The translations under genes and the position numbers were made by a program. From Streptomyces sp. MP131-18 (GTDB lineage: Bacteria; Actinomycetota; Actinomycetes; Streptomycetales; Streptomycetaceae), in assembly GCF_001984575.1 (NCBI RefSeq), contig NZ_LZNS01000001.1:2326674-2390673 (forward strand): DNA of 64,000 nucleotides, in the 5' to 3' direction. The notes beneath the pieces were generated by a model that had not been told where the DNA came from, did no database searches, and saw only the letters and a list, made by a program, of their open reading frames with translations. Of this stretch, positions 1 through 64,000 are shown in pieces. Position 1 is the stretch's first letter, and every line of letters starts with the position of its first letter.

Positions 1-980
1 AGTCCGGCTACGGGAGCGTCGAGGTCCTGCTGCACCTGTGCCGCGCGCACCTGAGGACGGGCGACAGCCTGCCGGCCGGGGACGCCGCCCGCGCCGTCGA
101 ACGGGAGCGCGCCGCCGCCCGGCTGGCGCGGGCCGCCGAGGCGCTGGACGCCCGCGTGCCCGGCGGCGCCGCCCACGACTGGCGCATCGCCTGGCACACC
201 GGCCTGTGCCACCTGGCCGCGCACGACACGGCCGCGGCGGAACGCGAGTTCCGCCGCGTCCACGCCGCGCTGCCCGGCGAGTACGCGCCGAAGCTGGCCC
301 TCGGCTACTGCGCAGAGCAGCGCGACGCCCTCGCCGATTCGGAACGCCTCTACCGGGCGGTGTGGGCCTGCGACCCGCAGCCGGACAGCGCCGCCTTCGG
401 CCTGGCGCGCATCCATCTGGCCCGCGGCAACCGCGACGAGGCGGCCCGCGTGCTCGGCCTGGTGCCCGCCATGTCGCTGCACAGCGACGCCGCCCGCATC
501 GCGGCGCTCCGCATCCGCGCCGCCCGCCTGTCGCCGGGGCCCGAGGGGCTGCCGGACGCGGACAGCCTGCTCACGGTGCTGCGCGACCTGCCGCAGGCCG
601 CACCCGCCCTCGACGCCGGAGCCGGGGCCGGGGCCGGGGACGGGCAGGAACATGCCCGGCTCACCGCCGAGTTACGGGAATGGGCGCTCGACTGGCTGCG
701 GTGCGTACGGCGCGACCCGGCGCGCGCGGCCGACCGGGAACGGCTGCCCGAGCTGGCGAGCGAGCTGTTCTGCGGGCGCGGCACCGGCGGTCCCGGCCCG
801 CAGGAGCCGCCCACGGAGCAGGCGCTGCGCACGGCACTCGCCCAGTCGTTCCGCGACCTCGCGCCCCAGAGCACCGACCGGGCGCTGCACGCGCGGCTGC
901 TCGACCTGTCGCACGCGGTCGCCCCCCGCGTGTGGTTCCGCAACGGCGGGCCCGGCCGGGCGGCCGGGAGGCGGCGATGA
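1..980 (+). CDS. pknG: Serine/threonine kinase PknG, C-terminal TPR part (5' partial)
   Basis: This is the last 325 residues of a PknG-type kinase; the rubredoxin-like and kinase domains lie upstream of the window and the reading frame is open from base 3. What remains is the alpha-helical TPR region, with the family-typical DWR...G..LA segment (about residues 60-75), then PGEYAPKLALGYCAE and SAAFGLARIHLARGN. In mycobacteria PknG responds to amino-acid supply and phosphorylates FHA proteins such as GarA/OdhI; I infer a related role. The stop overlaps the next start (ATGA at 977-980), so it is translationally coupled to the VWA gene. The tail carries a Gly/Ala-rich low-complexity stretch near 605-640. 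Family assignment is fairly safe; kinase activity cannot be judged from this part. Confidence 0.85.
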   Translation, partial: SGYGSVEVLLHLCRAHLRTGDSLPAGDAARAVERERAAARLARAAEALDARVPGGAAHDWRIAWHTGLCHLAAHDTAAAEREFRRVHAALPGEYAPKLALGYCAEQRDALADSERLYRAVWACDPQPDSAAFGLARIHLARGNRDEAARVLGLVPAMSLHSDAARIAALRIRAARLSPGPEGLPDADSLLTVLRDLPQAAPALDAGAGAGAGDGQEHARLTAELREWALDWLRCVRRDPARAADRERLPELASELFCGRGTGGPGPQEPPTEQALRTALAQSFRDLAPQSTDRALHARLLDLSHAVAPRVWFRNGGPGRAAGRRR

Positions 981-2458
981 CCACGCCGGGCGGCGGGCCG
1001 CGCGCCGAACTGACCACCGCGTACGAGCGCGACCAGTACGCGCACGCCGACGACCGCGCCGTTGGCGTGCTGGTGGGCGTCACCGTCAGCGGCCTCGCCG
1101 CGGTCGCGGGCCCGCCCCCCGAGCACCGTTCGGAAGTCATCATCATCGACTGTTCCGGCTCCATGGCCCGCCCTTCCCTGCACAAGATCGCCGTCGCCCG
1201 CCGGGCCGCCGCCGCGGCCGTGGCCGCGCTGCCCGAGGGCGTGCACTTCGCGCTGGTGAAGGGAACGGGCACCGCGCAGGTCGTCTACCCCTGGCACGAG
1301 CCGCGCGGCACCGTCCCGGTCACCCCGCGGACCCGCGAGGAGGCGATCCGCACCGCGCTCGGTCTCACCGCGCACGGCGGCACCCGCATCGACGCCTGGC
1401 TCGACACCGCCCACGACCTGCTCGCCGCCCGCCCGGACGCGGCGTTCCGCCACGCGCTGTTCCTCACCGACGGCCGGAACCGGCCGGGTGCGGAAGCCGA
1501 GTTGAGCCGCGTCCTGCACGCATGCGCCGGGCAGTTCCGCGGCGACGCGCTGGGCATCGGCGACCTGTGGGACGCCGACGAGCTGACCCGTATCACCGGG
1601 CGGTTGAACGGCCTGGCGTACGGCGTCGCCCGGCCCGGCGCGGACGGCGGCGCCCCGCCGCTGCGCGAGCAGGTCACCGAACTGTTCGAGGGCTTCGTGC
1701 ACGCCTCCGCCGCGCGCAAGCTGCGCGAACTCACCGTGTGCGTCCGCCCGGAGCCCTGGCTGTCCTTCGGCGGCTTCAGGCAGCTGTCCCCCGTCGACCT
1801 CGACCTGACCGCGCGTGCCCGCGACCGCGGGGGCGAGGTCGCCATCCCCACCGGCGCCTGGGCCGACGAGACCCGCTGGTACCGGCTGCGGCTGCACGCC
1901 GACGCCACCGACCCGCGGTTCGCGGCGGCCCGCCGCGCCGCCGCGCATGTCGCCACCGTCGGGCTCGCCGCCGACGGCCTCGCGCTGCCCCCCGCCCTGG
2001 ACATCGTCGTGCGCTGGACGGACGAGGACCCGCCCCTGACCAACCCCGGCGGCGTCGCCGAACACTTCGCCCGCCAGGCCGAGATGAACGAGGCTGCCCG
2101 CCGCGGCGCCAGGGCCGTCGAGGAAGGCGACACCGCCGCGGCCGAACGGCACTTCGGGCGGGCCGTCCGCATCGCCCACGAGGACGGCAACGAGGTGCGC
2201 CTGGCCCAACTGCGGGACCTGGTGCTCATCGACGCCCCGGACACCGGCCGGGTCCGGCTGCGTCCTGATCTCAGCCGCGGCGACATCCAGACCGAAGGGT
2301 CGCGCCGCAGCCACGTGCGCAACCCCGCGCCCGGCGTCGCCGCCGACAGCGCCGCACAGAGCGGCGGCCTGGCGCGGCACTGCCCTGTTTGCAGCGCGCC
2401 GGTGCCGCCCGGCCGGTTCTGCAACGCCTGCGGAACGGCCTGGGAGGGCGGCGCATGA
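977..2458 (+). CDS. VWA-domain protein with C-terminal zinc ribbon
   Basis: A 493-residue cytoplasmic protein. Residues about 50-240 form a von Willebrand A domain with a MIDAS motif DCSGS (58-62) and a second FLTDGRN strand end. The middle is beta-rich, as in other bacterial VWA proteins, followed by a helical segment with TPR-like character (EEGDTAAAERHFGRAVRIA). The last 25 residues hold a treble-clef type zinc ribbon, CPVC (469-472) and CNAC (482-485). The ATG at 977 overlaps the pknG stop and the gene ends by overlapping the next start (2455-2458), so it is in one operon with pknG and the membrane protein. VWA plus zinc ribbon suggests a scaffold or partner of the kinase; that is inference. 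Exact ligand unknown. Confidence 0.8.
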   Translation: MTTPGGGPRAELTTAYERDQYAHADDRAVGVLVGVTVSGLAAVAGPPPEHRSEVIIIDCSGSMARPSLHKIAVARRAAAAAVAALPEGVHFALVKGTGTAQVVYPWHEPRGTVPVTPRTREEAIRTALGLTAHGGTRIDAWLDTAHDLLAARPDAAFRHALFLTDGRNRPGAEAELSRVLHACAGQFRGDALGIGDLWDADELTRITGRLNGLAYGVARPGADGGAPPLREQVTELFEGFVHASAARKLRELTVCVRPEPWLSFGGFRQLSPVDLDLTARARDRGGEVAIPTGAWADETRWYRLRLHADATDPRFAAARRAAAHVATVGLAADGLALPPALDIVVRWTDEDPPLTNPGGVAEHFARQAEMNEAARRGARAVEEGDTAAAERHFGRAVRIAHEDGNEVRLAQLRDLVLIDAPDTGRVRLRPDLSRGDIQTEGSRRSHVRNPAPGVAADSAAQSGGLARHCPVCSAPVPPGRFCNACGTAWEGGA

Positions 2459-3447
2459 GCGGGACCAGGGGACTGCTGTGGCGGCGGCTCGCCGCGCTGC
2501 TCGTGCTGACCGCCACCGCTACCGCGCTGCTGTTCGCCGCCTACGCCGACCAGCAGCGCAGGCCCGGCGCGGTACGCGACCGGATCGCGCCCGCGATCCT
2601 GGAGGTGACCGCCGCCCGCACCGCGCTCATGACCGGCCACCTGGCCGCGGACCGCGAGCTCAGCCGCGGCATCAGCGGCGTCGTCGGCTCCGGCGAGGAG
2701 TACCGCGCGCAGCTCGCCGCGGCCACCCAGAGCCTCGCCCAGTCCGCCGACCCGGCGGGGCTCGTCGGCGCCGGGGAATTGCGGGACACCGTCAACGCGC
2801 TGCTCATGGCGTACGACAGGGCCATGGGCCTGGCCGTCGCGCACGAGGACAACGAGCCGGTGCGCGGTGCCTGGTTCCTCAGCGCCGACGCCCTCCTCAA
2901 CCGGGAGGACAGCGGAATCCTGGCCAGGCTCCAGGAGTTGCAGGACCGCCAGCTGGCGCGCCTCGCGCAGGAGACCGAGCTCTCCACCGGGCGGCGCGCC
3001 GTGTGGCTGCTGGCCGCGGCGGCGGCCCTGGCGCTCGCGGCGCTGCTCGCCGTGACGCTGCGCCAGCTGGCGCGGCGTTTCCCCGCCCGCCTTGACCCGT
3101 TCCTCCTCGCCGCCTGCCTGATCGTGCTCGCCGCCTGGCTGCCCCTGCTGCCCGCGCGGGCCGCGCACGACCGGCTCGACGCGGCGGCCGACGGGCTGAC
3201 CGGGCTGGTCGCCATGCAGCGCGACGCCACGACCGACGACCGGGACTCGGCGGAGTGGACCGACTGGCTCGCGGCCGTACAGACGCGGACCACCGCCGCG
3301 TCCGACGGCGTGGAGTCGGGCACGGACCGCCCCGCGCCCGCCGCGGCGACGCTGCCCGCCATCGCCGCCGGCGGTGCCGCGGTCGCCGCGCTGTGCACCG
3401 GCGGCCTGTTCCTGCGCCTGCGCGACTACGAGAGGTTCCAGTCGTGA
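2455..3447 (+). CDS. Four-helix membrane protein, GlnX-like
   Basis: A 330-residue membrane protein with four predicted transmembrane segments: near residues 10-30, 183-203, 215-235 and 303-324. A large extracytoplasmic helical loop lies between the first and second segment and a smaller one between the third and fourth. This topology and its place between pknG and a solute-binding lipoprotein match GlnX of the mycobacterial GlnH-GlnX-PknG pathway, in which GlnX passes a ligand signal across the membrane to PknG. I see no strong sequence motif, so the name rests on topology and context. ATG at 2455 overlaps the previous stop; its own stop overlaps the GTG of the next gene. Confidence 0.65.
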   Translation: MSGTRGLLWRRLAALLVLTATATALLFAAYADQQRRPGAVRDRIAPAILEVTAARTALMTGHLAADRELSRGISGVVGSGEEYRAQLAAATQSLAQSADPAGLVGAGELRDTVNALLMAYDRAMGLAVAHEDNEPVRGAWFLSADALLNREDSGILARLQELQDRQLARLAQETELSTGRRAVWLLAAAAALALAALLAVTLRQLARRFPARLDPFLLAACLIVLAAWLPLLPARAAHDRLDAAADGLTGLVAMQRDATTDDRDSAEWTDWLAAVQTRTTAASDGVESGTDRPAPAAATLPAIAAGGAAVAALCTGGLFLRLRDYERFQS

Positions 3448-4748
3448 CGTCCTCCCCGCGGCCCGCGCGCCGCCTCATGACCGCTCTGGCGCTGCTGCTG
3501 CCCGCGACGGCCTGCGGCCTCGGCGGCGGCACCCAGGACCCGCCGCTGGCGGTCCTCGGCCCGTGGACCGGTGCGGAGGAACGCGACTTCGAACGGCAAC
3601 TGGCGTCGTTCGAGGAGACCTATGGCATCGACGTCGCCTACGAGGGGACCACCGCGACCCGCGATGTGCTGCTGTCGGGCGTGCAGTCCGGCGATCCGCC
3701 CGATATCGCGATCCTGCCCGGCCTCGGCGACCTGGCCGACTACGCGGCCCGCGGCCTGCTGTACCCGCTGCCCGGGGACGCCGTTCCGTCCGGCGCGTTC
3801 GACGCCCCGTGGCTGGCGCGGCCCGCGGGTCCTGAGGAGGAGCGGTACTGGGTGCCGGTCAAGGTGGACCTGAAGAGCATGGTGTGGCACGAGGCGGGCC
3901 TCGACCCGGCGCGCGGCGGGCCGCCCGGGGTGGCGCAGTGGTGCCTCGGCATGCTGTCCGACGCCACCTCGGGCTGGCCCGGCACCGACTGGATCGAGGA
4001 CATCCTGCTCCAGCAGTCGGGCGCGGACGTCTACAACGCGTGGGCCACCGGCCAACTCCCGTGGACCGACGAGGCGGTGGTGGCCGCCTGGGAGACGTGG
4101 GGCACGTTCATGGCCGGGGACGAGGAGGCGGCGCCCGCGGCGCTGCGCACCGACCACCGCGGCCGGGACGGCCGCGGCGGCCTGCTGCTCGACGGCGGGA
4201 GCGGGCCGGACGGCTGCACGCTCGAACACCAGGGCAGCTTCGCGCGGAGCCTGTACGACGCCGAGGACGCGCGGCGGCTGGACTTCACGCCCTCCGCGCG
4301 GCTGCTGCCGGGCGCCGCCCCCGACGCGGGCCGCGACGTGGAGGTGTCGGCGGACTTCGCCGCGCTGTTCCGGGAGAACGAGGACGCCGAGACGCTGCTC
4401 GCCTTCCTCGCCGACGTGGAGACCCAGACGGCCCGGGCGGGCGCCGCCGAGGACCCGGGGCCGGGGCAGGCCGCGGAGTGGCCGCTGTTCTCCGCGCACA
4501 ACGAGGTGCTGCCCGCGCACTACCCGGCCGGCGTCAGCCGCCGCATCGCCGAGCAGCTGCACGGCGCGGAACGGCTGTGCCTGGACGCCTCCGACGTGAT
4601 GTCACCGACCGTCGGCCGCCTCTTCTACGAGAAGGTGCTCGAATTCCTGGCCGACCCGCTCCAGGACCCCGAGGGCCTGCTGGCGGAGATCCAGCTGATC
4701 CAGGACCAGCCCCCGCACGTTCCGGCACTGGAGCAGGTCTGCGGCTGA
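3444..4748 (+). CDS. Extracellular solute-binding lipoprotein, family 1
   Basis: A 434-residue ABC-type substrate-binding protein. The GTG at 3444 overlaps the preceding stop and begins a signal peptide with an Ala/Leu core ending in ATAC at about residue 22, an acceptable though weak lipobox. The mature protein has the features of sugar/oligosaccharide-type (family 1) binding proteins: VAYEGTTATRDVLLSGVQSG, then GDPPDIAILPGLGDLADYA and a W-rich ligand region. No permease or ATPase follows, so it probably acts as a sensor rather than for uptake. In mycobacteria the corresponding slot is occupied by GlnH, a smaller amino-acid binding protein; here the fold family differs, so the ligand may differ. 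It ends 7 bp from the convergent pectate lyase gene. Confidence 0.8.
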   Translation: MTSSPRPARRLMTALALLLPATACGLGGGTQDPPLAVLGPWTGAEERDFERQLASFEETYGIDVAYEGTTATRDVLLSGVQSGDPPDIAILPGLGDLADYAARGLLYPLPGDAVPSGAFDAPWLARPAGPEEERYWVPVKVDLKSMVWHEAGLDPARGGPPGVAQWCLGMLSDATSGWPGTDWIEDILLQQSGADVYNAWATGQLPWTDEAVVAAWETWGTFMAGDEEAAPAALRTDHRGRDGRGGLLLDGGSGPDGCTLEHQGSFARSLYDAEDARRLDFTPSARLLPGAAPDAGRDVEVSADFAALFRENEDAETLLAFLADVETQTARAGAAEDPGPGQAAEWPLFSAHNEVLPAHYPAGVSRRIAEQLHGAERLCLDASDVMSPTVGRLFYEKVLEFLADPLQDPEGLLAEIQLIQDQPPHVPALEQVCG

Positions 4749-4755
4749 CGCGCGT

Positions 4756-6177
4756 TCAGGCCGTGGGCGCGCGCCCCGCGCCGGCCTGGGCCAGGACGGT
4801 GTCCCGTACCTCGGCCGGGTCCCGCAGCGGCGTGTAGGAGTAGGCGTCCGCCGGGTCCCAGCCGACGTCGGTGGTGAAGGTGAGCAGCGCCCAGGCCGGG
4901 GGCTCCGTACCGGCCTCCTCGGCCTCGGCACGTGCCTCGGCCGCCGCGGCGTCGAACTTGCGCTCGGCCAGGGCGTTCAGGTCCACGGGCCGCCCGGCGA
5001 ACCAGGAGCCGCGGTCGAGGAACTGGTGCCCGCCGTAGTTGGCGACCAGCAGGTCCGCGGACGCGCCCGGCCCGGTGACGTCGAAGGCGTTGTACTCCGA
5101 CATCATCAGGGACTCCACCCCCACGCCGAGGAAGTAGTCCGAGCCGCCCGCGTTCTCGCCCGTCATCGGGTAGTCGGGGTCGTCGGTGCTGCCGGTGAAG
5201 TAGTTGTTGAACGTGTGGACCCGGCCGAAGCGGACGCGGGGGCTGCGCTGCTGGGAGTCCTCGAAGAGGTTGCCGTGCAGGGTGATGCGCAGCCGGCCGC
5301 GGTCGCTGTCGCCCTGGCCGTCGCCGGAGCTGATGAGCAGCGTCTTGGCGTGGTCGGCGAAGTGGCTGCCGGAGATGGTGACGAAATCGGTGCCGTCCTC
5401 CAGATCCAGGAGCCCGTCGTGGTGCTCGACGGGCTCGCCGTGGAAGCCCTCCTGCGCACCGCTGTTGGGGTAGCGGCCGTCCGTGAAGGTGCAGTGGTCG
5501 ATCCAGATGCGGGAGCCCGTCACGACGGACATGGCGTCGAACCTGGCGTTCCAGGAGCCGTTGTCGCCGTCCCAGGGGTCCCAGGAGGGGAAGTGGTCGA
5601 CGGGCGCCTCCAGGTGGAGGTTGCGCACCACGATGTTCTCGCCGAGCCGCACCGACAGGTAGATGCCGCGCAGCCAGGCGTCGGCGCCCCGGCCCACCAG
5701 GGTGGTGTTCGAGGGCACGGTCAGCTGGATCTGCTGCTTCTGCGCACCCGAGCCTGTGGTGCGCAGGCGGGACTGCGCGTCGCACCACGGGTGGTGGTCG
5801 TCGCTCCACTCGGTGCCGTCCGGACCGAAGCAGGCCATGTAGCGGTCCAGATCCCAGCCGGGCGCGTAGTCCTGGTCGTCGAGCAGCCGCCCGTCGGGCG
5901 CCTCGTTGCCGTCGATCGCGCCGACGACGTGGATGATCTTCGGTTCGTCCGGGTTGCCGCCGTTGTCCAGCGCGGCGGCCAGTTCGGCCCGGGTCGCCAC
6001 GACGTAGGTACTGTCCTCGTCGGCGCCCGCGCCCCCGGTGGTGCCCTCCCCGACCGCCGCCCATCCCACGGGCCCGGCGGCGGGAGCGGCGGGCACGGCG
6101 GCAGGCTCGGCGGTGGCGTTCGGCTGGGCCAGGGCGAGGGCGAGCAGCACGGCGGCGGGCAGCGTGAGGATGCGCAC
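4756..6177 (-). CDS. Secreted pectate lyase, polysaccharide lyase family 1
   Basis: A 473-residue secreted enzyme that would cleave polygalacturonate by beta-elimination. The start is the GTG at 6177: an AGGAAGG ribosome site sits 9 bases upstream and a signal peptide (RILTLPAAVLLALALAQPNA) follows directly; longer starts lack this. PL1 parallel beta-helix hallmarks are visible: IWIDHCTFTDG (about 224-234), a calcium-site type DGLLDLEDGTDFVTISGSHF stretch, and RSPRVRFG (311-318), which holds the catalytic arginine of the RxPxxR motif. It is convergent with the solute-binding gene and monocistronic. The length is slightly greater than typical PL1 enzymes because of a C-terminal extension rich in Ala/Glu. 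Confidence 0.9.
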   Translation of the reverse strand: MRILTLPAAVLLALALAQPNATAEPAAVPAAPAAGPVGWAAVGEGTTGGAGADEDSTYVVATRAELAAALDNGGNPDEPKIIHVVGAIDGNEAPDGRLLDDQDYAPGWDLDRYMACFGPDGTEWSDDHHPWCDAQSRLRTTGSGAQKQQIQLTVPSNTTLVGRGADAWLRGIYLSVRLGENIVVRNLHLEAPVDHFPSWDPWDGDNGSWNARFDAMSVVTGSRIWIDHCTFTDGRYPNSGAQEGFHGEPVEHHDGLLDLEDGTDFVTISGSHFADHAKTLLISSGDGQGDSDRGRLRITLHGNLFEDSQQRSPRVRFGRVHTFNNYFTGSTDDPDYPMTGENAGGSDYFLGVGVESLMMSEYNAFDVTGPGASADLLVANYGGHQFLDRGSWFAGRPVDLNALAERKFDAAAAEARAEAEEAGTEPPAWALLTFTTDVGWDPADAYSYTPLRDPAEVRDTVLAQAGAGRAPTA

Positions 6178-6283
6178 GGCGGACGGCCTTCCTGATGGGC
6201 TGCGGCAAACGGCAGGGTGCACCCGGTGGTTGCCGCCGCGGGCCTCCGGGGTTGCCGCGCCGCGCGCACTGTTTCCGGCCCTG

Positions 6284-7450
6284 CTACCGGCCGCGCGTCA
6301 GGCCGTCCGCGTCCGCGCCGCGGCTGAGGACCGCGCCGTCGATGGCCGTCATGGCCGCCCGGTGCGCGGCGTGGTCCGGGTCCTCGGCGAGGGCGCGCGG
6401 CAGGTTGACCAGGGTGATCGGGTCGTTGTCGACGGAGTGCGGCACGTACTCGGCCTTCTCCACCGTCCAGTCACCGCCGTCCGCCCCGGGCGGGACGAAG
6501 GTGAAGCGGGCGGCCGAACCCAGCTGTCCGCGCGGGTCGTTCATCACGCCCGCGATCTGGTCGCCCATGCCGTAGACGACCCAGGTGCCGTTCACCTTCT
6601 CGTACGCCTGCGGGACGTGGGCGTGCGTGCCGAGGATGAGGTCGATGTCCTTGCGGCCGCCGGTCGCCGACGCGGTCAGCTCCTCCGCCAGCTTCAGCTG
6701 CGCGGTGTCCGGCTCCTCCTGCCACTCGGTGCCCCAGTGCATGCTGACGACGACCACGTCCGCCCCGGCGCCGCGGGCCGTGCGCGCGTCCTCGACGATC
6801 TGCCGCGGGTCGATGAGGTTGACGAGCCAGGGTTCGCCCTCGGGCACCGGGATGCCGTTGGTGCCGTAGGTGTAGGCGAGGTGGGCGACCTTCGCGCCGC
6901 CGGCGTCGAGGATCGCCGGGGTGTCGCGTTCCTCCGCGGTGCGGGCGGACCCGGCGTGCCGCAGCCCGGCGCGGTCCATGGCGTCGAGGGTGCGGACGAC
7001 GCCCTCGGCCCCCGCGTCGAGGGTGTGGTTGGAGGCGGTGGAGCAGGAGTCGTAGCCGAGCGAGGCCACCGCCTCGGCGAGCTGCGGCGGGGTCTTGAAC
7101 GCGGGGTAGCCGGTGAACGGCCCGCCGTCGGCGCCGTAGACGGTCTCCATGTGGCACAGCGCGAGGTCGGCGCCCGCCACCGTGGGCTCCGCGGCGGCGA
7201 GCATGCGCCGGAAGTCGTGGCCGGTGCCGCCGGCGTCCGCACTGGCCTGGCGGATGACGGAGTCGTGCACGAGGAGGTCGCCGGTGGCGACGAGGGTGAA
7301 GCCCTCCGCGGCGCGGTCCGGCGCGGCGGCGGGCTCCTTCGCCGTCTCGGGCGCGGACGGCGTGCCGCCGCCGCAGGCGGTGAGGAGCGCGCCGAGCAGC
7401 AGCGCGGTGACGGCGGGGCGGGCGGGTAGGCGGGGCGAGGAAGGGGGCAC
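6284..7450 (-). CDS. CapA family lipoprotein (metallophosphatase-like)
   Basis: A 388-residue exported protein of the CapA/PGA_cap family, which has a calcineurin-like metallophosphatase fold and is linked in other bacteria to poly-gamma-glutamate capsule work. The GTG at 7450 has GGAG 7 bases upstream and starts a lipoprotein signal with lipobox LTAC. Metal-site motifs are present: VATGDLLVHD, STASNHTLDAG, VSMHWGTEW and GTHAHVPQ. No capB/capC genes are nearby, so a capsule role is unlikely and the substrate is unknown. An inverted repeat lies 54-81 bp upstream of the start and may be its operator. Confidence 0.85.
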   Translation of the reverse strand: MPPSSPRLPARPAVTALLLGALLTACGGGTPSAPETAKEPAAAPDRAAEGFTLVATGDLLVHDSVIRQASADAGGTGHDFRRMLAAAEPTVAGADLALCHMETVYGADGGPFTGYPAFKTPPQLAEAVASLGYDSCSTASNHTLDAGAEGVVRTLDAMDRAGLRHAGSARTAEERDTPAILDAGGAKVAHLAYTYGTNGIPVPEGEPWLVNLIDPRQIVEDARTARGAGADVVVVSMHWGTEWQEEPDTAQLKLAEELTASATGGRKDIDLILGTHAHVPQAYEKVNGTWVVYGMGDQIAGVMNDPRGQLGSAARFTFVPPGADGGDWTVEKAEYVPHSVDNDPITLVNLPRALAEDPDHAAHRAAMTAIDGAVLSRGADADGLTRGR

Positions 7451-7503
7451 GGGATTCTCCGCAGGACGCAGGGGACATAAGTGAGGGATCAGACACAGAA
7501 AGT

Positions 7504-7531
7504 GCATAAGATCCGATAGTCATACTTATGC
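7504..7531. promoter_or_regulatory. Inverted repeat GCATAAG-N14-CTTATGC, possible operator
   Basis: Perfect 7-bp arms (7504-7510 and 7525-7531) separated by 14 bp, lying between the divergent capA-like and dehydrogenase genes. It is strikingly AT-rich for this genome. A further ACATAAG lies nearer capA (about 7474-7480). The position suits a promoter/operator for the capA-like gene; the regulator is unknown. Confidence 0.45.
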
Positions 7532-7709
7532 CGAGCGAGCAGACCGGCCCGGCCATGCCCCCGGCCACCACCGGAACGGCCCACCAGATGCACCCGGGAA
7601 GCCGACCGTTCCGCCCGGTCGCGACCCGCCACCCCCGCCACTAAAGTGGGCTGAAGCAGCCATTCCTCGGCAATCCGGCGATACCAGGACCAGAGCACGG
7701 GAGGCAGCC

Positions 7710-8858
7710 ATGCGGGCGGTCGTTTACCAGGAGCCCTACTCGGTGGCGGTGCAGGACGTGTCCGATCCCCGCATCGAGGACCCCACGGATGTCGTCGTGC
7801 GGATCACCACCTCGGCCATCTGCGGCTCGGACCTGCACATGTACGAGGGCAGGACCGGCGCCGAGCCCGGCATCGTCTTCGGCCACGAGAACATGGGCGT
7901 CGTCGAGGAGACCGGCCGCGGCGTCGCGAGCGTCAAGCCCGGCGACCGGGTCGTCATGCCGTTCAACGTGGCCTGCGGCTTCTGCAAGAACTGCCTGGCC
8001 GGCCGCACCGGCTTCTGCCTCACCGTCAACCACGGCTTCGCCGGCGGCGCCTACGGCTACGTCTCCATGGGCCCCTACCGCGGCGGGCAGGCCGAGTACC
8101 TGCGGGTGCCGTTCGCCGACTTCAACTGCCTCCAGCTGCCCAAGGGCGAGGAGCACGAGGACGACTTCGCGCTGCTCGCCGACATCTTCCCCACCGGCTA
8201 CCACGCCACCGAGCTGGCCGGCGTCGGCCCCGGCGAGACCGTGTGCGTCTTCGGCGCCGGGCCCGTCGGACTGATGGCCGCCTACTCCGCGTTCATCAGG
8301 GGCGCCGCACGCGTCTTCGTCGTCGACCGCCAGCCCGACCGGCTCCAGCTTGCGACACGTATCGGTGCCACGCCGATCGACTACTCCAAGGGCGACGCGG
8401 CCGAGCAGATCAAGGACCTCACCGGCGGCGAGGGCACCGACAAGGGCATCGACGCCGTCGGCTACCAGGCCACCGTCAAGGAAGGCGACGAGCAGCCCGC
8501 CATCGTGCTCAACTCACTCGTCGAATCCGTCCGCCCCACCGGCGCGCTCGGCGTCGTCGGCCTCTACGTGCCGGGCGACCCCGGCGGCCCGAGCGAGGCC
8601 GCGCGGCAGGGCGAACTGCTGTTCAAAATGGGCCGGTTCTTCGAGAAGGGCCAGCGCATGGGCACCGGCCAGGCCAACGTCAAGGCGTACAACCGCTACC
8701 TGCGCGACCTGATCATCGCCGGCCGCGCCCAGCCCGGCTTCGTCGTCTCCCACCGCCTCCCCCTCGAAGAGGCCCCCGAGGCGTACGACCGCTTCGACAA
8801 GCGCGTGGACGGCTGGACGAAGGTGCTGCTCAAGCCGGAGATGACCAGGGCCGCCTGA
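7710..8858 (+). CDS. fdhA: Zinc-dependent dehydrogenase, glutathione-independent formaldehyde dehydrogenase type
   Basis: A 382-residue medium-chain NAD-dependent dehydrogenase. Catalytic zinc ligands are in ICGSDLHMYEGR (about 37-48) and FGHENMGVV; the structural zinc cluster is ACGFCKNCLAGRTGFC (about 90-105). The Rossmann motif is VFGAGPVGLMAA (about 180). The long insert and the ending resemble Pseudomonas putida FdhA, which oxidises formaldehyde without glutathione and keeps a tightly bound NAD. The start ATG is preceded by GGGAGGCAGCC. It stands alone, divergent from the capA-like gene. Formaldehyde is the family substrate; other aldehydes or alcohols cannot be excluded. Confidence 0.85.
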   Translation: MRAVVYQEPYSVAVQDVSDPRIEDPTDVVVRITTSAICGSDLHMYEGRTGAEPGIVFGHENMGVVEETGRGVASVKPGDRVVMPFNVACGFCKNCLAGRTGFCLTVNHGFAGGAYGYVSMGPYRGGQAEYLRVPFADFNCLQLPKGEEHEDDFALLADIFPTGYHATELAGVGPGETVCVFGAGPVGLMAAYSAFIRGAARVFVVDRQPDRLQLATRIGATPIDYSKGDAAEQIKDLTGGEGTDKGIDAVGYQATVKEGDEQPAIVLNSLVESVRPTGALGVVGLYVPGDPGGPSEAARQGELLFKMGRFFEKGQRMGTGQANVKAYNRYLRDLIIAGRAQPGFVVSHRLPLEEAPEAYDRFDKRVDGWTKVLLKPEMTRAA

Positions 8859-8863
8859 GCCCG

Positions 8864-8901
8864 GCGGCGGAACGCGACGGGACGCGGCGGAACGCGACGG
8901 G
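8864..8901. repeat. Two perfect 18-bp direct repeats
   Basis: GCGGCGGAACGCGACGGG occurs at 8864-8881 and again at 8884-8901, a 20-bp period, in the 49-bp gap between two convergent genes. Probably slippage; it does not form a clear hairpin. Confidence 0.6.
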
Positions 8902-8907
8902 GCGCCC

Positions 8908-9879
8908 TCACGCGTACCGGCGGGCCACCTCGGCGAACGCCTCCTTCGGCCGCCACTCCGACAGGTCGTCGTGGGGCACCTTCACCACCCCGAAGCCGGC
9001 CATGTCCAGGTCCAGGGACGGGTCGTCGTGGTGCGGGAAGTCCCGCATGGCGAAGGTGTAAGCGAAGCAGCCGTGCACGTCGCGGGCCGCGTAAAGACCG
9101 ATCAGCTCCCCGAGGTAGGCCGCCTGGGTGCCCTCGTCCCGCTCGTGCCCCGGCTTGATGCGGGGCGGATCGGCGAACCACCGCACGATGCGGAACGAGC
9201 CGGGCCCTCGGCGTTCCGCCCCGCGGAAGGCGCCGCAGCCGAACTCCGTGATGACCACGGGCTTCCCCGCCGCCTCCGCCCGCCGCAGCAGGGCATCGAG
9301 ACCCCGCTCGTAGGCCGCCGGGTCGTCGCCGAACCGGTAGAGGTTGACGCCGACGATGTCGAAGTCCGACCAGTCGACCTGCTCCCAGTAACCGGCGGCG
9401 TAGGTGACCGGGCCGTGGAAGACGCCGCGGGCGGTCGCCAGGGTCTCGGCGAGCAGGCGGCGCAGCTTGCGGGTGATGCGGCGGTCGAACAACCGCCGCC
9501 AGCGCAGGAGGAACTGGAGCCGGACGAAGACCTTGGGGCCCGGCAGCATGCCGCCCTGCGTCAGCGAGAACTCGCTGCCGACCAGCAGCGTCACCCGGCC
9601 CGGGTACCGCGCGCGCAGCTCCTCGGCACCGGCGGCCATCTCCGTCAGGTGGGCCAGCAGTTCGGCGCGCGGCCGGTCGGCCAGGTACGGCCGCACGTAG
9701 ACGTCGAGCCCCTCGTCCAGGGCGGCACGGGCGGCCCGGAGCTGCGACCCGATGTCGGTGCCGATCAGTTGCACGGCCGTGCAGTGCAAGTCCGCGCGGA
9801 TCGCGCGCAGGTCGCGGGCCAGCGCCTCGTCCTCCGTCTCGCCGGTGACATAGGAAATACCCCTGACAGTCAGGCTCAT
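8908..9879 (-). CDS. Glycoside-hydrolase-like TIM-barrel protein
   Basis: A 323-residue protein of a family common in Streptomyces, often labelled hypothetical or abortive-infection-like. The sequence fits a clan A glycosidase barrel: VTLLVGSEFSLTQ (possible acid/base Glu at the end of a strand), VDWSDFDIVGVNLYRFG, and VVITEFGCGAF (possible nucleophile Glu). There is no signal peptide, so it would act inside the cell. The start chosen is the ATG at 9879 (MSLTVRGISYVTG); upstream codons run into the divergent promoter region. No substrate can be named. The phage-defence label sometimes given to this family is not supported by anything seen here. Confidence 0.65.
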   Translation of the reverse strand: MSLTVRGISYVTGETEDEALARDLRAIRADLHCTAVQLIGTDIGSQLRAARAALDEGLDVYVRPYLADRPRAELLAHLTEMAAGAEELRARYPGRVTLLVGSEFSLTQGGMLPGPKVFVRLQFLLRWRRLFDRRITRKLRRLLAETLATARGVFHGPVTYAAGYWEQVDWSDFDIVGVNLYRFGDDPAAYERGLDALLRRAEAAGKPVVITEFGCGAFRGAERRGPGSFRIVRWFADPPRIKPGHERDEGTQAAYLGELIGLYAARDVHGCFAYTFAMRDFPHHDDPSLDLDMAGFGVVKVPHDDLSEWRPKEAFAEVARRYA

Positions 9880-9946
9880 GGGACATGCATAACACGGGCC
9901 GGTTATTGCGTTGCGGCCCCGGGCGGGGCTCCGGTCGAATGCGGGC

Positions 9947-10723
9947 ATGACCGGAGCCGGAGCGGAAGCCCCCGACGCGCACCTCGAACGGAACCGGCGC
10001 TACTGGGACGGCCAGGGGAACGCGGCGCACGGGCCGCTCGCCCGCGCCCAGTGGTCGCGGCCGGAACCGCACTGGGGACTGTGGGCCACCCCGGAGTCGC
10101 GGGTCCGGGTGCTGCCCGAGGACCTGACGGGGGTCCGGGCGATCGAACTGGGCTGCGGCACCGCCTACGTCTCCGCGTGGCTCGCGCGGGCGGGCGCCCG
10201 CCCGGTCGGCATCGATCTGTCGGAGCAGCAGCTCGCCACCGCCCGCGCGATGCAGGGCGAGTTCGGCCTCGACTTCCCGCTCGTCCTGGGGAACGCGGAG
10301 CAGGTCCCGTACGAGGACGGGTCGTTCGACCTGGCCATCAGCGAGTTCGGGGCGTCACTGTGGTGCGACCCCCACCGGTGGATTCCCGAGGCCGCGCGGC
10401 TGCTCGTGCCCGGCGGGCGGCTGGTGTTCATGCGTTACTCGCCGCTGTTCGCGCTGTGCGCGCCGCCCGAGGGGCAGGCGTCCGCGGCGCTGGTGCGCGA
10501 CCAGTTCGGCCTCGGCCGGCTGGACTGGGGGCAGCGGGTGGAGTTCGTCCTGCCGCACGGCGAGATGATCCGGCTGCTGCGCGCCGCCGGATTCGTGGTC
10601 GAGGACCTGATCGAGATACAGGCCCCGCGCCCCGCGGACCGCGAGTACGGGGAGGTCTCCTCGGACTGGGCACACCGATGGCCGAGCGAGGAGATCTGGA
10701 CGGCGCGCCGGTCCTGCGGCTGA
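9947..10723 (+). CDS. Class I SAM-dependent methyltransferase
   Basis: A 258-residue methyltransferase. Motif I is AIELGCGTAYVSAWLARAG (about 67-85), followed by the acidic GIDLS that binds the ribose, and motif II/III regions VPYEDGSFDLAISEFG and LVPGGRLVFM. The C-terminal half carries the usual HGEMIRLLRAAGF segment of small-molecule or unknown-substrate methyltransferases. ATG 9947 is chosen; it is divergent from the GH-like gene with a 67-bp promoter gap. The substrate is not indicated by the neighbours. Confidence 0.85.
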   Translation: MTGAGAEAPDAHLERNRRYWDGQGNAAHGPLARAQWSRPEPHWGLWATPESRVRVLPEDLTGVRAIELGCGTAYVSAWLARAGARPVGIDLSEQQLATARAMQGEFGLDFPLVLGNAEQVPYEDGSFDLAISEFGASLWCDPHRWIPEAARLLVPGGRLVFMRYSPLFALCAPPEGQASAALVRDQFGLGRLDWGQRVEFVLPHGEMIRLLRAAGFVVEDLIEIQAPRPADREYGEVSSDWAHRWPSEEIWTARRSCG

Positions 10724-10736
10724 CCGCGGCGCCCGG

Positions 10737-11339
10737 TCAGTCCATGGTGGCCGGCGCCCGAGCGGCGGCCAGGATGGTGGCGGTGAAGCCGGCCAGCTGT
10801 CGCCGCAGGTCTTCGCGCGGCACACCCTTGTGCCCGGCCAGGTGTTCGACGAGATCGGCGCGGGTGGCGGCGAGCAGCGCGTGGGCGGTGAAGTCGCTGC
10901 CGGTGAGGCCGGGAATCCGCGCCAGCAGGTCCCGGAGCAGGGCGTGCCATCGCTCGTAGTGCTCCGCCCGGTAGGGGCTGTCGTCGCCGGTCCCCTCCAG
11001 GGCAAGCGCGAGGTGGCGGTTGTCGAGCTTGAAGGTCAGTACGGCGTCGAGCAGGGCGGGTACGCGCTGAAGCGGTGGGGTGGCGGGCCCGAGCGGTGGT
11101 GGTCCCGCTTCGACGGCTTTCCTGATCGGTTCGAGCCGTGCTTCGTAGAGCGCGCGGATCAGCCCGGTGCGGTCACCGAAGGCGCGGAAGAGCGTTCCCT
11201 TGCCGACGCCGGCCGCCGCCGCGATATCGGCCATGGTGACCTCCTCGGGGCTCCGGCAGCCGGCGAAGAGCGCGTCGGCGGCCGCGAGGGTGGCCGCCCG
11301 GTTGCGGACGGCGTCCTTGCGTGGTTTGCGCTCGGTCAT
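10737..11339 (-). CDS. TetR-family repressor of the adjacent NTF2/NmrA genes
   Basis: A 200-residue TetR regulator. The N-terminal helix-turn-helix runs through TMADIAAAAGVGKGTLFRAF (about 35-55). The ATG at 11339 has an ideal GGAGG 5 bases upstream. It is divergent from 11431-12701, and the 91-bp gap contains two matching palindromes (11364-11406), so it most likely represses both itself and the divergent pair. The C-terminal ligand domain gives no clue to the effector. A second TetR divergent from a related NTF2 gene occurs at 48630. Confidence 0.9.
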   Translation of the reverse strand: MTERKPRKDAVRNRAATLAAADALFAGCRSPEEVTMADIAAAAGVGKGTLFRAFGDRTGLIRALYEARLEPIRKAVEAGPPPLGPATPPLQRVPALLDAVLTFKLDNRHLALALEGTGDDSPYRAEHYERWHALLRDLLARIPGLTGSDFTAHALLAATRADLVEHLAGHKGVPREDLRRQLAGFTATILAAARAPATMD

Positions 11340-11363
11340 GCGCGCCTCCTCCACTTGCAATGC

Positions 11364-11406
11364 GGACCCGGGGTCCGTATCGTCCAGCAAAGCGGACCTC
11401 GGGTCC
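11364..11406. promoter_or_regulatory. Two TetR-type operators, centres 30 bp apart
   Basis: Site 1 (11364-11376) is GGACCC-G-GGGTCC, a perfect palindrome. Site 2 (11394-11406) is GGACCT-C-GGGTCC, one mismatch. The centres are exactly 30 bp apart, about three helical turns, in the gap between the TetR gene and the NTF2-NmrA pair. Confidence 0.7.
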
Positions 11407-11430
11407 ACATCTTACGGGACGGAGAAGTTC

Positions 11431-11856
11431 ATGCCCGAAACCACCTCACCGGCAGACCTCTATCACCACAGTCTTCGACTCCTGCTGGCCAAGGACATAC
11501 CCGCCTGGGTCGGCCTGTGGGCCGACGACGGCGTCCTGGAATTCCCCTTCGCGCCCCGGGACTGGCCCCGGCGGCTGGCGGGCAAGGAAGCCATCGCCGC
11601 CTACATGCGCCACTACCCCGACCACATCGACCTGCACGAGTTCACGGACGTGCGGGTCCACCGGACCGCCGAGCCCGGGACCATCGTCGTCGAAATGCGC
11701 GGCGTGGGCCGCCTGGTGGAGACCGGCAGCCCCTTCGATGCGAACTACATCGCGGTCGTGGCCGTTCGGGACGGGCTCATCACCTCCTGCCGCGACTACT
11801 GGAACCCGCTCGTCGCCCAGGAGCCGGGCGCCGACTTCACCAGGAGCGGCCGATGA
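11431..11856 (+). CDS. NTF2-like/SnoaL-type protein
   Basis: A 141-residue small alpha/beta-barrel protein of the nuclear transport factor 2-like family; members are polyketide cyclases, isomerases or of unknown role. WADDGVLEFPFAPRDWP (about 33-49) and the C-terminal RDGLITSCRDYWNP are the family landmarks. ATG 11431 follows ACGGGACGGAGAAGTTC. It overlaps the NmrA-like gene by 4 bp and is controlled by the two palindromes upstream. It is clearly related to the protein at 48122-48517, which also sits divergent to a TetR gene. Confidence 0.85.
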   Translation: MPETTSPADLYHHSLRLLLAKDIPAWVGLWADDGVLEFPFAPRDWPRRLAGKEAIAAYMRHYPDHIDLHEFTDVRVHRTAEPGTIVVEMRGVGRLVETGSPFDANYIAVVAVRDGLITSCRDYWNPLVAQEPGADFTRSGR

Positions 11857-12701
11857 CCGCCGCCGGCACCACCCTGGTCATCGGCGCCAACGGCACCACC
11901 GGCAGCCGTACCACCGCGCGGCTGGTCGGCGCCGGCCACCGCGTCAAGGCCGCAGGACGCCGCGCCGCCCGGGTCCCCGGCGCGGAAGCGGTCCGCTTCG
12001 ACTGGTACGACCCCGGCACCTTCGGCGAGGCCCTCGCCGGAACCGACCGCGTCTACCTCGTCCCGCCGCCGGGCGACCTGGACCCGGCCGCCGTCATGCT
12101 GCCCTTCCTCCGGCAGGCCCGCGGCACCGGCGTGCACCGCGCGGTGCTGCTCAGCTCCTCGGCCGTGCCGGCAGGGGGCCCGGCGGTGGGCGCGGTGCAC
12201 CGCGCCCTGCCCGGCCTGTTCGACGCGTGGGCGGTCCTGCGGCCCTCCTGGTTCATGCAGAACTTCACCGGCACGCACCTCCACGCCCACAGCATCAGGG
12301 ACGACGGCGTCATCCTGACCGCGGCCGGGACCGGCCGCGTCGGCTTCGTCGACGCCGACGACATCGCCGCCGTCGCCGTGCACGCCCTGACCGATGACCG
12401 CGCGCCCTGCACCGATCTGGTCCTGACCGGCCCGGAGACGCTCAGTCACGACGACGTCGCCACGATCGTCACGGAGGTCACCGGCCGGCCCGTGACCCAC
12501 CGCCACCTCTCCGCCGAACAGCTGCGCGACCGCCTCGCGGCGACCATACCGCGGGACTTCGCCGCGCTGCTGGCCGACCTGGACCTGGCCATCGCCGGCG
12601 GAGCCGAGGACCGCACCACCGACACCGTCCGGCGCCTCACCGGCCGCCCGCCGCGCAGCTTCCTGGCAGTCGCCGAACGGGAGTTGACGCGGAGCGGGTG
12701 A
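11853..12701 (+). CDS. NmrA-like NAD(P)-binding protein
   Basis: A 282-residue atypical short-chain dehydrogenase of the NmrA/ergot-biosynthesis type. The nucleotide site is LVIGANGTTGSRTTARL (about 8-24), close to GxxGxxG. The mid-part VLRPSWFMQNF and VDADDIAAVAVHAL are typical. These proteins are either redox sensors or oxidoreductases such as quinone or nitrogen-ring reductases. It is translationally coupled to the NTF2 gene and under the same TetR, which suggests a small detoxification or tailoring unit; the substrate is unknown. Confidence 0.85.
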   Translation: MTAAGTTLVIGANGTTGSRTTARLVGAGHRVKAAGRRAARVPGAEAVRFDWYDPGTFGEALAGTDRVYLVPPPGDLDPAAVMLPFLRQARGTGVHRAVLLSSSAVPAGGPAVGAVHRALPGLFDAWAVLRPSWFMQNFTGTHLHAHSIRDDGVILTAAGTGRVGFVDADDIAAVAVHALTDDRAPCTDLVLTGPETLSHDDVATIVTEVTGRPVTHRHLSAEQLRDRLAATIPRDFAALLADLDLAIAGGAEDRTTDTVRRLTGRPPRSFLAVAERELTRSG

Positions 12702-12736
12702 TCCGCCCGAGACAGGCATCAAGAACGCGTCAAGAC

Positions 12737-12751
12737 TGCCGGAATCCGGCA
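12737..12751. promoter_or_regulatory. Palindrome TGCCGGA-A-TCCGGCA
   Basis: A perfect 7-1-7 palindrome 36 bp after the NmrA-like stop, in the 248-bp gap before the hydrolase gene. It could be a weak hairpin terminator or an operator for the hydrolase. I see no gene in this gap (12702-12949). Confidence 0.35.
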
Positions 12752-12949
12752 ATGCGGGAGCCCCGTTCCGGATGGGAACATGTCATCACCAGCGAGGGAG
12801 CGGCCACGGGGGACGAGCACGGTGGACTGGTTTCCCGTTCTCGGCATGCTGCGCGCGGCGGCCGCCGGCTGAGCCCCGGGGCGGGGGCCCGTGCGAGCCC
12901 CGCCCCGGCCGCGCCGGACACGACGCGACGCGAAAGGACGGAGACGACC

Positions 12950-13651
12950 GTGCAGTTGCATACCCGCACGTGGGGCGAGGGCGACCGGGTGGCGCTCCTC
13001 GTCCACGGCATCATGGCCGACCACCGCACCTGGCGGCGGGTCGGCCCGGCGCTCGCGGACCGCGGTTTCCGCACCATCGCCGTCGACCTGCGCGGCCACG
13101 GACTCAGCGGGCGCGGCACGTACGCCCCGGCGGACTTCGCCGACGACCTCGCCGAAACCCTGCCCACCGGGGCCGCCCTCGCCCTCGGGCACTCGCTCGG
13201 CGGCCTCGCCCTGGCGCTGGCCGCGGAACGGCTGCGCCCGGCCCGCGCCGTGTACGCCGACCCGGCCTGGCGCCTCTTCGACGGCCGCCGCCACGACCCG
13301 GTGGCGCTGATCTCCGCCAAGGACGCCACGCGCGAGGCCATCGCCGCGGGGAACCCCCGGTGGGAGCCCGCCGACGTCGACACCGAGGTGGCGACGCTCG
13401 CCCGGTGGGACTCACGCACCGCGTTCGGCCTGAGCCGGCTGGCGCACGAGGACTTCACCCCGGACGACCCCCGCGTCCCGTCCCTGGTACAGATACCGGG
13501 CGACGGCGGCCTGGTCACCGCCGACCACGCGGCCCGCCTGCGGAAACGCGGCTTCACCACCGCCACCCTGCCCGATACCGGCCACACAATGCACCGCGAC
13601 GACTTCGACGCCTTCATGACCGCCCTCGACCACTGGCTCGCCGGAAACTGA
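12950..13651 (+). CDS. Alpha/beta hydrolase
   Basis: A 233-residue hydrolase. The oxyanion region is LLVHGIMADHRTW (about 16-28), the nucleophile elbow is GHSLGG (about 82-87), and the catalytic His lies in PDTGHTMHRDD near the C-terminus. The start is the GTG at 12950, where GGACGGAG is 6 bases upstream and the protein begins directly with the first beta strand; the open frame extends upstream but that part has no hydrolase homology. The size is that of small esterase/lactonase-type enzymes. Substrate unknown. Confidence 0.85.
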   Translation: MQLHTRTWGEGDRVALLVHGIMADHRTWRRVGPALADRGFRTIAVDLRGHGLSGRGTYAPADFADDLAETLPTGAALALGHSLGGLALALAAERLRPARAVYADPAWRLFDGRRHDPVALISAKDATREAIAAGNPRWEPADVDTEVATLARWDSRTAFGLSRLAHEDFTPDDPRVPSLVQIPGDGGLVTADHAARLRKRGFTTATLPDTGHTMHRDDFDAFMTALDHWLAGN

Positions 13652-13676
13652 GCCCCGGCCGCCGGGCAGGGAGCGT

Positions 13677-14786
13677 TCAGATCTCCTGCTCGGGCCAGCC
13701 GAGCAGGCGGGCGCCGATCACCGCCGTCTGCAAGGTGTAGCGCTGGAGGGGGTCGGCCGGGTCCGCGCCGGTCAGGCGCTGGATGCGGGCCAGCCGGTAG
13801 GTCAGTGCCCGCACGCTCAGCGACATGCGGCGCGCCGCCTCCGCCGCGACGCAGCCGGCGTCGAAGTACGCGTCCAGCGTGTCCACCAGCGGCGCGGCGC
13901 CGCCGCGCGCCGCGGCGAGCGGGCCGAGCACGGAACGCACCAGGTCCGCCATGGCCTGCCGGTCGCGGGTCAGCACCGGGAACACCAGCAGCTCGGCCGC
14001 GCGCAGCACCGGCGTGGACAGCCGCATGCGCGCGGCGAGTTCGAGCGCGGCGCGCGCCTCCTCGTAGGATTCGACGATCCCGCCGGGGCCGGGGCGCGGG
14101 CGGCCGAGCGCGACCCGCCACTGTCCGGGGGTGCCGTCCGAGGCCCTGGCCGTCGTGGCGAAGTATTCGCCGATTTCCGGCCTGCTGCCCGGCGCGATGC
14201 ACACCAGCCGCCCGTCCTTCGTGGCCAGCAGGATCAGCTGTTCCCCGAACCGCCCCTCCAGCGTGTCCGCCGCCCGCCGCGTCACCGCGTGCGTGTCGTC
14301 GTACGGCTGCGGGCCGCAGGCCACCGCCACCGAATGGCTGTGCGCCAGATGCAGGCCGAAGCGCAGCGCGCGGGCCGACAGGTCGCCAGGGTCGCTGCGG
14401 CCGTGCAGCAGGTCGTCGATGAACTCGCGCCTGGCCGCCTCGTCGCGCCGCACCGCCAGCAGCTGGGCCCGCCCGTACCCCTCGGCCAGCGCGTCGACCG
14501 CCTGCTCCGCCGCGGCCAGCACGCTCTCCGCGGCGGAGCGGACCTGCCGCGCCCCCGGCGCGGCGGCCACGCCCGGCAGGTCGCGGAACGCGGCCCGCGT
14601 GGCGGCCAGATGGCCGCGGACCAGCTCGCGCAGGCCGATCCCCTCGCGCGCGGCCCGCTCCCCCAGCTCGCGGCGGCCGCGGATCTCGTCGCGGTCGAGG
14701 CGGCGGCCGGTCCGCGAGACCTCGGCCAGGATGGCCGCCCAGCCGGCCAGATAACGGGCCCGCACCGGGTCCTCGTCAGCGGACAC
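13677..14786 (-). CDS. PucR/CdaR-family transcriptional regulator
   Basis: A 369-residue regulator. The N-terminal half is helical (RsbT co-antagonist/RsbRD-like), the middle is the GGDEF-like CdaR segment (WRVALGRPRPGPGGIVESYEEARAAL around 240-265, split here in prose only), and the C-terminus carries the PucR HTH, with LVDTLDAYFDAGCVAAEAA and MSLSVRALTYRLARI. GTG 14786 has GGAGGAGG upstream. It is in line with, and downstream of, the DUF427 gene but separated by about 80 bp. In Streptomyces such regulators often control neighbouring catabolic genes; no target is obvious. Confidence 0.85.
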   Translation of the reverse strand: MSADEDPVRARYLAGWAAILAEVSRTGRRLDRDEIRGRRELGERAAREGIGLRELVRGHLAATRAAFRDLPGVAAAPGARQVRSAAESVLAAAEQAVDALAEGYGRAQLLAVRRDEAARREFIDDLLHGRSDPGDLSARALRFGLHLAHSHSVAVACGPQPYDDTHAVTRRAADTLEGRFGEQLILLATKDGRLVCIAPGSRPEIGEYFATTARASDGTPGQWRVALGRPRPGPGGIVESYEEARAALELAARMRLSTPVLRAAELLVFPVLTRDRQAMADLVRSVLGPLAAARGGAAPLVDTLDAYFDAGCVAAEAARRMSLSVRALTYRLARIQRLTGADPADPLQRYTLQTAVIGARLLGWPEQEI

Positions 14787-14866
14787 CTCGCGCCTCCTCC
14801 CCCGCCCGTCCCCCCGCGCCCGGCCCGGCGCGCGTGCCGGGACAGGATACGCAGCCGCCGCCGCGG

Positions 14867-15652
14867 CTACCCGACCTCGGTGGTGATCCGTTCGTGGTCG
14901 AAGCACAGGAACCCGCCCGCGCGGGTGGCCTCCTCCAGGGGCTCGGGGTACGACCACGCCACGTCCGCGACCGGCTCGCCGCCGCCGGTGAACGACCAGT
15001 AGTGCGCGGTGCCCTTGTACGGGCAGACCGTGCGGGTGGCGCTCTCCGCCAGCAGGTCGCGGCGCACGTCCTCCGGCGGGACGTACCAGCGGTTGGGCAG
15101 GCCGGTCTCCGACAGCAGCACCGGCCGCGCCGTCTCGGCCAGCGTCGTGCCGTCCAGCAGCACCCGCACGGTGCTGCCGCTGCGCCGCGCGTCGACGCGG
15201 TGGTACGGGTCGCGCAGGTGGCCGTGGACCTCCTCCTCCTCGTCGAACCACGCGTCGGCAGCGGCCCAGTACAGCGCGTACCAGCCGGCCAGCCACTCGG
15301 CGCCCGCGATGGGCTCCGGGTAGGCCCACACGCCGTTCGGCACCCGCCGCCCGCCCGCGTCGACCGACCAGTACGCGGCCTGGCCCTTGAACGGGCATTC
15401 GGTGGTGTGGTCGCTCGGCCGGAGCAGCTGGGTCCTGACGTCGTCCGCCGGGACGTACAGCTGCGGCAGCAGGCCGGTTTCGTGCAGCAGCCGCCCGTTG
15501 CGGGTGTCCAGCAGCGTCTCGCCGCCGACGAGCGCGCGGACGCGCCGCGGGAACGGGTGCCAGAACAGCCGGTGGGCCGGGCCGGTCAGCCGGTAGTTGA
15601 CGGTCGGCGGCGGCGCCGCGGACAGGGGGCCGTGGGACAGGGTCAGGGTCAT
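14867..15652 (-). CDS. Protein with two DUF427 domains
   Basis: A 261-residue protein made of two tandem DUF427 domains (about residues 35-125 and 155-255). Each repeat has the same signature: VRALVGGETLLDT...ETGLLPQLYVPADDV...CPFKGQAAYWSV in the first, and VRVLLDGTTLAET...ETGLPNRWYVPPEDV...CPYKGTAHYWSF in the second. The family is a small beta-tent fold of unknown activity that is frequent in actinobacteria. Start ATG 15652 is preceded by AAAGGCG. Confidence 0.85.
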   Translation of the reverse strand: MTLTLSHGPLSAAPPPTVNYRLTGPAHRLFWHPFPRRVRALVGGETLLDTRNGRLLHETGLLPQLYVPADDVRTQLLRPSDHTTECPFKGQAAYWSVDAGGRRVPNGVWAYPEPIAGAEWLAGWYALYWAAADAWFDEEEEVHGHLRDPYHRVDARRSGSTVRVLLDGTTLAETARPVLLSETGLPNRWYVPPEDVRRDLLAESATRTVCPYKGTAHYWSFTGGGEPVADVAWSYPEPLEEATRAGGFLCFDHERITTEVG

Positions 15653-15773
15653 CGGAACGCCTTTCGCACCGGGAAACGGTCTGCCATGACTGTCGCTCCC
15701 CCGTTCCCGGCCCGCCGAGTCCTCCCACGCGGTGACAGCGGCCGACCGGGTGAGCCCGGCCGCCCGGATGCCC

Positions 15774-16301
15774 TCACCCGACGTCGAGTGCCGCCCTGGC
15801 CAGTTCGAGGAAGGTCAGGTGCTCCTCGCGGAAGTCCCGGTACGCGGCGTCGAACCGGGCGCGCTCCGCATCCTCGTCGCCCGTCGTGAGCCGGGTGAGC
15901 AGGCGGCTCGTCGTGATCGCCCGGAGGCGCAGCGTCTGCGCGGCCCCGGCGACCGGCGCCGGCCCTTCGAGCACGACCTCCCGGCTGGCTCTGGTCACCT
16001 CGTTGAGCGCCGCGCGGCCGTCGGCCCGCAGCTGCGCGAGGACGGCGGCCCGCGGCTCGCCCGGCGGGGCGGCGTCCGCCTCCTCGATGCGCCAGAAGAC
16101 CTCCGACAGCCCGTGCGCGGCCGCGCTCATCTCCCGGTAGGCGTCGCGCCGCCGGCTGCGGGCCTCCGCGACCTGGGCCGCGTGCGCGGTGACCTCGGCC
16201 TGCACCCGCGCGGACCTGGTGGCCCCCCGGCCGGCGACCCAGCTCGCGACCACCGCCGTCGCGCCGGTGATGAGGCCGATCCACCAATTGCTGTCCCCCA
16301 C
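15774..16301 (-). CDS. Membrane-anchored coiled-coil protein of unknown function
   Basis: A 175-residue protein starting with GTG at 16301. One N-terminal transmembrane helix (WWIGLITGATAVVASWVAG, about 6-24) is followed by a highly charged helical region likely to form a coiled coil on the cytoplasmic side. I do not recognise a family beyond similar one-helix Streptomyces proteins. No operon partner is clear; the DUF427 gene starts 121 bp further on the same strand. Confidence 0.6.
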   Translation of the reverse strand: MGDSNWWIGLITGATAVVASWVAGRGATRSARVQAEVTAHAAQVAEARSRRRDAYREMSAAAHGLSEVFWRIEEADAAPPGEPRAAVLAQLRADGRAALNEVTRASREVVLEGPAPVAGAAQTLRLRAITTSRLLTRLTTGDEDAERARFDAAYRDFREEHLTFLELARAALDVG

Positions 16302-16344
16302 AGGGCAACTATGCCAGCCGCCCCCGCATGCCCCGAACGGCCCG

Positions 16345-17592
16345 TCACGGAACGGCGCGTGCCAGTGCGTCGACGGCCCGGTGCCAGCGGTCCGGCAGGT
16401 CCGCCAGGCCCGGCAGCGCCGCGTCGCCGAGGAACGTCACGTGCAGCCGGCCGCGGTACGCCGTCCACGCGATGAACAGCCGGGTGCGCGGCGAGCCGAT
16501 CGGCAGCGGGTGCAGCGCCGCCGCCGGGGTGCCGCGGAACGCGAGCGGCCCGCGGGTGCGCACGTCCGCCACCGCCAGCGGCACGAACCGCGCGTCCAGC
16601 CAGCGGTCCATGCCGCGCTGCGCCAGCCGGTGCGGCAGCCGCAGCAGCGCCCCGTCCTCCTGCGCCATCTCCGCCAGCCGCGCGAACGCCGTGTTCTGCG
16701 CGACCAGTTGGAGCCGACGCGCCGCCGAGGGCTCGCCGCAGGGCAGCGGCAGCGTCGCGCCCGCGGCCCGGTTCCCCAGGCGCGGGAACGGCTCGGCCGG
16801 CCGGCGCGCGGTGATCCCGAGCGACGCGTACACCCCGTCCTCCGGGCCGGGGAAGTCCGCCGCGTACGCCTCCCGCAGCACGGCCGTCGCCGCCGCGAGG
16901 CACACCTGCGTGACGCCCGCCCCGGTCGCGCGGCCGATCGCGTACAGCCGCGGCAGCTCCGTCTCGGCGGTGCTCGCCGCCCGCCGGTCCGAGCGCGGCA
17001 CGTCGAGCGCGGACCAGCGGGCCCTGCGGCGCGGCAGCGGCAGCACGTGCCGCAGGGCGGCCAGGCGGCGGGCCGCCCCGGGCCCTGGCAGCGGGTCAGC
17101 GGGCGCGGTCGGTGCGGGCCTTGGCTGCCTGCCGAAGAGCAGCTCGACGGTGCGGGCCACGGCCAGACCGTCCTGGAACGCGTGGTGCGCCCGGTAGCAC
17201 AGGCCGAAGCCGCGGCCGTCGCGGATCACCCACACGTCCCACAGCGGGCGGTCCGCGGCCGGGGGCCGGGCGAGCAGCGCGGTGAGCATCCGGTCGGCGA
17301 GCGGCCCCTCGCCCGGCGGCAGGTCGAACGCCTGCACGTGGCGTGCGGCGTCGAAGTCCGGGTCGGCCGCCCAGTGCGCCCGCCGTCCGGCACCCGCCGG
17401 ACGGTACGTCAGCTCCGGCGCGTGCGGCAGGCGCCCGGCGAGGTGCGCCGCCACCTCGGCCACCATGGGGGCGGGGCCCGGGAACGTCAGCAGCGCGCCG
17501 ATCTGCCAGTCCCGTTCCCCCTCGCGGCGCGCGAAGTCCATGAAGATGCGGTCCAGCGTGGTCTGCGCGACCGTTGCGGCCGGGGTGCTCAT
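16345..17592 (-). CDS. Wax ester synthase/DGAT-like acyltransferase, divergent
   Basis: A 415-residue protein of the WS/DGAT (condensation-like) fold, which moves an acyl group from CoA or ACP onto an alcohol. The catalytic HHxxxDG motif is HHAFQDG (about 134-140) and the PLW motif is DRPLWDVWVI. Two other usual motifs are altered: the ND box is VTQVCLAAATAVL, with no Asn-Asp, and the SNVPGP box is replaced by VADVRTRGPLAF. ATG 17592 overlaps the ketosynthase stop by 4 bp. As the last gene of the cyclase-ACP-KS set it may esterify a hydroxylated or acyl-ACP product; this is inference. Confidence 0.8.
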   Translation of the reverse strand: MSTPAATVAQTTLDRIFMDFARREGERDWQIGALLTFPGPAPMVAEVAAHLAGRLPHAPELTYRPAGAGRRAHWAADPDFDAARHVQAFDLPPGEGPLADRMLTALLARPPAADRPLWDVWVIRDGRGFGLCYRAHHAFQDGLAVARTVELLFGRQPRPAPTAPADPLPGPGAARRLAALRHVLPLPRRRARWSALDVPRSDRRAASTAETELPRLYAIGRATGAGVTQVCLAAATAVLREAYAADFPGPEDGVYASLGITARRPAEPFPRLGNRAAGATLPLPCGEPSAARRLQLVAQNTAFARLAEMAQEDGALLRLPHRLAQRGMDRWLDARFVPLAVADVRTRGPLAFRGTPAAALHPLPIGSPRTRLFIAWTAYRGRLHVTFLGDAALPGLADLPDRWHRAVDALARAVP

Positions 17593-18806
17593 GATGCCTC
17601 CGCGAAAGCCAGTGCCACGTTGTGCCCGCCGAAGCCGGTGGACACCGACAGGGCGAGCGGCAGCCGCCGCGGGCGCGGCGTGGTGACCAGGTCCAGATCG
17701 ATGCCGGGCGAGGGCGCGGCCAGGTTGGCGGTCGGCGGGATCAGCCGCCGTTCCACCGCGAGCACCGTCAGCGCGGCCTCCACCGCGCCCGCCGCGCCCA
17801 GCAGATGCCCCGTCACGGCCTTGGTCGAGGTGACCGGCGGCCGGTGCGGCAGTACCTCGGCGAGCACCCCGGCCTCCACCCGGTCGCCCAGCGGGGTGCC
17901 CGTGCCGTGCGCGTTGACGTGGGCCACGTCGGCCGGCGCGGCGCCCGCCGCGGCCAGCGCCTGCCGCAGGGCCGCGGCGAGACCGCGCCCGCCCGGGTCC
18001 GGCTTGACGATGTGGTGCGCGTCCGAGGTGGCGCCCTGACCCGCGACGCGCGCCCTGGGGCGCGCGCCGCGCGCGCGGGCGTCGCGCTCCCGTTCCAGCA
18101 CGAGCATGCCCGCGCCCTCCCCCATCACGAAGCCGTCCCGGTCCGCGTCGAACGGCCGCAGCGCGCCCGCCGGATCGCCGAACCGGCTGGACAGGGCGTG
18201 CATCCGGTCGAAGCCCGCCTGGAAGAACGGCGTGAGCGGCGCCTCCGCGCCGCCCGCCACCGCGATGTCGCACCGGTCGAGGGCCAGCAGGTCGAGCGCG
18301 GTGCAGATCGCCGTCGCGCCCGAGGCGCACGCGGTGTTGACCGTCAGTCCTGGACCGGTCGCGTGCAGGTCCATCGCCAGCTGCGCCGCGAGCGCGTTGC
18401 CCAGCGCGCCGGGCACGGAGAACGCGGACATGCCGTGCTGCCCGGCGTCAAGCAGCACCCGGTGCTGCGCCTCGTAGGTCTGGGCGCCGCAGCAGCCCGC
18501 CCCCGCGACGACCGCGACCCGTGCGCCGTCCCAGCCGCCGGGGTCGAGCCCGGCGTCGGCCACGGCCTCCCGGGCGGCGAGCAGCGCCAGTTGCACGCAG
18601 CGGTCCGGCTTGCGCGCCAGCAGGCCGTTCAGCCGGCCGGGGCCGAACGGCGGCACCCGGCAGGCCAGGCGCGGCGGCTGCCCCTCGTCGTCGAGGGCCG
18701 CGGTCGGCAGTCCCTGGCAGACGCGTTTCCACGTGGCGTCCCGGCCGTCGCCCGCGGGCGTCACCGTGCCGACTCCGGTGACGCACACGGCGCCGCGTCC
18801 GCTCAT
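17589..18806 (-). CDS. Beta-ketoacyl-ACP synthase, FabF/KAS II type
   Basis: A 405-residue condensing enzyme with an intact Cys-His-His triad: NTACASGA (Cys about 165), NAHGTGTPLGD (His about 301) and KAVTGHLLGA (His about 336). It also keeps the GFGGHN C-terminal loop. It would join an acyl-ACP or acyl-CoA starter to a malonyl-ACP extender. There is no chain-length-factor partner, ketoreductase or dehydratase beside it, so it probably makes one condensation or draws on the housekeeping fatty-acid enzymes. It overlaps the ACP gene (18803-18806) and the acyltransferase gene by 4 bp each. Confidence 0.9.
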   Translation of the reverse strand: MSGRGAVCVTGVGTVTPAGDGRDATWKRVCQGLPTAALDDEGQPPRLACRVPPFGPGRLNGLLARKPDRCVQLALLAAREAVADAGLDPGGWDGARVAVVAGAGCCGAQTYEAQHRVLLDAGQHGMSAFSVPGALGNALAAQLAMDLHATGPGLTVNTACASGATAICTALDLLALDRCDIAVAGGAEAPLTPFFQAGFDRMHALSSRFGDPAGALRPFDADRDGFVMGEGAGMLVLERERDARARGARPRARVAGQGATSDAHHIVKPDPGGRGLAAALRQALAAAGAAPADVAHVNAHGTGTPLGDRVEAGVLAEVLPHRPPVTSTKAVTGHLLGAAGAVEAALTVLAVERRLIPPTANLAAPSPGIDLDLVTTPRPRRLPLALSVSTGFGGHNVALAFAEAS

Positions 18807-19036
18807 GCGCCGGCCGCGGCGTGCCCGGCGATGATGCCGAGCACGTCGCCCACGGTGCCGGCCTCGTGCAGCTCCTCCTCGGTGATGGTCAGCCCGTGCC
18901 GCTGCTTGAGGATCAGCACCAGCTCGGCGATGCCGAGGGAGTCCAGTCCCGCCTCCTCCCGGCCCGCCTGCTCGGTGATCTCCTCCTCGGGCACCCCCAT
19001 GGAGACGAGAGCGGCCTTCAGATCGTCGAATGACAT
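18803..19036 (-). CDS. Acyl carrier protein
   Basis: A 77-residue acidic four-helix carrier protein. The phosphopantetheine serine is in GLDSLGIAEL (about residue 37). ATG 19036 has GGAGG 5 bases upstream, itself inside the end of the terpene-cyclase-like gene, whose reading frame runs 19 bp into the ACP gene. It overlaps the ketosynthase gene by 4 bp. A dedicated ACP beside a lone FabF-type synthase implies a tethered acyl intermediate specific to this cluster. Confidence 0.92.
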   Translation of the reverse strand: MSFDDLKAALVSMGVPEEEITEQAGREEAGLDSLGIAELVLILKQRHGLTITEEELHEAGTVGDVLGIIAGHAAAGA

Positions 19037-20649
19037 GGCTTCCTCCTGTTCCTCGGGCTGTTCCGCAAGCTGTTCCTGGGGCCGTTCCGCGGGCTGCCGG
19101 CGGCGGACCCGTGGCGCGCCGCGGCCAGATCGCGGGCCGCGGCGAGGCCGCCGAGCCGGTAGACCGGGTACAGCAGCGGGACGTCGTAGACGAACGGGCG
19201 CGGGCCGAGCGCGTCCGGCGGCACCGCGGCCTCGGGGCCCGTCGCCGTCAGCAGCCGCACGCCCGCGGCCAGGGCCGCCGCCTCCCGGCCCGCCGCGGCC
19301 AGCGCGCCGACGGCGTAGGCGGTGCCCAGCGGGCCGGCCGCGCCCTGCCGCAGGCACGCCGCGGCGCGGGCCATGACGCGCCCGGTGCCGCCCAGCTCGT
19401 GGGCGGCGACGGCGCGCGCGGCACGCATCACGTGCAGCAGGGGGAAGGCCGCGGAACGCGTCCACTCGTACGGGTAGCCGCCGTCGAGGCGCTGCCGCGC
19501 GGCGAGCCAGCTCCAGCCGCGGGCCGCGGCGGCGCGCTCGGCCGGGCCCGGCTGCCCGGCCAGCAGCGCGAGCACCGCCTTGGCCGTGATCTCCGCCTCC
19601 GAACGGGAGCCGCCCGTATAGGTGTTGAAGCCGCCGTCCGCATTCTGCGCGCGGCGCAGCCAGGCGGCGCCCGCCGCGGCGGCGTCCCGGGCCTGGGGCG
19701 CGGCGCAGCGCCGGAGAAACGTCACGGCCACGGCGGTGTCGTCGGCGTCGGCGTGCGTCACGCCCGGCGCGTAGCCCCAGCCGCCGTCCGGCAGCTGGGC
19801 GTGGCACAGGTAGTCGGCCGAGGCGGCCAGCCGGTCCTCGCCCACGCCGCTCTCCGCGAGCGTCAGCGAGGCCAGGCAGGTCAGCCAGACGTCCTGGCTG
19901 CTGATGAACGGCACCCCGCCGTCCGCCCTGATCTGCGCCACCACGAAGTCGACGCCGCGCGCCACCACGTCGGGCGCCAGGCGCCGTTCGCGCAGCACGA
20001 GCAGAATCGTCACGGTGCCCAGCACGTACTGGTCCCAGCTGCCGTCGCAGGACTGGCTCTCCCGCAGCAGCGCGAGGTCCGCCCGCGCCGCCCCGCAGCC
20101 GTGCCGCCCGGTCAGCAGCCGCACCGCGGCCAGGGTCGGCCGCAGCCAGCCGCCGCCGCCCGCCGCCAGCGGGTCGGGCGGCACGTCCGGCACGTCCCAC
20201 GCCTCGCCGGGGCGCAGCAGGGTCAGCAGCGCGCCGAGCAGGGCCCGCTTGCGCAGGCTCGCGACGGCGCGGTGGCCGGCCAGCGCGGCGCGCAGCCGCG
20301 CCGCGCCGCCCGACGGCTCGGGGCGGCCGAGTGCGGCGGCGGCGAGGTAGCGGGAGAGCAGGCGGTCGAACGGGTCGGTGTGCGCGGCGGGCGGCGCGGC
20401 CAGTTCGCGGGCGCAGAACCGCTCGACGGCCCGCCGCGCGTGGGGCGCGGCGCCCGTGTCGCGCAGCAGCCGCACGGCGAGCGCGGCTTCGAGCAGGCGG
20501 CCGCGGCAGCCGCCGCGCCAGTGTCCTTCCGGCGCGCGGCGGGCGAGGAGGTCCGCCGCGGCGGCTTCGACGACGGTGGTGAGGGCCGGCCCCCGGGGTC
20601 CGGGGGGGCGCGGATCACGCCGGGGGGCGGGGCAACGGGTCGCGGGCAC
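19018..20649 (-). CDS. Class II terpene cyclase-like protein (squalene-hopene cyclase/prenyltransferase alpha-barrel)
   Basis: About 543 residues of alpha/alpha-barrel repeats. QW-type repeats are visible as AQLPDGGWGYA and AQNADGGFNTYTGG, plus RESQSCDGSWDQ. Between them lies THADADDTAVA, an exact DxDD motif, the proton donor of class II (squalene-hopene and diterpene) cyclases. GTG 20649 is preferred, with GGAG 6 bases upstream; an in-frame GTG also occurs at 20661. It is shorter than squalene-hopene cyclases (about 630) and has no class I DDxxD site. The tail ends with an odd Arg/Asn-rich repeat (PRNGPRNSLRNSPRNRR). Coupled to the ACP by a 19-bp overlap. A prenyl substrate is inferred; a true cyclisation product is unknown. 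Confidence 0.8.
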   Translation of the reverse strand: MPATRCPAPRRDPRPPGPRGPALTTVVEAAAADLLARRAPEGHWRGGCRGRLLEAALAVRLLRDTGAAPHARRAVERFCARELAAPPAAHTDPFDRLLSRYLAAAALGRPEPSGGAARLRAALAGHRAVASLRKRALLGALLTLLRPGEAWDVPDVPPDPLAAGGGGWLRPTLAAVRLLTGRHGCGAARADLALLRESQSCDGSWDQYVLGTVTILLVLRERRLAPDVVARGVDFVVAQIRADGGVPFISSQDVWLTCLASLTLAESGVGEDRLAASADYLCHAQLPDGGWGYAPGVTHADADDTAVAVTFLRRCAAPQARDAAAAGAAWLRRAQNADGGFNTYTGGSRSEAEITAKAVLALLAGQPGPAERAAAARGWSWLAARQRLDGGYPYEWTRSAAFPLLHVMRAARAVAAHELGGTGRVMARAAACLRQGAAGPLGTAYAVGALAAAGREAAALAAGVRLLTATGPEAAVPPDALGPRPFVYDVPLLYPVYRLGGLAAARDLAAARHGSAAGSPRNGPRNSLRNSPRNRRKPCHSTI

Positions 20650-20842
20650 GGGTGACTCCACGGAACGGCGCGGCCCGATGGACCGCGCAGAAGGAACAAC
20701 TGGCTTGGCATTCCGAGGAGTTGAGGATGATCACCCGGGCTGCGCATCCATGAGAGCACAGCCGTGGACACCGGATGGCCGACGGCCGACTATTCCACTC
20801 CATAGGGTGAACAGACCGTCACACAGCGCACGCGGGGATCGT

Positions 20843-21514
20843 TCAGGAGGCGCGGCGCTTGCCCCCTCCGGCGCGGGTGACGCGAAAGACGACGAACGCC
20901 AGCACCGCGAGGACGACCACCACGAGCACGACTTTGGAGTAGACGGAGACCAGGTCCGTCACCCGCTCCCAGTCCTCGCCCAGGCGGTAGCCGGCCAGCA
21001 CGAAGAGTGTGTTCCAGATGGCGCTGCCCAGCGTCGTGAGCAGCAGGAACGTGCCCACCGGCATGCGTTCCACGCCCGCCGGAATCGAAATCAGACTTCG
21101 GAAAATGGGAATCATCCGGCCGAAGAACACCGCTTTCGCACCGTGTTTGCTGAACCACGCCTCCGTCTTCTCGATATCCGCCACTTTCACCAGCGGAAGC
21201 TTCGCCGCGATCGCGATCAGCCGCTCCCGGCCCAGCAGCGCACCCACCCAGTACAGCGCCATCGCGCCGACGACCGACCCGATGGTGGTCCACAGCAGCG
21301 CGGCCCACAGGCTCATGTCGCCGCGGCTCGCGGTGAAGCCGGCCAGCGGCAGGATCACCTCGCTGGGCAGCGGCGGGAACAGGTTTTCCAGAGCGATGGC
21401 CGCACCGGCGCCTGGCGCGCCGAGGGCCTCCATGAGGTCGGTGGCCCACCCGGCGATGCCGCCGGGATCTTCGGAGGACTCGGCCAGGTGAACGGGAACG
21501 GAGGATGAGGTCAC
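20843..21514 (-). CDS. DedA-family membrane protein
   Basis: A 223-residue integral membrane protein of the DedA/VTT family, implicated in lipid-carrier flipping and membrane homeostasis. Landmarks are ENLFPPLPSEVILPLAGF (about 43-60), GSVVGAMALYWVG, and FFGRMIPIFRSLISIPAG with the conserved Arg residues and re-entrant loop. GTG 21514 is chosen. The C-terminal tail is basic. It stands 180 bp upstream of the terpene-cyclase gene on the same strand (20650-20842 carries no gene I can support) and divergent from the histidine kinase. Confidence 0.9.
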   Translation of the reverse strand: MTSSSVPVHLAESSEDPGGIAGWATDLMEALGAPGAGAAIALENLFPPLPSEVILPLAGFTASRGDMSLWAALLWTTIGSVVGAMALYWVGALLGRERLIAIAAKLPLVKVADIEKTEAWFSKHGAKAVFFGRMIPIFRSLISIPAGVERMPVGTFLLLTTLGSAIWNTLFVLAGYRLGEDWERVTDLVSVYSKVVLVVVVLAVLAFVVFRVTRAGGGKRRAS

Positions 21515-21612
21515 ACCCCGAACGCTACAAAGTCCCTCCGCGCCGGAACGATGGGGGATGCCTCACGGGAACCCTGCGGAAAACCGCAGTCCGCCGCCGC
21601 GCCCCGTTCGGA

Positions 21613-21628
21613 TAGCGTCGGCGGCGTG
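21613..21628 (+). promoter_or_regulatory. Leaderless promoter -10 box TAGCGT for the histidine kinase
   Basis: TAGCGT (21613-21618) fits TAnnnT and lies exactly 7 bp before the GTG at 21626. No ribosome site precedes that GTG, so the transcript probably starts at the G of the start codon. The -35 region is weak. Confidence 0.5.
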
Positions 21629-22714
21629 AAGAAAGCCCTGCACCGCTGGCTGCGGATGGCCACCGGGCTCGCCATGGGCGCCGCGACCGTGCTGCCGGAC
21701 CTCCTCGTCCTGTACGCCGCGCTGCTGCTGCGGCGGCGGGGCGATCCGGCCGCGGTGCGGCTGGCCGGGTGGGAACGCGCCAGGGTGACGCGCCTGCACG
21801 GCGACGTCCCGGAAGCCACCGCACCACCCGAGCCGCGCGCCGCCCTGGCCTACCTGGCGGCGCGCCTGCCGGTCGGACTGCTGGCCGGTCTCGTGCTGCT
21901 CTCGGCGCTGGTCGGAGCCGCCTACGCCTCGACGCTCGGGTGGCTGTGGTTCTGGGCCGACCACTTCTGGGCCAACGTTTTCTCCGGCGTCGGCGGCCTG
22001 TTCCTGCTCTTCCTCGCCGCCTACGCCGTGCAGGCCGTCGCCGCCCTGGAGGCCGCCCTCGTGCGGCGCTTCCTCGGCCCCACCCGGCAGGAGGCGCTCG
22101 AGCGGCGCATCGAGGAGCTGGCGGAGAGCCGGGCCGGCGTGGTGGCCGCCGTGCACGAGGAGCGCCGCCGGATCGAACGCGATCTGCACGACGGCGTGCA
22201 GCAGCGCCTGGTGGCGCTCGGCATGCTGCTGGGCCGCGCCCGGCGCAGGGGCGACACCGACGACCTGCTGGCGCAGGCCCACCAGCAGGCGCGGCAGGCG
22301 CTCGCGGAGCTGCGGGAGGTGGCCTGGCGGGTGTACCCGACGGTGCTGGACGAGGCCGGGCTGCGGGCGGCCCTCGAAGCGGTCGCCGAACGTTCCCCGC
22401 TGCCGGTGCGCCTGGACTACCGGCTGGCGGCCGAGCCGGACCGGCCGGTGGCGGCCGTCGCCTACTTCGTGGTGTCCGAGGCCGTCACCAACGCCGTGAA
22501 GCACTCGGGCGCCGCCGCCGTCGCCGTCCGCCTGGCAGGCGAGGGGCCCGCGCTGACCGTGCGCGTCACGGACGACGGCCGGGGCGGCGCCGACCCGGCG
22601 GGCGGCGGGCTGCTCGGGCTGGCCAGGCGCGCCGCCGCGCTCGACGGGCGGCTGTCCGTGGCCAGCCCGGCCGGCGGGCCCACCGTGATCACCGCGGAGC
22701 TGCCGTGCGCGTGA
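21626..22714 (+). CDS. Sensor histidine kinase, HisKA_3 type
   Basis: A 362-residue kinase of the NarX/DesK class. Three hydrophobic segments occupy the first 170 residues. The phosphoacceptor is in RRRIERDLHDGVQQRLVAL (His about 190), and the HATPase N-box is SEAVTNAVKHSG with a later VTDDGRGGA. There is no large extracytoplasmic sensor domain, suggesting detection in or at the membrane. It overlaps the response-regulator gene by 10 bp, forming a standard pair. The GTG start is probably leaderless. Confidence 0.9.
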   Translation: MKKALHRWLRMATGLAMGAATVLPDLLVLYAALLLRRRGDPAAVRLAGWERARVTRLHGDVPEATAPPEPRAALAYLAARLPVGLLAGLVLLSALVGAAYASTLGWLWFWADHFWANVFSGVGGLFLLFLAAYAVQAVAALEAALVRRFLGPTRQEALERRIEELAESRAGVVAAVHEERRRIERDLHDGVQQRLVALGMLLGRARRRGDTDDLLAQAHQQARQALAELREVAWRVYPTVLDEAGLRAALEAVAERSPLPVRLDYRLAAEPDRPVAAVAYFVVSEAVTNAVKHSGAAAVAVRLAGEGPALTVRVTDDGRGGADPAGGGLLGLARRAAALDGRLSVASPAGGPTVITAELPCA

Positions 22715-23349
22715 TCCTGGCGGACGATTCGACGCTGCTGCGCGAGGGCCTGGTGCGGCTGCTCACCGAGGAGGGCCACGAGGTGACCGCGGCGGTCGGC
22801 GACGCCGCGGCGCTGCTGGCCGCGGTGGACCGCGATCCGCCGGACGTCACCGTGATCGACGTGCGGATGCCGCCGACGCACAGCGACGAAGGGCTGCGCG
22901 CGGCCCTCGACATCCGCCGCCGGTGGCCGGCGGTGGGGGTGCTGGTGCTGTCGCAGTACGTCGAGGGCCGCTACGCGACGGAGTTGCTGACCGGGGAGCC
23001 GGCGGGCGTCGGCTACCTGCTGAAGGACCGCGTGGTGGAGATCGACGAGTTTCTCGACGCGCTGGAGCGCGTCGCGGCCGGCCGTACCGCGTTCGACCCC
23101 GAGGTGGTGCGGCGGCTGCTGGCGCGCAGTTCGCACACCGATCCCCTCGCCCGCCTCACGCCGCGCGAACGCGAGGTGCTGCACGAGATGGCGCAGGGCC
23201 ACACGAACGCGACGATCGCCGAACACCTGTGGGTCTCGCGCAGCGCGGTGGAGAAGCACGTCAACGCGATCTTCGACAAGCTTCAGCTGCCAGGACCCGG
23301 CGGCTACAGCCGCCGGGTCCTGGCCGTGCTGCGCTACCTGGGCTCCTGA
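22705..23349 (+). CDS. NarL/LuxR-family response regulator
   Basis: A 214-residue regulator. The receiver domain has ADDSTLLREGL, the phosphorylated Asp in VTVIDVRMPP (about 54) and the Lys in YLLKDR. The DNA-binding HTH is LTPREREVLHEMAQGHTNAT and SAVEKHVNAIFDKL (about 150-190). GTG 22705 has GGAG 6 bases upstream. It is the partner of the kinase at 21626. The codons just after the recognition helix (LPGPGGYSRRVLA) are made of a 34-bp perfect palindrome, and its last 16 bp overlap the convergent phosphodiesterase gene. Confidence 0.92.
   Translation: MRVILADDSTLLREGLVRLLTEEGHEVTAAVGDAAALLAAVDRDPPDVTVIDVRMPPTHSDEGLRAALDIRRRWPAVGVLVLSQYVEGRYATELLTGEPAGVGYLLKDRVVEIDEFLDALERVAAGRTAFDPEVVRRLLARSSHTDPLARLTPREREVLHEMAQGHTNATIAEHLWVSRSAVEKHVNAIFDKLQLPGPGGYSRRVLAVLRYLGS
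23290..23323. terminator. 34-bp perfect hairpin inside the response-regulator gene end
   Basis: Arms CCAGGACCCGGCGGCT (23290-23305) and its exact complement (23308-23323) with a 2-base spacer. It lies 26 bp before the response-regulator stop and within 45 bp of the convergent gene's stop, so it may act as a two-way terminator for the overlapping convergent pair. Confidence 0.55.
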
Positions 23350-24719
23350 AGGCCCTGGAGCCCGAGCAGGAACGACTTGACTGCCGTGGCCGCGACCTCC
23401 CCGCCGTCCAGCGCGTCGGGGTCGGAACACAGCAGGACCGGCCGGTCCTTCTCGTCCTCGGGCAGGCGACCGTGGCTGCCGCGGACGCACGACGGGTCGA
23501 GCGGCACCACGTTCATCCGGTAGCGCAGGCCCAGCTTCTTGCGGGCCAGGGCCGCGGCGGCCCTGGCCTTGGCGAACCGGTCCGCCGGGTCGAAGAACAG
23601 CTCCGCCGGGTCGTAGCCCGGCTTGCGGTGGATGTCGACGATGGCCGCCCAGTCCGGCGCGGCCGCGTCGTCCAGCCAGTAGTAGTACGTGAACCACGCG
23701 CCGGGGTCGGCCACCGCGACCAGCTCGCCGGCGCGCCCGTGGTCGAGGCCGTGCCGCTTCTTGCCCGACTCGTCCAGCACCTCGGCGACACCGGGCAGCC
23801 CGGCCAGCACCTCACGCGTGCGCTCCAGGTCCTCGGGGCGCCGCACGTACACGTGCGCCACCTGGTGGTCGGCGACGGCGAAGGCGCGGGACACCCACGG
23901 GTCCAGGTACTCCATCCCGGCCTGCGTGTACACGTCGAGCAGCCCGGCGCGGCGCAGCGCGCGGTTGATGTCGACGGGCCGGTCCACGGGCGTGATGCCG
24001 TACTCGGACAGCACCACGACCGTGGCGTCCGCGGCCTGCGCCGCGTCCAGCAGCGGCCCGATCTCGGCGTCCAGCTCGCCCGCGGCGGCCCGCGCCTGCG
24101 GGCTGTCGGGGCCGAAGCGCTGGAGATCGTAGTCCAGGTGCGGCAGGTAGACCAGCGTCAGGTCGGGCCGCTGCGTGCGCAGCAGGTGCCTGGCCGCGGC
24201 GGCGATCCAGCGGGAGGAGGCGATGGACGCGGTGGGCCCCCAGTAGTTGAACAGGGGGAACGGGCCGTAGCGGCTGGTCAGTTCGTCGTGCAGCTCGGAC
24301 GGCCTGGTGTAGCAGTCGGGGTCCTTGCGGCCGTCGGCGTAGTAGATGGGCCGCGGGGTGATGGTGAAGTCGGTGTCCGCGCCCATCGCGTACCACCAGC
24401 AGACGTTCGCGACGGTGTAGCCGGGCCGCACGCGGCGCGCGGCGTCCCAGATCTTCTCGCCGCCGACGAGCGCGTTGTGCTGCCGCCACAGCAGCACGTC
24501 GCCGACGCCGCGGAAGTACCAGCCGTTGCCGACGATGCCGTGCTCGGCGGGCGGCGCGCCGGTGAGGAACGTGGCCTGCGCGGAGCAGGTCACGGCGGGC
24601 AGCACCGTGCCGAGCGGCGCGCGCGAGCCGCCGCGGGCGAGCGCGGCGAGGCGTGGCAGGTGATCGAGCAGGGCCGGGGTGAGGCCGACCACGTTCAGCA
24701 CGACGACCGGGCGGGTCAT
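23334..24719 (-). CDS. Nucleotide pyrophosphatase/phosphodiesterase family protein of the ebo operon
   Basis: A 461-residue cytoplasmic member of the alkaline phosphatase superfamily (type I phosphodiesterase/nucleotide pyrophosphatase). The nucleophile region is LPAVTCSAQATFLTGAPP (Thr/Ser about 44-50); metal ligands are in VYLPHLDYDLQRFG and VVLSEYGITPVDRP, and a later GRAGELVAVADPGAWF with DHGR. It is the last gene of the seven-gene minus-strand operon and overlaps eboE by 4 bp. Proteins of this family belong to ebo clusters (EboF-like by my reading). The real substrate is unknown; a phosphodiester or pyrophosphate intermediate of the pathway is likely. Confidence 0.8.
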   Translation of the reverse strand: MTRPVVVLNVVGLTPALLDHLPRLAALARGGSRAPLGTVLPAVTCSAQATFLTGAPPAEHGIVGNGWYFRGVGDVLLWRQHNALVGGEKIWDAARRVRPGYTVANVCWWYAMGADTDFTITPRPIYYADGRKDPDCYTRPSELHDELTSRYGPFPLFNYWGPTASIASSRWIAAAARHLLRTQRPDLTLVYLPHLDYDLQRFGPDSPQARAAAGELDAEIGPLLDAAQAADATVVVLSEYGITPVDRPVDINRALRRAGLLDVYTQAGMEYLDPWVSRAFAVADHQVAHVYVRRPEDLERTREVLAGLPGVAEVLDESGKKRHGLDHGRAGELVAVADPGAWFTYYYWLDDAAAPDWAAIVDIHRKPGYDPAELFFDPADRFAKARAAAALARKKLGLRYRMNVVPLDPSCVRGSHGRLPEDEKDRPVLLCSDPDALDGGEVAATAVKSFLLGLQGLQEPR

Positions 24720-25897
24720 GACAGCTCCTTGAGTCCGAGTCCGGTCAGCAGGTCGCGCGCGAGGGACAGTTCGGCGGCGATGCCGTCCGCGAGTCCCTCG
24801 GGCGTGCGGGGCCGCAGGGCCGGCGGCAGTACCTGCCAGGTGTAGGTCTCCACCTCCAGGTGGCGGGTGAGGGCCCGTTCGCCGCCGACCAGGCGGGTGA
24901 GGGCCTGCGTGAGGTGCGGCAGCGTCGAGGTCAGCGGCGGGTGCGGGCGGGCGTGCAGCGGGATGTGCAGGTGAACGCGCCAGGGGTCGCGTCCCGGCAG
25001 CGGCTCGGGCCCGAACAGGGCGATGTCCAGGTCGTCGTGGCCCAGGACGCCGCCCGGCGCCCGCTCCCGCGTCTGGTGCAGGAAGCGGGGCTCGGCGAAG
25101 TCGGCGAGCGCCGCGCGCACCGCGGGCTCCCCCGGGTGCTCGGCGTGCAGGGCCGCCGACAGCTGCGCCTTCACGACGGGCACGCCGCGCGCGGTCAGAC
25201 CGGCGATGGCGCGGTCCGGGTCCTCGAAGGCGGTGGCCAGGTGGCAGGTGTCCAGGCAGACCCCGACCCGGCTGCTCGGCGGCGCCCCGGGCGCCGTCAG
25301 CACCTCGGCGGCCTGCCCCGTGGTCTCCACGATGCAGCCGGGCTCGGGCTCCAGGGCGAGCCTGATGGAGCGGCCGGTGCGCTCCGCGAGTGCGTCGAGC
25401 CGTCCGGCCAGCTCGGTGAGGTGCGCCAGCGCCCGTTCCTGGTCCTGCGGTGTGAACGGGGTGCGCCAGGCCAGCGGCAGCGTCGAGATGGTGCCCTCCG
25501 GCTCGTCCCCGGGCAGCAGCTCGGCGAGGAGGCCGGCCAGGTCGGCGGTGTGGTCCAGGCGTTCGCGGCTGGTCCAGTCGGGCGTGTAGACGGCGTACTT
25601 GACGCGTTCGCCGCCGAACCCGCGGTAGGGGAAGCCGTTCAGCGTGACGACTTCGAGGCCGTGGCGCTCCAGGGCCTCGCGCAGGGTGCGGCGGGCGCCC
25701 GCGTCCGCCACCAGGGTGCGGGCCGCGTCACGGGCCAGCCACAGGCCGATGCCCAGGCGCGCGCGGTCGAGGCGCCGCCTGACCGGCTCGCAGTAGTCGC
25801 GCAGCTGCGCGAGGACGCCGTCGAGCGTCTCCGCGGGGTGGACGTTCGTGCAGTAGGCGAGGTGGACGACCGAGCCGTCGGGGTGCTGGAAGCGCAC
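24716..25897 (-). CDS. eboE: Metabolite traffic protein EboE (TIM barrel)
   Basis: A 393-residue xylose-isomerase-like TIM-barrel protein. The N-terminal LAYCTNVHPAETLDGV (about 13-28), LNGFPYRGFGGERVKYAVY and GVCLDTCHLATAFEDP are characteristic of EboE. The barrel ligands RLALEPEPGC and HIPLH suggest a divalent metal site. In cyanobacteria the ebo genes are needed for export of a scytonemin precursor to the periplasm. GTG 25897 follows eboB by 6 bp; the 3' end overlaps the phosphodiesterase gene by 4 bp. Confidence 0.85.
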   Translation of the reverse strand: MRFQHPDGSVVHLAYCTNVHPAETLDGVLAQLRDYCEPVRRRLDRARLGIGLWLARDAARTLVADAGARRTLREALERHGLEVVTLNGFPYRGFGGERVKYAVYTPDWTSRERLDHTADLAGLLAELLPGDEPEGTISTLPLAWRTPFTPQDQERALAHLTELAGRLDALAERTGRSIRLALEPEPGCIVETTGQAAEVLTAPGAPPSSRVGVCLDTCHLATAFEDPDRAIAGLTARGVPVVKAQLSAALHAEHPGEPAVRAALADFAEPRFLHQTRERAPGGVLGHDDLDIALFGPEPLPGRDPWRVHLHIPLHARPHPPLTSTLPHLTQALTRLVGGERALTRHLEVETYTWQVLPPALRPRTPEGLADGIAAELSLARDLLTGLGLKELS

Positions 25898-25903
25898 GGC
25901 GCC

Positions 25904-26764
25904 TCACCGCCCGGCCGGGGCGCCGCGCAGGATCGAGTTGCCCTCGAAACTCTCCGGCTGCTCGCGTCCGTCCAGCTCAAGACGGCCGCTCTGGCCGTAG
26001 AACTCCACCGGGTTGCGCCACAGCACCCGGTCCACGTCGTCGTCGGTGAACCCGGCGGCCAGCATGGCGTCGGCGACGCGGCGCGTCTTCAGCGGGTCGC
26101 TGCGGCCCCAGTCCGCGGCCGAGTTGACCAGCATCCGGTCGAGGCCGAGGCGGCGGAGCACCTCGACGGTGCGCCGCTCGTCCATCTTGGTGTCCGGGTA
26201 GACGGAGAACGCCATCCAGCAGCCGCTGTCCGCGGCGCGGTCGACGGTCGTCTCGTTCAGGTGGTCGAGCACGACGCGCTCGGGCGGCAGTTCGGACTCG
26301 GCGAGCACGGACAGGGTGCGTTCCAGGCCCGCGGCCTTGTCGCGGTGCGGCGTGTGGACGAGGGCGGGCAGGCCGTGGCGCGCGGCCAGTTCGAGCTGGG
26401 CGGCCAGCGCGTCGTCCTCGGCCGGGGTCAGCGAGTCGTAGCCGATCTCGCCGACGGCCACCACGTTGTCCTTCTCCAGGTAGCGCGGCAGCTCCTGGAG
26501 CACGGGCGTGCAGCGCGGGTCGTTCGCCTCCTTGGGGTTGAGGGCGAGCGTGCAGTGGTGGGCGATGCCGTACTGGGCGGCCCGGTAGGGCTCCCAGCCG
26601 AGCAGCGAGTCGAAGTAGTCCAGGAAGCTGGCGGTCGAGGTGCGGGGCTGGCCCAGCCAGAACGAGGGCTCCACGACGGCCGCCACCCCGGCCGCGCGCA
26701 TCCGCTCGTAGTCGTCGGTCGTGCGGGAGGTCATGTGGATGTGGGGATCGAAAATGCGCATCAT
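25904..26764 (-). CDS. eboB: TatD-family metal hydrolase (EboB-like)
   Basis: A 286-residue amidohydrolase-fold protein. The metal site starts with FDPHIHMTSR (HxH, about 6-11); further ligands are in AVGEIGYDS (Glu), LVHTPHRDK (His), VLDHLNE (His) and VNSAADWG (Asp). Such TatD relatives accompany ebo clusters. ATG 26764 (a double ATG) overlaps the eboA stop by 4 bp. The substrate is unknown; nuclease activity, as in TatD itself, should not be assumed. Confidence 0.85.
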   Translation of the reverse strand: MMRIFDPHIHMTSRTTDDYERMRAAGVAAVVEPSFWLGQPRTSTASFLDYFDSLLGWEPYRAAQYGIAHHCTLALNPKEANDPRCTPVLQELPRYLEKDNVVAVGEIGYDSLTPAEDDALAAQLELAARHGLPALVHTPHRDKAAGLERTLSVLAESELPPERVVLDHLNETTVDRAADSGCWMAFSVYPDTKMDERRTVEVLRRLGLDRMLVNSAADWGRSDPLKTRRVADAMLAAGFTDDDVDRVLWRNPVEFYGQSGRLELDGREQPESFEGNSILRGAPAGR

Positions 26765-27318
26765 GCCTCCGGGGCGGGCGCGGGCGGCGGGGAGAGGGCC
26801 AGGGCGTGCCGCACGTCGGCGGGCACGGGCCGTCCGGCGGCCGTGCGTTCCGCGGCGAAGTCGGTGAGCATCCTGGCGAGTTCGGGGTCGGCACGGTCGG
26901 CGAGGCCGGCGACCTCGGTCACGGGGACGTCGGTGAAGACGCACTTGAGGACGGCGTGCCGCCACAGGTGCTGGTCGAGGTGGCGGGCGGCGTAGGGGCC
27001 GACGGCGGCGGCGATCAGCCGCGGGTCGTTGGTGCGCAGCGCGTCCTCGACGAGCGGCAGGGCGTCGGCGCCGACCGGCAGGTGCGGCAGGGCGCGCAGC
27101 ACGGCGCGGCGCTCCGCCGCGTCGCCGTGCCGGTAGAGGCGGGCGGCGGTGGCGGCGTCGGCGCCCGCGGCGCGCAGCAGCGCCACCCGGACGGCGTCCG
27201 CGGCGGCGCGGCCGACGTGGCGGCCCGCGGAGGTGAACGCGGCCTCCCAGGCGTCGGTGCCCAGCACGCCGTCCAGCCAGGCGCGAGCGGCGGGGGTGAG
27301 GCTGGTCTCGGTCAGCAC
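26761..27318 (-). CDS. eboA: EboA-domain protein
   Basis: A 185-residue helical, HEAT-like protein. Recognisable parts are TPAARAWLDGVLG, AWEAAFTSAGRHVGR, and the family-typical TNDPRLIAAAVGPYAARHL and WRHAVLKCVFTDVPV (about 130-145). The function of EboA is not known. GTG 27318 begins directly after the TAA of the upstream isomerase gene, with no gap, so translation is probably coupled. The C-terminus is Pro/Ala rich. Confidence 0.85.
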   Translation of the reverse strand: MLTETSLTPAARAWLDGVLGTDAWEAAFTSAGRHVGRAAADAVRVALLRAAGADAATAARLYRHGDAAERRAVLRALPHLPVGADALPLVEDALRTNDPRLIAAAVGPYAARHLDQHLWRHAVLKCVFTDVPVTEVAGLADRADPELARMLTDFAAERTAAGRPVPADVRHALALSPPPAPAPEA

Positions 27319-28170
27319 TTAGCCGGCCTCCCGGTGCGCGGTGGTCAGGAAGTCGAGGGATCTGCGGGCGAGTTCGGGTCCGGCGTGGGAGTGGCGCGGC
27401 AGCTCGACGGAGACCAGGCCGCCGTATCCGGTGGCGGCGAGGGCGGCGAGCACGGGCGGGAAGTTGATCTCGCCCTCGCCCAGCGGCAGATGCTCGTGAA
27501 CGCCGCGCCGCATGTCCTCGATCTGCACGTGGGCGGTCCAGGGCGCGGCGGCGGTGACGCAGTCCGGGACGGGCACGGGTTCGAGGCAGTGGCAGTGCCC
27601 GAGGTCGAGGGTGAGGCGGACGCCGTCGAGGTCGCGGCGCAGCCGGTGGAACGCGGCGATGGTGTCGAGCAGCATGCCGGGCTCCGGCTCGACGGCCAGC
27701 GGCACCCCGGCCGCGGTGGCGAGGTCGAGCACCGGGGCGAGGGCTCCGGCGAGCCGCTTCCACGCCTCGGCCTCCGGAGTGTCGCGCGGCACCCGGCCGC
27801 TGAAGCAGTGCACCGCGGTCGCGCCGAGGTCGCGGCCGACGCGCACCGCGTCGAGGAGCAGCCCGGTGCGGCGCTCGCGGGCGGCCGGGTCGGGGTCGAG
27901 GAGGCTGGGGCCGTGCTTGGCGGTGGGGTCGAGTACGTACCTGGCGCCGGTCTCGACCGCGACGGCGAGGCCGAGGCGGTCGAGCCGGCGCGCGACCTGC
28001 GCGGTGCGGCGCCCGAGATCGGGGGCGCAGGGGTCGAGGTGCATGTGGTCGAGCGTCAGCGCCACGCCCTGGTAGCCGAGGTCGGCCAGCAGGGCGAGGG
28101 CGTCGGACAGGCGCAGGTCGGTCAGGCCGTTGGTGCCGTAGGCGAAGCGGGGCCGGCGTGGACCGGTCAT
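27319..28170 (-). CDS. Sugar phosphate isomerase/epimerase-type TIM barrel
   Basis: A 283-residue AP-endonuclease-2-like barrel. Motifs are FAYGTNGLTDLRLSDAL at the N-terminus, VAVETGARYVLDP, VPLAVEPEPGM (Glu ligand), LTLDLGHCH (Asp/His ligands) and HVQIEDMRRG with FVSVE-type LVSVELPRHSH. It is a second barrel protein besides EboE and probably acts on a sugar or cyclitol intermediate made from the Ino1 product; that is inference. ATG 28170 overlaps the UbiA-like gene by 4 bp. Confidence 0.8.
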   Translation of the reverse strand: MTGPRRPRFAYGTNGLTDLRLSDALALLADLGYQGVALTLDHMHLDPCAPDLGRRTAQVARRLDRLGLAVAVETGARYVLDPTAKHGPSLLDPDPAARERRTGLLLDAVRVGRDLGATAVHCFSGRVPRDTPEAEAWKRLAGALAPVLDLATAAGVPLAVEPEPGMLLDTIAAFHRLRRDLDGVRLTLDLGHCHCLEPVPVPDCVTAAAPWTAHVQIEDMRRGVHEHLPLGEGEINFPPVLAALAATGYGGLVSVELPRHSHAGPELARRSLDFLTTAHREAG

Positions 28171-29030
28171 GTGGGGGTGACCTTCCTGGACAGGCGCCGG
28201 GCGGCGGCCAGCGCCCCGAGCAGCACGGGCACGGCCTGCGGGCGGCCCGCGCGGGCGGCCAGTGCCGCCTGGAGCGGCATCAGGGCGGTCAGCCCGCCGA
28301 CGACGCCCTGCCGCACCCGGGCGCCGGTCGGCTCGCGGGCGGCGCGCAGCAGCGGGGGCGCGGCGGTCAGCAGGTAGGCGACCGAACCGGCGACCGAACC
28401 GGCGCGTTCCGCCCGGGGCGCGGGCGTGCGCCCGGGGGCGGCGACGGCCGCGGCGGTGCCGAGGGCGGCGGCCAGCGTGACCAGCGGCGCGGACCGCGGC
28501 CCGCCGAACGCCTCGTGCCGGGAGAGCGCCGTGACGGCGGCGGTGTGGGCGCCGACGACGCCCGCCGCGGGCAGCGCGCGGTGGGGCGCGCGGCCCGCGC
28601 ACGCGCCGAGGACGACGTTGAGGGAACGGGCCGCGCCCATCGCGGCGGGCCCGGCAGTGGTGTGCTTGACGCCCAGGTCGTAGGCCCAGGCGGTGGCGGC
28701 CAGCGCCCCGGCCGCGGCGAGGGCGGGCCGGGAGTGGACGGCGGCGAGGGTGAGCCCGGCGGCGGTGAGCCCGGCCGCCGCCGCGAGGGCCGCGGCCGGG
28801 CGGATGCGGCCGGAGGGGAGGGGGCGCGCGGGCCGTTCGCGCGCGTCGGTGTCGCGGTCGGCCCAGTCGTTGAGCGCCATCCCCGACCAGTACAGGCACA
28901 GGGAGGAACCGGCGGCCAGGGCCGTCCGCCGGAGCGGCGCGCCGCCCGCGGCGGCGGCACCGGCCACGATGTCGCCGGGGACGGTCAGCGCGGCCGGGCC
29001 GCGGACCAGCTCGATCCAGGCGCGGTTCAC
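28167..29030 (-). CDS. eboC: UbiA-family prenyltransferase (EboC-like; SCO3242-type)
   Basis: A 287-residue polytopic membrane protein. The first aspartate-rich motif is NDWADRDTDARERPARPLPSG (about 57-77, quoted in parts: NDWADRDTDA and RPARPLPSG), which binds prenyl diphosphate through magnesium. The second motif is weak (YDLGVKHT). GTG 29030 overlaps the ino1 stop by 4 bp (GTGA). UbiA-like proteins are fixed members of ebo clusters (EboC) and could attach a polyprenyl or diterpenyl carrier to the polar product of the upstream enzymes. Acceptor unknown. Confidence 0.82.
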   Translation of the reverse strand: MNRAWIELVRGPAALTVPGDIVAGAAAAGGAPLRRTALAAGSSLCLYWSGMALNDWADRDTDARERPARPLPSGRIRPAAALAAAAGLTAAGLTLAAVHSRPALAAAGALAATAWAYDLGVKHTTAGPAAMGAARSLNVVLGACAGRAPHRALPAAGVVGAHTAAVTALSRHEAFGGPRSAPLVTLAAALGTAAAVAAPGRTPAPRAERAGSVAGSVAYLLTAAPPLLRAAREPTGARVRQGVVGGLTALMPLQAALAARAGRPQAVPVLLGALAAARRLSRKVTPT

Positions 29031-30088
29031 GGCCTGGCCCGCAGCGTCTGCGCGAGGGTCAGCAGCTCCTCGTACTGCTCGCCGAGCGCGGCCGGGCCGG
29101 TGTCGGGGTCCTTGAAGAAGAAGCCGAGCCCCGGCACGGGCCCGGACATGCCGGTGGCGTGGGCGCGCGCGACCAGGCGGGCCAGGTCGAGCACCAGCGG
29201 TGCGGCGAGCGCGGAGTCGCAGCCCTGCCAGATGGTCTGGAGCACCATGCGGGCGCCGAGGAAGCCGTCGAACGCGACGTGGTCCCAAGCGGTCTTCCAG
29301 TCGCCGAGCGCGGGCACGTTGTCGATGTGCACGGTGCCCTCGGGCAGGTCCCCGAGGGTGTCGGCGAGGACGCGTTCCTTCCCCGCGTTCTTGGCCGCGG
29401 CGGCGGCCGGGTCGGCGAGGGCGGCGCCGTCGCCGCCGCCGAGCAGGTTGGTGCCGGACCAGGACCGCACGTCCAGGGCGCGCTGGGCGAACATCGGGGC
29501 CAGGGCGGCGCGCAGCAGCGTCTGGCCGGTCTTGCCGTCCCGCCCGGCGTGCGGCAGACCGGCGGCGAGGGCCCGTTCGGCGAGGCCGGGGCCGCGCATG
29601 CCGGTCGCGGGCGTGAAGTTGATGTAGGAGCAGCCGGCGGCGATGGCCGCGGCGGCGTAGCCGGTGCTGATCGCGGGGTCGGTCTCGGTGCTCGCCACGT
29701 TGACGACCACCGTGCGTTCCAGGCCGTGGCGGTGGGTGAAGTCGGCGATGTCGGCGGCCGGGTCGGCGCCCGGGTGCCTGATCTCGGCGTCGGCGGCGGC
29801 CAGTTCCGCGGCGATGGCGGCGGGCAGCCCGTGCGGCAGGACGCCCGCGGCGACGAGCTGTTCCGCGCGTTTGGGGACGGGGATGTCGACGATGTCGTGG
29901 CCGCCGACGACCAGCCGGTCGAGGTCGGGCAGCGCGCTGTCGGCGAACGGTGGCAGGGCGGTGACCATGCCGGTGGGCGGGGTGAGTCCGGCCGCAAGGG
30001 CGGCCCGCCCGGCGATGGTCGTGGTGGCGACGGAGCCGCGCGCGCCGATGAGCCAGAGGCCGACGCGCGCGGTGGATGCGGTTGTCAC
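29027..30088 (-). CDS. ino1: Inositol-3-phosphate synthase
   Basis: A 353-residue NAD-dependent synthase turning glucose-6-phosphate into inositol-3-phosphate. The NAD site is LIGARGSVATTTIAGR (about 13-28); signatures are VVVNVASTETDP, SYINFTPATG, GRDGKTGQTLLR and SWSGTNLLGGGDG with AKNAGKERVL, then DNVPALGDWKTAWDHVAFDGF. GTG 30088 has GGAGGAGGG upstream. It is the first gene of the operon. Its cyclase reaction is of the same chemical kind as that of EboD (a dehydroquinate-synthase-like sugar-phosphate cyclase), which I do not find here. Confidence 0.9.
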   Translation of the reverse strand: MTTASTARVGLWLIGARGSVATTTIAGRAALAAGLTPPTGMVTALPPFADSALPDLDRLVVGGHDIVDIPVPKRAEQLVAAGVLPHGLPAAIAAELAAADAEIRHPGADPAADIADFTHRHGLERTVVVNVASTETDPAISTGYAAAAIAAGCSYINFTPATGMRGPGLAERALAAGLPHAGRDGKTGQTLLRAALAPMFAQRALDVRSWSGTNLLGGGDGAALADPAAAAAKNAGKERVLADTLGDLPEGTVHIDNVPALGDWKTAWDHVAFDGFLGARMVLQTIWQGCDSALAAPLVLDLARLVARAHATGMSGPVPGLGFFFKDPDTGPAALGEQYEELLTLAQTLRARP

Positions 30089-30132
30089 GGGGGTGGCCCT
30101 CCTCCTTCGTTTTCGGGTGCCACGAAAGGGGG

Positions 30133-30173
30133 CCCCGGTGCCCGGCCGGGTTCGGCGCGGTCGGGCACCGGGG
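30133..30173. terminator. Perfect 12-bp stem hairpin before the ino1-ebo operon
   Basis: CCCCGGTGCCCG (30133-30144) pairs with CGGGCACCGGGG (30162-30173) around a 17-base loop. On the minus strand it is followed by CCCCCTTTCG. It lies about 134 bp after the ThuA gene and 45 bp before the ino1 start, so it is either the terminator of the upstream operon or a structured leader of ino1. Confidence 0.6.
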
Positions 30174-30272
30174 GGTTGCGACGGCGGGGTGGGGTTCGGC
30201 GTCACCACCGCGCCACCGTCACCGGCCGTGGGGGCCGGGTCCGTCGCCGCCGCCCCTCGCGGCGGAGACGGG

Positions 30273-30294
30273 TCTAGGGGACGGTTCTAGGGGA
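30273..30294. repeat. Tandem TCTAGGGGA motifs, 13-bp period
   Basis: TCTAGGGGA at 30273-30281 and 30286-30294 (minus strand TCCCCTAGA). AT-containing paired motifs in the 218-bp gap between ThuA and ino1; possible promoter or regulator site for ino1-ebo. Confidence 0.35.
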
Positions 30295-30306
30295 AACTCG
30301 CACTGC

Positions 30307-31662
30307 TCAGGGCAGTTCCTGTATGCGGACGTTGCGGAAGCTAACGGTGTCTTCCTCACCGTGGTTCTGGAGGCCGACGTGGCCCTGCGTCAGGCTACGT
30401 GCGGGATCGGTATTGGTGAAGTCGTTGATCAGGGTGCCGTTGAGGAAGATCTGAAGTCGCTCACCTTCGACCCGCAGTTCGTAGGTGTTCCACTCCCCCG
30501 GCGGGTTGAGGGCCGCGTCGCGGGCCTCGATGTCGGCGGACTGGAAGGTGTAGACGGACCCGGTGGTGCGTTCGGGCGCGTCCGTGGCGTCGATCTGGAT
30601 CTCGTAGCCGTTGTCCACGGCGGACCACGGGTCGTCGGAGGGCGGGAAGCCGATGAAGATGCCGGAGTTGTCGTCACCCTCCAGGCGCCAGTCCAGCTTC
30701 AGCGAGTAGGAGGCGAACTCCTGGGCCTCATACCACAGCATGCCCATGCCGCCCTCGGTGGTGAGGGTGCCGTCGTCGGCCAGCGCGAACTGGCCCGGGC
30801 CCGCCTGCGACCAGCCGTCGGTGCCGGTGCCGTCGAACAGCGAGGTGTAGCCGGTCTCCGGGCGGCAGTCGGCCTCGGTGACGCCGGCCGCCCAGCGGAT
30901 GCCGCCGAGCAGGTGGCGCACGAACTCCGGCTCCGTGAAGGACTCCGCGGTGTGGCCGCCGCCGGTGTAGAACGCCCGGCCGCCCTCGTACTCCTTGCAC
31001 CAGGCGATCGGGTGGTCGCCGTCCATCTCGCCGCCGGTGTAGCTGGACTCGTCGAGCGAGGCCAGCACGCGCGCGGACTCCCGCGGGTTGGTGCGGTAGT
31101 TGTACCACTCGTCGGTGCGCTGCCAGGTCTCGCCCAGGTGGGCGGTGGCGTCGTGCGCACGGTCCTCGACGTGCACCGTGGCTTCCTGAATGTGCGGATG
31201 CGACTGGAACAGCGCGCCCGCGAGCCCGTTGTACCACTCCCAGTCGTACTCGGTGTCGGCGGCGGCGTGGACGCCCACGTAGGCGCCGCCGTCGTTGATG
31301 TAGCCCTCGAACGCGGTCTGCTGGGCCTCGTCGAGCACGTCGCCCGTGGTGGAGAGGAAGACCACCGCCTCGTACTGGGCGAGGTTGTCGGCGGTGAACG
31401 CGGTCGAGTCCTCGGTCGCGGTGACCGAGAAGTTGTTCTCCGCGCCCAGGCCGGTGATCGCGGCGATGCCGTCCTCGATCGAGTCGTGCCGGAACCCGGC
31501 CGTCTTGGAGAAGACCAGCACGTCGTAGGCGGGGTCGTCGGGCGAGGCCACCGGATCGTCCGGGGCCGCCGCCGCGGCGGCGGTGGGCAGGGCCGCGGCG
31601 CAGATCACGCCGCAGACGGCCAGGCGGGCCAGCCGTTTGGGTTGCTTGGTCCGTTGGTGCAT
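30307..31662 (-). CDS. Secreted ThuA domain plus DUF1080 (3-keto-glycoside hydrolase-like) protein
   Basis: A 451-residue exported protein. After a signal peptide (residues 1-33, AALPTAAAAAAP cleavage region) comes a ThuA domain (about 45-255; VLVFSKTAGFRHDSIEDG, VGVHAAADTEYDWEWYNG, HPIAWCKEYEGGRAFYTGGG), a glutamine-amidotransferase-like fold. Residues about 285-451 form a DUF1080 jelly roll (FDGTGTDGWSQ, LKLDWRLEGDDNSGIFIG, GEWNTYELRVEG), a family shown to include 3-keto-disaccharide hydrolases. ATG 31662 overlaps the upstream dehydrogenase stop by 4 bp, so the two secreted proteins are made together, probably to oxidise and then split a glycoside outside the cell. Confidence 0.85.
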   Translation of the reverse strand: MHQRTKQPKRLARLAVCGVICAAALPTAAAAAAPDDPVASPDDPAYDVLVFSKTAGFRHDSIEDGIAAITGLGAENNFSVTATEDSTAFTADNLAQYEAVVFLSTTGDVLDEAQQTAFEGYINDGGAYVGVHAAADTEYDWEWYNGLAGALFQSHPHIQEATVHVEDRAHDATAHLGETWQRTDEWYNYRTNPRESARVLASLDESSYTGGEMDGDHPIAWCKEYEGGRAFYTGGGHTAESFTEPEFVRHLLGGIRWAAGVTEADCRPETGYTSLFDGTGTDGWSQAGPGQFALADDGTLTTEGGMGMLWYEAQEFASYSLKLDWRLEGDDNSGIFIGFPPSDDPWSAVDNGYEIQIDATDAPERTTGSVYTFQSADIEARDAALNPPGEWNTYELRVEGERLQIFLNGTLINDFTNTDPARSLTQGHVGLQNHGEEDTVSFRNVRIQELP

Positions 31663-34109
31663 CACTGACTCCCGGTGCCGAAGGTGAAGTCGTCGATGTC
31701 GAACAGTCCGCCGCCGCCGGTGGGACCGGTGAAGACCAGGTGGAGCGTGGTCGTCCCGGCGGGAAGATCGGTCAGGGACGTCGTGACGTCCTGGTAGACG
31801 TCCCAGCCGCCGGTGGGGGCCACGTCCACGGAGCCGAGCACGGTTCCGGTGGGCGAGTCGGCGCGTACCTCTATGGTGCCGCCTGCCCCGCCGGATGCGA
31901 CGCGTGCGGTGAACTCGGTTGCGTCGGCCAGCAGGTAGGGCGTGAACGAGATCCAGTCGCCGTTGTCGACGAACCCGACCGCCCGGCCGCCGTGCGCCGT
32001 CGCGTATTCGGTGATCTCGACGCCGCTGCTGTCGCCGAAGTGCTCGGCCTGGCGGGTGCGGGTCTGCGTGGTGACCTGGTCGTGCGTGGTCAGGCCGCCC
32101 GCGTCGGTGTACTCGGCGTCGAAGATCCCGAAGATGTTGGCGTTCGGGTCGTGTTCGCCGTCCGCCAGGGTCTGGATGGTGCCGGAGCAGCCGGTGGTGT
32201 CGGTCAGCTTGTGACCGTGGCTGTCGTGGCCGAGGACGAAGCTGAGGGTGACCTGCGAGCAGTCGATCTCGCCGTCCTCGGGGTCGGACACCTCGATCTC
32301 GAACGGCACCGCGTCGCCGAAGTCGACGAGCTGTCCATCGGCCGGGAGGATCAGCTCCACGGTGGGCGCGGTGTTGCCGACGTTGATCGGCACCGAGGCC
32401 GAGCCGGTGAGTCCGCCCGCGTCGGTCACCGTCAGTTCCGCGGTGTAGGTGCCGTCCTCCTCGTAGGTGTGCGACGGGTTCGGCTCGGTGGAGGTGTTGC
32501 CGTCGCCGAAGTCCCAGCTGTAGCTGATCTCGTCGCCGTCGGGGTCGTTGCTGCCCTCGGCGGAGAACGTCACGGCCAGCGGCGCGGGTCCCGAGGTAGG
32601 GGTGCCGGACGCCTCGGCGATGGGGGAACGGCCGCCGGTCACGTTCTCGATGCGGTACAGCGCGCTGTTCTCGTCGCCGTTGAAGTAGCCGGTGCCGTAG
32701 TCCAGCACGTACAGGGCGCCGTCGGGGCCGAAGGCGCTGTCCATGACCTGGGTGCCGCTCCAGGGGAACTCGCTGATCGAGTTGACTGTGCCGTCGGCCT
32801 GGAGGTCGATGGCCCTGATCCAGCGCCTGCCGTACTCGGTGGCGAAGAAGTTCCCGTCGTACTCCTCGGGGAACTTCACGGACGATTCGAGGTCCGGATC
32901 GTAGTGGTAGACCGGCCCGGCCATCGGGGACTCCGAGCCGTTGCCGAACTCGGGCACCGAATCGCCGTCGTAGGGAATCCACGCGGGCTGCGCGGGCGGC
33001 AGCTCGGTCAGCCCGGTGTTGTGGGGGGACTCGTTCACCGGGGCGTTGCAGTCGAACGTGGCGCCGGAGGCCCCGCTGCCGAAGTCGTAGTCGACGTAGG
33101 CGTCGTTGTCCCCGGTGCAGTAGGGCCAGCCGAAGTTGCCCGGGGCCGTGATGCGGTTGAACTCGACCTGCCCGCCGGGGCCGCGGCTGTCGGAGGCGGT
33201 GCCGGCGTCGGGGCCGTAGTCGCCGACGTAGACGATGCCGGTCTCCTGGTCGACGCTCATCCGGAAGGGGTTGCGGAAGCCCATGGCGTAGATCTCGGGG
33301 CGCGTGCCCTCGGTGCCCTCGGCGAAGAGGTTGCCCTCGGGGACGGAGTAGCTGCCGTCGTCGTTGACGGTGATCCGCAGTACCTTGCCGCGCAGGTCGT
33401 TGGTGTTGGCCGAGGACCGCTGCGCGTCGAAGGCCGGGTTGCGGTCGGCCCGTTCGTCGATCGGGGTGTATCCGTCGGAGGCGAACGGGTTGGTGTCGTC
33501 GCCGGTGGACAGGTACAGGTTGCCCTCGGCGTCGAAGTCGATGTCGCCGCCCACGTGGCAGCACTGGCCGCGGCTGGCGGGCACGTCGAGGATCCGCGTC
33601 TCGGTGCCGAGGTCGAGCTGGTTGCTCTCGTTCAGCACGAAGCGCGAGAGCCGGTTGACGCCGTCGAACGGCGCGAAGTCGCCCGCCGCGCCCTCGCCGG
33701 GCGCGTCCCCGCCCGGGGTGTCGAGCGGCGGGGCGTAGTAGAGGTAGACGAACCGGTTGTTCTCGAAGTCCGGGTCGACGCCGACGCCCTGGAGGCCCTC
33801 CTCGTCGTGGGCGTACACGTCCAGCGTGCCCGCGACGCTCGTGGTGCCGTTCGCGTCGGTGATCCTGACCGTGCCGTCCCTGGCGGTGTGCAGTACGGAA
33901 CGGTCAGGCAGCACGGCCAGCGACATCGGCTCGCCCATCTCGGGCTCGCCCTTGGCGAGGGTCACCTGCTGGAACTCGGCCGTGGGGGCCGGGTCTTCGC
34001 CCGGGGCCGCGGCCGCGGTCGACTGGGTGGTGGCCAGCGTGATCGTGCCTGCGATGGCGAGCACGCTGCCTGTCAGGGCGGCGAAAACTTTTCTTGTTCT
34101 CCTGTGCAC
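31662..34109 (-). CDS. Secreted PQQ-type sugar dehydrogenase with PKD and CBM6 domains
   Basis: An 815-residue exported protein. GTG 34109 has GGAGG 6 bases upstream and begins a twin-Arg-free basic signal peptide (RRTRKVFAALTGSVLAIAG). Residues about 50-490 are a soluble-glucose-dehydrogenase/HHIP-like beta-propeller (GLQGVGVDPDFENNRFVY, GDIDFDAEGNLYLSTGDD, AMGFRNPFRMSVD, GPDGALYVLDYG). A PKD domain follows (about 495-580, YSWDFGDGNTSTEPNPSHTY), then a linker beta domain and a CBM6-like carbohydrate-binding module (about 675-815, GFVDNGDWISF). PQQ use is inferred from the family; no PQQ synthesis genes are in the window. Coupled to the ThuA gene. Confidence 0.85.
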   Translation of the reverse strand: MHRRTRKVFAALTGSVLAIAGTITLATTQSTAAAAPGEDPAPTAEFQQVTLAKGEPEMGEPMSLAVLPDRSVLHTARDGTVRITDANGTTSVAGTLDVYAHDEEGLQGVGVDPDFENNRFVYLYYAPPLDTPGGDAPGEGAAGDFAPFDGVNRLSRFVLNESNQLDLGTETRILDVPASRGQCCHVGGDIDFDAEGNLYLSTGDDTNPFASDGYTPIDERADRNPAFDAQRSSANTNDLRGKVLRITVNDDGSYSVPEGNLFAEGTEGTRPEIYAMGFRNPFRMSVDQETGIVYVGDYGPDAGTASDSRGPGGQVEFNRITAPGNFGWPYCTGDNDAYVDYDFGSGASGATFDCNAPVNESPHNTGLTELPPAQPAWIPYDGDSVPEFGNGSESPMAGPVYHYDPDLESSVKFPEEYDGNFFATEYGRRWIRAIDLQADGTVNSISEFPWSGTQVMDSAFGPDGALYVLDYGTGYFNGDENSALYRIENVTGGRSPIAEASGTPTSGPAPLAVTFSAEGSNDPDGDEISYSWDFGDGNTSTEPNPSHTYEEDGTYTAELTVTDAGGLTGSASVPINVGNTAPTVELILPADGQLVDFGDAVPFEIEVSDPEDGEIDCSQVTLSFVLGHDSHGHKLTDTTGCSGTIQTLADGEHDPNANIFGIFDAEYTDAGGLTTHDQVTTQTRTRQAEHFGDSSGVEITEYATAHGGRAVGFVDNGDWISFTPYLLADATEFTARVASGGAGGTIEVRADSPTGTVLGSVDVAPTGGWDVYQDVTTSLTDLPAGTTTLHLVFTGPTGGGGLFDIDDFTFGTGSQ

Positions 34110-34322
34110 GCGCGTCCTCCGTTGAGCACGGGGTGGGGGGTTCAAGTCCTTCGCACAGGCGCGCGCCGCCGCGCCGGGGAACTACGCGACCGAGGGACGA
34201 GGGGAGGTCACGTGATCCGGAAGTGACCGGTACACAACAGGGACGGTAACGACTTTCTCCCTCAGTGGAAACCCCTTTGAAACAAGAAGCGCGAACTTCT
34301 TCCTCCGAAGGGACAAAGTTCA

Positions 34323-34360
34323 GTCACGTGCGGTCGCGTGCAGTCGCGTTCGGTCACGTG
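34323..34360. repeat. Four GTCrCGTk motifs on a 10-bp period
   Basis: GTCACGTG (34323), GTCGCGTG (34333), GTCGCGTT (34343) and GTCACGTG (34353) follow each other at exact 10-bp steps, so they face one side of the helix. A further GTCACGTG is at 34207-34214. All lie in the 271-bp gap upstream of the sugar dehydrogenase operon (34110-34380), which otherwise holds no gene. They could be a cooperative regulator-binding array. Confidence 0.5.
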
Positions 34361-34380
34361 GGAATCCGGGACGGCGGCGG

Positions 34381-35019
34381 TCAGCCGCCCCCCGGTACCG
34401 GCCTCCCGAGCAGCGCGCCGATGACCAGGTCGGTCGTGGCCGCCATGTCGACCGCCTCCGGCGCCAGCAGCCACTGCACCTGCAACCCGTCCATCACCGC
34501 CATCACGGCGCTGGCCGCGGCCCGCGGGTCGAGCCCCGCCGGGACCTCCCCCGCGTCCGCGGCCTCGCCGATCGCCTCCACCACCATCGCCCGCAAACCC
34601 GCGTACCGGGCGCGGAAGTACTCCTGCGCCGGGTGACCCGACGTCACGCTCTCCGCCGACAGCACCGCGTAGAGCCGCACGATGCCCTCCCGCTCGGCGT
34701 TCCGCCGCGCCGTGTCCACCAGGTGCGCGAGGAACGCGAGCCCGCGCGGGCGCTCCTCGCCCAGCTGCGCCAGGTCCGACTGGTCGCGCAGGTCGAGCAC
34801 GCCGGTCAGCAGCCCCGCCTTCGACCTGAAGTGGTGCAGGACGCCCGCTTGCGTCAGGCCGGAGCGCTCCGCGATCTCCGCCAGCGAGGCGTTGTGGTAG
34901 CCGCGGGTCGCGAAGGTCTCCATCGCGATGCGCAGGATCTCCTCGCGCCGCCCCGCCGCGGACGGACGGCCGCCGTCCGATCTGCTCTTTTCCGGTCTGC
35001 TCGTTCCCGGTCTGGTCAT
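34381..35019 (-). CDS. TetR-family regulator of the GH3 gene
   Basis: A 212-residue TetR repressor. The HTH is ASLAEIAERSGLTQAGVLHHF (in two parts: ASLAEIAERSGL and TQAGVLHHF, about 45-65). The C-terminal domain resembles regulators divergent from beta-glucosidase genes. ATG 35019 is chosen, but it has a poor ribosome site and the frame stays open to a GTG at 35118, which would add a Pro/Glu/Asp repeat made of 12-bp units. A perfect palindrome (35109-35124) sits between this gene and the divergent GH3 gene and is the likely operator. Confidence 0.85.
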   Translation of the reverse strand: MTRPGTSRPEKSRSDGGRPSAAGRREEILRIAMETFATRGYHNASLAEIAERSGLTQAGVLHHFRSKAGLLTGVLDLRDQSDLAQLGEERPRGLAFLAHLVDTARRNAEREGIVRLYAVLSAESVTSGHPAQEYFRARYAGLRAMVVEAIGEAADAGEVPAGLDPRAAASAVMAVMDGLQVQWLLAPEAVDMAATTDLVIGALLGRPVPGGG

Positions 35020-35063
35020 ACCGCTTCGCTTTCGCTGGCTCCGGCGGCGGACGTCCACGCCTC

Positions 35064-35099
35064 GTTCCGGATCGGGTTCCGGATCAGGTTCCGGAACCG
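35064..35099. repeat. Three 12-bp tandem repeats GTTCCGGATCRG
   Basis: Units at 35064-35075, 35076-35087 and 35088-35099 (last one with two changes). They lie upstream of the chosen TetR start; in the TetR frame they would encode PEPD-type repeats, so they bear on which start is used. Confidence 0.6.
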
Positions 35100-35108
35100 G
35101 GGACACCT

Positions 35109-35124
35109 TACTGAGCACTCAGTA
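35109..35124. promoter_or_regulatory. TetR operator TACTGAG-CA-CTCAGTA
   Basis: A perfect 7-2-7 palindrome in the divergent gap, 40 bp before the GH3 start. Typical size and place for a TetR-family operator controlling both genes. Confidence 0.7.
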
Positions 35125-35164
35125 GGTCTGCTTTCATCTGAGCGTACCGGGCGAAAGGAATTAG

Positions 35165-37693
35165 ATGACCTCCCTCTCCACCCCTGCCGCCGCCTCCGCG
35201 GCGGCACCGGACGACGCCGAACTGGCCCGCCGGGTCAGCGGCATCGACCTGGAGTCGAAGGTGCGGCTGCTGACCGGCGCGACGCTGTGGGCCATGCCCG
35301 CGGAGCCCCGGCTCGGCCTGCACCCCGTCGTCATGTCCGACGGGCCCCAGGGCGTTCGCGGCACAGGGGACGTGCCCGGCGCCACCGGACTGCTCGCCCC
35401 CGCGCCCAGCGCGCTCGGCGCCACCTGGGACACCCACCTCGCCGAACGACTCGGCGCGCTCTTCGCCACCGAGGCGCGGCGCCGCGCGGCCGACGTCGTG
35501 CTCGCCCCCGCCATCAACCTCCAGCGCACCCCGGTCGCGGGCCGCCATTTCGAATACTTCGCCGAGGACCCGCTGCTCACCGGGCGGCTCGCGGCCGGCC
35601 TCGTACGCGGCCTCCAGGACGGCGGCGTGGCCGCCTGCCCCAAGCACTTCGTCGCCAACGACTCCGAGACGGAACGCACCCGGTACGTGTCCCGCGTGGA
35701 CGCACGCACCCTGCGCGAGGTCTACCTCGCCCCGTTCCGCACCGTCCTGGAAGAGGCCGGTGCCTGGAGCGTCATGGCCGCCTACTCCGGCGTGGACGAC
35801 GGCACCGCGACCGCGCCGATGAGCGAGCACGCCGGGCTGCTGCGGGGCGTGCTCAAGGGCGAATGGCATTTCACAGGACCCGTCGTCAGCGACTGGGCGG
35901 CCGCCCGCACCACCGCCGCCTCCGCCGTCGGCGGCCTCGACCTCGTGATGCCGGGACCCGACGGGCCGTGGGGGGCAGCGCTCGTCGCCGCCGTACGGTC
36001 AGGGGACGTGCCCGAATCCGTCGTCGACGACAAGGTGCTGCGGCTGCTGCGGCTCGCCCGGCACGTCGGCCGGCTCACCGAGCCCTGGGCCGACTGCGCA
36101 CGGCCGCCCGCCCCCGCCGGACCTACCGAGGCCGAGTTCACGCTGCTGCGGCAGGTCGCCGCCCGCTCCACCGTCCTGCTGCGCGACCGCGACCACCTGC
36201 TGCCGCTCGCCCGGGGCGGCCTGCGCCGCGTCGCACTCATCGGCCCCAACGCGGTCGCACCCTACTTCCAGGGCGGCGGCAGCGCGTTCGTCCCCGCCGT
36301 GCGCACCATCGGCTTCGAGGAGGGCCTGCGCGCCGCGCTGCCCGCCGGGACCGAATTCACCGTGCGCCGCGGCGGCGACGCCCGCCGCCACCCCCCGTTC
36401 ATCGACCCGGCGCTGCTCGGCGGCGGCGTCCGCGCCGACTACCTGGACGCCGCCGGCACCCGCCTCGGCGGCGATCTGCGGCCCACCGGCGACTGGGGCG
36501 ACCACCACGACTTCCCCGCCGGCACCCACCGCGTCGTGCTGAGCACCGAACTCACCCTCGCCGAACCGGGCACGCACCGGCTGGAGATCGGCGCCGTGGG
36601 CCGCTACGAGATCCGGGTCGACGGCGAGGTGACCGCCTCGGGCGACGACGACCGCGGCGTCGGCCTCGTCCTCGACTCCAGCCACCACCACCCGGCGGGC
36701 AACCGCGTCGAGCTGGCCGTCGGGGACACCCCGCGCCGCGTCGGCCTCGTCATCGACCTGACCGTGGTCGACGCCGAGGGCTACGGCCGCCTGGTCACCG
36801 CCCACCTGCGGCACCGGCCGCCGGGGCCAGGACCCGAGGAGGAGATCGAGGAGGCGGTGGCCGCCGCCCGGCGGGCCGACGTCGCCGTCGTCGTCGTCGG
36901 CACCAACGAGGAAGTCGAATCCGAGGGCTGGGACCGCACCGGCCTCGCCCTGCCGGGCCACCAGGAGGAACTGGTGCGCCGCGTCGCCGCCGCCAACCCC
37001 AGGACGGTCGTCGCCGTCAACGCGGGCGCGCCGGTCCTGCTGCCGTGGTCCGAGGCCGAAGTGCCCGCGCTGCTGTGGCTGTGGCTGCCAGGCCAGGAGG
37101 CCGGACACGCCCTGGCCGACGTGCTGTTCGGCCGCGCCGAGCCCGCCGGCCGCCTGCCCTGCACCCTGCCCGCCCGCGCCGCCGACGTGCCGGTGCCGCA
37201 CGCCAGGCCGGAGAACGGCGTCGTCACCTACACCGAGGGCCTGGACGTCGGCTACCGCGGCTGGGAACGGACGGGCGCCACCCCGGCGTTCCCCTTCGGC
37301 CACGGCCTCGGCTGGACCACCTGGGCCTACGAGTCCTTCACCGGCCCGGCGGCCCCCGGGGCCGGCGACGACGGACTGCGACTGACCGTCCGCGTCACCA
37401 ACACCGGCCCGCGGCCCGGCCGCGAAGTCGTGCAGGTCTACCTCCGGGCGCCGCAGGACGGACCGCCCCGGCCGCGGCTCGCACTCGCCGGGTTCGCCAC
37501 CGCGCAGGTGCCCGCGGGCGGCACCGCCGAGGTGACGGTCACCGTTCCGGCCCGCGCCTTCCAGGTGTGGAACCCGGCGACCGGCACCTGGCACACCCCA
37601 CCCGGCACCTACCACCTGCACGCAGGCCGTTCGAGCCGCGACCTGCGGCTCACCATGGAAGTGGTCGAGGGGCGGCCGGAGCGGGTGCGGTGA
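35165..37693 (+). CDS. Glycoside hydrolase family 3 beta-glucosidase
   Basis: An 842-residue intracellular GH3 enzyme (no signal peptide). The N-terminal barrel has GPQGVRG, NLQRTPVAGRHFEYFAEDP, PKHFVANDSETERTR and the nucleophile Asp in VVSDWAAART (about 242). The alpha/beta sandwich domain begins around ARSTVLLRDRDHLLPL, is interrupted by a PA14-like insert (about 400-540, VRADYLDAAGT...GTHRLEIGAVGRYEI), and resumes at VAVVVVGTNEEVESEGWDR. A fibronectin III-like domain closes the protein (RVTNTGPRPGREVVQVYL). ATG 35165 has AAAGGAA upstream. Control by the divergent TetR is likely. It would release glucose or related sugars from imported oligosaccharides or plant glycosides. Confidence 0.92.
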   Translation: MTSLSTPAAASAAAPDDAELARRVSGIDLESKVRLLTGATLWAMPAEPRLGLHPVVMSDGPQGVRGTGDVPGATGLLAPAPSALGATWDTHLAERLGALFATEARRRAADVVLAPAINLQRTPVAGRHFEYFAEDPLLTGRLAAGLVRGLQDGGVAACPKHFVANDSETERTRYVSRVDARTLREVYLAPFRTVLEEAGAWSVMAAYSGVDDGTATAPMSEHAGLLRGVLKGEWHFTGPVVSDWAAARTTAASAVGGLDLVMPGPDGPWGAALVAAVRSGDVPESVVDDKVLRLLRLARHVGRLTEPWADCARPPAPAGPTEAEFTLLRQVAARSTVLLRDRDHLLPLARGGLRRVALIGPNAVAPYFQGGGSAFVPAVRTIGFEEGLRAALPAGTEFTVRRGGDARRHPPFIDPALLGGGVRADYLDAAGTRLGGDLRPTGDWGDHHDFPAGTHRVVLSTELTLAEPGTHRLEIGAVGRYEIRVDGEVTASGDDDRGVGLVLDSSHHHPAGNRVELAVGDTPRRVGLVIDLTVVDAEGYGRLVTAHLRHRPPGPGPEEEIEEAVAAARRADVAVVVVGTNEEVESEGWDRTGLALPGHQEELVRRVAAANPRTVVAVNAGAPVLLPWSEAEVPALLWLWLPGQEAGHALADVLFGRAEPAGRLPCTLPARAADVPVPHARPENGVVTYTEGLDVGYRGWERTGATPAFPFGHGLGWTTWAYESFTGPAAPGAGDDGLRLTVRVTNTGPRPGREVVQVYLRAPQDGPPRPRLALAGFATAQVPAGGTAEVTVTVPARAFQVWNPATGTWHTPPGTYHLHAGRSSRDLRLTMEVVEGRPERVR

Positions 37694-37774
37694 TTCGGGG
37701 CGGTTTTCCCGGTCTCCGGGCGGGTACTCGCCGCAGTCCGGCCATGGAGCTTGTGCGACATGGAGGTGAGAACC

Positions 37775-38179
37775 ATGCCCGGACGCCAGGAACTGCCCTC
37801 CACGCTGGAACGTTCGCCGCGCGACGCGCAGCGCACCTGGATCAAGGCGCACGACTCCGCCGTTCAGGAGTACGGCGAGGGCCAGCGCGCCCACCGCGTG
37901 GCCTACGGGGCACTGAAGCACACCCACGAGAAGGTCGGCGACCACTGGGAGCGCAAGGAGAGCCGGCGCAAGGGGCCCTCCGATCCGCAGTCGGCCAGGC
38001 CGCGCCAGAAGGGCGGGCGCAGCGGTGAGGGCGTGGACGAGCAGGCCACGAAGGAGCACCTGTACCAGGTCGCGAAGCGGCTCGATGTCGACGGCCGCTC
38101 CCGGATGAACCGCTCGGAGCTGCTGTCGGCCGTTCGCAAGGCGAACCGTGCGCAGACACGCGAGGCGCGCAAGGGATAA
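37775..38179 (+). CDS. ChaB-like protein with Rho-N-type C-terminal domain
   Basis: A 134-residue basic protein. The N-terminal half matches ChaB: LPSTLERSPRDAQRTWIKAHDSAVQEYGEG (two pieces, about 5-34), followed by VAYGALKHTHEKVGDHWERK. The C-terminal 35 residues (TKEHLYQVAKRLDVDGRSRM, then NRSELLSAVRKANR) look like a Rho N-terminal/SAP-like helix-loop motif. ATG 37775 has GGAGG 8 bases upstream; earlier ATGs lack one. Such proteins are frequent in Streptomyces and often stress-induced; the function is not established. Confidence 0.82.
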   Translation: MPGRQELPSTLERSPRDAQRTWIKAHDSAVQEYGEGQRAHRVAYGALKHTHEKVGDHWERKESRRKGPSDPQSARPRQKGGRSGEGVDEQATKEHLYQVAKRLDVDGRSRMNRSELLSAVRKANRAQTREARKG

Positions 38180-38189
38180 GGGCCCCACG

Positions 38190-38528
38190 GTGCAGCGGGG
38201 TTCGCCCGAGTCCAAGCCCGCCCGCGACATCGGCACCGAGTCGGACGAGGCGCAGCGCGCCGGGCGGCATGCCCGGGCCGACTCGCCCGCCCCGGCCGGG
38301 GCGGGCGGGGTGCGGCAGGCGCTGTTCTCGCGTTCTCTCGGGCTCGCGATGGGCGGCGTGTTCGTGCTGATCTCGCCCGAGTTCTGGAGCCGGACGTTCC
38401 AGAACTGGCTGTCGGAGTTCCTCGCCATCGCCTCGATGGCGATTCTGTCCGTCTGGCTGCGGCAGCGCGGTTCGCCGGAGTCGAAGCCCGTCGGTGCGGC
38501 GCACTCGACCACGCAGGTGGGGGGCTGA
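38190..38528 (+). pseudogene. Shortened DUF6766-like membrane protein (probable remnant)
   Basis: An open frame of 112 codons from a GTG at 38190. Full DUF6766 proteins, as I know them, have two similar halves, each ending in FW..(T/S)FQNW.SEFLA..........[10 protein letters not shown]. Here the frame starts inside the end of the first half ([10 protein letters not shown]) and then shows a shortened second half: [52 protein letters not shown]. The first transmembrane half is missing and the second loop is cut short. It begins 10 bp after the ChaB stop without a clear ribosome site. A functional one-half protein cannot be ruled out. Confidence 0.55.
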
Positions 38529-38589
38529 GCGCCCGCCGTCCGGTGGGCAGCACGGAGAAACAGCGAGAACAGAGAAGGGGCCGTCGCCG

Positions 38590-40998
38590 ATGTCGCGGGA
38601 CCACAACCACCAGCACCATCAGCACGACCGTTCCTTCAGCCTCGGGGACCAGGAGGCCGCGGCGCTCGACGCCCAGTGGCGGGCGGCGAACTACCTGTCC
38701 GCGGGCCAGATCTACCTGCTGGACAACCCGCTGCTGACCGAGCCGCTGCGCCCGCAGCACGTGAAGCCGCGGCTCCTGGGCCACTGGGGCACCTCGCCCG
38801 GCCTCAACCTGGTGCACGCGCACCTGAACCGGCTGATCGCCGCGCACGACCTGGACGCGATGTGCGTGTGGGGGCCGGGGCACGGCGGTCCTGCGGTGGT
38901 GGCGAACGCCTGGCTGGACGGCAGCTACACCGACACCTACCCGGACGTCACCCGGGACGCGGCCGGCATGGCGCGGCTGTTCCGGCAGTTCTCGTTCCCC
39001 GGCGGGATTCCCAGCCACGTCGCCCCGGAGACGCCGGGCTCGATCCACGAGGGCGGCGAGCTCGGCTACTCGCTCGCGCACGCCTACGGCGCCGCGTTCG
39101 ACAATCCGGACCTGCTGGTGGCCTGCGTGATCGGCGACGGCGAGGCGGAGACAGGTCCGCTGGCCGGGTCCTGGCACGCGAACAAGTTTGTCGACCCGGT
39201 GCACGACGGGGCGGTTCTGCCGATCCTGCACCTCAACGGCTACAAGATCGCCAATCCGGCGGTGCTGGCCCGGCTGCCCGAGTCGGAGCTCGACGACCTG
39301 CTGCGCGGCTACGGCCACCACCCGCTGCACGTGTCGGGCGAGAAGCCCGCGGAGGTGCATCGGGAGCTGGCCTGGGCGATGGAGACGGCGCTGGCGCGCA
39401 TCGGCGCGATCCAGCAGGCGGCCAGGCGCGAGGGCGCGACGCACCGGCCGCGGTGGCCGGTGATCGTGCTGCGCACCCCGAAGGGGTGGACGGGGCCCGC
39501 GGAGGTGGACGGGCTGCCGGTGGCGGGCACCTGGCGTTCGCACCAGATCCCGCTGAGCGCCGCCCGCACCAACCCCGATCACCTGCACCAGCTGGAGCGG
39601 TGGCTGCGTTCGTACCGGCCCGAGGAGCTGTTCGACGCCGACGGCCGCCCGGCCGCCCGCGTGTTGGCCCACATGCCGTCGGGGCCGCGGCGGCTCGGCG
39701 CCAACCCCCACGCCAACGGCGGGCTGCTGCTGCGCGAGCTGCCGGTGCCGCCGCTCGCCGACTGCGCGGTGCAGGTCGACGCGCCGGGCGCGACGCAGCA
39801 CGAACCGACGCAGGTGCTGGGCGAGTTGCTGCGGAAGCTGATGGCCGCGACGGCGGACCGCCGCGATTTCCGGCTGGTGGGCCCCGACGAGACGGCGTCC
39901 AACCGGCTCCAGGCCGTGTACGAGGCGACCGACAAGGCGTGGGACGCGGAGACGCTGCCCGTCGACGAGCATCTCGGGCGCGGCGGCCGGGTGATGGAGG
40001 TGCTGTCGGAGCACCTGTGCCAGGGCTGGCTGGAGGGGTATCTCCTCACCGGCAGGCACGGGCTGTTCTCCAGCTACGAGGCGTTCGTGCACATCGTCGA
40101 CTCGATGGCCAACCAGCACATCAAATGGCTGCGCACCTCGCGCCGGCTGCCGTGGCGGCGGCCGGTCGCGTCGCTGACGTACCTGCTGACGTCGCACGTG
40201 TGGCGGCAGGACCACAACGGGTTCTCGCACCAGGACCCGGGCTTCGTCGACCACGTGCTGAACAAGAGCCCCGAGGTGGTGCGCGTCTACCTGCCGCCGG
40301 ACGCGAACACGCTGCTCGCGGTCGCGGACCACACGCTGCGCAGCCGGGACTACGTGAACGTGATCGTCGCGGGCAAGCAGCCGTGCTTCGACTGGCTGGG
40401 CCTCGCCGACGCGCAGGCGCACTGCGCCCGCGGCGCCGGGATCTGGGAGTGGGCGGGCACGGAGGCCGACAACCGGGAGCCGGACGTGGTCCTGGCCTGC
40501 GCGGGTGACGTGCCGACGCAGGAGGTGCTCGCGGCGGCCGACCTGATGCGGCGTCACCTGCCGGAGCTGGCCGTCCGCATCGTCAACGTCGTGGACATCG
40601 CCCGGCTGATGCCCATCGAGGAACACCCGCACGGCCTGTCGGACCGCGACTACGACGCCCTGTTCACCCGCGACCGGCCGGTGATTTTCGCCTATCACGG
40701 GTACCCGTGGCTGATTCACCGCCTGACCTACCGCCGGGCCAACCACGCGGACCTGCACGTGCGCGGCTACGTGGAGGAAGGCACCACCACCACGCCCTTC
40801 GACATGGTGGTGCGCAACAACCTGGACCGCTACCGGCTCGTCATGGACGTCATCGACCGCGTCCCCGGCCTCGCCGTCCGTGCCGCGCACGTGCGTCAGC
40901 ACATGTCCGACACCCGCTACCGGCACGACGGGTGGATTCGCGAGCACGGGACCGACCTGCCGGAGGTGGCGGACTGGAGCTGGGGCGCACGCAACTGA
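38590..40998 (+). CDS. Phosphoketolase (xylulose-5-P/fructose-6-P)
   Basis: An 802-residue thiamine-diphosphate enzyme that splits xylulose-5-phosphate (or fructose-6-phosphate) with phosphate to acetyl phosphate and an aldose phosphate. Seen: [20 protein letters not shown] (about 90-110), [20 protein letters not shown], the ThDP motif [19 protein letters not shown] (about 182-200), [10 protein letters not shown], and [11 protein letters not shown]. The His-rich N-terminus (NHQHHQHDR) is unusual but consistent with this lineage. Start ATG 38590 follows GAGAAGGGG. No acetate kinase is near. It sits with stress-type small genes, suggesting a role in overflow or stationary-phase carbon use. Confidence 0.93.
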
Positions 40999-41057
40999 CC
41001 CTTCCGCCGGGGCCGGGAGGGGTCCCCGAGGGGCACGCAGAGAAAGGACCGTCTCTC

Positions 41058-41417
41058 ATGCTCGTCTTGGGCCTGCTGGCAGGCTCGCTCGGCTATCTGC
41101 TCATCACGCTGCTGACGGCACGCGCCGCCTACGGGGCGCAGCGGGCGCGGCTGATCCGGCAGGAGGAACTGTGGCACGTGGGTGACCCGGTGGACAGCTT
41201 CGAGCACCACGACCGTTCCTCCGCCGCGGTGACCGCGCTGCTCTTCGGACTTGCCTGGCCAGTGACCGTTCCGGGATACTTCCTGCTCCGCTGCGCTACC
41301 TTCGTGATCACGGCACGCCCCCCGGCCACCGTCGAGGACAGGGAGCGGCGTTCCGCACACCTCAAGCAGCAGATCCGCACCCTGGAAGAGGCGCTGGAGC
41401 GGCCGCTCGAAGAGTGA
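41058..41417 (+). CDS. Small two-helix membrane protein of unknown function
   Basis: A 119-residue protein 59 bp after the phosphoketolase gene. Transmembrane segments are at about 2-20 (LVLGLLAGSLGYLLITLL) and 63-85 (AVTALLFGLAWPVTVPGYFL). Between them is a cytoplasmic-type stretch with LWHVGDPVDSFEHHDR; the tail is a charged helix. ATG 41058 has AGAAAGGA upstream. I recognise no family. Confidence 0.65.
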   Translation: MLVLGLLAGSLGYLLITLLTARAAYGAQRARLIRQEELWHVGDPVDSFEHHDRSSAAVTALLFGLAWPVTVPGYFLLRCATFVITARPPATVEDRERRSAHLKQQIRTLEEALERPLEE

Positions 41418-41486
41418 ACAACCCGAGTGAACAACCCCACCCGCCGCCGGGCAACCGTGCGCTCGTCACATGAGGTCTATGTCCGC

Positions 41487-42758
41487 ATGAAGATTTCCTT
41501 CCTCCTCCACAACGGGTACGGGATCGGGGGGACGATCAAAACCACCTTCAATCTCGCGCAGGCCCTGGCCGAGCGGCACGAGGTGGAAATCGTCTCCGTG
41601 CACCGGCACCGGGAGGAACCGAATTTCCTCCTGGGCACGAAGGTGCGACTGCGGCATCTGGTGGACCTCCGGACCGAAAAGGACCACCCGGCGCACCAGC
41701 GCCCCGCCCGGGTCTTCCCCGCCTCCGAGTACCGCTACGGCCAGTACAGCGAGCTGACGGACGAACGGATCGCGGAGTGCCTCGCCGGACTCGACTCCGA
41801 CGTCGTCGTCGGCACGCGCCCCGGGCTGAACGTGCACCTCGCGCGCCAGGGGCCGCACCACGCCGTGCTCGTCGGCCAGGAACACCTGACGCTGGACAAC
41901 CACCCGCCCGCGCTGCGCGGCGAACTGCGCCGCGTCTACCCGCGCCTGGACGCGCTGACCACCGTCACCCACGCCGACGCCGAGGCGTACCGGCGCAAGA
42001 TGCGGCTGCCGGGCGTGCGAATCGCCGCGCTGCCCAACAGCGTTCCGGAGCCCGCGCTCCCGCCGGCCGACGGCAGCGGGCGGATCGTGGTGGCCGCCGG
42101 TCGTCTCGTCCGGTCCAAGCGCCACGACCTGCTGATCCGCGCGTTCGCCGGCGTCGCGGCGGAACGGCCCGACTGGCGGCTGCGCATCTACGGCAAGGGC
42201 GAGGAACAGGACCGGCTGCGCCGCCTGATCGACGATCTCGGCCTGTACAACAACGTGTTCCTGATGGGCGCCGCCTCCCCCATCGAGGCGGAGTGGGTCA
42301 AGGGCTCCATCGCCGCGGTCACCTCCAGCTTCGAGCCGTTCGGCATGACGATCGTGGAGGCGATGCGCTGCGGCCTGCCCGTGGTGTCCACCAACTGCCC
42401 GTACGGACCCGCGGAGATCATCGACGACGGCGTGGACGGCCGGCTGGTGCCGGTCGGCGACCGGGACGCCCTGACCGCGGCGCTGCTCGACCTGATCCGC
42501 GACGACGAGCTGCGGCTGCGCATGAGCCGCGCCGCGCTCGCGGGCGGGCGCCGCTACGATCCGGTGCCCGTCGTCGAGCAGGCGGAGGCGCTGTTCGCCG
42601 GCCTGGCCGAGGCCAAGCGCACCCGGCGCGGCCGGTCCGGTGCGGCGGCGGGGCGGCGGCTGGCCGCCGCGGTCGTCAGCAGCGGGCACGCCGTGAAGGA
42701 CGCCGCGCTGGCGCTGGGCGTCACCACGCTGCGGAGCATGAGGAAGGGCAAGCGATGA
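41487..42758 (+). CDS. Glycosyltransferase family 4
   Basis: A 423-residue GT-B fold enzyme. The N-terminal domain begins MKISFLLHNGYGIGGTIKTT (about 1-20) with the glycine-rich acceptor-side loop. The donor domain holds VVAAGRLVRSKRHDLLIRAF, IYGKGEEQDRL and the retaining-enzyme EX7E motif in SSFEPFGMTIVEAMRCGLPV (about 290-310). ATG 41487 is chosen because it directly precedes the first beta strand. It is coupled to the following gene by a 4-bp overlap. Sugar donor and acceptor are unknown; a cell-surface glycan or teichoic-type polymer is possible. Confidence 0.88.
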   Translation: MKISFLLHNGYGIGGTIKTTFNLAQALAERHEVEIVSVHRHREEPNFLLGTKVRLRHLVDLRTEKDHPAHQRPARVFPASEYRYGQYSELTDERIAECLAGLDSDVVVGTRPGLNVHLARQGPHHAVLVGQEHLTLDNHPPALRGELRRVYPRLDALTTVTHADAEAYRRKMRLPGVRIAALPNSVPEPALPPADGSGRIVVAAGRLVRSKRHDLLIRAFAGVAAERPDWRLRIYGKGEEQDRLRRLIDDLGLYNNVFLMGAASPIEAEWVKGSIAAVTSSFEPFGMTIVEAMRCGLPVVSTNCPYGPAEIIDDGVDGRLVPVGDRDALTAALLDLIRDDELRLRMSRAALAGGRRYDPVPVVEQAEALFAGLAEAKRTRRGRSGAAAGRRLAAAVVSSGHAVKDAALALGVTTLRSMRKGKR

Positions 42759-43618
42759 GCACCGGCACCATCCCCAAGGACAAGCTGCCGCGCGCGGACT
42801 GCACGATGGACGCCGACGGCCGCCTCACGGTCGAGCTCGGCGGGCTGCGGGAGGCGCGGGAGCCCGTGCTGTGTCTGGTCCTGCGCCCCAAGAAGGGCGA
42901 GGAGGAGACCACCGCGCGCACCGTTCCGCTGGAGCCGGCGGAGACCGCGCCGGATGCGCCGGGCGCGCCGGGGCGCTGGCGCGCCGAGCTGCCCGCGGAG
43001 CCGCCGCTCGAAGAGGGCCGCTGGGACGTGTTCGTGCTGAACGGGCCCGACGCGGCGCGCCAGCGCGTCGTGCCCGGGCTGCGGGACCTGCGCGCCCTTG
43101 CGCCCGGGGAGCGCACGCCCGCGGCCGACCCGCTGGCCGTGCGCCTGCCCTACGCCACCAAGGACGGCTACTTCGCCATCCGCGCCTGGCTGCGCCCCGC
43201 GCACGCCGAGGCGGGCGATCTGAAGGTGGCCGCCCGCGGCCTGACCGTGCGCGGCCGGCTGCTCGGCGCGCGCCCCGGCCTCGGCGGCACCGCGGTGTTC
43301 CGGCTGCGCGGCTCGGGCGGCACCACCGTCAAGGCGCCGCTGCACGACGAGGGCGACGGCACGTTCTCGTTCACCGCCGAGTACGCCGAGCTGCCGCCCG
43401 GGCAGGACCCGGCGAAGCCCGCGGTGTGGGACGTCTTCGTGAAGCCCTCGGTGAAGTCCCGCCGCGTCCGCGTCGCCCGGCTGCTGGACGACGTGGCGGA
43501 CCGGAAACCGGTGTTCGTCTACCCCGCCACCACGGTGGAGGGCGCCACCTACCGGCCGTACTACACGGTCGACAACGACCTGGCGCTCGAAGTCGCCGCG
43601 CCGCCGTCCGCGGGATGA
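42755..43618 (+). CDS. Beta-sandwich protein coupled to the glycosyltransferase
   Basis: A 287-residue protein without signal peptide or transmembrane segment, starting with ATG 42755 inside the stop of the glycosyltransferase gene. Two similar beta-rich halves can be seen, each ending in a WDVFV strand (EEGRWDVFVLNGPDAARQRV and AVWDVFVKPSVKSRRVRVAR), which suggests an internal duplication of an Ig-like or carbohydrate-binding fold. The C-terminus PYYTVDNDLALEVA resembles endings of glycosyltransferase-associated Streptomyces proteins. Probably a glycan-binding partner of the transferase; this is inference. Confidence 0.7.
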   Translation: MSTGTIPKDKLPRADCTMDADGRLTVELGGLREAREPVLCLVLRPKKGEEETTARTVPLEPAETAPDAPGAPGRWRAELPAEPPLEEGRWDVFVLNGPDAARQRVVPGLRDLRALAPGERTPAADPLAVRLPYATKDGYFAIRAWLRPAHAEAGDLKVAARGLTVRGRLLGARPGLGGTAVFRLRGSGGTTVKAPLHDEGDGTFSFTAEYAELPPGQDPAKPAVWDVFVKPSVKSRRVRVARLLDDVADRKPVFVYPATTVEGATYRPYYTVDNDLALEVAAPPSAG

Positions 43619-43620
43619 GG

Positions 43621-43642
43621 GCCGCCGCCCGCGCGCGGCGGC
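43621..43642 (+). terminator. Hairpin terminator after the glycosyltransferase pair
   Basis: GCCGCCGC (43621-43628), 6-base loop, GCGGCGGC (43635-43642), starting 2 bp after the stop. GC-rich stem without a U run, as usual in Streptomyces. Confidence 0.45.
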
Positions 43643-43709
43643 GGGCGGATCGCGGTTCGATGGAGGAGGGGCGGAGACCGGAAGGGGGGCGCACGAGACG
43701 GAGGTGCCC

Positions 43710-44981
43710 ATGATCTACGCCGACCGTGCCGACGCGGGGCGGCGCCTCGCGCACGAGCTGCGGGACCTGCGCGGCCGGGACGCGGTGGTGCTCGGCCTGC
43801 CCAGGGGCGGCGTTCCGGTGGCCGCCGAGGTGGCCTCGGCGCTGCGGGCGCCGCTGGACGTGGAGGTCGTCAGGAAGCTGGGCGCGCCGTTCCAGCCCGA
43901 GGTGGCGATGGGCGCCATCGCGGAGGACGAAGGCGCCCGCGTGCTCAACGAACGGGTGCTGCGCGCGACGCGGACCGGCGAGGACGACCTGGCCGCCGTG
44001 GAGGCCGCGGAGCGCGCGGAGCTGACGCGCCGGGCCAGGGAGTACCGCGGCGGCCGGCCGCCGCTGTCGGTGGCGGGCCGTACGGTGGTGATCGTGGACG
44101 ACGGCATCGCCACCGGCGCCACGGCGCGAGCCGCGTGCCGTTCGGCGCGGCGGCGGCACGCCGAGCGGGTGATCCTGGCGGTGCCGGTGGCCCCGGGCGA
44201 GGGGATGGAGGAGGTGGCCGCGGAGGCGGACGCGTTCGTATGCCCGGAGCGGCCCGCGGAGTTCATGGCGGTCGGCCAGTTCTACCGCGACTTCGGGCAG
44301 ACCACGGACGAGGAGGTCGTGGCCTGTCTGCGCCGGGGGAACAGCAGGGAGGTGACGGTCGAGGCCGGTCAGGTGCGGCTCGGCGGGGAGCTGACGCTGC
44401 CGGCGGACGCGGCGGGCGTGGTGGTGTTCGCGCACGGCAGCGGCAGCAGCAGGCACAGCCCGCGGAACCGGTTCGTGGCCGACGCGCTGAACGGGGCGGG
44501 CCTCGGCACCCTGCTGTTCGACCTGCTGACGGACGAGGAGGAGGCCGACCGGGCCAACGTGTTCGACGTGGGGCTGCTGGCCGGGCGGCTCGCCGCGGCC
44601 ACGGAGTGGCTCGGCACCCGACTGGACGCGCCGCTGCCCGTGGGCTGGTTCGGCGCGAGCACCGGCTCGGCAGCCGCGCTGTGGGCGGCGGCCGAGCCGG
44701 GCTCGGGGATCGCCGCGGTGGTGTCGCGCGGCGGACGGCCGGACCTGGCGGGCGAGCGGCTGGCCGCGGTGCGGGCTCCGACACTGCTGATCGTCGGCGG
44801 GAACGACCCGCAGGTCATCGAGCTGAACCACAGCGCCCTGCGGTCCTTCGGCGCGGCGGAGCACGACCTGGCCGTGGTACCGGGCGCCACCCACCTGTTC
44901 GAGGAGCCGGGCGCACTGTCGGAAGTGGCGGAGCTGGCCCGCGACTGGTTCCTCCGACACCTGACACGCCGCCCCGCCTGA
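43710..44981 (+). CDS. Phosphoribosyltransferase fused to an alpha/beta hydrolase
   Basis: A 423-residue two-domain protein. Residues 1-210 are a type I phosphoribosyltransferase-like domain (VVLGLPRGGVPVAAEVA, LDVEVVRKLGAPFQPEVAMG, and the PRPP loop VVIVDDGIATGATARAA). Residues about 215-423 form a dienelactone-hydrolase-like domain with VVVFAHGSGSSRHSPRNR, a nucleophile elbow GASTGSAAAL (Ser in GxSxG), Asp in GGNDPQVIE and His in VPGATHLFEEPG. ATG 43710 has GGAGG 5 bases upstream. The two domains often occur as separate neighbouring genes; here they are one chain. Role unknown. Confidence 0.88.
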   Translation: MIYADRADAGRRLAHELRDLRGRDAVVLGLPRGGVPVAAEVASALRAPLDVEVVRKLGAPFQPEVAMGAIAEDEGARVLNERVLRATRTGEDDLAAVEAAERAELTRRAREYRGGRPPLSVAGRTVVIVDDGIATGATARAACRSARRRHAERVILAVPVAPGEGMEEVAAEADAFVCPERPAEFMAVGQFYRDFGQTTDEEVVACLRRGNSREVTVEAGQVRLGGELTLPADAAGVVVFAHGSGSSRHSPRNRFVADALNGAGLGTLLFDLLTDEEEADRANVFDVGLLAGRLAAATEWLGTRLDAPLPVGWFGASTGSAAALWAAAEPGSGIAAVVSRGGRPDLAGERLAAVRAPTLLIVGGNDPQVIELNHSALRSFGAAEHDLAVVPGATHLFEEPGALSEVAELARDWFLRHLTRRPA

Positions 44982-45005
44982 TGCCCCGGGCACGGGCCGG
45001 GGGCA
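44982..45005. terminator. Hairpin between convergent genes
   Basis: TGCCCCGG (44982-44989) pairs with CCGGGGGCA (44997-45005) with one bulged G. It lies between the fusion gene and the convergent polX and could terminate both. Confidence 0.4.
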
Positions 45006-45017
45006 GGACGATGCCGG

Positions 45018-46766
45018 TCAGGGGCGCGTGCCGGGCGGGGTGGCGCGGCCGGGGGCGTGCAGGAAGCGGGCCAGCCGGGTGGCCGGCCAGGTGTTGATCA
45101 CGTCGTCCGCGGTCAGCCACCCGCGCTGCGCCGTGCCGACCCCGTACCGCATGTTGCCCAGCTCGCCGGTGGAGTGGGCGTCGCTGTCCACGGCGAACTT
45201 CACCCCGTGGCGCCTGGCCCGCAGGATGTCCTCGTCCCGCAGGTCGAGCCGGTTGGGATGCCCGTTGACCTCGACCGCGGTACCGGTGCGCGCGCACGCC
45301 GCGAACACCGCGTCCAGATCCGCGTCGATGCCCGCCCTGGAGCCGATCTTGCGCGTCGTCAGATGCCCGATCACGTTCACGTACGGGTTCTCGCAGGCCG
45401 CGACGAGGCGGCGGGTCTGCGCGTCCCGGTCGAGCCGGAAGTGGGAGTGCACGGAAGCCACGCACAGGTCGAACCCGGCGAGGAAGGCGCCGGGCCAGTC
45501 CACGCCGCCGTCCGGGCCGATGTTCAACTCCGTGCCGTGCAGCAGCCGCAGCCCCGGATGCCGTCCGGCCAGCGCGCGCACCTCCGCGCGCTGCGCGAGG
45601 ATCTTCTCCTTCGTCATCCGCTGCATCCGCAGGTCGGGCGCGTGGTCGGTCACCGCGTAGTACGCGTAGCCGCGGGCCGCGGCGGCGCCGACCATGTCGG
45701 GCAGCGACGCGAGGCCGTCCGTGAGGTCGGTGTGCGTGTGCAGGTCGCCGCGGATGGCGTCGAGGGCCACCGGCTCGGGCAATTCGCCGCGCCGCGCGGC
45801 GGCGACCTCGCCGCGGTCCTCGCGCAGCGCGGGCGGAATCCACGGCAGCCCGAGCCCGGCGTACACCTCCTCCTCGGTCACGGCCGCCCGCCGGTCGCCC
45901 GTTCCCGCGTCGAAGAGGCCGTACTCGGACAGCTTCAGCTTCGCCTGCACGGCGATCTCGCGGATGCGGACGTTGTGCTGCCGCGAGCCGGTGAAGTAGA
46001 TCAGTCCGGCGCCCCACGCCTCGGGCGGCAGCACCCGCAGGTCGAGCCGGACACCCGCGGCGGTGCGGACGGACGTCTTCTTCCGGCCGCGCACGACGAT
46101 TTCGGCGACCAGCGGCAGCGCGGTGAACGCGGCCATCAGCGGCTCCGGGTCCCGCGCCGCGGCCAGAATGTCGATGTCGCCGATCGTCTCGCGCATGCGC
46201 CGCAGCGACCCGGCGGCGGTGCAGCGTTCGCAGCCGGGGGCGGCGGCCACGCCCGCGACGGCCTCCTCGGCCAGGGCGGTGGCCGCGTCCAGGAGGATGC
46301 GCCCGCCGGAGCCGCGGGCCACCTCGATGCCGCGCAGGATGTTCTCCTGCGTCTTCGGCCCGAAGCCCGCCAGGCCCTTCAGCCGGTTCCCGCGGATGGC
46401 ATCGGCCAGTTCACCGACGGACGCGATACCGCGTTCCCGGTAGAGGGTCATCGCCTTCTTCGGCCCCAGGGAGGGCACGGACATCAGCTGCCGCACCCCG
46501 GGCGGCACGGCGGCGCGGGTCTCGTCGAGCGCGGCGAGGCGGCCGGTGCGCAGATACTCGTCGATCTTGTCCGCGATGGACTTACCCACGCCCGGGATCT
46601 CGCGCAGATCCTTCGCACCCAGACCGGAAACATCCCCGGCGTGACCGCGGACCGCGCGCGCCGCCCGTTCGTAGGCACGCTGCTTGAACGCGTCGCCGCC
46701 GGTGATCGCGATGAGGTCGGCGTACTCGAGCAGCAGCGCCTCGACCTCTTCGTTCCGCCGGGCCAT
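45018..46766 (-). CDS. polX: DNA polymerase/3'-5' exonuclease PolX
   Basis: A 582-residue family X polymerase with a C-terminal PHP exonuclease domain. N-terminal helix-hairpin-helix units: LREIPGVGKSIADKI and LAGFGPKTQENILRG. The polymerase site has GSLRRMRETIGDIDILAA, giving the DxD pair (about 205-225), and a third Asp in RLDLRVLPPEAWGAG. The PHP domain (about 350-570) has GDLHTHTDLTDG, VTDHAPDLRM, ELNIGPDGG, SVHSHF and DSDAHS metal ligands. ATG 46766 was chosen because MARRNEEV is the usual start; upstream codons overlap the promoter of the next gene. It likely works in base-excision repair. Confidence 0.92.
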   Translation of the reverse strand: MARRNEEVEALLLEYADLIAITGGDAFKQRAYERAARAVRGHAGDVSGLGAKDLREIPGVGKSIADKIDEYLRTGRLAALDETRAAVPPGVRQLMSVPSLGPKKAMTLYRERGIASVGELADAIRGNRLKGLAGFGPKTQENILRGIEVARGSGGRILLDAATALAEEAVAGVAAAPGCERCTAAGSLRRMRETIGDIDILAAARDPEPLMAAFTALPLVAEIVVRGRKKTSVRTAAGVRLDLRVLPPEAWGAGLIYFTGSRQHNVRIREIAVQAKLKLSEYGLFDAGTGDRRAAVTEEEVYAGLGLPWIPPALREDRGEVAAARRGELPEPVALDAIRGDLHTHTDLTDGLASLPDMVGAAAARGYAYYAVTDHAPDLRMQRMTKEKILAQRAEVRALAGRHPGLRLLHGTELNIGPDGGVDWPGAFLAGFDLCVASVHSHFRLDRDAQTRRLVAACENPYVNVIGHLTTRKIGSRAGIDADLDAVFAACARTGTAVEVNGHPNRLDLRDEDILRARRHGVKFAVDSDAHSTGELGNMRYGVGTAQRGWLTADDVINTWPATRLARFLHAPGRATPPGTRP

Positions 46767-46897
46767 GTCTCCACCGTAGGAAGCGGGCGGTACTCCGGCG
46801 AGCCGGCGCCCGCGGCATGAGGCCCGCGGCATGAGGCCCGCGTCCCCGGGTACCCGGGGGCGTCCGGAAGACGGAAGCGGGGGCCGAGCTGAACGGG

Positions 46898-48061
46898 GTG
46901 AGCGCCGTGCGGGCGACCTTCACGCTGGGGCGGATCGCGGGGGTCAGGATCGGGGTCAACTGGAGCGTGGCCCTCGTCTTCGCGCTGATCGCGTCCGGCC
47001 TGGCCGCCGGGCGGCTGCCCGAGGCGTACCCGGACCGGGCGTGGCCGCTGTACCTCCTGGTGGGCCTGGGCGCGGCCCTCGTGTTCTTCGCGTCCCTGCT
47101 GGCCCACGAGCTTGCGCACGCGGTGGTGGCTCGGCGGCACGGGGTGGGCGTGGACGACATCGTGCTGTGGCTGCTCGGCGGCGCGACCCGCATGCGCACG
47201 GAGGCCCCCGACCCGCGGGCCGAGCTGCGGATCGCGGGGTCCGGGCCGCTGGTGAGCCTGCTGCTCGGGGTGGCGTTCGCGCTGCTGACGTGGCTGCTGG
47301 ACACCACCGGGGCCGCCGGCCTGCTGGTGGAGTCGACGGCCTGGCTGGCGGCGATCAACCTGCTGCTCGCGGCGTTCAACGTGATCCCCGCGGCGCCGCT
47401 CGACGGCGGCCGGCTGCTGCGCGCGTTCCTGTGGCGGCGCACCGGGGACCGGCTGCGCGCCACCGAGGGCGCCTCGACGGCGGGCCGGGTCTTCGGCTGG
47501 GTGCTGGTCGGGCTCGGGCTGTGGCAGTTCCTGTGGACGACGTGGTTCGGCGGCCTGTGGCTGGCGCTGATCGGCTGGTTCCTGGTGATGGCGGCCAGCC
47601 AGGAGGGGCGGCAGGCCCGGGTGCGGGAGCTGGTGGCCGGCGTCGCGGTGCGGGACACCATGACGCCGGACCCGGTGTCGGTGCCGGAACGGCTGACCGT
47701 GGACCATCTGCTGTCCGACCCGTCGCTGATGCCGCGGCACACCGCGTTCCCCGTGACGGGCGACGACGGAACGCGCCCCAAGGGCCTGGTGACGCTGGAC
47801 GGCGCGGGTGGCGTTCCCGAGGAACGGCGCGCGCGGACGACGGTCGCCGAGATCATGCGCCCCCTGCCGGAGACCCGCGTCGCGGGCCCGGACGAGGCGC
47901 TGGCGGACCTGCTGCCGCGCCTCGAACCGGGCGCGGAGCACCGCGTCCTCGTGGTGGACCGCGGCGGCCGGCTGGTCGGCATCGTCTCGCCGTCCGACGT
48001 CAACCGCACCATCCGCCGCATGGCCACCCGCCCCCGCCCGGACCAACCGGCCAGGACCTGA
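46898..48061 (+). CDS. Site-2 protease (M50) with CBS domains
   Basis: A 387-residue membrane metalloprotease of the Rip3-like group. Six transmembrane segments lie in the first 235 residues; the zinc motif is LLAHELAHAVV (HExxH, about 70), and the third ligand is in NVIPAAPLDGGRLLRAF. A pair of CBS domains (about 250-375; VRDTMTPDPVSVPE, VAEIMRPLPETRV, LVVDRGGRLVGIVSPSDV) follows in the cytoplasm and may bind nucleotides. GTG 46898 is given; a second GTG at 46907 has a better-placed GGGGTGA. The substrate, perhaps an anti-sigma factor, is unknown. Confidence 0.9.
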   Translation: MSAVRATFTLGRIAGVRIGVNWSVALVFALIASGLAAGRLPEAYPDRAWPLYLLVGLGAALVFFASLLAHELAHAVVARRHGVGVDDIVLWLLGGATRMRTEAPDPRAELRIAGSGPLVSLLLGVAFALLTWLLDTTGAAGLLVESTAWLAAINLLLAAFNVIPAAPLDGGRLLRAFLWRRTGDRLRATEGASTAGRVFGWVLVGLGLWQFLWTTWFGGLWLALIGWFLVMAASQEGRQARVRELVAGVAVRDTMTPDPVSVPERLTVDHLLSDPSLMPRHTAFPVTGDDGTRPKGLVTLDGAGGVPEERRARTTVAEIMRPLPETRVAGPDEALADLLPRLEPGAEHRVLVVDRGGRLVGIVSPSDVNRTIRRMATRPRPDQPART

Positions 48062-48084
48062 ACGGAACCGTTCCGCACGACCGC

Positions 48085-48108
48085 CCGGCACCGGCACCGG
48101 CACCGGCG
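48085..48108. repeat. Four CCGGCR hexamers
   Basis: CCGGCA three times followed by CCGGCG, in the 60-bp gap between the convergent protease and NTF2 genes. Confidence 0.6.
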
Positions 48109-48121
48109 CGAGAACGCCGGC

Positions 48122-48517
48122 TCAGTGCGTGAGCGCTGCGGCGGCCGAGCTGTCCAGGTAGTCGCGGACGTGGATGATGCGGCCCTCGCGCACGCGGATG
48201 ACGAGCAGCCCGGGAACCTCGCCGGGCTCCGCCCCCTCGGGCCCGGCCAGGACGACCTGCTCGGCGATGATCACCTGCGGGTCGGTCGTCTCGTGTACGG
48301 CGACCTCGCGGATGGACGTGGCCCGTACGGGCATCGCGTCCCACATCGTCCGGTACCCGGCGCGCACGGCCTCGCGCCCCTCCAACCGCTTCGGCACCCC
48401 GGGGAAACGGAAGGGGAACTCGTGCACGCCGTCGTCCGCGTACAGCTCCGCCAGGTCGTCGGGCGATTTGTCGAGCATGGCCTGCCGGTAGCGGCCAAGC
48501 ACCTCACGTGGCTCCAT
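48122..48517 (-). CDS. NTF2-like/SnoaL-type protein, second copy of module
   Basis: A 131-residue NTF2-fold protein. LAELYADDGVHEFPFRFPG (about 22-40) parallels the WVGLWADDGVLEFPF of the protein at 11431, and the C-terminal REGRIIHVRDYLDS is equivalent too, so the two are paralogues. ATG 48517 has GGGGAGGG upstream; the longer frame to 48559 would run into the operator. It is divergent from a TetR gene with three 16-bp sites between. Ligand or substrate unknown. Confidence 0.85.
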   Translation of the reverse strand: MEPREVLGRYRQAMLDKSPDDLAELYADDGVHEFPFRFPGVPKRLEGREAVRAGYRTMWDAMPVRATSIREVAVHETTDPQVIIAEQVVLAGPEGAEPGEVPGLLVIRVREGRIIHVRDYLDSSAAAALTH

Positions 48518-48551
48518 GATCCCTCCCCATTTGCGCACAGCACGCACTCCG

Positions 48552-48620
48552 CTCAACACTTGTTGAACGAATTACTCAACGAGTGTAGAGCATCTTCCCC
48601 TTCGGTCAACAGTTGTAGAG
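48552..48620. promoter_or_regulatory. Three 16-bp CTCAAC...GAG operator-like sites
   Basis: Sites at 48552-48567 (CTCAACACTTGTTGAA), 48575-48590 (CTCAACGAGTGTAGAG) and 48605-48620 (GTCAACAGTTGTAGAG) share YTCAAC-N5-GTWGAR. The first is nearly palindromic. They fill the gap between the NTF2 and TetR genes and probably bind that TetR; the last ends 9 bp before its start codon. Confidence 0.65.
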
Positions 48621-48629
48621 TCCGTCTCC

Positions 48630-49226
48630 ATGAGCGAAACCCCGCGCGTCCCCCGGGCAGAACGCCGCCGCAGGACCGAGGAACGCATCCTCGCCGCGGC
48701 CAGGGAGCTGTTCGCCCAGCACGGTTTCGAACGCACCACCATCCGCGCGGTCGCCTCGGCGGCCGCAGTCGACCCCGCCCTGGTGATGCAGTACTACGGC
48801 TCCAAGTCCAAGCTGTTCGCCCGCGCCGCCTGGCACCAACACCCGGAAACCGACCCGCACTCCGGCGAGCCGGCGCCGTGCCAGGCGCCCCCGGAAACCC
48901 CGGACGAGGTCGTCGACGCCCTCCTCGCCCTGCTCGGCACCAAGCTGAACGCCATCCCCGGCACCTCCCTCGCCATGCTGCGCTCCATGCTCACCCACCC
49001 CGAGGCCGGCGAGGTCGCCCGCGAGACCATCACCCACCAGATCAACGAGATCCGCGACGCCCTCGACCTCCCCGACCCCGGCGCCCGCGCCGCCCTGCTG
49101 ATCTCCACGATCGTCGGCGTCACCATCGGGCACCAACTGCTGGGCCTCGACGCGCTGTGCGATACGCCGCCCGAGCAACTCGCCGAACTGCTGCGACCCG
49201 CCCTGCAAGCACTGCTCACCCCCTGA
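48630..49226 (+). CDS. TetR-family regulator
   Basis: A 198-residue repressor. The HTH is TTIRAVASAAAVDPALVMQY (about 36-55) and the next helix carries YGSKSKLFARAA. The C-terminal half is of the TetR_C_17-like type with RSMLTHPEAGEVARE. The start codon lies directly downstream of three operator-like sites, so autoregulation plus control of the divergent NTF2 gene is expected. It ends 24 bp before a strong hairpin shared with the convergent mannanase gene. Confidence 0.9.
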   Translation: MSETPRVPRAERRRRTEERILAAARELFAQHGFERTTIRAVASAAAVDPALVMQYYGSKSKLFARAAWHQHPETDPHSGEPAPCQAPPETPDEVVDALLALLGTKLNAIPGTSLAMLRSMLTHPEAGEVARETITHQINEIRDALDLPDPGARAALLISTIVGVTIGHQLLGLDALCDTPPEQLAELLRPALQALLTP

Positions 49227-49250
49227 CCCCGGCCGCCGCCGGCACGCGAA

Positions 49251-49288
49251 GCGGGCCGCCCGGGGCGGCGAGTCCCCGGACGGCCCGC
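49251..49288. terminator. Bidirectional hairpin between TetR and mannanase genes
   Basis: A 15-bp stem with one mismatch (left arm 49251-49265, right arm 49274-49288) and an 8-base loop CGGCGAGT. Placed between two convergent stops. Confidence 0.75.
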
Positions 49289-49302
49289 GGCGGGTGCAGC
49301 GG

Positions 49303-50316
49303 TCAGGAACCGCTGTAGATCGTGGCCTCCTCGGAGGTCTCGGCGATGCCGTCGGGCCCGTTGAAGAAGCGCTCGCCCCAGGACGTGAGGGAGCCCGGGT
49401 CGAAGCCGTTCACCAGGTCCAGGTACGCGACCTCGCTGCTGTTGCCGCTCCAGGACCAGCCGATGTAGCCGAGCCCCAGTTCCGTGGTGACGCCCATGAT
49501 GGCGTCCTCGTCCGGGTCGCCGTCCGAGTGGTTGTGCCCGAACTCGCCGACCAGGATGGGCAGTCCGGCGTTCACGAACGAGGTGAGGTAGTCGCGCACC
49601 ACCGATTCGGAGGTGTACACGCCGTACATGTGGATCGAGAAGATCAGGTTGCCCGTCGGGTCCGAGTCGTAGACCGCCTGGGCGTTGTCCCGCATGGTGT
49701 GGGTCCAGTCCTGGCCCCAGTTGGGCGCGTCCACCATGATCGTGTGCTCGTAGCCCGCGTCGCGCAGCTTGCCGACCGCGGCCTGGGTGTCGGCCGTCCA
49801 CTGCTGGTACGTGGTGTTGCCGAAAGGCTCGTTGCCGATGTTGACGATGATGTGGTCCTCCTCGCCCTCCAGCGCGGACTGGACGCGCAGCCAGTAGTCC
49901 GCCGCCACGTCGAGGGACACCGCCGCGGCCGACTCGCCGTAGCCGGTGGTGTCGTGGACCTCGAGCACGCAGATGAGGCGGTTCGCCTTGCACTCGGCGA
50001 CGATGCTCTCCACCTCGGCCACGCCGGTCTCGGTCCACTGGTCGCCGCTGCTCAGGACGACCCGGACGCTGTTGGCGCCCTGCGCCTTGATGTCGGCGAA
50101 CGACTGCGTCTCGCCGGTGTACCAGGCGTGGGGGTGGTTGACGCCGCGGATGACGAAGTCGTTGCCGTTGCTCTCCTGCAGACGTCCGTCGCTGATGCGC
50201 AGCCCGACCGCGGTGGTTCCGGGCGGCCCGGCGAACGCCGCGGGCACCGCCAGCAGCGAAGCGAGCAGCACGGCGACCGCGGCGGCCAGCAGGGCGCCGA
50301 TGCGGGTCTTGGTCAA
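49303..50316 (-). CDS. Secreted GH5 endo-beta-1,4-mannanase
   Basis: A 337-residue secreted enzyme of GH5 (subfamily 8 type by the RGVNHPHAWYTG, GANSVRVVLSSGDQW and CVLEVHDTTGYGE blocks). The acid/base Glu is in VNIGNEPFGN and the nucleophile Glu in ILVGEFGHNH. The TTG at 50316 is chosen: GAGGAGAA lies 4-11 bases upstream and the signal peptide (IGALLAAAVAVLLASLLAVP) follows at once. No carbohydrate-binding module is attached. A consensus CebR box lies 80 bp upstream, so induction by cello-oligosaccharides is expected. Mannan is the likely substrate; cellulase activity is less likely. Confidence 0.88.
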   Translation of the reverse strand: MTKTRIGALLAAAVAVLLASLLAVPAAFAGPPGTTAVGLRISDGRLQESNGNDFVIRGVNHPHAWYTGETQSFADIKAQGANSVRVVLSSGDQWTETGVAEVESIVAECKANRLICVLEVHDTTGYGESAAAVSLDVAADYWLRVQSALEGEEDHIIVNIGNEPFGNTTYQQWTADTQAAVGKLRDAGYEHTIMVDAPNWGQDWTHTMRDNAQAVYDSDPTGNLIFSIHMYGVYTSESVVRDYLTSFVNAGLPILVGEFGHNHSDGDPDEDAIMGVTTELGLGYIGWSWSGNSSEVAYLDLVNGFDPGSLTSWGERFFNGPDGIAETSEEATIYSGS

Positions 50317-50395
50317 GGTCTTCTCCTCAAGGAGTCGCGTCCCGTAGGACTCCGAGTGGGTGGGGGGTTGAGACCTGGCCACGGAGCGATCCGAC

Positions 50396-50409
50396 TGGGA
50401 GCGCTCCCA
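50396..50409. promoter_or_regulatory. CebR operator TGGGAGCGCTCCCA
   Basis: A perfect 14-bp palindrome identical to the known consensus of CebR, the LacI-family repressor released by cellobiose/cellotriose in Streptomyces. It lies 80 bp upstream of the mannanase start codon. Confidence 0.88.
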
Positions 50410-50576
50410 TGGACCCGTCCATCACGCCACCCGCCCCACCGCGCTGTCAAGACACGGGACATACCCAACGCCACCACCGCCGTCCCGCTTCGCGCGTAGC
50501 TACCCATTTGGGATGATTTGCACCCCCATTCGGCCGCACCTAACCTGAAAACGACTGCGGAGAGTAAGGAGGCGCC

Positions 50577-50921
50577 ATGTCCTGGTCCCCGCTCGGCAGG
50601 CCGTCCATGCCGCTGTTCGCCGCCGCGGCGCTCGCCGCCGCCCTGGCCGGCGGCCCCTGGGCCGCGGATGCCACGGGGCACGCGGGGCACGCGGGCGACG
50701 GCGGCGCCCGTGGCACCGCCCGGGAGGACACCGTTCTGCGGCAGGCCCCGGCGCGCGACTCCACGGCGCTGGCGACCGTCGACCACGGCCGGCGGGTCAC
50801 CGTACTGTGCGCGGCGGAGGGCGCCCGCCACTCGGCCTGGTACCTGGTCCACACGGACCACTACGCGTGGGCCCCGGCCCACGGCATCACCATCAACGGC
50901 CCGCCGCCCGACCGGTGCTGA
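50577..50921 (+). CDS. Small secreted SH3-like protein
   Basis: A 114-residue exported protein. ATG 50577 has AAGGAGG 5 bases upstream. A signal peptide (about 1-30, AAAALAAALAGGPWAADA) leads to a His/Gly-rich linker (GHAGHAGDGG) and a bacterial SH3-like domain (about 50-110; DTVLRQAPARDSTALATV, RVTVLCAAEG, WYLVHTDHYAWAPAHGI). Two cysteines could form a disulfide. Such proteins bind cell wall or act outside the cell; the role here is unknown. It is divergent from the mannanase gene and could share the CebR region, though the box is 168 bp from its start. Confidence 0.75.
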   Translation: MSWSPLGRPSMPLFAAAALAAALAGGPWAADATGHAGHAGDGGARGTAREDTVLRQAPARDSTALATVDHGRRVTVLCAAEGARHSAWYLVHTDHYAWAPAHGITINGPPPDRC

Positions 50922-51047
50922 GCCGCGGCGCGGCGCACACGCCAGGACGACACCGACAGCGCGCGGGCCCGGCCGCCAGAGGCTGACGGTCACCCGAGCC
51001 GGCACGTGGCGCGCCGGTGGCACCGGCGCGGAGCCGGATCTCACCCT

Positions 51048-51077
51048 TTGACATGCAACTATTCGGCTGCCTATCGT
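51048..51077 (+). promoter_or_regulatory. Sigma-70-type promoter of the ArsR-SRPBCC gene
   Basis: Consensus -35 TTGACA (51048-51053), 18-bp spacer, -10 TATCGT (51072-51077), 41 bp before the ATG at 51118. One of the clearest housekeeping promoters in the window. Confidence 0.7.
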
Positions 51078-51102
51078 CACATGCAGACAAACGGTTGCCT
51101 GT
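51053..51102. promoter_or_regulatory. Two imperfect 22-bp direct repeats, likely ArsR sites
   Basis: Repeats at 51053-51074 and 51081-51102 match at 15 of 22 positions (ATGCA, CGG and TGCCT cores; each has GCA-N10-TGC). The first overlaps the promoter from -35 to -10, as expected for autorepression. Confidence 0.5.
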
Positions 51103-51117
51103 ATGGAGGGGTCGGCG

Positions 51118-51906
51118 ATGGATGAGGTGTTCAAGGCGCTGGCGGATGCCAGCCGCCGCCGGCTGCTCGACAGTCTCAACGAGCGCAACGGGCAGAGCCT
51201 GCGCGAGCTGTGTGCCGGTCTCGACATGACCCGGCAGTCGGTCAGCAAGCATCTGGCGCTGCTCGAGGCGGCCAACTTGGTGACGACCCGGTGGCGCGGC
51301 AGGGAGAAGCTGCACCACCTCAACGCCGAGCCGGTCAACGCCATCGCCGAACGCTGGATCAGCCGTTACGACCACGAGCGGGTGCACGCACTCGCCGACC
51401 TGAAGAAAGCACTGGAGCAGACGCCCATGGACGCCAACGCCTTCGTCTACACCACCTACATCAGGACCACCCCCGAGCAGCTCTGGCAGGGCCTGACCAA
51501 CCCGGAGTTCACCCGCCGCTACTGGGGGCTGTCCTTCGACACGGACTGGCAGCCCGGGTCGCCCATGGTGTGGGAGGGGCAGGGCCCGGCGAGCGCCGAC
51601 CCCGAGCAGGTCGTGCTGGAATCCGACCCCTACCGCCGGCTGTCGTACACCTGGCACACCTTCACACCCGAGTGGGCCGAGGCCGCCGGGGTCGGTGACG
51701 ACGTGCTGGCCAGGATCGCGGACGAGAGCAGGTCAAAGGTGACGTTCGAGATCGAACGGCTCGGCGAGATGGTGAAGTTGACGGTCGTCCACGACGGCTT
51801 CGAGCCCGGAAGCACCGTGCTGGAGATGGTCGGCGGCGGCTGGCCGCACCTGTTGTCCAGCCTCAAGACGCTGCTCGAAACCGGCCACGCACTGCCGGAT
51901 GACTAG
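51118..51906 (+). CDS. ArsR-family regulator fused to SRPBCC (AHSA1) domain
   Basis: A 262-residue protein. Residues 1-95 are a winged-helix ArsR domain (VFKALADASRRRLLDSL, MTRQSVSKHLALLEAANLV). Residues about 105-262 are an AHSA1-type START/SRPBCC domain (YIRTTPEQLWQGLTNPEF, YWGLSFDTDW, LSYTWHTF, KVTFEIERLGEMVKLTVVHD, GWPHLLSSLKTLLETG) that probably binds a hydrophobic ligand. ATG 51118 has GGAGGGG upstream. The TAG stop is formed exactly where the MITE-like element begins, so the original C-terminus may have been slightly longer. Two DHFR-like reductases follow, a common grouping. Confidence 0.88.
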   Translation: MDEVFKALADASRRRLLDSLNERNGQSLRELCAGLDMTRQSVSKHLALLEAANLVTTRWRGREKLHHLNAEPVNAIAERWISRYDHERVHALADLKKALEQTPMDANAFVYTTYIRTTPEQLWQGLTNPEFTRRYWGLSFDTDWQPGSPMVWEGQGPASADPEQVVLESDPYRRLSYTWHTFTPEWAEAAGVGDDVLARIADESRSKVTFEIERLGEMVKLTVVHDGFEPGSTVLEMVGGGWPHLLSSLKTLLETGHALPDD

Positions 51907-52069
51907 GCCCTGTCCGGCCGATCTTGCCGGGCCCGCGACGCCAGCTACGGCACCTCGCTGCGTTACCGAATCGCGCGAATACGGACAGGTATGAGCTGCG
52001 ATCCGGCGCCTTGCGATGCACCGCATCTGACGCCGCGGGCTTATCCGACAAGATCGACAGGACAGGACC
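51906..52069. mobile_element. MITE-like element, 164 bp with 25-bp terminal inverted repeats
   Basis: Left end 51906-51930 and right end 52045-52069 are inverted repeats matching at 21 of 25 positions (outer part GGYCCTGTCC, inner part CGATCTTG). TA lies on both sides (51904-51905 and 52070-52071), consistent with a TA or TNA target duplication as made by IS5-family elements. It has no open frame of its own, so it would need a transposase in trans. The first G of the element completes the TAG stop of the ArsR-SRPBCC gene. Confidence 0.65.
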
Positions 52070-52109
52070 TAGGTCCTGTGCTGCCGGTCCTGTGCTGCCG
52101 GTCCTGTCG
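52062..52109. repeat. 18-bp palindrome and 14-bp tandem repeats at the MITE right edge
   Basis: ACAGGACCTAGGTCCTGT (52062-52079) is a perfect palindrome spanning the right edge of the element. From it run GGTCCTGTGCTGCC units at 52072-52085 and 52086-52099 and a partial third at 52100-52109. These reuse the element's outer end sequence, which points to a second, damaged copy or repeated excision. Confidence 0.6.
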
Positions 52110-52193
52110 GGTCGGCCCGCGGCCGGGCGATGAGTCCGCCGGCGCCCACAGGTCTACCCCCGACCGGGACGACCGACGCATCGGGAGTATGGC

Positions 52194-52832
52194 ATGGGAC
52201 TCATCCACATCGAGTTGTTCGCGACCCTCGACCTCGTCGGGCAGTCACCCGGCCGCCCGGATGAGGACCCGGTGGGGTTCCCGTTCGGTGGCTGGCAGGC
52301 GCCGCTGCTGGACGAGGTCGCCGGGGCGCAGGTCGGCGCCGCGTACGAGGGCACGGACGCCCTCCTGCTCGGCCGGCGGACGTATGACATCTTCGCCGCC
52401 TACTGGCCGCACCAGGAGGGCGGCGAGGACAACGAGATCGCCACGCTCTTCAACAGCGTCCCGAAGTACGTGGCCTCCCGCGGCAGGCCCGATCTCTCGT
52501 GGGCCGGGTCCACGCGGCTCGGCCCGGATCTGGCCGGCGCGGTGCGCGAGATCCGTGACCGGCACGAGCACGTCAAGGTGGTCGGGAGCCTGAACCTGGT
52601 GCAGACCCTCCTGCGCGAAAAGCTCTTCGACCGTCTCGACCTCTGGGTGCACCCGATCGTGCTCGGCGTCGGGAAGAAGGTGTTCGACGGTGGCGCGGTG
52701 CCCACGAACGTCACCCTCCTCGAACCGCCGGCAGCCGGCCCGAAGGGCACCGTGTACCTGCGCTACGGGCTCGCCGACGGCACGCCCGGGACGGGGGACA
52801 TGAGCGCACCCGACCGGGGTGCCGCCGGGTGA
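52194..52832 (+). CDS. Dihydrofolate reductase-like (RibD C-terminal) protein
   Basis: A 212-residue member of the RibD_C/DHFR-like family, NADPH-dependent reductases of mostly unknown substrate. Seen: IHIELFATLDLVGQSPGRPDED at the N-terminus (given in parts: ELFATLDLVGQ), ALLLGRRTYDIFAAYWP (about 57-73), FNSVPKYVASRG, VKVVGSLNLVQTLL and LWVHPIVLGVGKKVFDG. ATG 52194 has GGGAG 7 bases upstream. It follows the ArsR-SRPBCC gene with the MITE between them, so the element may have split a former operon. Confidence 0.88.
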   Translation: MGLIHIELFATLDLVGQSPGRPDEDPVGFPFGGWQAPLLDEVAGAQVGAAYEGTDALLLGRRTYDIFAAYWPHQEGGEDNEIATLFNSVPKYVASRGRPDLSWAGSTRLGPDLAGAVREIRDRHEHVKVVGSLNLVQTLLREKLFDRLDLWVHPIVLGVGKKVFDGGAVPTNVTLLEPPAAGPKGTVYLRYGLADGTPGTGDMSAPDRGAAG

Positions 52833-53187
52833 CCTGGCGTGCCCGGCCGTACCCCGACGCCGGGACGTCGAGCATGCCGCCGCCGTCACGAGCCGGTCAC
52901 TTCGACCGGCCACGGGCATCGGCGCCCTCCGGCCACCGGCCACGCGCCCGGGCGCTCCGCCGCTTCGCGGCCTTCGGACGCGGTGGGCGCGCCTTCACGC
53001 GGTCGGTCATGTCTTCGAGGCTGCTGACGCCGACACCAACGGTGACGCCGAGCGTGGGGACGCTCCTGAACGGAGTCCGATGGAGTCGCGGGCCCTGCGC
53101 ACGCGCCGCACGCTTCCTCCCCGGACGCGGCGATGAGTTTTTCCGGCGCGGAGAGTCTCCTCACCATTGTCGATAAAGGAGGAGAAC
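52833..53187. other. 355-bp stretch without a supportable gene
   Basis: It holds a 7-bp stem hairpin GCCGGTC-ACTTC-GACCGGC (52892-52910), a candidate terminator for the reductase gene, and AT-richer sequence near 53130-53180 that probably carries the promoter of the next gene (AAAGGAGG ribosome site at 53175-53182). Open frames here lack start sites and protein-like composition. Confidence 0.55.
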
Positions 53188-53835
53188 GTGGCTCAGCTAC
53201 TGAGGGTCCAGAACTTTAGCGTTTCGAGTGACGGAATCGGGGCCGGCGAGGACCAGAGCGTCGAGAGGCCGTTCGGGCGCGTCGACCGTCCCGAGAGGCT
53301 GTTCGCCTGGGCCGGCGCCACGGCGAGCTGGCCCAACCGCACCGACCCCGGGGGTAGCCGGGGCCTCGATGACTACTTCACGCGGGACTTCGCACACAAC
53401 ATCGGCGCCGAGATCATGGGCCGCAACAAGTTCGGACCCCAGCGCGGGCCCTGGCACGACCATGAGTGGCGCGGCTGGTGGGGCGAGGAGCCCCCGTTCC
53501 GCACCCCGGTGTTCGTCATGACCCACCACAAACGTCCCTCGTTCGCGCTCCGCGACACCACGTTCCACTTCGTCGACGGCGCCCCTGGCACGGTCCTCGA
53601 TCAGGCGCGGGACGCGGCACAGGGCAAGGACGTCCGGCTCGGCGGCGGGGTCACCACCATCCGGCAGTTCCTGGACGCCGGTCTCGTCGACACGATGCAT
53701 GTGGCGGTCTCGCCGGTGAAGCTCGGGTCCGGCCTGCGGCTCTGGGAGTCACCCGAGGAGCTGCTCGACCGGTTCCACCTGGAGGTCGTGCCCAGCCCGA
53801 GCGGCGTGACACACCACCTGTTCTGGCGAAAGTGA
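53188..53835 (+). CDS. Second DHFR-like (RibD C-terminal) protein
   Basis: A 215-residue reductase-like protein of the same superfamily as 52194-52832 but of another subgroup: LLRVQNFSVSSDGIGAGEDQ at the N-terminus, then FGRVDRPERLFAWAG, FAHNIGAEIMGRNKFGPQRG, VFVMTHHKRPSFAL and DVRLGGGVTTIRQFLDAGLV with HVAVSPVKLGSGLRLW. The GTG at 53188 is chosen because AAAGGAGGAG lies 4-13 bases upstream; the longer frame from 53167 has none. NADPH binding is inferred from the GGG motif. Substrate unknown. Confidence 0.88.
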   Translation: MAQLLRVQNFSVSSDGIGAGEDQSVERPFGRVDRPERLFAWAGATASWPNRTDPGGSRGLDDYFTRDFAHNIGAEIMGRNKFGPQRGPWHDHEWRGWWGEEPPFRTPVFVMTHHKRPSFALRDTTFHFVDGAPGTVLDQARDAAQGKDVRLGGGVTTIRQFLDAGLVDTMHVAVSPVKLGSGLRLWESPEELLDRFHLEVVPSPSGVTHHLFWRK

Positions 53836-53845
53836 GGGGCTGACG

Positions 53846-54055
53846 GTGGCGGCGCCGCCACTTTCACGCGTCAGCACGTCACATGTACCGGTCAAGATGA
53901 CCGCGCGTTCCGAGGGCGTCCAGCTCACGGCGGAAGAAGCGGAGGCGTGCGTCATGGCCGCGATCAATGCCGTCGGAGCCGCCAACAAGGCCGTCGGAAC
54001 AGCAGAGACGCTGGGAATCGACAAGATCTTCCAGACCGGTGAGGACGAGTCATGA
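53846..54055 (+). CDS. Small acidic protein of unknown function, candidate RiPP precursor
   Basis: A 69-codon frame from GTG 53846 (GAGGGGC 5-11 bases upstream), or 52 residues from ATG 53897. From the ATG the sequence is protein-like and acidic: MTARSEGVQLTAEEAEACVM, a helical AAINAVGAANKAVG stretch and the tail TLGIDKIFQTGEDES. It starts 10 bp after the reductase stop and ends 235 bp before a RiPP-type O-methyltransferase gene. I recognise no family. The size and the Asp/Glu-rich tail would suit a precursor for that methyltransferase, but there is no direct evidence. Confidence 0.45.
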   Translation: MAAPPLSRVSTSHVPVKMTARSEGVQLTAEEAEACVMAAINAVGAANKAVGTAETLGIDKIFQTGEDES

Positions 54056-54163
54056 CCTCTCGGGTGCCGGCTCGCCCCCGCGGGCTCCCCTCCCGCCGCC
54101 ACCGGGCCGCCCACCCCCGGCGGGCGACGACCGGTGGGCAAGGGCTGTCGGTCGGCCGTCAGC

Positions 54164-54186
54164 AGTTTCCGAAAGGTGGGGAAACT
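54164..54186. promoter_or_regulatory. Inverted repeat AGTTTCC-N9-GGAAACT
   Basis: Perfect 7-bp arms (54164-54170, 54180-54186), AT-rich for this DNA, 105 bp before the methyltransferase start. The surrounding gap (54056-54290) has no gene I can support. Possible operator. Confidence 0.4.
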
Positions 54187-54290
54187 TCTTGCGCACTACG
54201 TCCGGCGGGGACCGCTCGTTGAGCAGGGTGCACCGCCGTGTCGCCCCGTTCAGCCCACCGCGTTTTCGCCGACGTTTCGGAGGACGTTCC

Positions 54291-55265
54291 ATGACCATCG
54301 CGGCCCGCCCACCGGCAGACGGTCTCCTGCACAGTGCCGCGTGGCGCGCGGCGTTCGCCGCCGTGCCGCGCGAGACGTTCCTGTCCGCCGGCGTCCAGGG
54401 CCGCGGTGGGGCCGCGGGCGGTCTGCCGCCGGCCACCGCGGCCGTGATGTGCGAGGCCCTGGACGTGCCGGGCGAGGCACGCGTCCTGGAGGTGGGCACG
54501 GGCACCGGATACGGTGCCGCGCTGCTGAGCCACCGGTTCGGCTCCGCCCGCGTGGTCTCCCTCGACGCCGACCCCGAGCGGCTCGCCGCGGCCAGGACGC
54601 GCCTGGCGCACGCCGGGTACGCGCCGGAGCTGCTGGTGGGCGAGGCGGCGCACGGCTGTCCCGAACGCGCGCCCTTCGGCGGGCTGCTGGCCGGCCGCGG
54701 CGCGGGCCGCCGCGTGCCCGCGGCCTGGCCGGGCCAGGTGGTGCCGGGGGGAACGGTCGTGGCCGCGCTCGGGACCGGGACCGCGGTGCTGCGCACCGGC
54801 GAGGACGGCGGCGCGGCGGGCCGGTTCCTCCCGGTGCTCGCGCCGGCCGCCGACGCGGTCGAGCCCGCGGTGCGGGCGTACATCCCCGCGCTGCTCGTAC
54901 CGCTCGGCACGCGGGCCGACGTGCCGCTGACCGCCGATCCGACGGCGGACATGCCGCGGTTCCTCGGCGGCCTCGCCCAGCCGGACGTGTCGGAGCTGTG
55001 CCTGATCGACGCGGACGGGCGGCCCGTGCTCGGCCTGGTGCACCCGGGGACCGGCTCCTGGGCGCGGGTGGCGCCGCGCGACGACGGCACCGCGCGCCTC
55101 CAGTACGACGGCCCGCGGAACCTGTGGGCGGAACGGGCGCCGCTGATCGAGGCCTGGGGGGACGCGGGCCGGCCCGGCCCGGAGGGCTACGGGCTCACGG
55201 TCACCGCCTCGGGCGTCAACCGGCTGTGGCTCGGCAGCCAGGAGGGGCCGGTCCTGACGCTGTGA
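54291..55265 (+). CDS. PIMT-like O-methyltransferase of the RiPP (graspetide/FxLD) type
   Basis: A 324-residue protein. The N-terminus LLHSAAWRAAFAAVPRETFL (about 10-29) and the SAM site RVLEVGTGTGYGAALLSHRF are those of protein-isoaspartate methyltransferase relatives. The C-terminal 90 residues (LCLIDADGRPVLGLV, GPRNLWAERAPLIEAWGDAG, GYGLTVTASGVNRLWLG) match the extra domain of methyltransferases that accompany ATP-grasp-modified and FxLD peptides in actinobacteria. The catalytic-loop Ser/Thr region of PIMT is replaced by GGLPPATAAVM. It is shorter at the N-terminus than usual. ATG 54291 has CGGAGGA upstream. No ATP-grasp or lanthipeptide synthetase gene is present. Confidence 0.78.
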   Translation: MTIAARPPADGLLHSAAWRAAFAAVPRETFLSAGVQGRGGAAGGLPPATAAVMCEALDVPGEARVLEVGTGTGYGAALLSHRFGSARVVSLDADPERLAAARTRLAHAGYAPELLVGEAAHGCPERAPFGGLLAGRGAGRRVPAAWPGQVVPGGTVVAALGTGTAVLRTGEDGGAAGRFLPVLAPAADAVEPAVRAYIPALLVPLGTRADVPLTADPTADMPRFLGGLAQPDVSELCLIDADGRPVLGLVHPGTGSWARVAPRDDGTARLQYDGPRNLWAERAPLIEAWGDAGRPGPEGYGLTVTASGVNRLWLGSQEGPVLTL

Positions 55266-55319
55266 CGGCAACCGCGCGGACGCGGCCCCGGACCCGGCCG
55301 GGCGGTGATCAGGCGGTGG

Positions 55320-57281
55320 TCAGGCGGACAGCGTGCTCGTCCGGTCCTGTGTCGCCACGCCCGGGTTCAGCAGCCGCGGCGGCAGGGCCACGTAGGCGGA
55401 GACGCCGGCGCCGCGCGCCGCCGCGGTGGTCGGGGCGCTCTGGGTGTGCCGGACCTCGACGTGCACGCCGAGGCGCGTGGAGATCGTGCCGACGACGTAG
55501 TGGCCGAGGAAGCGGGTGGGCGCGACGAGGAACGTCTCCCGGCCGGCGAGGCGGGCGTTGGCGCCCGCCAGCTCCTCCTCGGTCATGCCGCTGCCCCGGT
55601 CCACGACGGCCAGGCAGTACTCCGCGCCGTCCCACCAGCCGTACACCTCGACCGGGCGGCCGGGGGGCGAGGCGGTCAGCGCGTTCTCGATCAGCTCGGC
55701 GAGCAGGTGGGACAGCTCGTACACCGCCCAGCCGTGGACCTGACACGGCTCGGACTCCACGAGCGTGACCCGCCGGTAGTCCTCCACCTCGGAGACGGCC
55801 AGCCGTACCACCTCGGCCACTTCGGCGGTCCCGGTCCACACGCGCGGCGGCAGCTGCTGGCCGGTGAGGATCAGCAGCGAGTCGGCGTTGCGCCGCATCC
55901 GGGTGGCGAGGTGGTCGAGCTCGAAGAGTTCGGCGAGCGCGTCGGGGTCGAGCTCCTTGCTCTCCAGGGCGGTGATCAGCCGCAGTTGCCTGCGCACCAG
56001 TGCCTGGTGGCGGTGGCCGAGGTTGGCCAGCGACTCGGTGCCGTTGCGGCGCAGCACGGTCTGCTGGGCGGCGAGGCCGACGGCGGTGCGTTCGACGTCG
56101 TGCAGCGCGGCGGCCAGGCGGGTGACTTCCTCCGCGCCCCGGTCGAACTGCCGGTCGGGACTGGGCGGTTCGAGACGCTCCGCCTCGTCGGGGTCGGCTT
56201 CCTGGAGGGTGCGGACCGTCTCGGGCAGGCGGTGGCCCGCGACGGACTCGGCCTGGCGGGTCAGCTCGTCGAGGGGCCGGGTGATGGCGCGCGCGGCCAG
56301 GAGTGCGAGGGCGACGGCCACGCCGAGGATGAGCACGCCGAGCGCGAGGAAGCCGACGAGCCCCCGCGTGGCGGCGGTGCGCAGCGCGTCGGCGCGGCCG
56401 GTGACGTCGGGGCCGACCTGCTGCTGCACGCCGTGGAGGGCGTCGGTGAGCGCGGTGGCGGCGGTCCACCACTCCTCGGGGTCGGTGACCAGCGCGGAGC
56501 CGTCCGCGTGGGCGTCGGCGCGCGCCTCCAGGGTGGCGACGAGCATCGCCTCCTCGATGGCGAACGCCTCGTCCAGGGCCGCCCGCTGCTCCGAGGTGGC
56601 CATCTGCTCGTAGGTACGCAGTGCGGTCTCGCGGTCGGCGCGGGTGGCGGCGAAGGTCAGGTACTGGGTGTTCTCGAAGTGGCCGGCGACGAACACCCCG
56701 TTCATCAGCCCGCGTTCCTGCGCCAGCGCCTCCGTGGCCAGGGACAGGGCCTGGAACGCGGCCATGCCGTCGCTCAGCCGCTGGTCGCCGTGGGCGGGGT
56801 CCTCGGCGAGCTGCGCGTCGTTCAGCGAGGTGGTGGCCTCGGTGTAGAACGTCAGGTTTTCGGCGCGGTCGACGGAGCCGTCGTCGATGCGGGCGCGGAC
56901 CTCGCCCAGGTCGTCGAGCGCGGCCAGCGCCTCCTCGAACGCGGGGGCGGTGCCCTCGTCGACGCGCCGGGCCAGCTCGCCGCGGATGGCGTCGACGCGG
57001 CGGCGGGTGTCGGCGAGGTCGGGCCGGTACTGGCCGGCGCCGACGAGGAGTCCGCTGGTCAGGCCGTGTTCCCGCTGGAGCTCGCGGACGAGGTCCTGCA
57101 CGTCGAGCGCCAGCTGCACCCGTTCGCCGCTCTGCCGGGCCGCCGACCAGTCCGCCGCCCGGTCGGCCACCCCGGTGCCGATCAGCACCAGCAGGAGGCA
57201 CGTGGGCACGGCGAGCACGATGGCCACCCGGCCGCGGATGGTGCCCCAGCGCGGGAGGCGGTCCGTCCATCGTCGCGTCAT
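55320..57281 (-). CDS. NIT-domain sensor histidine kinase (CvnA-like)
   Basis: A 653-residue membrane kinase. One N-terminal transmembrane helix (VAIVLAVPTCLLLVLIGTGV, about 20-40), a large extracytoplasmic helical NIT (nitrate/nitrite-sensing-type) domain (about 45-310), a second helix (LVGFLALGVLILGVAVALALL), HAMP, a dimerisation region with LDHLATRMRRNADSLLILTG, and HATPase motifs LAELIENALTASPPG and VVDRGSGMTEEEL. The usual phosphoacceptor His is not evident, as in other streptomycete conservon kinases. No roadblock, DUF742 or GTPase gene follows. ATG 57281 is chosen. Confidence 0.85.
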   Translation of the reverse strand: MTRRWTDRLPRWGTIRGRVAIVLAVPTCLLLVLIGTGVADRAADWSAARQSGERVQLALDVQDLVRELQREHGLTSGLLVGAGQYRPDLADTRRRVDAIRGELARRVDEGTAPAFEEALAALDDLGEVRARIDDGSVDRAENLTFYTEATTSLNDAQLAEDPAHGDQRLSDGMAAFQALSLATEALAQERGLMNGVFVAGHFENTQYLTFAATRADRETALRTYEQMATSEQRAALDEAFAIEEAMLVATLEARADAHADGSALVTDPEEWWTAATALTDALHGVQQQVGPDVTGRADALRTAATRGLVGFLALGVLILGVAVALALLAARAITRPLDELTRQAESVAGHRLPETVRTLQEADPDEAERLEPPSPDRQFDRGAEEVTRLAAALHDVERTAVGLAAQQTVLRRNGTESLANLGHRHQALVRRQLRLITALESKELDPDALAELFELDHLATRMRRNADSLLILTGQQLPPRVWTGTAEVAEVVRLAVSEVEDYRRVTLVESEPCQVHGWAVYELSHLLAELIENALTASPPGRPVEVYGWWDGAEYCLAVVDRGSGMTEEELAGANARLAGRETFLVAPTRFLGHYVVGTISTRLGVHVEVRHTQSAPTTAAARGAGVSAYVALPPRLLNPGVATQDRTSTLSA

Positions 57282-57412
57282 AGTTCCCCAGCACACCGCA
57301 ACGCGGTTACCGCCGGCCACGGAGACCGTGGCCGCCAGGTGAACGTGCGGGGTGAACTGGGCGGTGACGATCAGGATGAACCGGGCATGTCACGGGGATG
57401 GACAAGCCTTGC

Positions 57413-57427
57413 TGACACCTTGTCTCA
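57413..57427. promoter_or_regulatory. TetR-type site TGACAC-CTT-GTCTCA
   Basis: A near-palindrome (one mismatched arm position) 7 bp before the chosen ATG of the diiron oxygenase gene, where it would block transcription or initiation. The likely binder is the TetR encoded directly downstream of the oxygenase. Confidence 0.5.
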
Positions 57428-57434
57428 TAAGAAG

Positions 57435-58346
57435 ATGACCCCACCCTCACCCACCGGACCGGCCCTCAAAGACCGCGAACGCGTCGCGGAACGGCTGCTC
57501 GCCGCCTCCGCCAAGCACTCCTTCGACCCCGACCGGGAGCTCGACTGGGACGCCCCCTGGCAGGACGGCCTGTGGTACTGGCCGCCCGAGCTGGTCTCCC
57601 TCTACGACACCCCGCTCTGGTACGAGATGTCCCAGGAGCAGCGGATCGACCTCTCCCGGCACGAGTCGGCCGCCCTGGCCTCGCTCGGCATCTGGTTCGA
57701 GGTGATCCTCATGCAGCTGCTCGTCCGGCACATCTATGACAAGCCGGCGACCAGCGCCCACGTCCGCTACGCGCTGACCGAAATAGCCGACGAGTGCCGC
57801 CACTCCATGATGTTCGCCCGCGCCATCCGGAAGACCGGCACCCCGGCCTACCCGCCCGGCCGCGGGCACCACAACATCGCCCGCGTCTTCAAGAGCGTCT
57901 CCACCACGCCGGGCTCGTTCACCGCGACGCTGCTCGGCGAGGAAGTGCTCGACTGGATGCAGCGCCTCACCTTCCCCGACGAACGCGTGCAGCCGCTGAT
58001 CCGCGGCGTCACCCGCATCCACGTCGTCGAGGAGGCGCGGCACGTCAGGTACGCCCGCGAGGAGCTGCGCCGCCAGCTGGCCGCCGCGCCCCGCTGGGAA
58101 CGCGAGCTGACCCGCGTGACCTGCGGGGAGTTCGCCCGCATCTTCGCCGTCGCGTTCGTGAACCCCCAGGTCTACGCGAGCGTCGGCCTCGACCGCGCCC
58201 AGGCCGTCGCCCAGGTGCGGGCCAGCGACCACCGGCGCGCGGTGATGCAGGAGGGCGCGCGGCACCTGACGGATTTCCTGGACGAACTCGGCTTGCTGCG
58301 CGGCATCGGCCGCCGCATGTGGCGCAGCTCCGGGCTGCTGGCCTGA
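57435..58346 (+). CDS. AurF-type diiron N-oxygenase family protein
   Basis: A 303-residue ferritin-like helical protein of the AurF (p-aminobenzoate N-oxygenase) family. Iron ligands are seen in two motifs, YALTEIADECRHSMMFARA (ExxDECRHS, about 118-125) and HVVEEARHVRYAREEL (EEARH, about 197-202), with LSRHESAALASLGIWFE as the first helix Glu. The ATG at 57435 is given; an upstream ATG at 57387 would add 16 residues but crosses the operator-like site. It is followed by a TetR gene 37 bp downstream. An arylamine substrate is typical of AurF, but many actinobacterial members lack a known substrate and may work in lipid or stress metabolism. Confidence 0.85.
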   Translation: MTPPSPTGPALKDRERVAERLLAASAKHSFDPDRELDWDAPWQDGLWYWPPELVSLYDTPLWYEMSQEQRIDLSRHESAALASLGIWFEVILMQLLVRHIYDKPATSAHVRYALTEIADECRHSMMFARAIRKTGTPAYPPGRGHHNIARVFKSVSTTPGSFTATLLGEEVLDWMQRLTFPDERVQPLIRGVTRIHVVEEARHVRYAREELRRQLAAAPRWERELTRVTCGEFARIFAVAFVNPQVYASVGLDRAQAVAQVRASDHRRAVMQEGARHLTDFLDELGLLRGIGRRMWRSSGLLA

Positions 58347-58383
58347 GCCCCGCCGCGCGGCCCGGCCGACTACGCTGCTGGGC

Positions 58384-59145
58384 ATGAGCAGCCAACCCCC
58401 GGGCCCGGCCCCGGGACCGGCACGGGCCCCGGGCCCGGCCTACCGCAGACTCGGCGTGGCGGAGCGCCGGGGCCAGCTGATCGCCACCGCGCAGCGGCTG
58501 TTCGCGCACAACGCCCCCGAGCACGTCTCCCTCGACGACGTCGCACGCGAGGCCGGCGTCTCCCGCCCGCTGGTGTACCGGTACTTCTCCGGCGGGAAGC
58601 AGCAGCTGTACGAGGCCGCGCTGCACAGCGCCGCCGCCGACCTCGAACTGTGCTTCGCCGTACCCGCGCAAGGCCCGCTCAGCCAGCGGCTCGCCGACGC
58701 CCTCGACCGTTACCTGGCCTTCGTCGACGAGCACGGCGAAGGATTCACCGCGCTGTTGAAGGGCGGCAGCGTCGTCGAGACCTCCCGCACCACCGCCATC
58801 GTCGACGGCGTGCGCCGGGCCGCGGCGCAGCAGGTCCTGCTGCACATGGCGGCCGCGCAGCCGGGGCCGCGGCTGCGCATGACGGTGCGCACGTGGATCA
58901 CCGCCGTCGAGGCCGCCTCCCTGATCTGGCTGGACGAGGACAGGGAGCCGCCGGTCGCGGAGCTGCGGGACCTGCTGGTCGAGCAGTTCGTCGCCCAGCT
59001 CGTCGTCATGGCGGGGCACGACGAGCAGACCGCCCGCGTGCTGCGGGCCGCCGCCCGCCTCGAACCGGCGGGCGGGCGCGTGGACGCGCTGATCGCGCGC
59101 ACGGTGACGGCGCTCACGCCCGCCGCCGCGGGGCTCGACCCGTGA
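58384..59145 (+). CDS. TetR-family regulator, partner of the diiron oxygenase
   Basis: A 253-residue TetR regulator with a Pro/Gly/Ala-rich N-terminal tail (about 1-20) and the [23 protein letters not shown] (about 48-67). The C-terminal domain has [18 protein letters not shown], often found in regulators next to AurF-like genes. It is on the same strand, 37 bp after the oxygenase gene, and overlaps the following small gene by 4 bp (GTGA at 59142-59145). Confidence 0.9.
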
Positions 59146-59396
59146 GGAGCGAGGAGACGCCGTTCGTCGGCGGCCCGCTGGACGGCCGCGTCCTGCCGGT
59201 GCTGGTCGGGCCGACCGGCAAGCCGCCCGGCGTCTACGAGGTGCCGGTGCCCGGCGGCGCGGGCGATGCGGACACCGTGCACGTCTACCGGCGGGAGGCC
59301 GCCGGGTACTCGCCGCGGCTGGGTCTGCCGCGCGGGTGGGTGTACGTCTACGCGCCGGACGCCACGCCGTCGCGTTCCTTCCGTCGCAGGCGCTGA
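59142..59396 (+). CDS. Small conserved protein coupled to the TetR gene
   Basis: An 84-residue protein from GTG 59142, overlapping the TetR stop. Clear sequence features: [42 protein letters not shown] and [14 protein letters not shown], with a basic tail. It resembles small streptomycete proteins linked to TetR/AurF pairs. Beta-rich, no signal peptide. Function unknown. Confidence 0.7.
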
Positions 59397-59468
59397 CCAC
59401 CCGTTCGCCCGCCCCGGCGTGCGCCGGGCGCGGGCCCGTGCACACCATCGCCCCGAGGAGTGGTGTGC

Positions 59469-60161
59469 ATGCCGATGAACCGTCATGTCCTGACCGCGGC
59501 CCTGACCGCGCTCGCGTTCACGGCCGGCGGCGCGGCCCCCGCCGCGGCCGATCCCGGCGACCGGGACGTCGGCGCCCTGCTGGCCGAACTGCGCGGCCTC
59601 TACCGGGAGACGGGCGAGGCGGCGGAGGCGTACAACGCGGCGGAGGAACGGCTGCGCGACCGCCGTGACGAGGCCGCCGAGCTGGGTGAACGCCTCGCCG
59701 CGGCCCGCACCGACCTCGCCGGGGCCAGACGCGCCGCGGGGGCGGTGGCCCGCGAGCAGTACCGGCAGGGCGGTCTGCGGCTGCCGGGGCACCTGCGGCT
59801 GCTGTTCGGCGACGCCCCGGCCCGCGACCTGCACGCGCAGGCCGTCGCGGAGCGCGCGGCAACGGCGCAGGCAGCGCGCATCCGGCGGCTGCTCGACGGC
59901 GAGCGCCGGGCGGACGAGCTGGCCACCCGGGCGCGCGAGGCGCTGGACGCGGAGCAGTCCGCCGCGGCGGAGCGGCGGCGGCAGCGCGACGAGGCGCACC
60001 GGCGGCTGGACGAGATCGCCGGACTGCTGGCCGGGCTCACCCCGCAAGAGGCGGCGGAGCTGGGCGAGCAGGAGGCGGCGAGGGCGGAACGCGCCCGCCG
60101 GTCCCCCGTTCCCGCGCCGGAGCCCGGGTCCGAACTCGGGTCCGGGGCCGGGGCCGGGTGA
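59469..60161 (+). CDS. Secreted coiled-coil protein, NlpC/P60-associated type
   Basis: A 230-residue exported protein. ATG 59469 has GAGGAG 8 bases upstream. A signal peptide (HVLTAALTALAFTAGGAAPA) precedes a long charged coiled coil (about 35-200) with heptad-like EAAEAYNAAEERLRDRRDE and a DERRR-type mid-region. This is the N-terminal half typical of cell-wall hydrolases of the NlpC/P60 family in Streptomyces, but no catalytic domain follows; the tail is Pro/Gly rich. It may regulate such hydrolases. It ends 3 bp from the convergent roadblock gene. Confidence 0.75.
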   Translation: MPMNRHVLTAALTALAFTAGGAAPAAADPGDRDVGALLAELRGLYRETGEAAEAYNAAEERLRDRRDEAAELGERLAAARTDLAGARRAAGAVAREQYRQGGLRLPGHLRLLFGDAPARDLHAQAVAERAATAQAARIRRLLDGERRADELATRAREALDAEQSAAAERRRQRDEAHRRLDEIAGLLAGLTPQEAAELGEQEAARAERARRSPVPAPEPGSELGSGAGAG

Positions 60162-60164
60162 CGG

Positions 60165-60656
60165 TTACCGGCTGCGCGGGCCCGTCCTGCGCAGCTCCGC
60201 CCGCAGCTCGGGCGTGAGCAGGTGACCGGCCCTGCCGACGAACAGTGCCATGTGGTAGGCCACCGCGCTGATATCGGCGTCCGGCGTCGTGTACGCGCCG
60301 AGCAGCGAACCGTCGCTGATCGACATGACCAGCAGGTTCCCCGTTTCCATGGCGACCAGCGTCTGCCTGACCCGGCCCCCGTCCATCAGCGTCGCGGCGC
60401 CCGACGTCAGACTGCCGAGTCCGGAGACGACCGTGGCCAGGTCGGCCGCGGCCCCCATCGGGCCCTTCACCGCGTGGCGGCGCGCGGCGGCGCGGTCCGG
60501 CTCGGACGACAGCAGCAGCAGGCCGTCCGCCGAGACGACGGCGACCGACAGCATGCCGGGCACCTCCCCCACCAGGCGGGACAGCAGCCACCGCAGATCG
60601 TTCCCGCCCTGGCTGCTGGGCGCGCCGGGGGGCGGCGTGCGAGTCTGTGAGGTCAT
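60165..60656 (-). CDS. Roadblock/LC7-domain protein (CvnB-like)
   Basis: A 163-residue protein with a Roadblock/LC7 fold (about 20-130; LRWLLSRLVGEVPGMLSVAV, VSADGLLLLSSEPD, TLVAMETGNLLVMSISDGS, ISAVAYHMALFVGRAGHLL). The ATG at 60656 overlaps the kinase stop by 4 bp; an ATG at 60662 is also possible. In Streptomyces conservons a kinase-like CvnA is followed by CvnB (roadblock), CvnC (DUF742) and CvnD (GTPase). Only the first two are present here. Confidence 0.88.
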   Translation of the reverse strand: MTSQTRTPPPGAPSSQGGNDLRWLLSRLVGEVPGMLSVAVVSADGLLLLSSEPDRAAARRHAVKGPMGAAADLATVVSGLGSLTSGAATLMDGGRVRQTLVAMETGNLLVMSISDGSLLGAYTTPDADISAVAYHMALFVGRAGHLLTPELRAELRRTGPRSR

Positions 60657-63028
60657 GACCATGTCCCCTCTCCTGGCTCGCCCGGGTGGCCCGGCGCCTG
60701 GGCGGCGTCCCGGTGCCCGTCGCGCGCGCCGCGCTGGAAACCGCCGAGGCGCCGGCGCAGCTCCTCCGCGTCCACGGCGCGCGCCCGCTCCTGCGCGGGC
60801 ACGGCGGCGGCCGGTCCCGCGGCGCGCCCGCGCCGCGGCAGGCCGCTGTCCGTGATCCCGTCCGTCCGCGGCGTGGTGTCGTCCGCCCGCGCGTGCTCGG
60901 GGAACGGTCCGGGTACGGCCATCGGCACCGCGCCCGAGTCGGCGGGCGACAGGGGGAAGGACCCGGTGGTCTGCGGATCGCCCGCGTACGTCTCCGGCAG
61001 GGCCTCGACGAGCGTGCCGGGCACCACGACCTGCGCGAGCGTGCCCCCGCCCGGGCGGGCGGCGAGCCAGCAGCGCAGTCCGTGCCGCGCGGCCAGCCTG
61101 GCCACCGTGTACAGGCCCATGCCGATGCCCGACCCGCCGTGCGCACCGTCGGCGCCGGGCGGCGGGGTGACCGGGTCGGCCAGCCGCGCGTTCAGCTCGG
61201 CGACGCGGTCGGCGGCCAGGCCGAAACCCTCGTCCTCCACGCAGAACAGCAGCTCGCCCTCCGCCCAGCGCGCGGTCAGCCGCACGCGCGTCCCGGCCGG
61301 GGAGAACGCGGTCGCGTTGTCAAGCAGCTCGGCGAGCAGGTGGCTGACGTCGCGGGCCGCGGCGGCCACCAGGCGCGCCGGCGGGGGCGGCGGGGTGGTC
61401 TCCACCAGCTCGTACAGCTCTATTTCGCTGACGGCCGCCCGCGCCACGTCGATCAGCGGGATCGGGTCCCCGAGCTGCACGACCGGCTCCGCCCCGGCGA
61501 GCAGCAGCAGATTTTCCCCGTGCCGCCGCACGCGCGCGGCGAGGTGGTCGAGGGAGAACAGCACGGCCAGCCGGTCCGGGTCCGTCTCGTGCTCCTCCAG
61601 GCCCTCGATGATCGTGAGTTGCTCCCCGATCAGCGCGAGCAGCCGCTCCGCGTGATGCGCGAACATCCCGTGCACCGCGCCGTGCAGCGCGGCGAGGCGT
61701 GCGTTCAACTCGCCCTGCTCGGCCAGCAGCCGGTCCCGCTCGGCCCGCAGCCCGCCGCTGTCGCGCTCGGCCACCGCCGCCTCGTCCGCCGCGCGCACCG
61801 CCTGCTCCTGGAGGGCGACGGTGCGGGCCCGCAGCGTGTTGACGGAGGCGACGACCTCGGCGAACTCGTCGTTCCGCCCGGTGAACTTGACCGGGTCCTG
61901 GCCCGCCGGGTCGGCGGCGACCCGGCGCGTGCCGAGGCGCACGGCGGCCAGCGGGCGGGTGAGGGACCTGGCGGTATGCACGCTGACGACGGTGGCGAGC
62001 AGCAGGGCCACGGCCACCAGACCCCCCGTCAGCTGAAGGTCGGTGAGGCTGTCGCCGCGCCGCCCCTCCAGGTGGTCGGCGCGCTCGGCGGCCAGCGAGG
62101 ACAGCACGCCGCGCTGCTGGCCGGTGCGCGCGAGCAGGACGTCGTGCACCTCGGCCGGGTCGAGCGCGCGGTCCTCCTCGGTGAGCACGGGGGCATCGGT
62201 GAGGACGGCGAGGTACTCCTCCGCGGCCTCGGCCTCGGGGCCCGTGACGGTCCGTTCGTAGGACTCCGCGGCCTCGGTGCCCGCGGTGGCCGCGAAGTCG
62301 GCGAGCGCGGCCTCCTCGCGCACGGCCTCGCGCTGGGCCAGCGCCGTCAGTTCGGCCTGCTCGCCCTCGCCCGACAGGCCCGCGAGCAGCAGGCCGCGGG
62401 CGGCGGAGGAGGAGTGCACGGCGCGGGCCAGGTCGGGCAGGGCGTCGCCCGCGGGGTCGCCCGCCGCGCCGGCGCCCGAGCGGCTGACGTCGCGGAAGAC
62501 GGCGTCCAGGTCCTCGATGAGGGCGGTGTAGTCCGCGAAGGTCTCGGCCGGGGTGCTCTCCCCGGCCAGGGCGCGCTCGCGGGTGGCGGGCAACGCGTCG
62601 AGGCCGCGGTGCACCTGCTCGCCGGCGTCACCTGGCAGCGCACCGGCCGCGCGGTCCGCGCGGGCCCTGGCGTCGTCGGTCAACGCCCCTGGCAGCGCCG
62701 CCGGATCGCCCACGGCCAGCGCGACGACCAGTGCGTCGCGCTCGTCGGCCAGCACGTGCGAGAGCGAGACCACCCGGCGCCCGAGGTCGGCATCCGACAC
62801 CAGCTCCGATGCGTTCGTCAGCTCCGAGACGGCGGCGTGCAGCGCCGGCGCCCCCGCGGCGGACACCGCGATGCCGGTCAGCAGCACCCCGCCGAGCAGC
62901 CGACTGCGCACCCGCACGCGCCGTCCGCGTGCCGCACGCGCCCGGGAGCCTGCGCGGGAGCCTGACGGTGCGGAAGGAGACGGGTCGGCGGGGCCGTGCA
63001 GTTTCTTCTTCCGCACCTGTGCTCGCAT
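60653..63028 (-). CDS. NIT-domain sensor histidine kinase (CvnA-like), second copy
   Basis: About 791 residues. A basic N-terminus leads to a transmembrane helix (LLGGVLLTGIAVSAAGAPAL), a large extracytoplasmic NIT domain, a second helix (LVAVALLLATVVSVHTA), HAMP, a coiled coil, LDHLAARVRRHGENLLLLAG, HATPase boxes LAELLDNATAFSPAG and VEDEGFGL with GSGIGMGLYTV, and a long Pro/Ala-rich disordered tail. ATG 63028 is given; a GTG at 63037 is an equally possible start. It is coupled to the roadblock gene and together they form the front half of a conservon. Confidence 0.85.
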   Translation of the reverse strand: MRAQVRKKKLHGPADPSPSAPSGSRAGSRARAARGRRVRVRSRLLGGVLLTGIAVSAAGAPALHAAVSELTNASELVSDADLGRRVVSLSHVLADERDALVVALAVGDPAALPGALTDDARARADRAAGALPGDAGEQVHRGLDALPATRERALAGESTPAETFADYTALIEDLDAVFRDVSRSGAGAAGDPAGDALPDLARAVHSSSAARGLLLAGLSGEGEQAELTALAQREAVREEAALADFAATAGTEAAESYERTVTGPEAEAAEEYLAVLTDAPVLTEEDRALDPAEVHDVLLARTGQQRGVLSSLAAERADHLEGRRGDSLTDLQLTGGLVAVALLLATVVSVHTARSLTRPLAAVRLGTRRVAADPAGQDPVKFTGRNDEFAEVVASVNTLRARTVALQEQAVRAADEAAVAERDSGGLRAERDRLLAEQGELNARLAALHGAVHGMFAHHAERLLALIGEQLTIIEGLEEHETDPDRLAVLFSLDHLAARVRRHGENLLLLAGAEPVVQLGDPIPLIDVARAAVSEIELYELVETTPPPPPARLVAAAARDVSHLLAELLDNATAFSPAGTRVRLTARWAEGELLFCVEDEGFGLAADRVAELNARLADPVTPPPGADGAHGGSGIGMGLYTVARLAARHGLRCWLAARPGGGTLAQVVVPGTLVEALPETYAGDPQTTGSFPLSPADSGAVPMAVPGPFPEHARADDTTPRTDGITDSGLPRRGRAAGPAAAVPAQERARAVDAEELRRRLGGFQRGARDGHRDAAQAPGHPGEPGEGTWS

Positions 63029-63279
63029 TCTCGTCACGTGGGCACCGACCTTGCCAGCGCCGACAGGGCAGGGGGGCGTTCCCCCCGACCGGCCACCCGA
63101 AGGAGTGAACAACACCCGGAGTTGGCGGACAAGCCGAGGCCGGAATCCGCCGCTCCGGGGTCGCGGATACGACTGGAATTCCGCCGTGGCTCCTGGCAAG
63201 ATCCGCTTCCGGCCCGCCGTCGAACCGGTGTTACCCCCGCATTCGGTGACAAATACCAGCCTACGGCAGACTGATCACC

Positions 63280-64000
63280 ATGTGCATCCAGGCCGCCACC
63301 GAGCCGGGCGTCCCCGGCCGCCCCAACGAGGACTTCGCGGCCCTGGCCGTGCCCGCGGGTGGCGACGGCGGGGCCCTCGTCCTCCTTGACGGAGTGACGG
63401 GCCCTCAGGTTCCCGCCGCGGCTGCGGGCGCGGACCCGGGCGCAGAACCGGGCTCAGAACCGGGCGGGGGCCCGCCCGGCGGCTGCGCGCACGGCGTCGC
63501 GTGGTTTGCCGCACGCCTGGGCGGGGCACTGCTCGAACGGTGCGCCACCGCGCGGGAGTCGCCACTGCGCGCCTGCCTCGCCGACGCCATCTCCCGTTCA
63601 GCGGACGCGCATCGGACGGCCTGTGACCTTTCTCACCCCCGAACTCCGCAGGCCACGGTGGTGTGTGCGCGCTGGGACGCGCGGGAGGTCGAGTACCTGG
63701 TGCTGTCCGATTCGGTGCTGCTGATCGAGGGCACGGACGGGTCCGTGCGCCCCGTCCTCGACTCCCGCCTCGACGATCTGCGCCCGGCCGCACGGCGGTT
63801 GCCGCGCGAGCGGCGGGCGGCGTGGATCGAGAGCCTGCGCAACGCGGAGGGCGGCTTCTTCACCGCCGCAGCCGATCCGGCGGTGGCCGACCTGGCGGTC
63901 ACCGGCACGGTGGCGCGCGACGCGGTGCATTCGCTGGCGGCGCTGACGGACGGCGTCGGCCGGTGGGTCGAAACGTTCCGCCTCGGCGGCTGGGCCGACC
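63280..64000 (+). CDS. PP2C-family phosphatase-like protein (3' partial)
   Basis: A frame of 240 codons from ATG 63280 that runs off the window edge. The start MCIQAATEPGVPGRPNEDFA matches PP2C-like proteins of Streptomyces, with the metal-binding DGVTG (LVLLDGVTG, about 35-43), SHPRTPQATVVCARWD and EYLVLSDSVLLIEG (about 145-160). A Pro/Gly/Glu-rich insert made of AEPGSEPGGGPPGG sits near residue 55. It is divergent from the CvnA-like kinase with a 251-bp gap (63029-63279) that carries no other gene. It may dephosphorylate Ser/Thr proteins; activity cannot be judged from this part. Confidence 0.75.
   Translation, partial: MCIQAATEPGVPGRPNEDFAALAVPAGGDGGALVLLDGVTGPQVPAAAAGADPGAEPGSEPGGGPPGGCAHGVAWFAARLGGALLERCATARESPLRACLADAISRSADAHRTACDLSHPRTPQATVVCARWDAREVEYLVLSDSVLLIEGTDGSVRPVLDSRLDDLRPAARRLPRERRAAWIESLRNAEGGFFTAAADPAVADLAVTGTVARDAVHSLAALTDGVGRWVETFRLGGWAD

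Follow-up and report, generated by a model that had tools for sequence, protein, structure and literature searches.

Bacterial drimane clusters are a recent subject, and their described part (the cyclase, a Nudix protein and a P450) omits the acyl carrier protein (ACP), ketosynthase (KS) and acyltransferase genes that lie beside the drimenyl diphosphate synthase SsDMS. The cav cluster, as described, consists of a DMS, a Nudix protein, P450s and a class I terpene cyclase, with no ACP, KS or acyltransferase listed (PMC11035983). A fungal acyltransferase, DrtE, acts late in drimane biosynthesis (PMC11035983), and RedQ and RedR of undecylprodigiosin biosynthesis are a precedent for a dedicated ACP and KS that use fatty acid enzymes (PMC12654105). 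In the literature searched, no paper was found that joins a class II terpene cyclase, an ACP and a ketosynthase in Streptomyces, a wax ester synthase with Streptomyces terpenoid clusters, or drimenol with an acyltransferase and an ACP, and none reports what the acyl genes of these loci make. The cyclase is of a known class, and the acyl part of the operon appears to be undescribed in that literature, whose scope did not extend to the original description of SsDMS.

Here we describe an operon of these four genes in a 64 kb stretch of Streptomyces DNA (the window). We put the probability that its product is an acylated terpene alcohol of the drimane (bicyclic) type at roughly 55%. The operon is the minimal version of the set, with four overlapping genes and no P450 or Nudix gene, and as such offers a practical test of the role of the acyl module.

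Operon layout and gene calls

The four genes follow one another in tandem on the reverse strand (16345-20661), and each junction overlaps (Table 1). The start of the ACP gene is inside the end of the cyclase gene (19 nt of shared coding sequence), and the KS and acyltransferase genes each start on the stop codon of the gene before them (4 nt, ATGA, in both cases; the acyltransferase starts with ATG). Because every junction overlaps, the four genes are very probably transcribed together and translationally coupled, the coupling being what the first-pass annotation had proposed; all four are found on this strand and match their families strongly. The cyclase start was placed at a GTG at 20661, and the start chosen earlier, 20649, is a nearby in-frame GTG. 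All family assignments of the four proteins pass the curated Pfam cut-offs and each protein misses its NCBIfam equivalog cut-off, so they look like divergent, specialised copies and not enzymes of primary metabolism.

Table 1. Genes of the operon, with the evidence for each call
Feature	Position	Strand	Length	Evidence
Class II terpene cyclase (drimenyl diphosphate synthase-like, separate lineage)	19018..20661	-	547 aa	beta-gamma didomain; DADD at residues 305-308
ACP	18803..19036	-	77 aa	intact DSL motif; PF00550 4e-9
FabF-type KS	17589..18806	-	405 aa	Cys-His-His triad + Lys; TIGR03150 2e-115
Divergent WS/DGAT-type O-acyltransferase	16345..17592	-	415 aa	HHAFQDG; WS_DGAT_cat 1e-13; TIGR02946 9e-35

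A 175-aa protein is encoded at 15774-16301 (-), starting 43 nt after the acyltransferase stop. Neither Pfam nor NCBIfam gives a match to it, and nothing matching it lies beside the loci of the relatives; on both grounds it was dropped as a candidate fifth gene. On the other side, about 2 kb beyond the DedA gene that adjoins the operon, lies an ebo-like operon (23334-29968, -) with genes for Phosphodiest, AP_endonuc_2, TatD-related (EboB-like), UbiA prenyltransferase (EboC-like) and inositol-1-phosphate synthase-like proteins and for a 185-aa protein without a Pfam match. The ebo operon has been described (PMC5133447).

Fold and lineage of the cyclase

The cyclase matches PF13243 (1.1e-13) and PF13249 (1.4e-8), and its DXDD motif, reported as intact in the first-pass annotation, reads D305-A-D307-D308; in an alignment with relatives the D305 and D307 columns are invariant and D308 is conserved at 90% or more. 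D307 corresponds to D303 of SsDMS, the central Asp of the motif, which is mutated in the solved complexes, and F248 and Y505 of SsDMS, sites mutated in later PDB structures, are kept as F252 and Y492. SsDMS is also the best PDB match by sequence (5e-32), with squalene-hopene cyclase at 2e-13, and PtmT2 (an ent-CPP synthase) gave no match at E 0.1 in the same search. A model was made with AlphaFold (AF2) from an alignment of 31 window and locus sequences, one row from a plasmid record being left out (pLDDT 87.2, pTM 0.88). Its top nine Foldseek matches are SsDMS entries (E 9e-25, TM 0.84 by target), and VIA-align Z scores are 38.5 for SsDMS (2.9 A, 467 residues), 36.4 for squalene-hopene cyclase and 29.1 for PtmT2. 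The predicted model has the double alpha-barrel fold over its full length, the SsDMS match spanning residues 24-510. The barrel-domain arrangement on which the first-pass annotation had staked its reading is thus present in the model; its label "squalene-hopene-type" missed the closer drimenyl diphosphate synthase match. Homology and predicted fold together make it well supported that the protein is a class II terpene cyclase and would carry out a cyclisation step.

Identity to cyclases on the SsDMS side is about 29-34% (29% to SsDMS itself), and a segment of about 17 residues around DGGWG, present in most relatives, is missing from the window cyclase. In a midpoint-rooted tree, whose root is not known, the window cyclase groups with Embleya (100/98), Amycolatopsis and Nannocystis sequences, and a 100/100 branch separates these from the SsDMS/CavC side; the protein therefore falls outside the SsDMS/CavC sequence clade. 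Its branch is long (1.03). The starred branches of the cyclase tree have to carry at least three changes in linkage to ACP-KS. The simplest reading of these sequences would be that the acyl genes came together with cyclases of two lineages, or that one cyclase was swapped for another; fast divergence of the window cyclase instead of exchange seems less likely. Among the Amycolatopsis relatives, one cluster (L029, about 2100-14950 as scanned) encodes a cyclase of the window lineage together with a cis-prenyltransferase fused to an amine-oxidase-like domain, an MpaB-type oxygenase, GcpE, three P450s and a class I terpene synthase, and L037 was noted likewise.

The acyl genes and related loci

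The KS has the full catalytic triad claimed for it earlier (C160, H300 and H334) and K329, and it scores 386 bits against a cut-off of 494 for the FabF equivalog TIGR03150. It is 57-66% identical to the KS of cyclase-linked loci, and in the KS tree it forms a 100/100 group with these and with the KS of one further locus (L110); twelve other KS of similar overall score fall outside that group. The twelve loci that encode them (L115, L117-L119, L121-L128) have no class II cyclase of the window family; an ACP lies beside the KS in all twelve (only possibly in L127), and most have a KS III-type gene. A search with the KS alone gave matches in 230 of 393 Streptomyces genomes, other FabF-type KS included, and ACP-KS was rejected as a general marker of the set for being this broad. 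C105 of the window KS is at what we take to be the position of FabF I108, which holds mostly small residues in the cyclase-linked relatives. Its sequence thus suggests no bulky block there, and this would not firmly decide the acyl chain length.

The acyltransferase has HHAFQDG at residues 136-142, and both its domains, PF03007 and PF06974, score above cut-off. Its TIGR02946 score (120 of 310 bits) is below cut-off and bears out its earlier description as a divergent WS/DGAT enzyme (WSD). It is 42-47% identical to its counterparts in the related loci. Of the 393 Streptomyces genomes, nine others have a WSD at 44-47% identity, all nine in SsDMS-type loci, and the next-best WSD in the 393 is at 31%. 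The order sample (198 genomes) added one close relative, again in an SsDMS-type locus (L164), and the class sample (297 genomes) held no close WSD besides the window's own. All ten close relatives are thus inside four-gene loci, and the WSD is the cleanest marker of the cyclase-acyl set. The cyclase can occur without the acyltransferase, as in L060 and in the cav cluster as described; the acyltransferase family was never found without the cyclase in the samples searched, which would be expected if it acts on the cyclase product.

The cyclase was searched for in 199 of the 393 sampled Streptomyces genomes and, outside Streptomyces, by pattern-based and plasmid scans. Matches were found in 20 of the 199, the window's own genome counted, and ACP and KS genes stand behind the cyclase in three others of those 20. 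Neighbourhoods read after the KS search of all 393 genomes revealed the four genes together in nine other genomes, to which a further sample added one (about 2.5% of sampled Streptomyces). The neighbourhood search recommended by the first-pass annotation thus found the set elsewhere, and its statement that it could name no known streptomycete pathway with this four-gene make-up does not hold for loci of known enzymes. A P450 and a Nudix gene usually accompany the four genes. In eight of these loci (L057, L058, L109, L111, L112, L113, L114 and L120), and in L164 from the further sample, the WSD is divergent from P450-Nudix-cyclase-ACP-KS. L116 is rearranged, with P450, cyclase and Nudix genes divergent from ACP-KS-acyltransferase-P450, and its cyclase is SsDMS of Streptomyces showdoensis, identical over 533 aa except at engineered sites. 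The solved drimane enzyme SsDMS adjoins the three acyl genes; this, too, counts against that statement. Since the same four families are found together in ten further genomes, their linkage is not due to chance, and the operon is a real, conserved biosynthetic unit.

The window has the linkage of cyclase, ACP, KS and WSD seen in these drimane-plus-acyl-module loci. It lacks the Nudix and P450 genes found beside the cyclase in SsDMS- and cav-type drimane clusters: profiles built from the proteins of the relatives found neither in any frame of the 64 kb. The KS, ACP and acyltransferase remain kin to those of SsDMS-type loci and the cyclase is of another lineage; the operon is a reduced, divergent version of those loci.

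Three loci have other combinations. One genome (G185, L056) has a cyclase-ACP-KS set without the WSD, and the ester step is therefore not universal among these loci. In L060 (G015) the Nudix-cyclase pair and shared flanks are as in L057 (G004), and the WSD, P450, ACP and KS are all missing; their joint absence would be expected of a tailoring unit, and the two loci look like a case in which the tailoring genes were naturally lost or gained together. L110 (G108, 5719-16749) has two WS/DGAT-like genes, an ACP, a KS of the cyclase-linked clade, a P450, an SDR and a KS III, with no class II cyclase of the window family, as if the acyl module had some other partner.

Proposed pathway and comparison with known systems

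In the pathway that we propose, D307 would protonate the terminal double bond of a prenyl diphosphate and two rings would close without ionisation of the diphosphate. Conversion of farnesyl diphosphate (FPP) to a drimenyl-type diphosphate is the favoured activity, judging from the sequence and the predicted fold, and that of geranylgeranyl diphosphate (GGPP) to a labdane-type diphosphate would be less likely. As the window has no Nudix gene, the diphosphate would be removed by a host phosphatase encoded elsewhere; this is reasonable because drimenol made with CavC in E. coli was ascribed by its authors to dephosphorylation, likely by an endogenous hydrolase (PMC11035983). The dedicated ACP and FabF-type KS may then build an acyl group on that ACP, by analogy with RedQ/RedR, helped by the malonyl transferase, reductases and dehydratase of the host fatty acid synthase. 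The WS/DGAT-type enzyme would finally transfer this acyl group onto the hydroxyl of the terpene to form a terpenyl ester, a step for which DrtE, acting on a drimane, is the fungal counterpart (PMC11035983). WS/DGATs classically use acyl-CoA; here we infer an ACP-bound acyl donor. The P450 of the relatives probably introduces another hydroxyl group, in the manner of CavA; the one hydroxyl open to acylation in the window would be the primary alcohol left by removal of the diphosphate. Esterification, the identity of the acyl group and the chain length of the substrate are predicted in the same way as host dephosphorylation. Of the product suggested in the first-pass annotation, the cyclised isoprenoid with an ester-linked acyl chain remains the best reading, and the specification of a "short" chain found no support.

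Points against an acylated drimane are the low identity of the cyclase, the 100/100 branch, the missing DGGWG segment, the lack of a nearby Nudix or P450 gene, and L056. The separation of the cyclase from the SsDMS/CavC lineage would also suit a diterpene cyclase that acts on GGPP to give a labdane-type bicycle, acylated by an otherwise identical route. A class II cyclase beside a class I terpene synthase and P450s is typical of labdane-type diterpenoid clusters, and the nearest kin of the window cyclase, in Embleya (L030) and Amycolatopsis (L029 and L037), have just such neighbours. We nevertheless consider this route unlikely: by sequence and structure the protein is closer to the sesquiterpene enzyme SsDMS than to PtmT2, Tpn2 or Rv3377c, the window genes that were scanned included no class I synthase, and Nannocystis relatives of the same lineage have a P450 and a HAD-type hydrolase nearby, which fits a terpene-alcohol pathway. 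The cav drimane cluster, moreover, also has a class I synthase that is not needed for drimanes (PMC11035983).

The KS and ACP are intact and dedicated, and the clade to which the KS belongs is confined to these loci and L110, so they might instead extend the terpenoid or a derived acid by a C-C bond into a terpene-polyketide hybrid, with the WS/DGAT serving for release or another transfer. This is improbable, as the window has no P450 to oxidise the terpene alcohol to an acid and the operon no KR, DH or ligase, and L110 combines KS and ACP of the same type with WSD-like genes in the absence of a class II cyclase, which indicates acyl supply rather than terpene extension. An ordinary hopanoid or squalene-type cyclase next to unrelated lipid genes would account for the weak matches to SHC models and for squalene-hopene cyclase being the second-best fold. 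It was rejected as highly improbable, since a distinct SHC-family open frame (805 codons, PF13243 6e-107) is present in the genome, the window cyclase scores 35 of the 431 bits of the squalene-hopene cyclase cut-off of TIGR01507, and the four genes are conserved together.

An acylated drimane would mean a terpenyl-ester route whose acyl chain is drawn from a dedicated carrier protein, with the acyl module joined to more than one cyclase lineage. More tentatively, and with somewhat less than even odds, the ACP, KS and WS/DGAT may be a transferable acyl-capping cassette, paired in Streptomyces with two deeply separate class II cyclase lineages and handing ACP-bound acyl groups to cyclic terpene alcohols; bacteria would then have a route to terpenyl esters with both the acyl chain and the terpene supplied by a single operon.

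Of the known systems, the SsDMS locus of Streptomyces showdoensis (L116) is the closest, with a class II cyclase of the same fold and orthologues of the ACP, FabF-type KS and WS/DGAT together; it differs in its Nudix gene, two P450s and divergent gene order. The cav cluster of Streptomyces clavuligerus (3-beta-hydroxydrimenol; PMC11035983) shares the logic of a class II DXDD sesquiterpene cyclase, whereas the window lacks its Nudix and P450 genes and its description lacks the acyl genes. The WS/DGAT wax ester synthases (PDB 6chj, 7nxg) are homologous to the window acyltransferase over the full length (8e-25, family profile) and share HHxxxDG, but the predicted acceptor in the window is a cyclic terpene alcohol. 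RedP/RedQ/RedR of undecylprodigiosin biosynthesis (PMC12654105) likewise pair a dedicated ACP with a FabF-type KS that borrows fatty acid synthase enzymes. Unlike that set, the window operon has no KS III gene, and its acyl group would end in an ester, whereas that of RedP/RedQ/RedR ends in a pyrrole.

Follow-up and report, generated by a model that had tools for sequence, protein, structure and literature searches.

An ino1-type ebo operon in Streptomyces and the proposed replacement of EboD by an archaeal-type Ino1 paralogue

The ebo operon (eboABCDEF) occurs in eustigmatophyte plastids, Bacteroidota, Cyanobacteria and other groups (PMC5133447, PMC6282210), and its product is not identified in the available text of PMC5133447, PMC6282210 or PMC9235831, although the operon is found in several phyla. 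A prenylated cyclitol has already been suggested for eboD-type operons (PMC5133447, available text). The stretch of DNA analysed here (64,000 nucleotides from Streptomyces sp. MP131-18, referred to as the window) carries ebo-type genes behind ino1, and a preliminary description of it had noted no EboD. The locus raises the question of whether Ino1 fills the step of EboD and what such an operon would make.

The seven-gene operon (30088 to 23334, minus strand) was confirmed as described, all seven reading frames being open with start and stop codons, in the order ino1-eboC-isomerase-eboA-eboB-eboE-eboF (Table 1). In the profile search, each of the seven proteins matched a family over its curated cut-off (EboE that of PF01261 as well as NF035939), and homologues of EboA, EboB, EboE and EboF were adjacent in one operon, EboA by its domain model only. 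Packing by 4-bp overlaps held at four of the six junctions; the isomerase gene and eboA abut, and eboB and eboE are separated by 6 bp. No sigma-70 promoter was found at 23000-31000, but with 0.2 sites expected by the scan this absence carries no information. The same gene order recurs in the named loci of Streptomycetaceae and in further actinobacterial families, so it is not due to chance.

Table 1. Genes of the operon and its upstream neighbours in the window
Gene or protein	Position	Strand	Assignment	Profile match
ino1	29027..30088	-	Ino1-like cyclase, archaeal type, proposed EboD replacement	PF07994 112.8 bits, PF01658 101.9 bits
eboC-like	28167..29030	-	UbiA-superfamily prenyltransferase (SCO3242 family)	NF045897 332.7 bits
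ISO	27319..28170	-	Xylose-isomerase/D-tagatose-3-epimerase-like TIM barrel	PF01261 140.7 bits
eboA	26761..27318	-	All-helical protein	NF035938 174.8 bits
eboB	25904..26764	-	TatD-like metal-dependent hydrolase	PF01026 63.7 bits (cut-off 27)
eboE	24716..25897	-	TIM-barrel 'metabolite traffic protein'	NF035939 420.9 bits (cut-off 250)
eboF	23334..24719	-	Type I phosphodiesterase/alkaline-phosphatase fold, altered metal site	PF01663 238 bits (cut-off 23)
ThuA	30307..31662	-	ThuA + 3-keto-disaccharide hydrolase protein	PF06283 271.8 bits, PF06439 154.4 bits
GSDH-PKD-CBM6	31662..34145	-	Quinoprotein-type beta-propeller protein	PF07995 137 bits

The absence of EboD was assessed with an EboD profile on which four ebo-locus EboD proteins left out of its building scored 524-590 bits. 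The sole DHQ synthase found in the genome reached 146 bits, far under this range; an EboD elsewhere in the genome was therefore rejected as a candidate, and no separate eboD that could complement the operon was found there. Among 11 further actinobacterial ebo genomes without a linked eboD, one DHQ synthase passed the cut-off in nine, two in G150 and three in G204, and the four of these proteins that were fetched scored 136-189 bits on the EboD profile, far below ebo-locus EboD.

Across 132 non-duplicate ebo loci, ino1 was present in 103, eboD in 10, both in none and neither in 19, of which 16 were cut by contig ends. The non-actinobacterial part of this sample is biased, since it was drawn from plasmid records only, and similar loci from a given genus or species were represented by one of them. 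EboE was encoded in 19 of the 396 actinobacterial genomes searched, with linked ino1 in 17, eboD in one (G381) and neither in one (G279). The link between ino1 and the ebo genes thus extends to related genomes, ino1 is a member of the operon, and the ino1-type ebo operon is the usual actinobacterial form. No Ino1 match was found in phage records.

The cyclase swap was seen on separate ebo backbones, in Actinomycetota, Gemmatirosa and haloarchaeal plasmids. On the EboB+EboF tree, the INO1 label required six changes (rows with neither gene included), at least four of them forced by starred branches. Gemmatirosa (INO1) fell into a 100/100 group with the EboD-bearing Deinococcus and G381 rows and stood apart from the 27-row actinobacterial clade. 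The argument leans on one Gemmatirosa locus, where EboA was not detected, and three haloarchaeal loci, in whose clusters EboA and EboE were not detected. Mutual exclusion and these swaps together support the earlier suggestion that Ino1 fills the step of EboD. Ebo loci lacking both cyclases, partial sets among them, count against replacement: neither was in view in one Streptomyces ebo copy (L026/L196), in G279 (L043) or in the haloarchaeal cluster L138 (none in the whole record). Two Streptomyces plasmids (L211, L212) had only eboB-eboE-eboF in the stretch taken, a third (L213) had eboE alone inside a polyketide-type cluster, and no Ino1 was found anywhere in these three plasmid records. Among the 29 Streptomyces plasmid records in which EboE was found, Ino1 was matched in 25.

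Our leading explanation, to which we give slightly less than an even chance, is that, in a stable form of the ebo pathway, EboD is replaced by an archaeal-type Ino1 paralogue together with a second isomerase of TIM-barrel fold, and that the operon makes a prenylated cyclitol-derived product for an extracytoplasmic step. For substrate, order of steps, cyclitol prenylation, product and purpose, we infer the following scheme. Ino1, whose catalytic residues are present, would cyclise a sugar phosphate by oxidising it with NAD, closing the ring in an aldol step and reducing the result. The cyclitol phosphate, or else a neighbouring sugar, would be rearranged by the isomerase and perhaps by EboE as well, and at the membrane EboC would add a prenyl chain. 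EboB would act as a metal hydrolase whose site is intact, EboA as a helical accessory and EboF as a remodelled phosphatase-fold protein. The product would then serve the extracytoplasmic step carried out by a secreted-type partner encoded next door: GSDH with ThuA in the window and, in some loci elsewhere, a protein resembling ScyE.

The neighbouring genes bear on this partner. The ThuA gene ends 218 bp before ino1, and both the ThuA and the GSDH-PKD-CBM6 proteins have signal-peptide-like starts (judged by eye). Of 56 Streptomycetaceae loci whose upstream DNA was long enough, 55 have GSDH, ThuA and DUF1080 next to the operon, and of 10 further actinobacterial loci having at least 6 kb upstream, 7 have GSDH; the untruncated actinobacterial loci with no GSDH match in view were L025, L027, L039, L041, L132-L135, L145, L182, L189 and L195. 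Neighbouring reading frames were picked by GC3, so some antisense frames were mis-assigned, and two artefact-like recurrent clusters were dropped. By sequence, the window GSDH protein is a relative of soluble quinoprotein glucose dehydrogenase. No PqqE passed the cut-off in the genome, and likewise none in 14 control genomes, which leaves this search with no positive control; PQQ may be scavenged. A polyprenyl synthetase gene adjoins the operon in three loci from three families.

These surroundings could also be read as metabolite traffic, the pathway making or forming a carrier that moves a metabolite outward, where a secreted enzyme completes it. This was the reading of the preliminary description and of the published cyanobacterial model. 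In its favour, a ScyD/ScyE-family gene lies directly upstream of ino1 in two Streptomyces plasmids (L132, L145; the L132 protein had no sequence match in the PDB), and one EboE copy and some ino1-ebo operons adjoin FAD-monooxygenase or polyketide-type genes. However, none of the seven core genes encodes a transporter, the ABC, MFS and efflux genes nearby differ between loci, the GSDH/ThuA partner suggests sugar oxidation rather than a pigment, and the localisation data would also fit the lack of a product needed by the secreted enzyme. We consider metabolite traffic unlikely, at roughly one chance in five.

The window prenyltransferase passed NF045897, 'SCO3242 family prenyltransferase' (cut-off 260 bits), and PF01040 (72.4 vs 34.2 bits), and fell under the EboC model NF035940 (126.8 vs 250 bits). 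Its first Asp motif, NDxxDxxxD, is intact (N54, D55, D58 and D62 in 118/118 rows). UbiA-superfamily proteins have a second Asp-rich motif, and at its site T167, S170, R171 and E173 stand in nearly all 104 actinobacterial EboC-like rows, E173 being kept in 12 of the 14 non-actinobacterial rows. According to the available text of PMC9235831, Ubi-297 and two homologues, relatives of EboC, farnesylate 8-hydroxyquinoline-2-carboxylic acid, and the tested relatives were inactive on phenols or catechols. EboC might accordingly prenylate an aromatic or quinoline acceptor, with Ino1 and the isomerase serving another branch or 3-keto-sugar genes; sugar ABC, Gfo/Idh/MocA, ROK and GSDH genes do adjoin several actinobacterial operons (the nearest model to the Gfo/Idh/MocA neighbour is levoglucosan dehydrogenase, with a score below that model's cut-off). 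The acceptors assayed were, however, a chosen panel and not the natural acceptor, and the unit is taken to be the seven-gene core, which hardly changes from locus to locus, unlike the variable sugar genes. An aromatic or quinoline acceptor is rather improbable in our estimation, somewhat more so than metabolite traffic.

The nearest solved structure to EboB is AF_1765 (3guw, E=1.3e-26), and H8, H10, E106, H137, H168 and D218 were present in 135/135 rows. EboA passed its domain model (cut-off 50 bits) and failed the EboA family model (68 vs 320 bits). No enzyme signature was found in the protein; its AF2 model (pLDDT 95.4) is all helix and had no PDB match at E <= 0.001 (top rows E >= 0.45, many of them helical-repeat proteins), so its function cannot be deduced from the fold. 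The two-metal ligand set of type I phosphodiesterases/NPPs consists of Asp, Asp-His, Asp-x3-His and His. At these positions EboF has V11 (130/130), E239 and Y240 (131/131) and Q200 (128/131), and it keeps T44 (130/130), D196 (131/131) and H416 (130/130), counting only rows with a residue at the position; in the alignment with phosphonoacetate hydrolase, E-Y lies opposite D-H. EboF thus retains the phosphodiesterase fold, with several canonical metal ligands missing in nearly all sequences, which makes the trimming step once assigned to it doubtful.

The extra isomerase is tied to ino1: it was found in 100 of the 103 ino1-bearing ebo loci (missing from L182, L188 and L195), and the pair also occurs in the non-ebo clusters L177, L193 and L210. 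E163, D189, D219 and E256 were present in 120/120 rows. The AF2 model (pLDDT 94.1) aligned with MJ1311 (3wqo, D-tagatose 3-epimerase-like; Z 32.1, rmsd 2.0, 257 residues) and with the isomerase Art22 (8z1i, 9koj; Z 29.4, rmsd 2.4, 255 residues), at about 20% identity, where a predicted common fold does not show a common substrate. Art22 is presumably a member of a carbocyclic-nucleoside pathway; no paper on it was found in the literature searched.

The nearest solved structure to the window Ino1 is 1u1i (E=2.3e-52), and Lys274, Lys278, Lys306, Lys367, Asn255 and Asp261 (1u1i numbering) are invariant in the ebo Ino1 alignment. Position 259, four residues past Asn255, is Gly in 101/101 actinobacterial ebo Ino1 rows (98/98 after redundancy filtering at 98.5%), Asp in 1u1i, and Asn in M. 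tuberculosis MIPS, Ari2 and 3cin. Because this Asn/Asp position is Gly throughout, the product may differ from myo-inositol phosphate, and the reaction could be unlike those of both MIPS and EboD. In the Ino1 of Gemmatirosa and of haloarchaea, position 259 is still Asn, so the function may vary between lineages. The window protein was rejected as the mycothiol enzyme: it did not pass TIGR03450 (31.7 bits vs cut-off 638), on the Ino1 tree a 100/100 branch divides the ebo clade (91/99) from mycothiol Ino1, and a second Ino1, of mycothiol type, is encoded separately in the genome. That Ino1 does no more than provide ordinary myo-inositol phosphate, to be used in phosphatidylinositol, mycothiol or osmoprotection, and is co-regulated with genes for an unrelated ebo product, agrees with its MIPS Pfam domains and catalytic lysines, but it is quite improbable given the separate mycothiol-type copy, the exclusion of and swaps with EboD, and the clade-specific Gly.

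Where EboD would stand, the operon has a second cyclase unrelated to it, which suggests that the pathway needs a cyclitol. Seen in Streptomyces and in several further microbes, the Ino1-type swap offers a concrete clue to the building block of the membrane-linked ebo compound, and inositol chemistry becomes a testable source of it in a tractable Streptomyces. Secreted-type beta-propeller sugar dehydrogenases and ScyE-like proteins are pointed to as candidate partners, and the altered EboF metal site and the Ino1 Gly-Gly stretch are specific, cheaply testable features. As a long shot, ebo might be a route, so far unrecognised, to a prenylated redox lipid or cofactor that derives from a cyclitol and is needed by secreted beta-propeller oxidoreductases (GSDH, ScyE, TIGR02604-type, PQQ-type). 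The cyclitol would be supplied by Ino1 or by EboD, which are unrelated cyclases, and dehydration of its inositol- or valiolone-type ring would make the compound quinone-like.

No description of the ino1-ebo link was found among the matches listed (open-licence text, without figures). Parts of it may have been noticed earlier, since ebo clusters of Saccharomonospora are drawn in PMC9235831 (Figure 3) and an actinobacterial fusion of EboA with a xylose-isomerase-like domain is mentioned in PMC5133447. What appears new, beside the eboD-type operon and cyclitol-prenyl idea of the available text of PMC5133447, is the ino1-type version of the pathway. It shares with the canonical operon the EboA, EboB, UbiA-like EboC, EboE and EboF homologues in a tight operon and the same proposed cyclitol and prenyl logic; the canonical operon has EboD, whereas the window operon has ino1 and the extra isomerase, and its prenyltransferase belongs to the SCO3242 family rather than passing the EboC model. 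Archaeoglobus MIPS (1u1i) and Ari2 (6k96), a MIPS paralogue named five-membered-cyclitol-phosphate synthase in the PDB, have the catalytic lysines and Asn255 in common with the window Ino1, in contrast to their Asp259 and Asn, respectively, at the Gly position. Ari2 indicates that homologues of MIPS can function in natural-product pathways (PMC11348189, available text). In the accessible part of PMC3610822, SCO3243-SCO3242 of Streptomyces coelicolor are listed with the CDA antibiotic cluster; these consecutive tags, annotated as myo-inositol phosphate synthase and transferase, resemble ino1-eboC of the window, and SCO3242 is the namesake of the prenyltransferase family that the window protein passed.

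The seven genes that the preliminary description had read as an ebo-type operon were present exactly where it placed them, all on the minus strand (see the table). Packing by 4-bp overlaps applied to four of the six junctions; the other two were one abutment and one 6-bp gap. Pfam and NCBIfam models matched the gene labels except for the prenyltransferase, which passed the 'SCO3242 family' model (332.7 bits, cut-off 260) and not the EboC model (126.8 bits, cut-off 250). The gap between the ThuA-protein gene and ino1 was 218 bp.

Genes of the window operon and its surroundings
Feature	Position	Strand	Remark
GSDH-PKD-CBM6 protein	34145-31662	-	Secreted-type, signal peptide judged by eye; upstream of operon
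ThuA + 3-keto-disaccharide-hydrolase protein	31662-30307	-	Secreted-type, signal peptide judged by eye
ino1	30088-29027	-	Archaeal-type Ino1
eboC, UbiA-like	29030-28167	-	'SCO3242 family' prenyltransferase
ISO, TIM-barrel isomerase	28170-27319	-	
eboA	27318-26761	-	
eboB	26764-25904	-	TatD-like
eboE	25897-24716	-	
eboF	24719-23334	-	
Histidine kinase gene, then response-regulator-like frame	21551-23349	+	Kinase family-tested, regulator by eye; convergent with operon
Terpene-cyclase-like repeat protein and small carrier-protein-like sequence	18803-20661	-	Downstream; by eye, translation alone

Linkage of ino1 and of eboD (the DHQ-synthase-like cyclase gene of canonical ebo operons) was surveyed across actinobacterial ebo clusters, a check that the preliminary description had proposed. 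Of the 396 genomes sampled from the phylum, 19 had EboE (18 above cut-off); ino1 was linked to ebo genes in 17 of these 19, eboD in one (genome G381) and neither in one (G279), where the ebo genes looked fragmentary. The Ino1 domain was found in 111 of 118 class genomes, and 14 of the 20 lower-scoring copies examined sat in ebo operons. The 80 named loci were the best 80 of 542 confirmed, Streptomycetaceae without exception. Among 132 non-duplicate loci with EboB (L025 to L195), 103 had ino1, 10 had eboD, none had both, and 19 had neither; in 16 of the latter the contig began shortly before the first detected ebo gene, and L026, L043, and L138 were cyclase absences in view. The second ebo copy of Streptomyces genome G128 (L026/L196) has no ino1 and is bordered by P450 and FAD-oxidoreductase genes; another copy in G128 is of the ino1 type.

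Plasmid ebo clusters with a '3-dehydroquinate synthase' and without ino1 were found in Azospirillum, Ketogulonicigenium, Roseivivax, Mycetohabitans, Aureibacter, Gloeothece (a stretch containing EboB and EboD alone), Salipiger, and two Deinococcus. In Mycetohabitans (L128), Aureibacter (L129), and Gloeothece (L130), the ebo genes have as neighbours genes for a ferritin-like protein (by PF12902 in L130) and for a conserved hypothetical protein. EboE was matched by 29 Streptomyces plasmid records and Ino1 by 25 Streptomyces records. One further EboE record, L214, had a normal ino1 operon. Two plasmids (L211, L212) had eboB-eboE-eboF only, within the stretch taken, and L213 (Streptomyces sp. NBC_01244 plasmid) had eboE on its own within a polyketide-type cluster, next to FAD-monooxygenase genes. 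No Ino1 domain was found in the plasmid records of L211, L212, and L213, each searched whole. These three count against a strict cyclase rule; the missing genes may be elsewhere, e.g., on the chromosomes.

Beyond Actinomycetota, ISO, ino1, eboC, eboF, eboB, and eboE were clustered in Gemmatirosa kalamazoonensis (Gemmatimonadota, L124), with no eboA detected. In haloarchaeal plasmids of Halocatena (L136), Halobaculum (L137), and Natronococcus (L139), ino1 and eboF adjoin eboB, two ISO-like isomerases, and a UbiA gene; eboA and eboE were not detected in these clusters. A fourth, of Haladaptatus (L138), had the same cluster without ino1, and Ino1 was absent from the whole record. In a concatenated EboB-EboF tree (42 loci), the INO1 label needed six changes, compared with a shuffled mean of 11.4, and starred branches made at least four of them unavoidable (rows lacking both genes are counted in). 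Gemmatirosa (INO1) grouped at 100/100 with the EboD-bearing Deinococcus and G381, and the actinobacterial ino1 clade (27 rows, two with neither gene) was separate at 98/100. Unrelated cyclases thus take one and the same slot on different backbones. No other result of this analysis argues as strongly for a single shared step; it is drawn from few non-actinobacterial loci, and together with the mutual exclusion it supports the earlier proposal that Ino1 takes EboD's step.

The statement that EboD is missing was borne out in the window genome. Its single DHQ synthase was taken as aroB because a type II dehydroquinase-like frame, read from the translation by eye, lies directly behind it. This protein scored 146 bits against an EboD profile built from six sequences of annotated plasmid clusters, compared with 524-590 for four EboD proteins of ebo loci excluded from the build. 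Two Ino1 genes are present, the operon copy and a separate one; the protein of the latter has M. tuberculosis Ino1 as its nearest match (1gr0, E = 6.8e-180).

The operon Ino1 was of the archaeal type (1u1i, E = 2.3e-52; 1gr0, E = 3.2e-7). In the Ino1 tree, the ebo clade (91/99) joined haloarchaeal sequences at 83/89, and a 100/100 branch split the mycothiol type from both. Lys274, Lys278, Lys306, Lys367, Asn255, Asp225, Asp261, and Asp332 (1u1i numbering) were invariant in 101 ebo rows (window gene included twice), three haloarchaeal rows, and Gemmatirosa, and were kept in 33 mycothiol rows, one Asp225 excepted. Position 259, which we equate with the substrate-proximal Asn354 in yeast MIPS (a residue that a literature search did not turn up by name), was Gly followed by Gly in 101/101 ebo rows (98/98 non-redundant). 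Asn stood there in the rows of haloarchaea, Gemmatirosa, and the mycothiol type, as well as in M. tuberculosis MIPS, Ari2, 3cin, and the non-ebo ino1-ISO pairs L177, L193, and L210; Archaeoglobus had Asp, and a single outlier, L192, had Thr. Because the invariant residues are kept but position 259 is Gly, the ebo Ino1 is probably a working cyclase, and 'myo-inositol phosphate' is not safe as its product label.

ISO accompanied ino1 in 100 of 103 ebo loci (absent in L182, L188, and L195) and occurred in one of 10 eboD loci (L126). Two of 112 loci showed a fusion of ISO with EboA; EboA-isomerase fusions in Actinobacteria have been noted in an earlier report (PMC5133447). The ino1-ISO pair was seen in non-ebo settings too: side by side in L210, and in L177 and L193 near YcaO, PIG-L, or methyltransferase genes. 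The AF2 model of ISO (pLDDT 94.1) matched D-tagatose 3-epimerase-like MJ1311 (Z 32.1) and isomerase Art22 (Z 29.4), with many further xylose-isomerase-like structures close behind. Glu163, Asp189, Asp219, and Glu256 were kept in 120/120 rows; row counts for ISO and the Ebo proteins include a few duplicates (L031/L100, L026/L196).

EboB had the full TatD-like metal set in 135/135 rows, Archaeoglobus AF_1765 being its nearest solved relative. The predicted EboA model was all-helical, with no informative structural match in the PDB. The first Asp motif of EboC was found in 118/118 rows. Three loci, each from a different family, have a polyprenyl synthetase gene next to the operon (preceding ino1 in L025, following eboF in L037 and L042), which supports prenylation. 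EboF keeps the nucleophile Thr44 with one Asp (Asp196) and one His (His416) in 131 related rows across phyla. Val11 (130/130), Gln200 (128/131), and Glu239 and Tyr240 (131/131; opposite Asp-His of phosphonoacetate hydrolase) stand at what are presumably metal-ligand positions of the canonical family. Because several ligands are thus replaced in nearly all sequences, 'trimming' by this phosphodiesterase, as previously suggested, should not be assumed.

Among the 56 Streptomycetaceae loci that extended 3.3 kb or more beyond ino1 on its upstream side, 55 had matches to GSDH (PF07995), ThuA (PF06283), and DUF1080 (PF06439), a count representing far fewer independent events owing to relatedness. 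The genes sit directly upstream of ino1 where gene order was inspected; L054, the exception, had a gene weakly similar to ScyE (26% identity) on the downstream side. GSDH was also found in seven of the 10 loci from other actinobacteria that had 6 kb or more of upstream sequence. Among actinobacterial loci not cut by contig ends, no GSDH match was in view in L025, L027, L039, L041, L132-L135, L145, L182, L189, and L195. Two of these, Streptomyces plasmids L132 and L145, had a ScyD/ScyE-family gene directly upstream (L132: NF033206, 243 bits) and a multicopper oxidase further downstream. Of the 118 class genomes, 86 had GSDH genes, numbering 1 to 17 per genome (eight in the window genome), so the estimated probability that one lies within 9 kb of a given locus by chance is about 2 to 7 percent in the genomes richer in them; both genomes with 17 copies (L182, L195) lacked one beside the operon. 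Elsewhere, Gemmatirosa had two DUF7133/TIGR02604-like propeller proteins (one above TIGR02604 and GSDH cut-offs), Natronococcus an annotated PQQ-dependent sugar dehydrogenase (no such match in its first 375 residues), Salipiger an annotated PQQ dehydrogenase near ebo genes, Halocatena ThuA, and Haladaptatus DUF1080. The window GSDH protein aligns to soluble quinoprotein glucose dehydrogenases, and no PqqE was above cut-off in the window genome, in a search without positive control.

Formation of a cyclitol (phosphate) by Ino1 is supported by the catalytic residues and the replacement of EboD. We infer that ISO and EboE would then rearrange the cyclitol or a neighbouring compound, that EboC would prenylate it at the membrane, and that the product may serve the secreted partner. 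A literature search on ebo/ino1 names gave no description of the ino1 form or of ino1/eboD exclusivity; haloarchaeal ebo clusters, the Ino1 Gly-Gly stretch, and the EboF metal site were not found described in that search, which was aimed at the names and not at these points. Earlier work on eboD-type operons already described the ebo operon together with the isoprenoid-cyclitol idea (PMC5133447). The EboC relatives tested so far farnesylate quinolines in vitro (PMC9235831); either this counts against a plain cyclitol acceptor, or the natural acceptor lay outside the test panel. The S. coelicolor pair SCO3243-SCO3242 appears among CDA-cluster genes (PMC3610822), and therefore a relative may sit in this well-known cluster.
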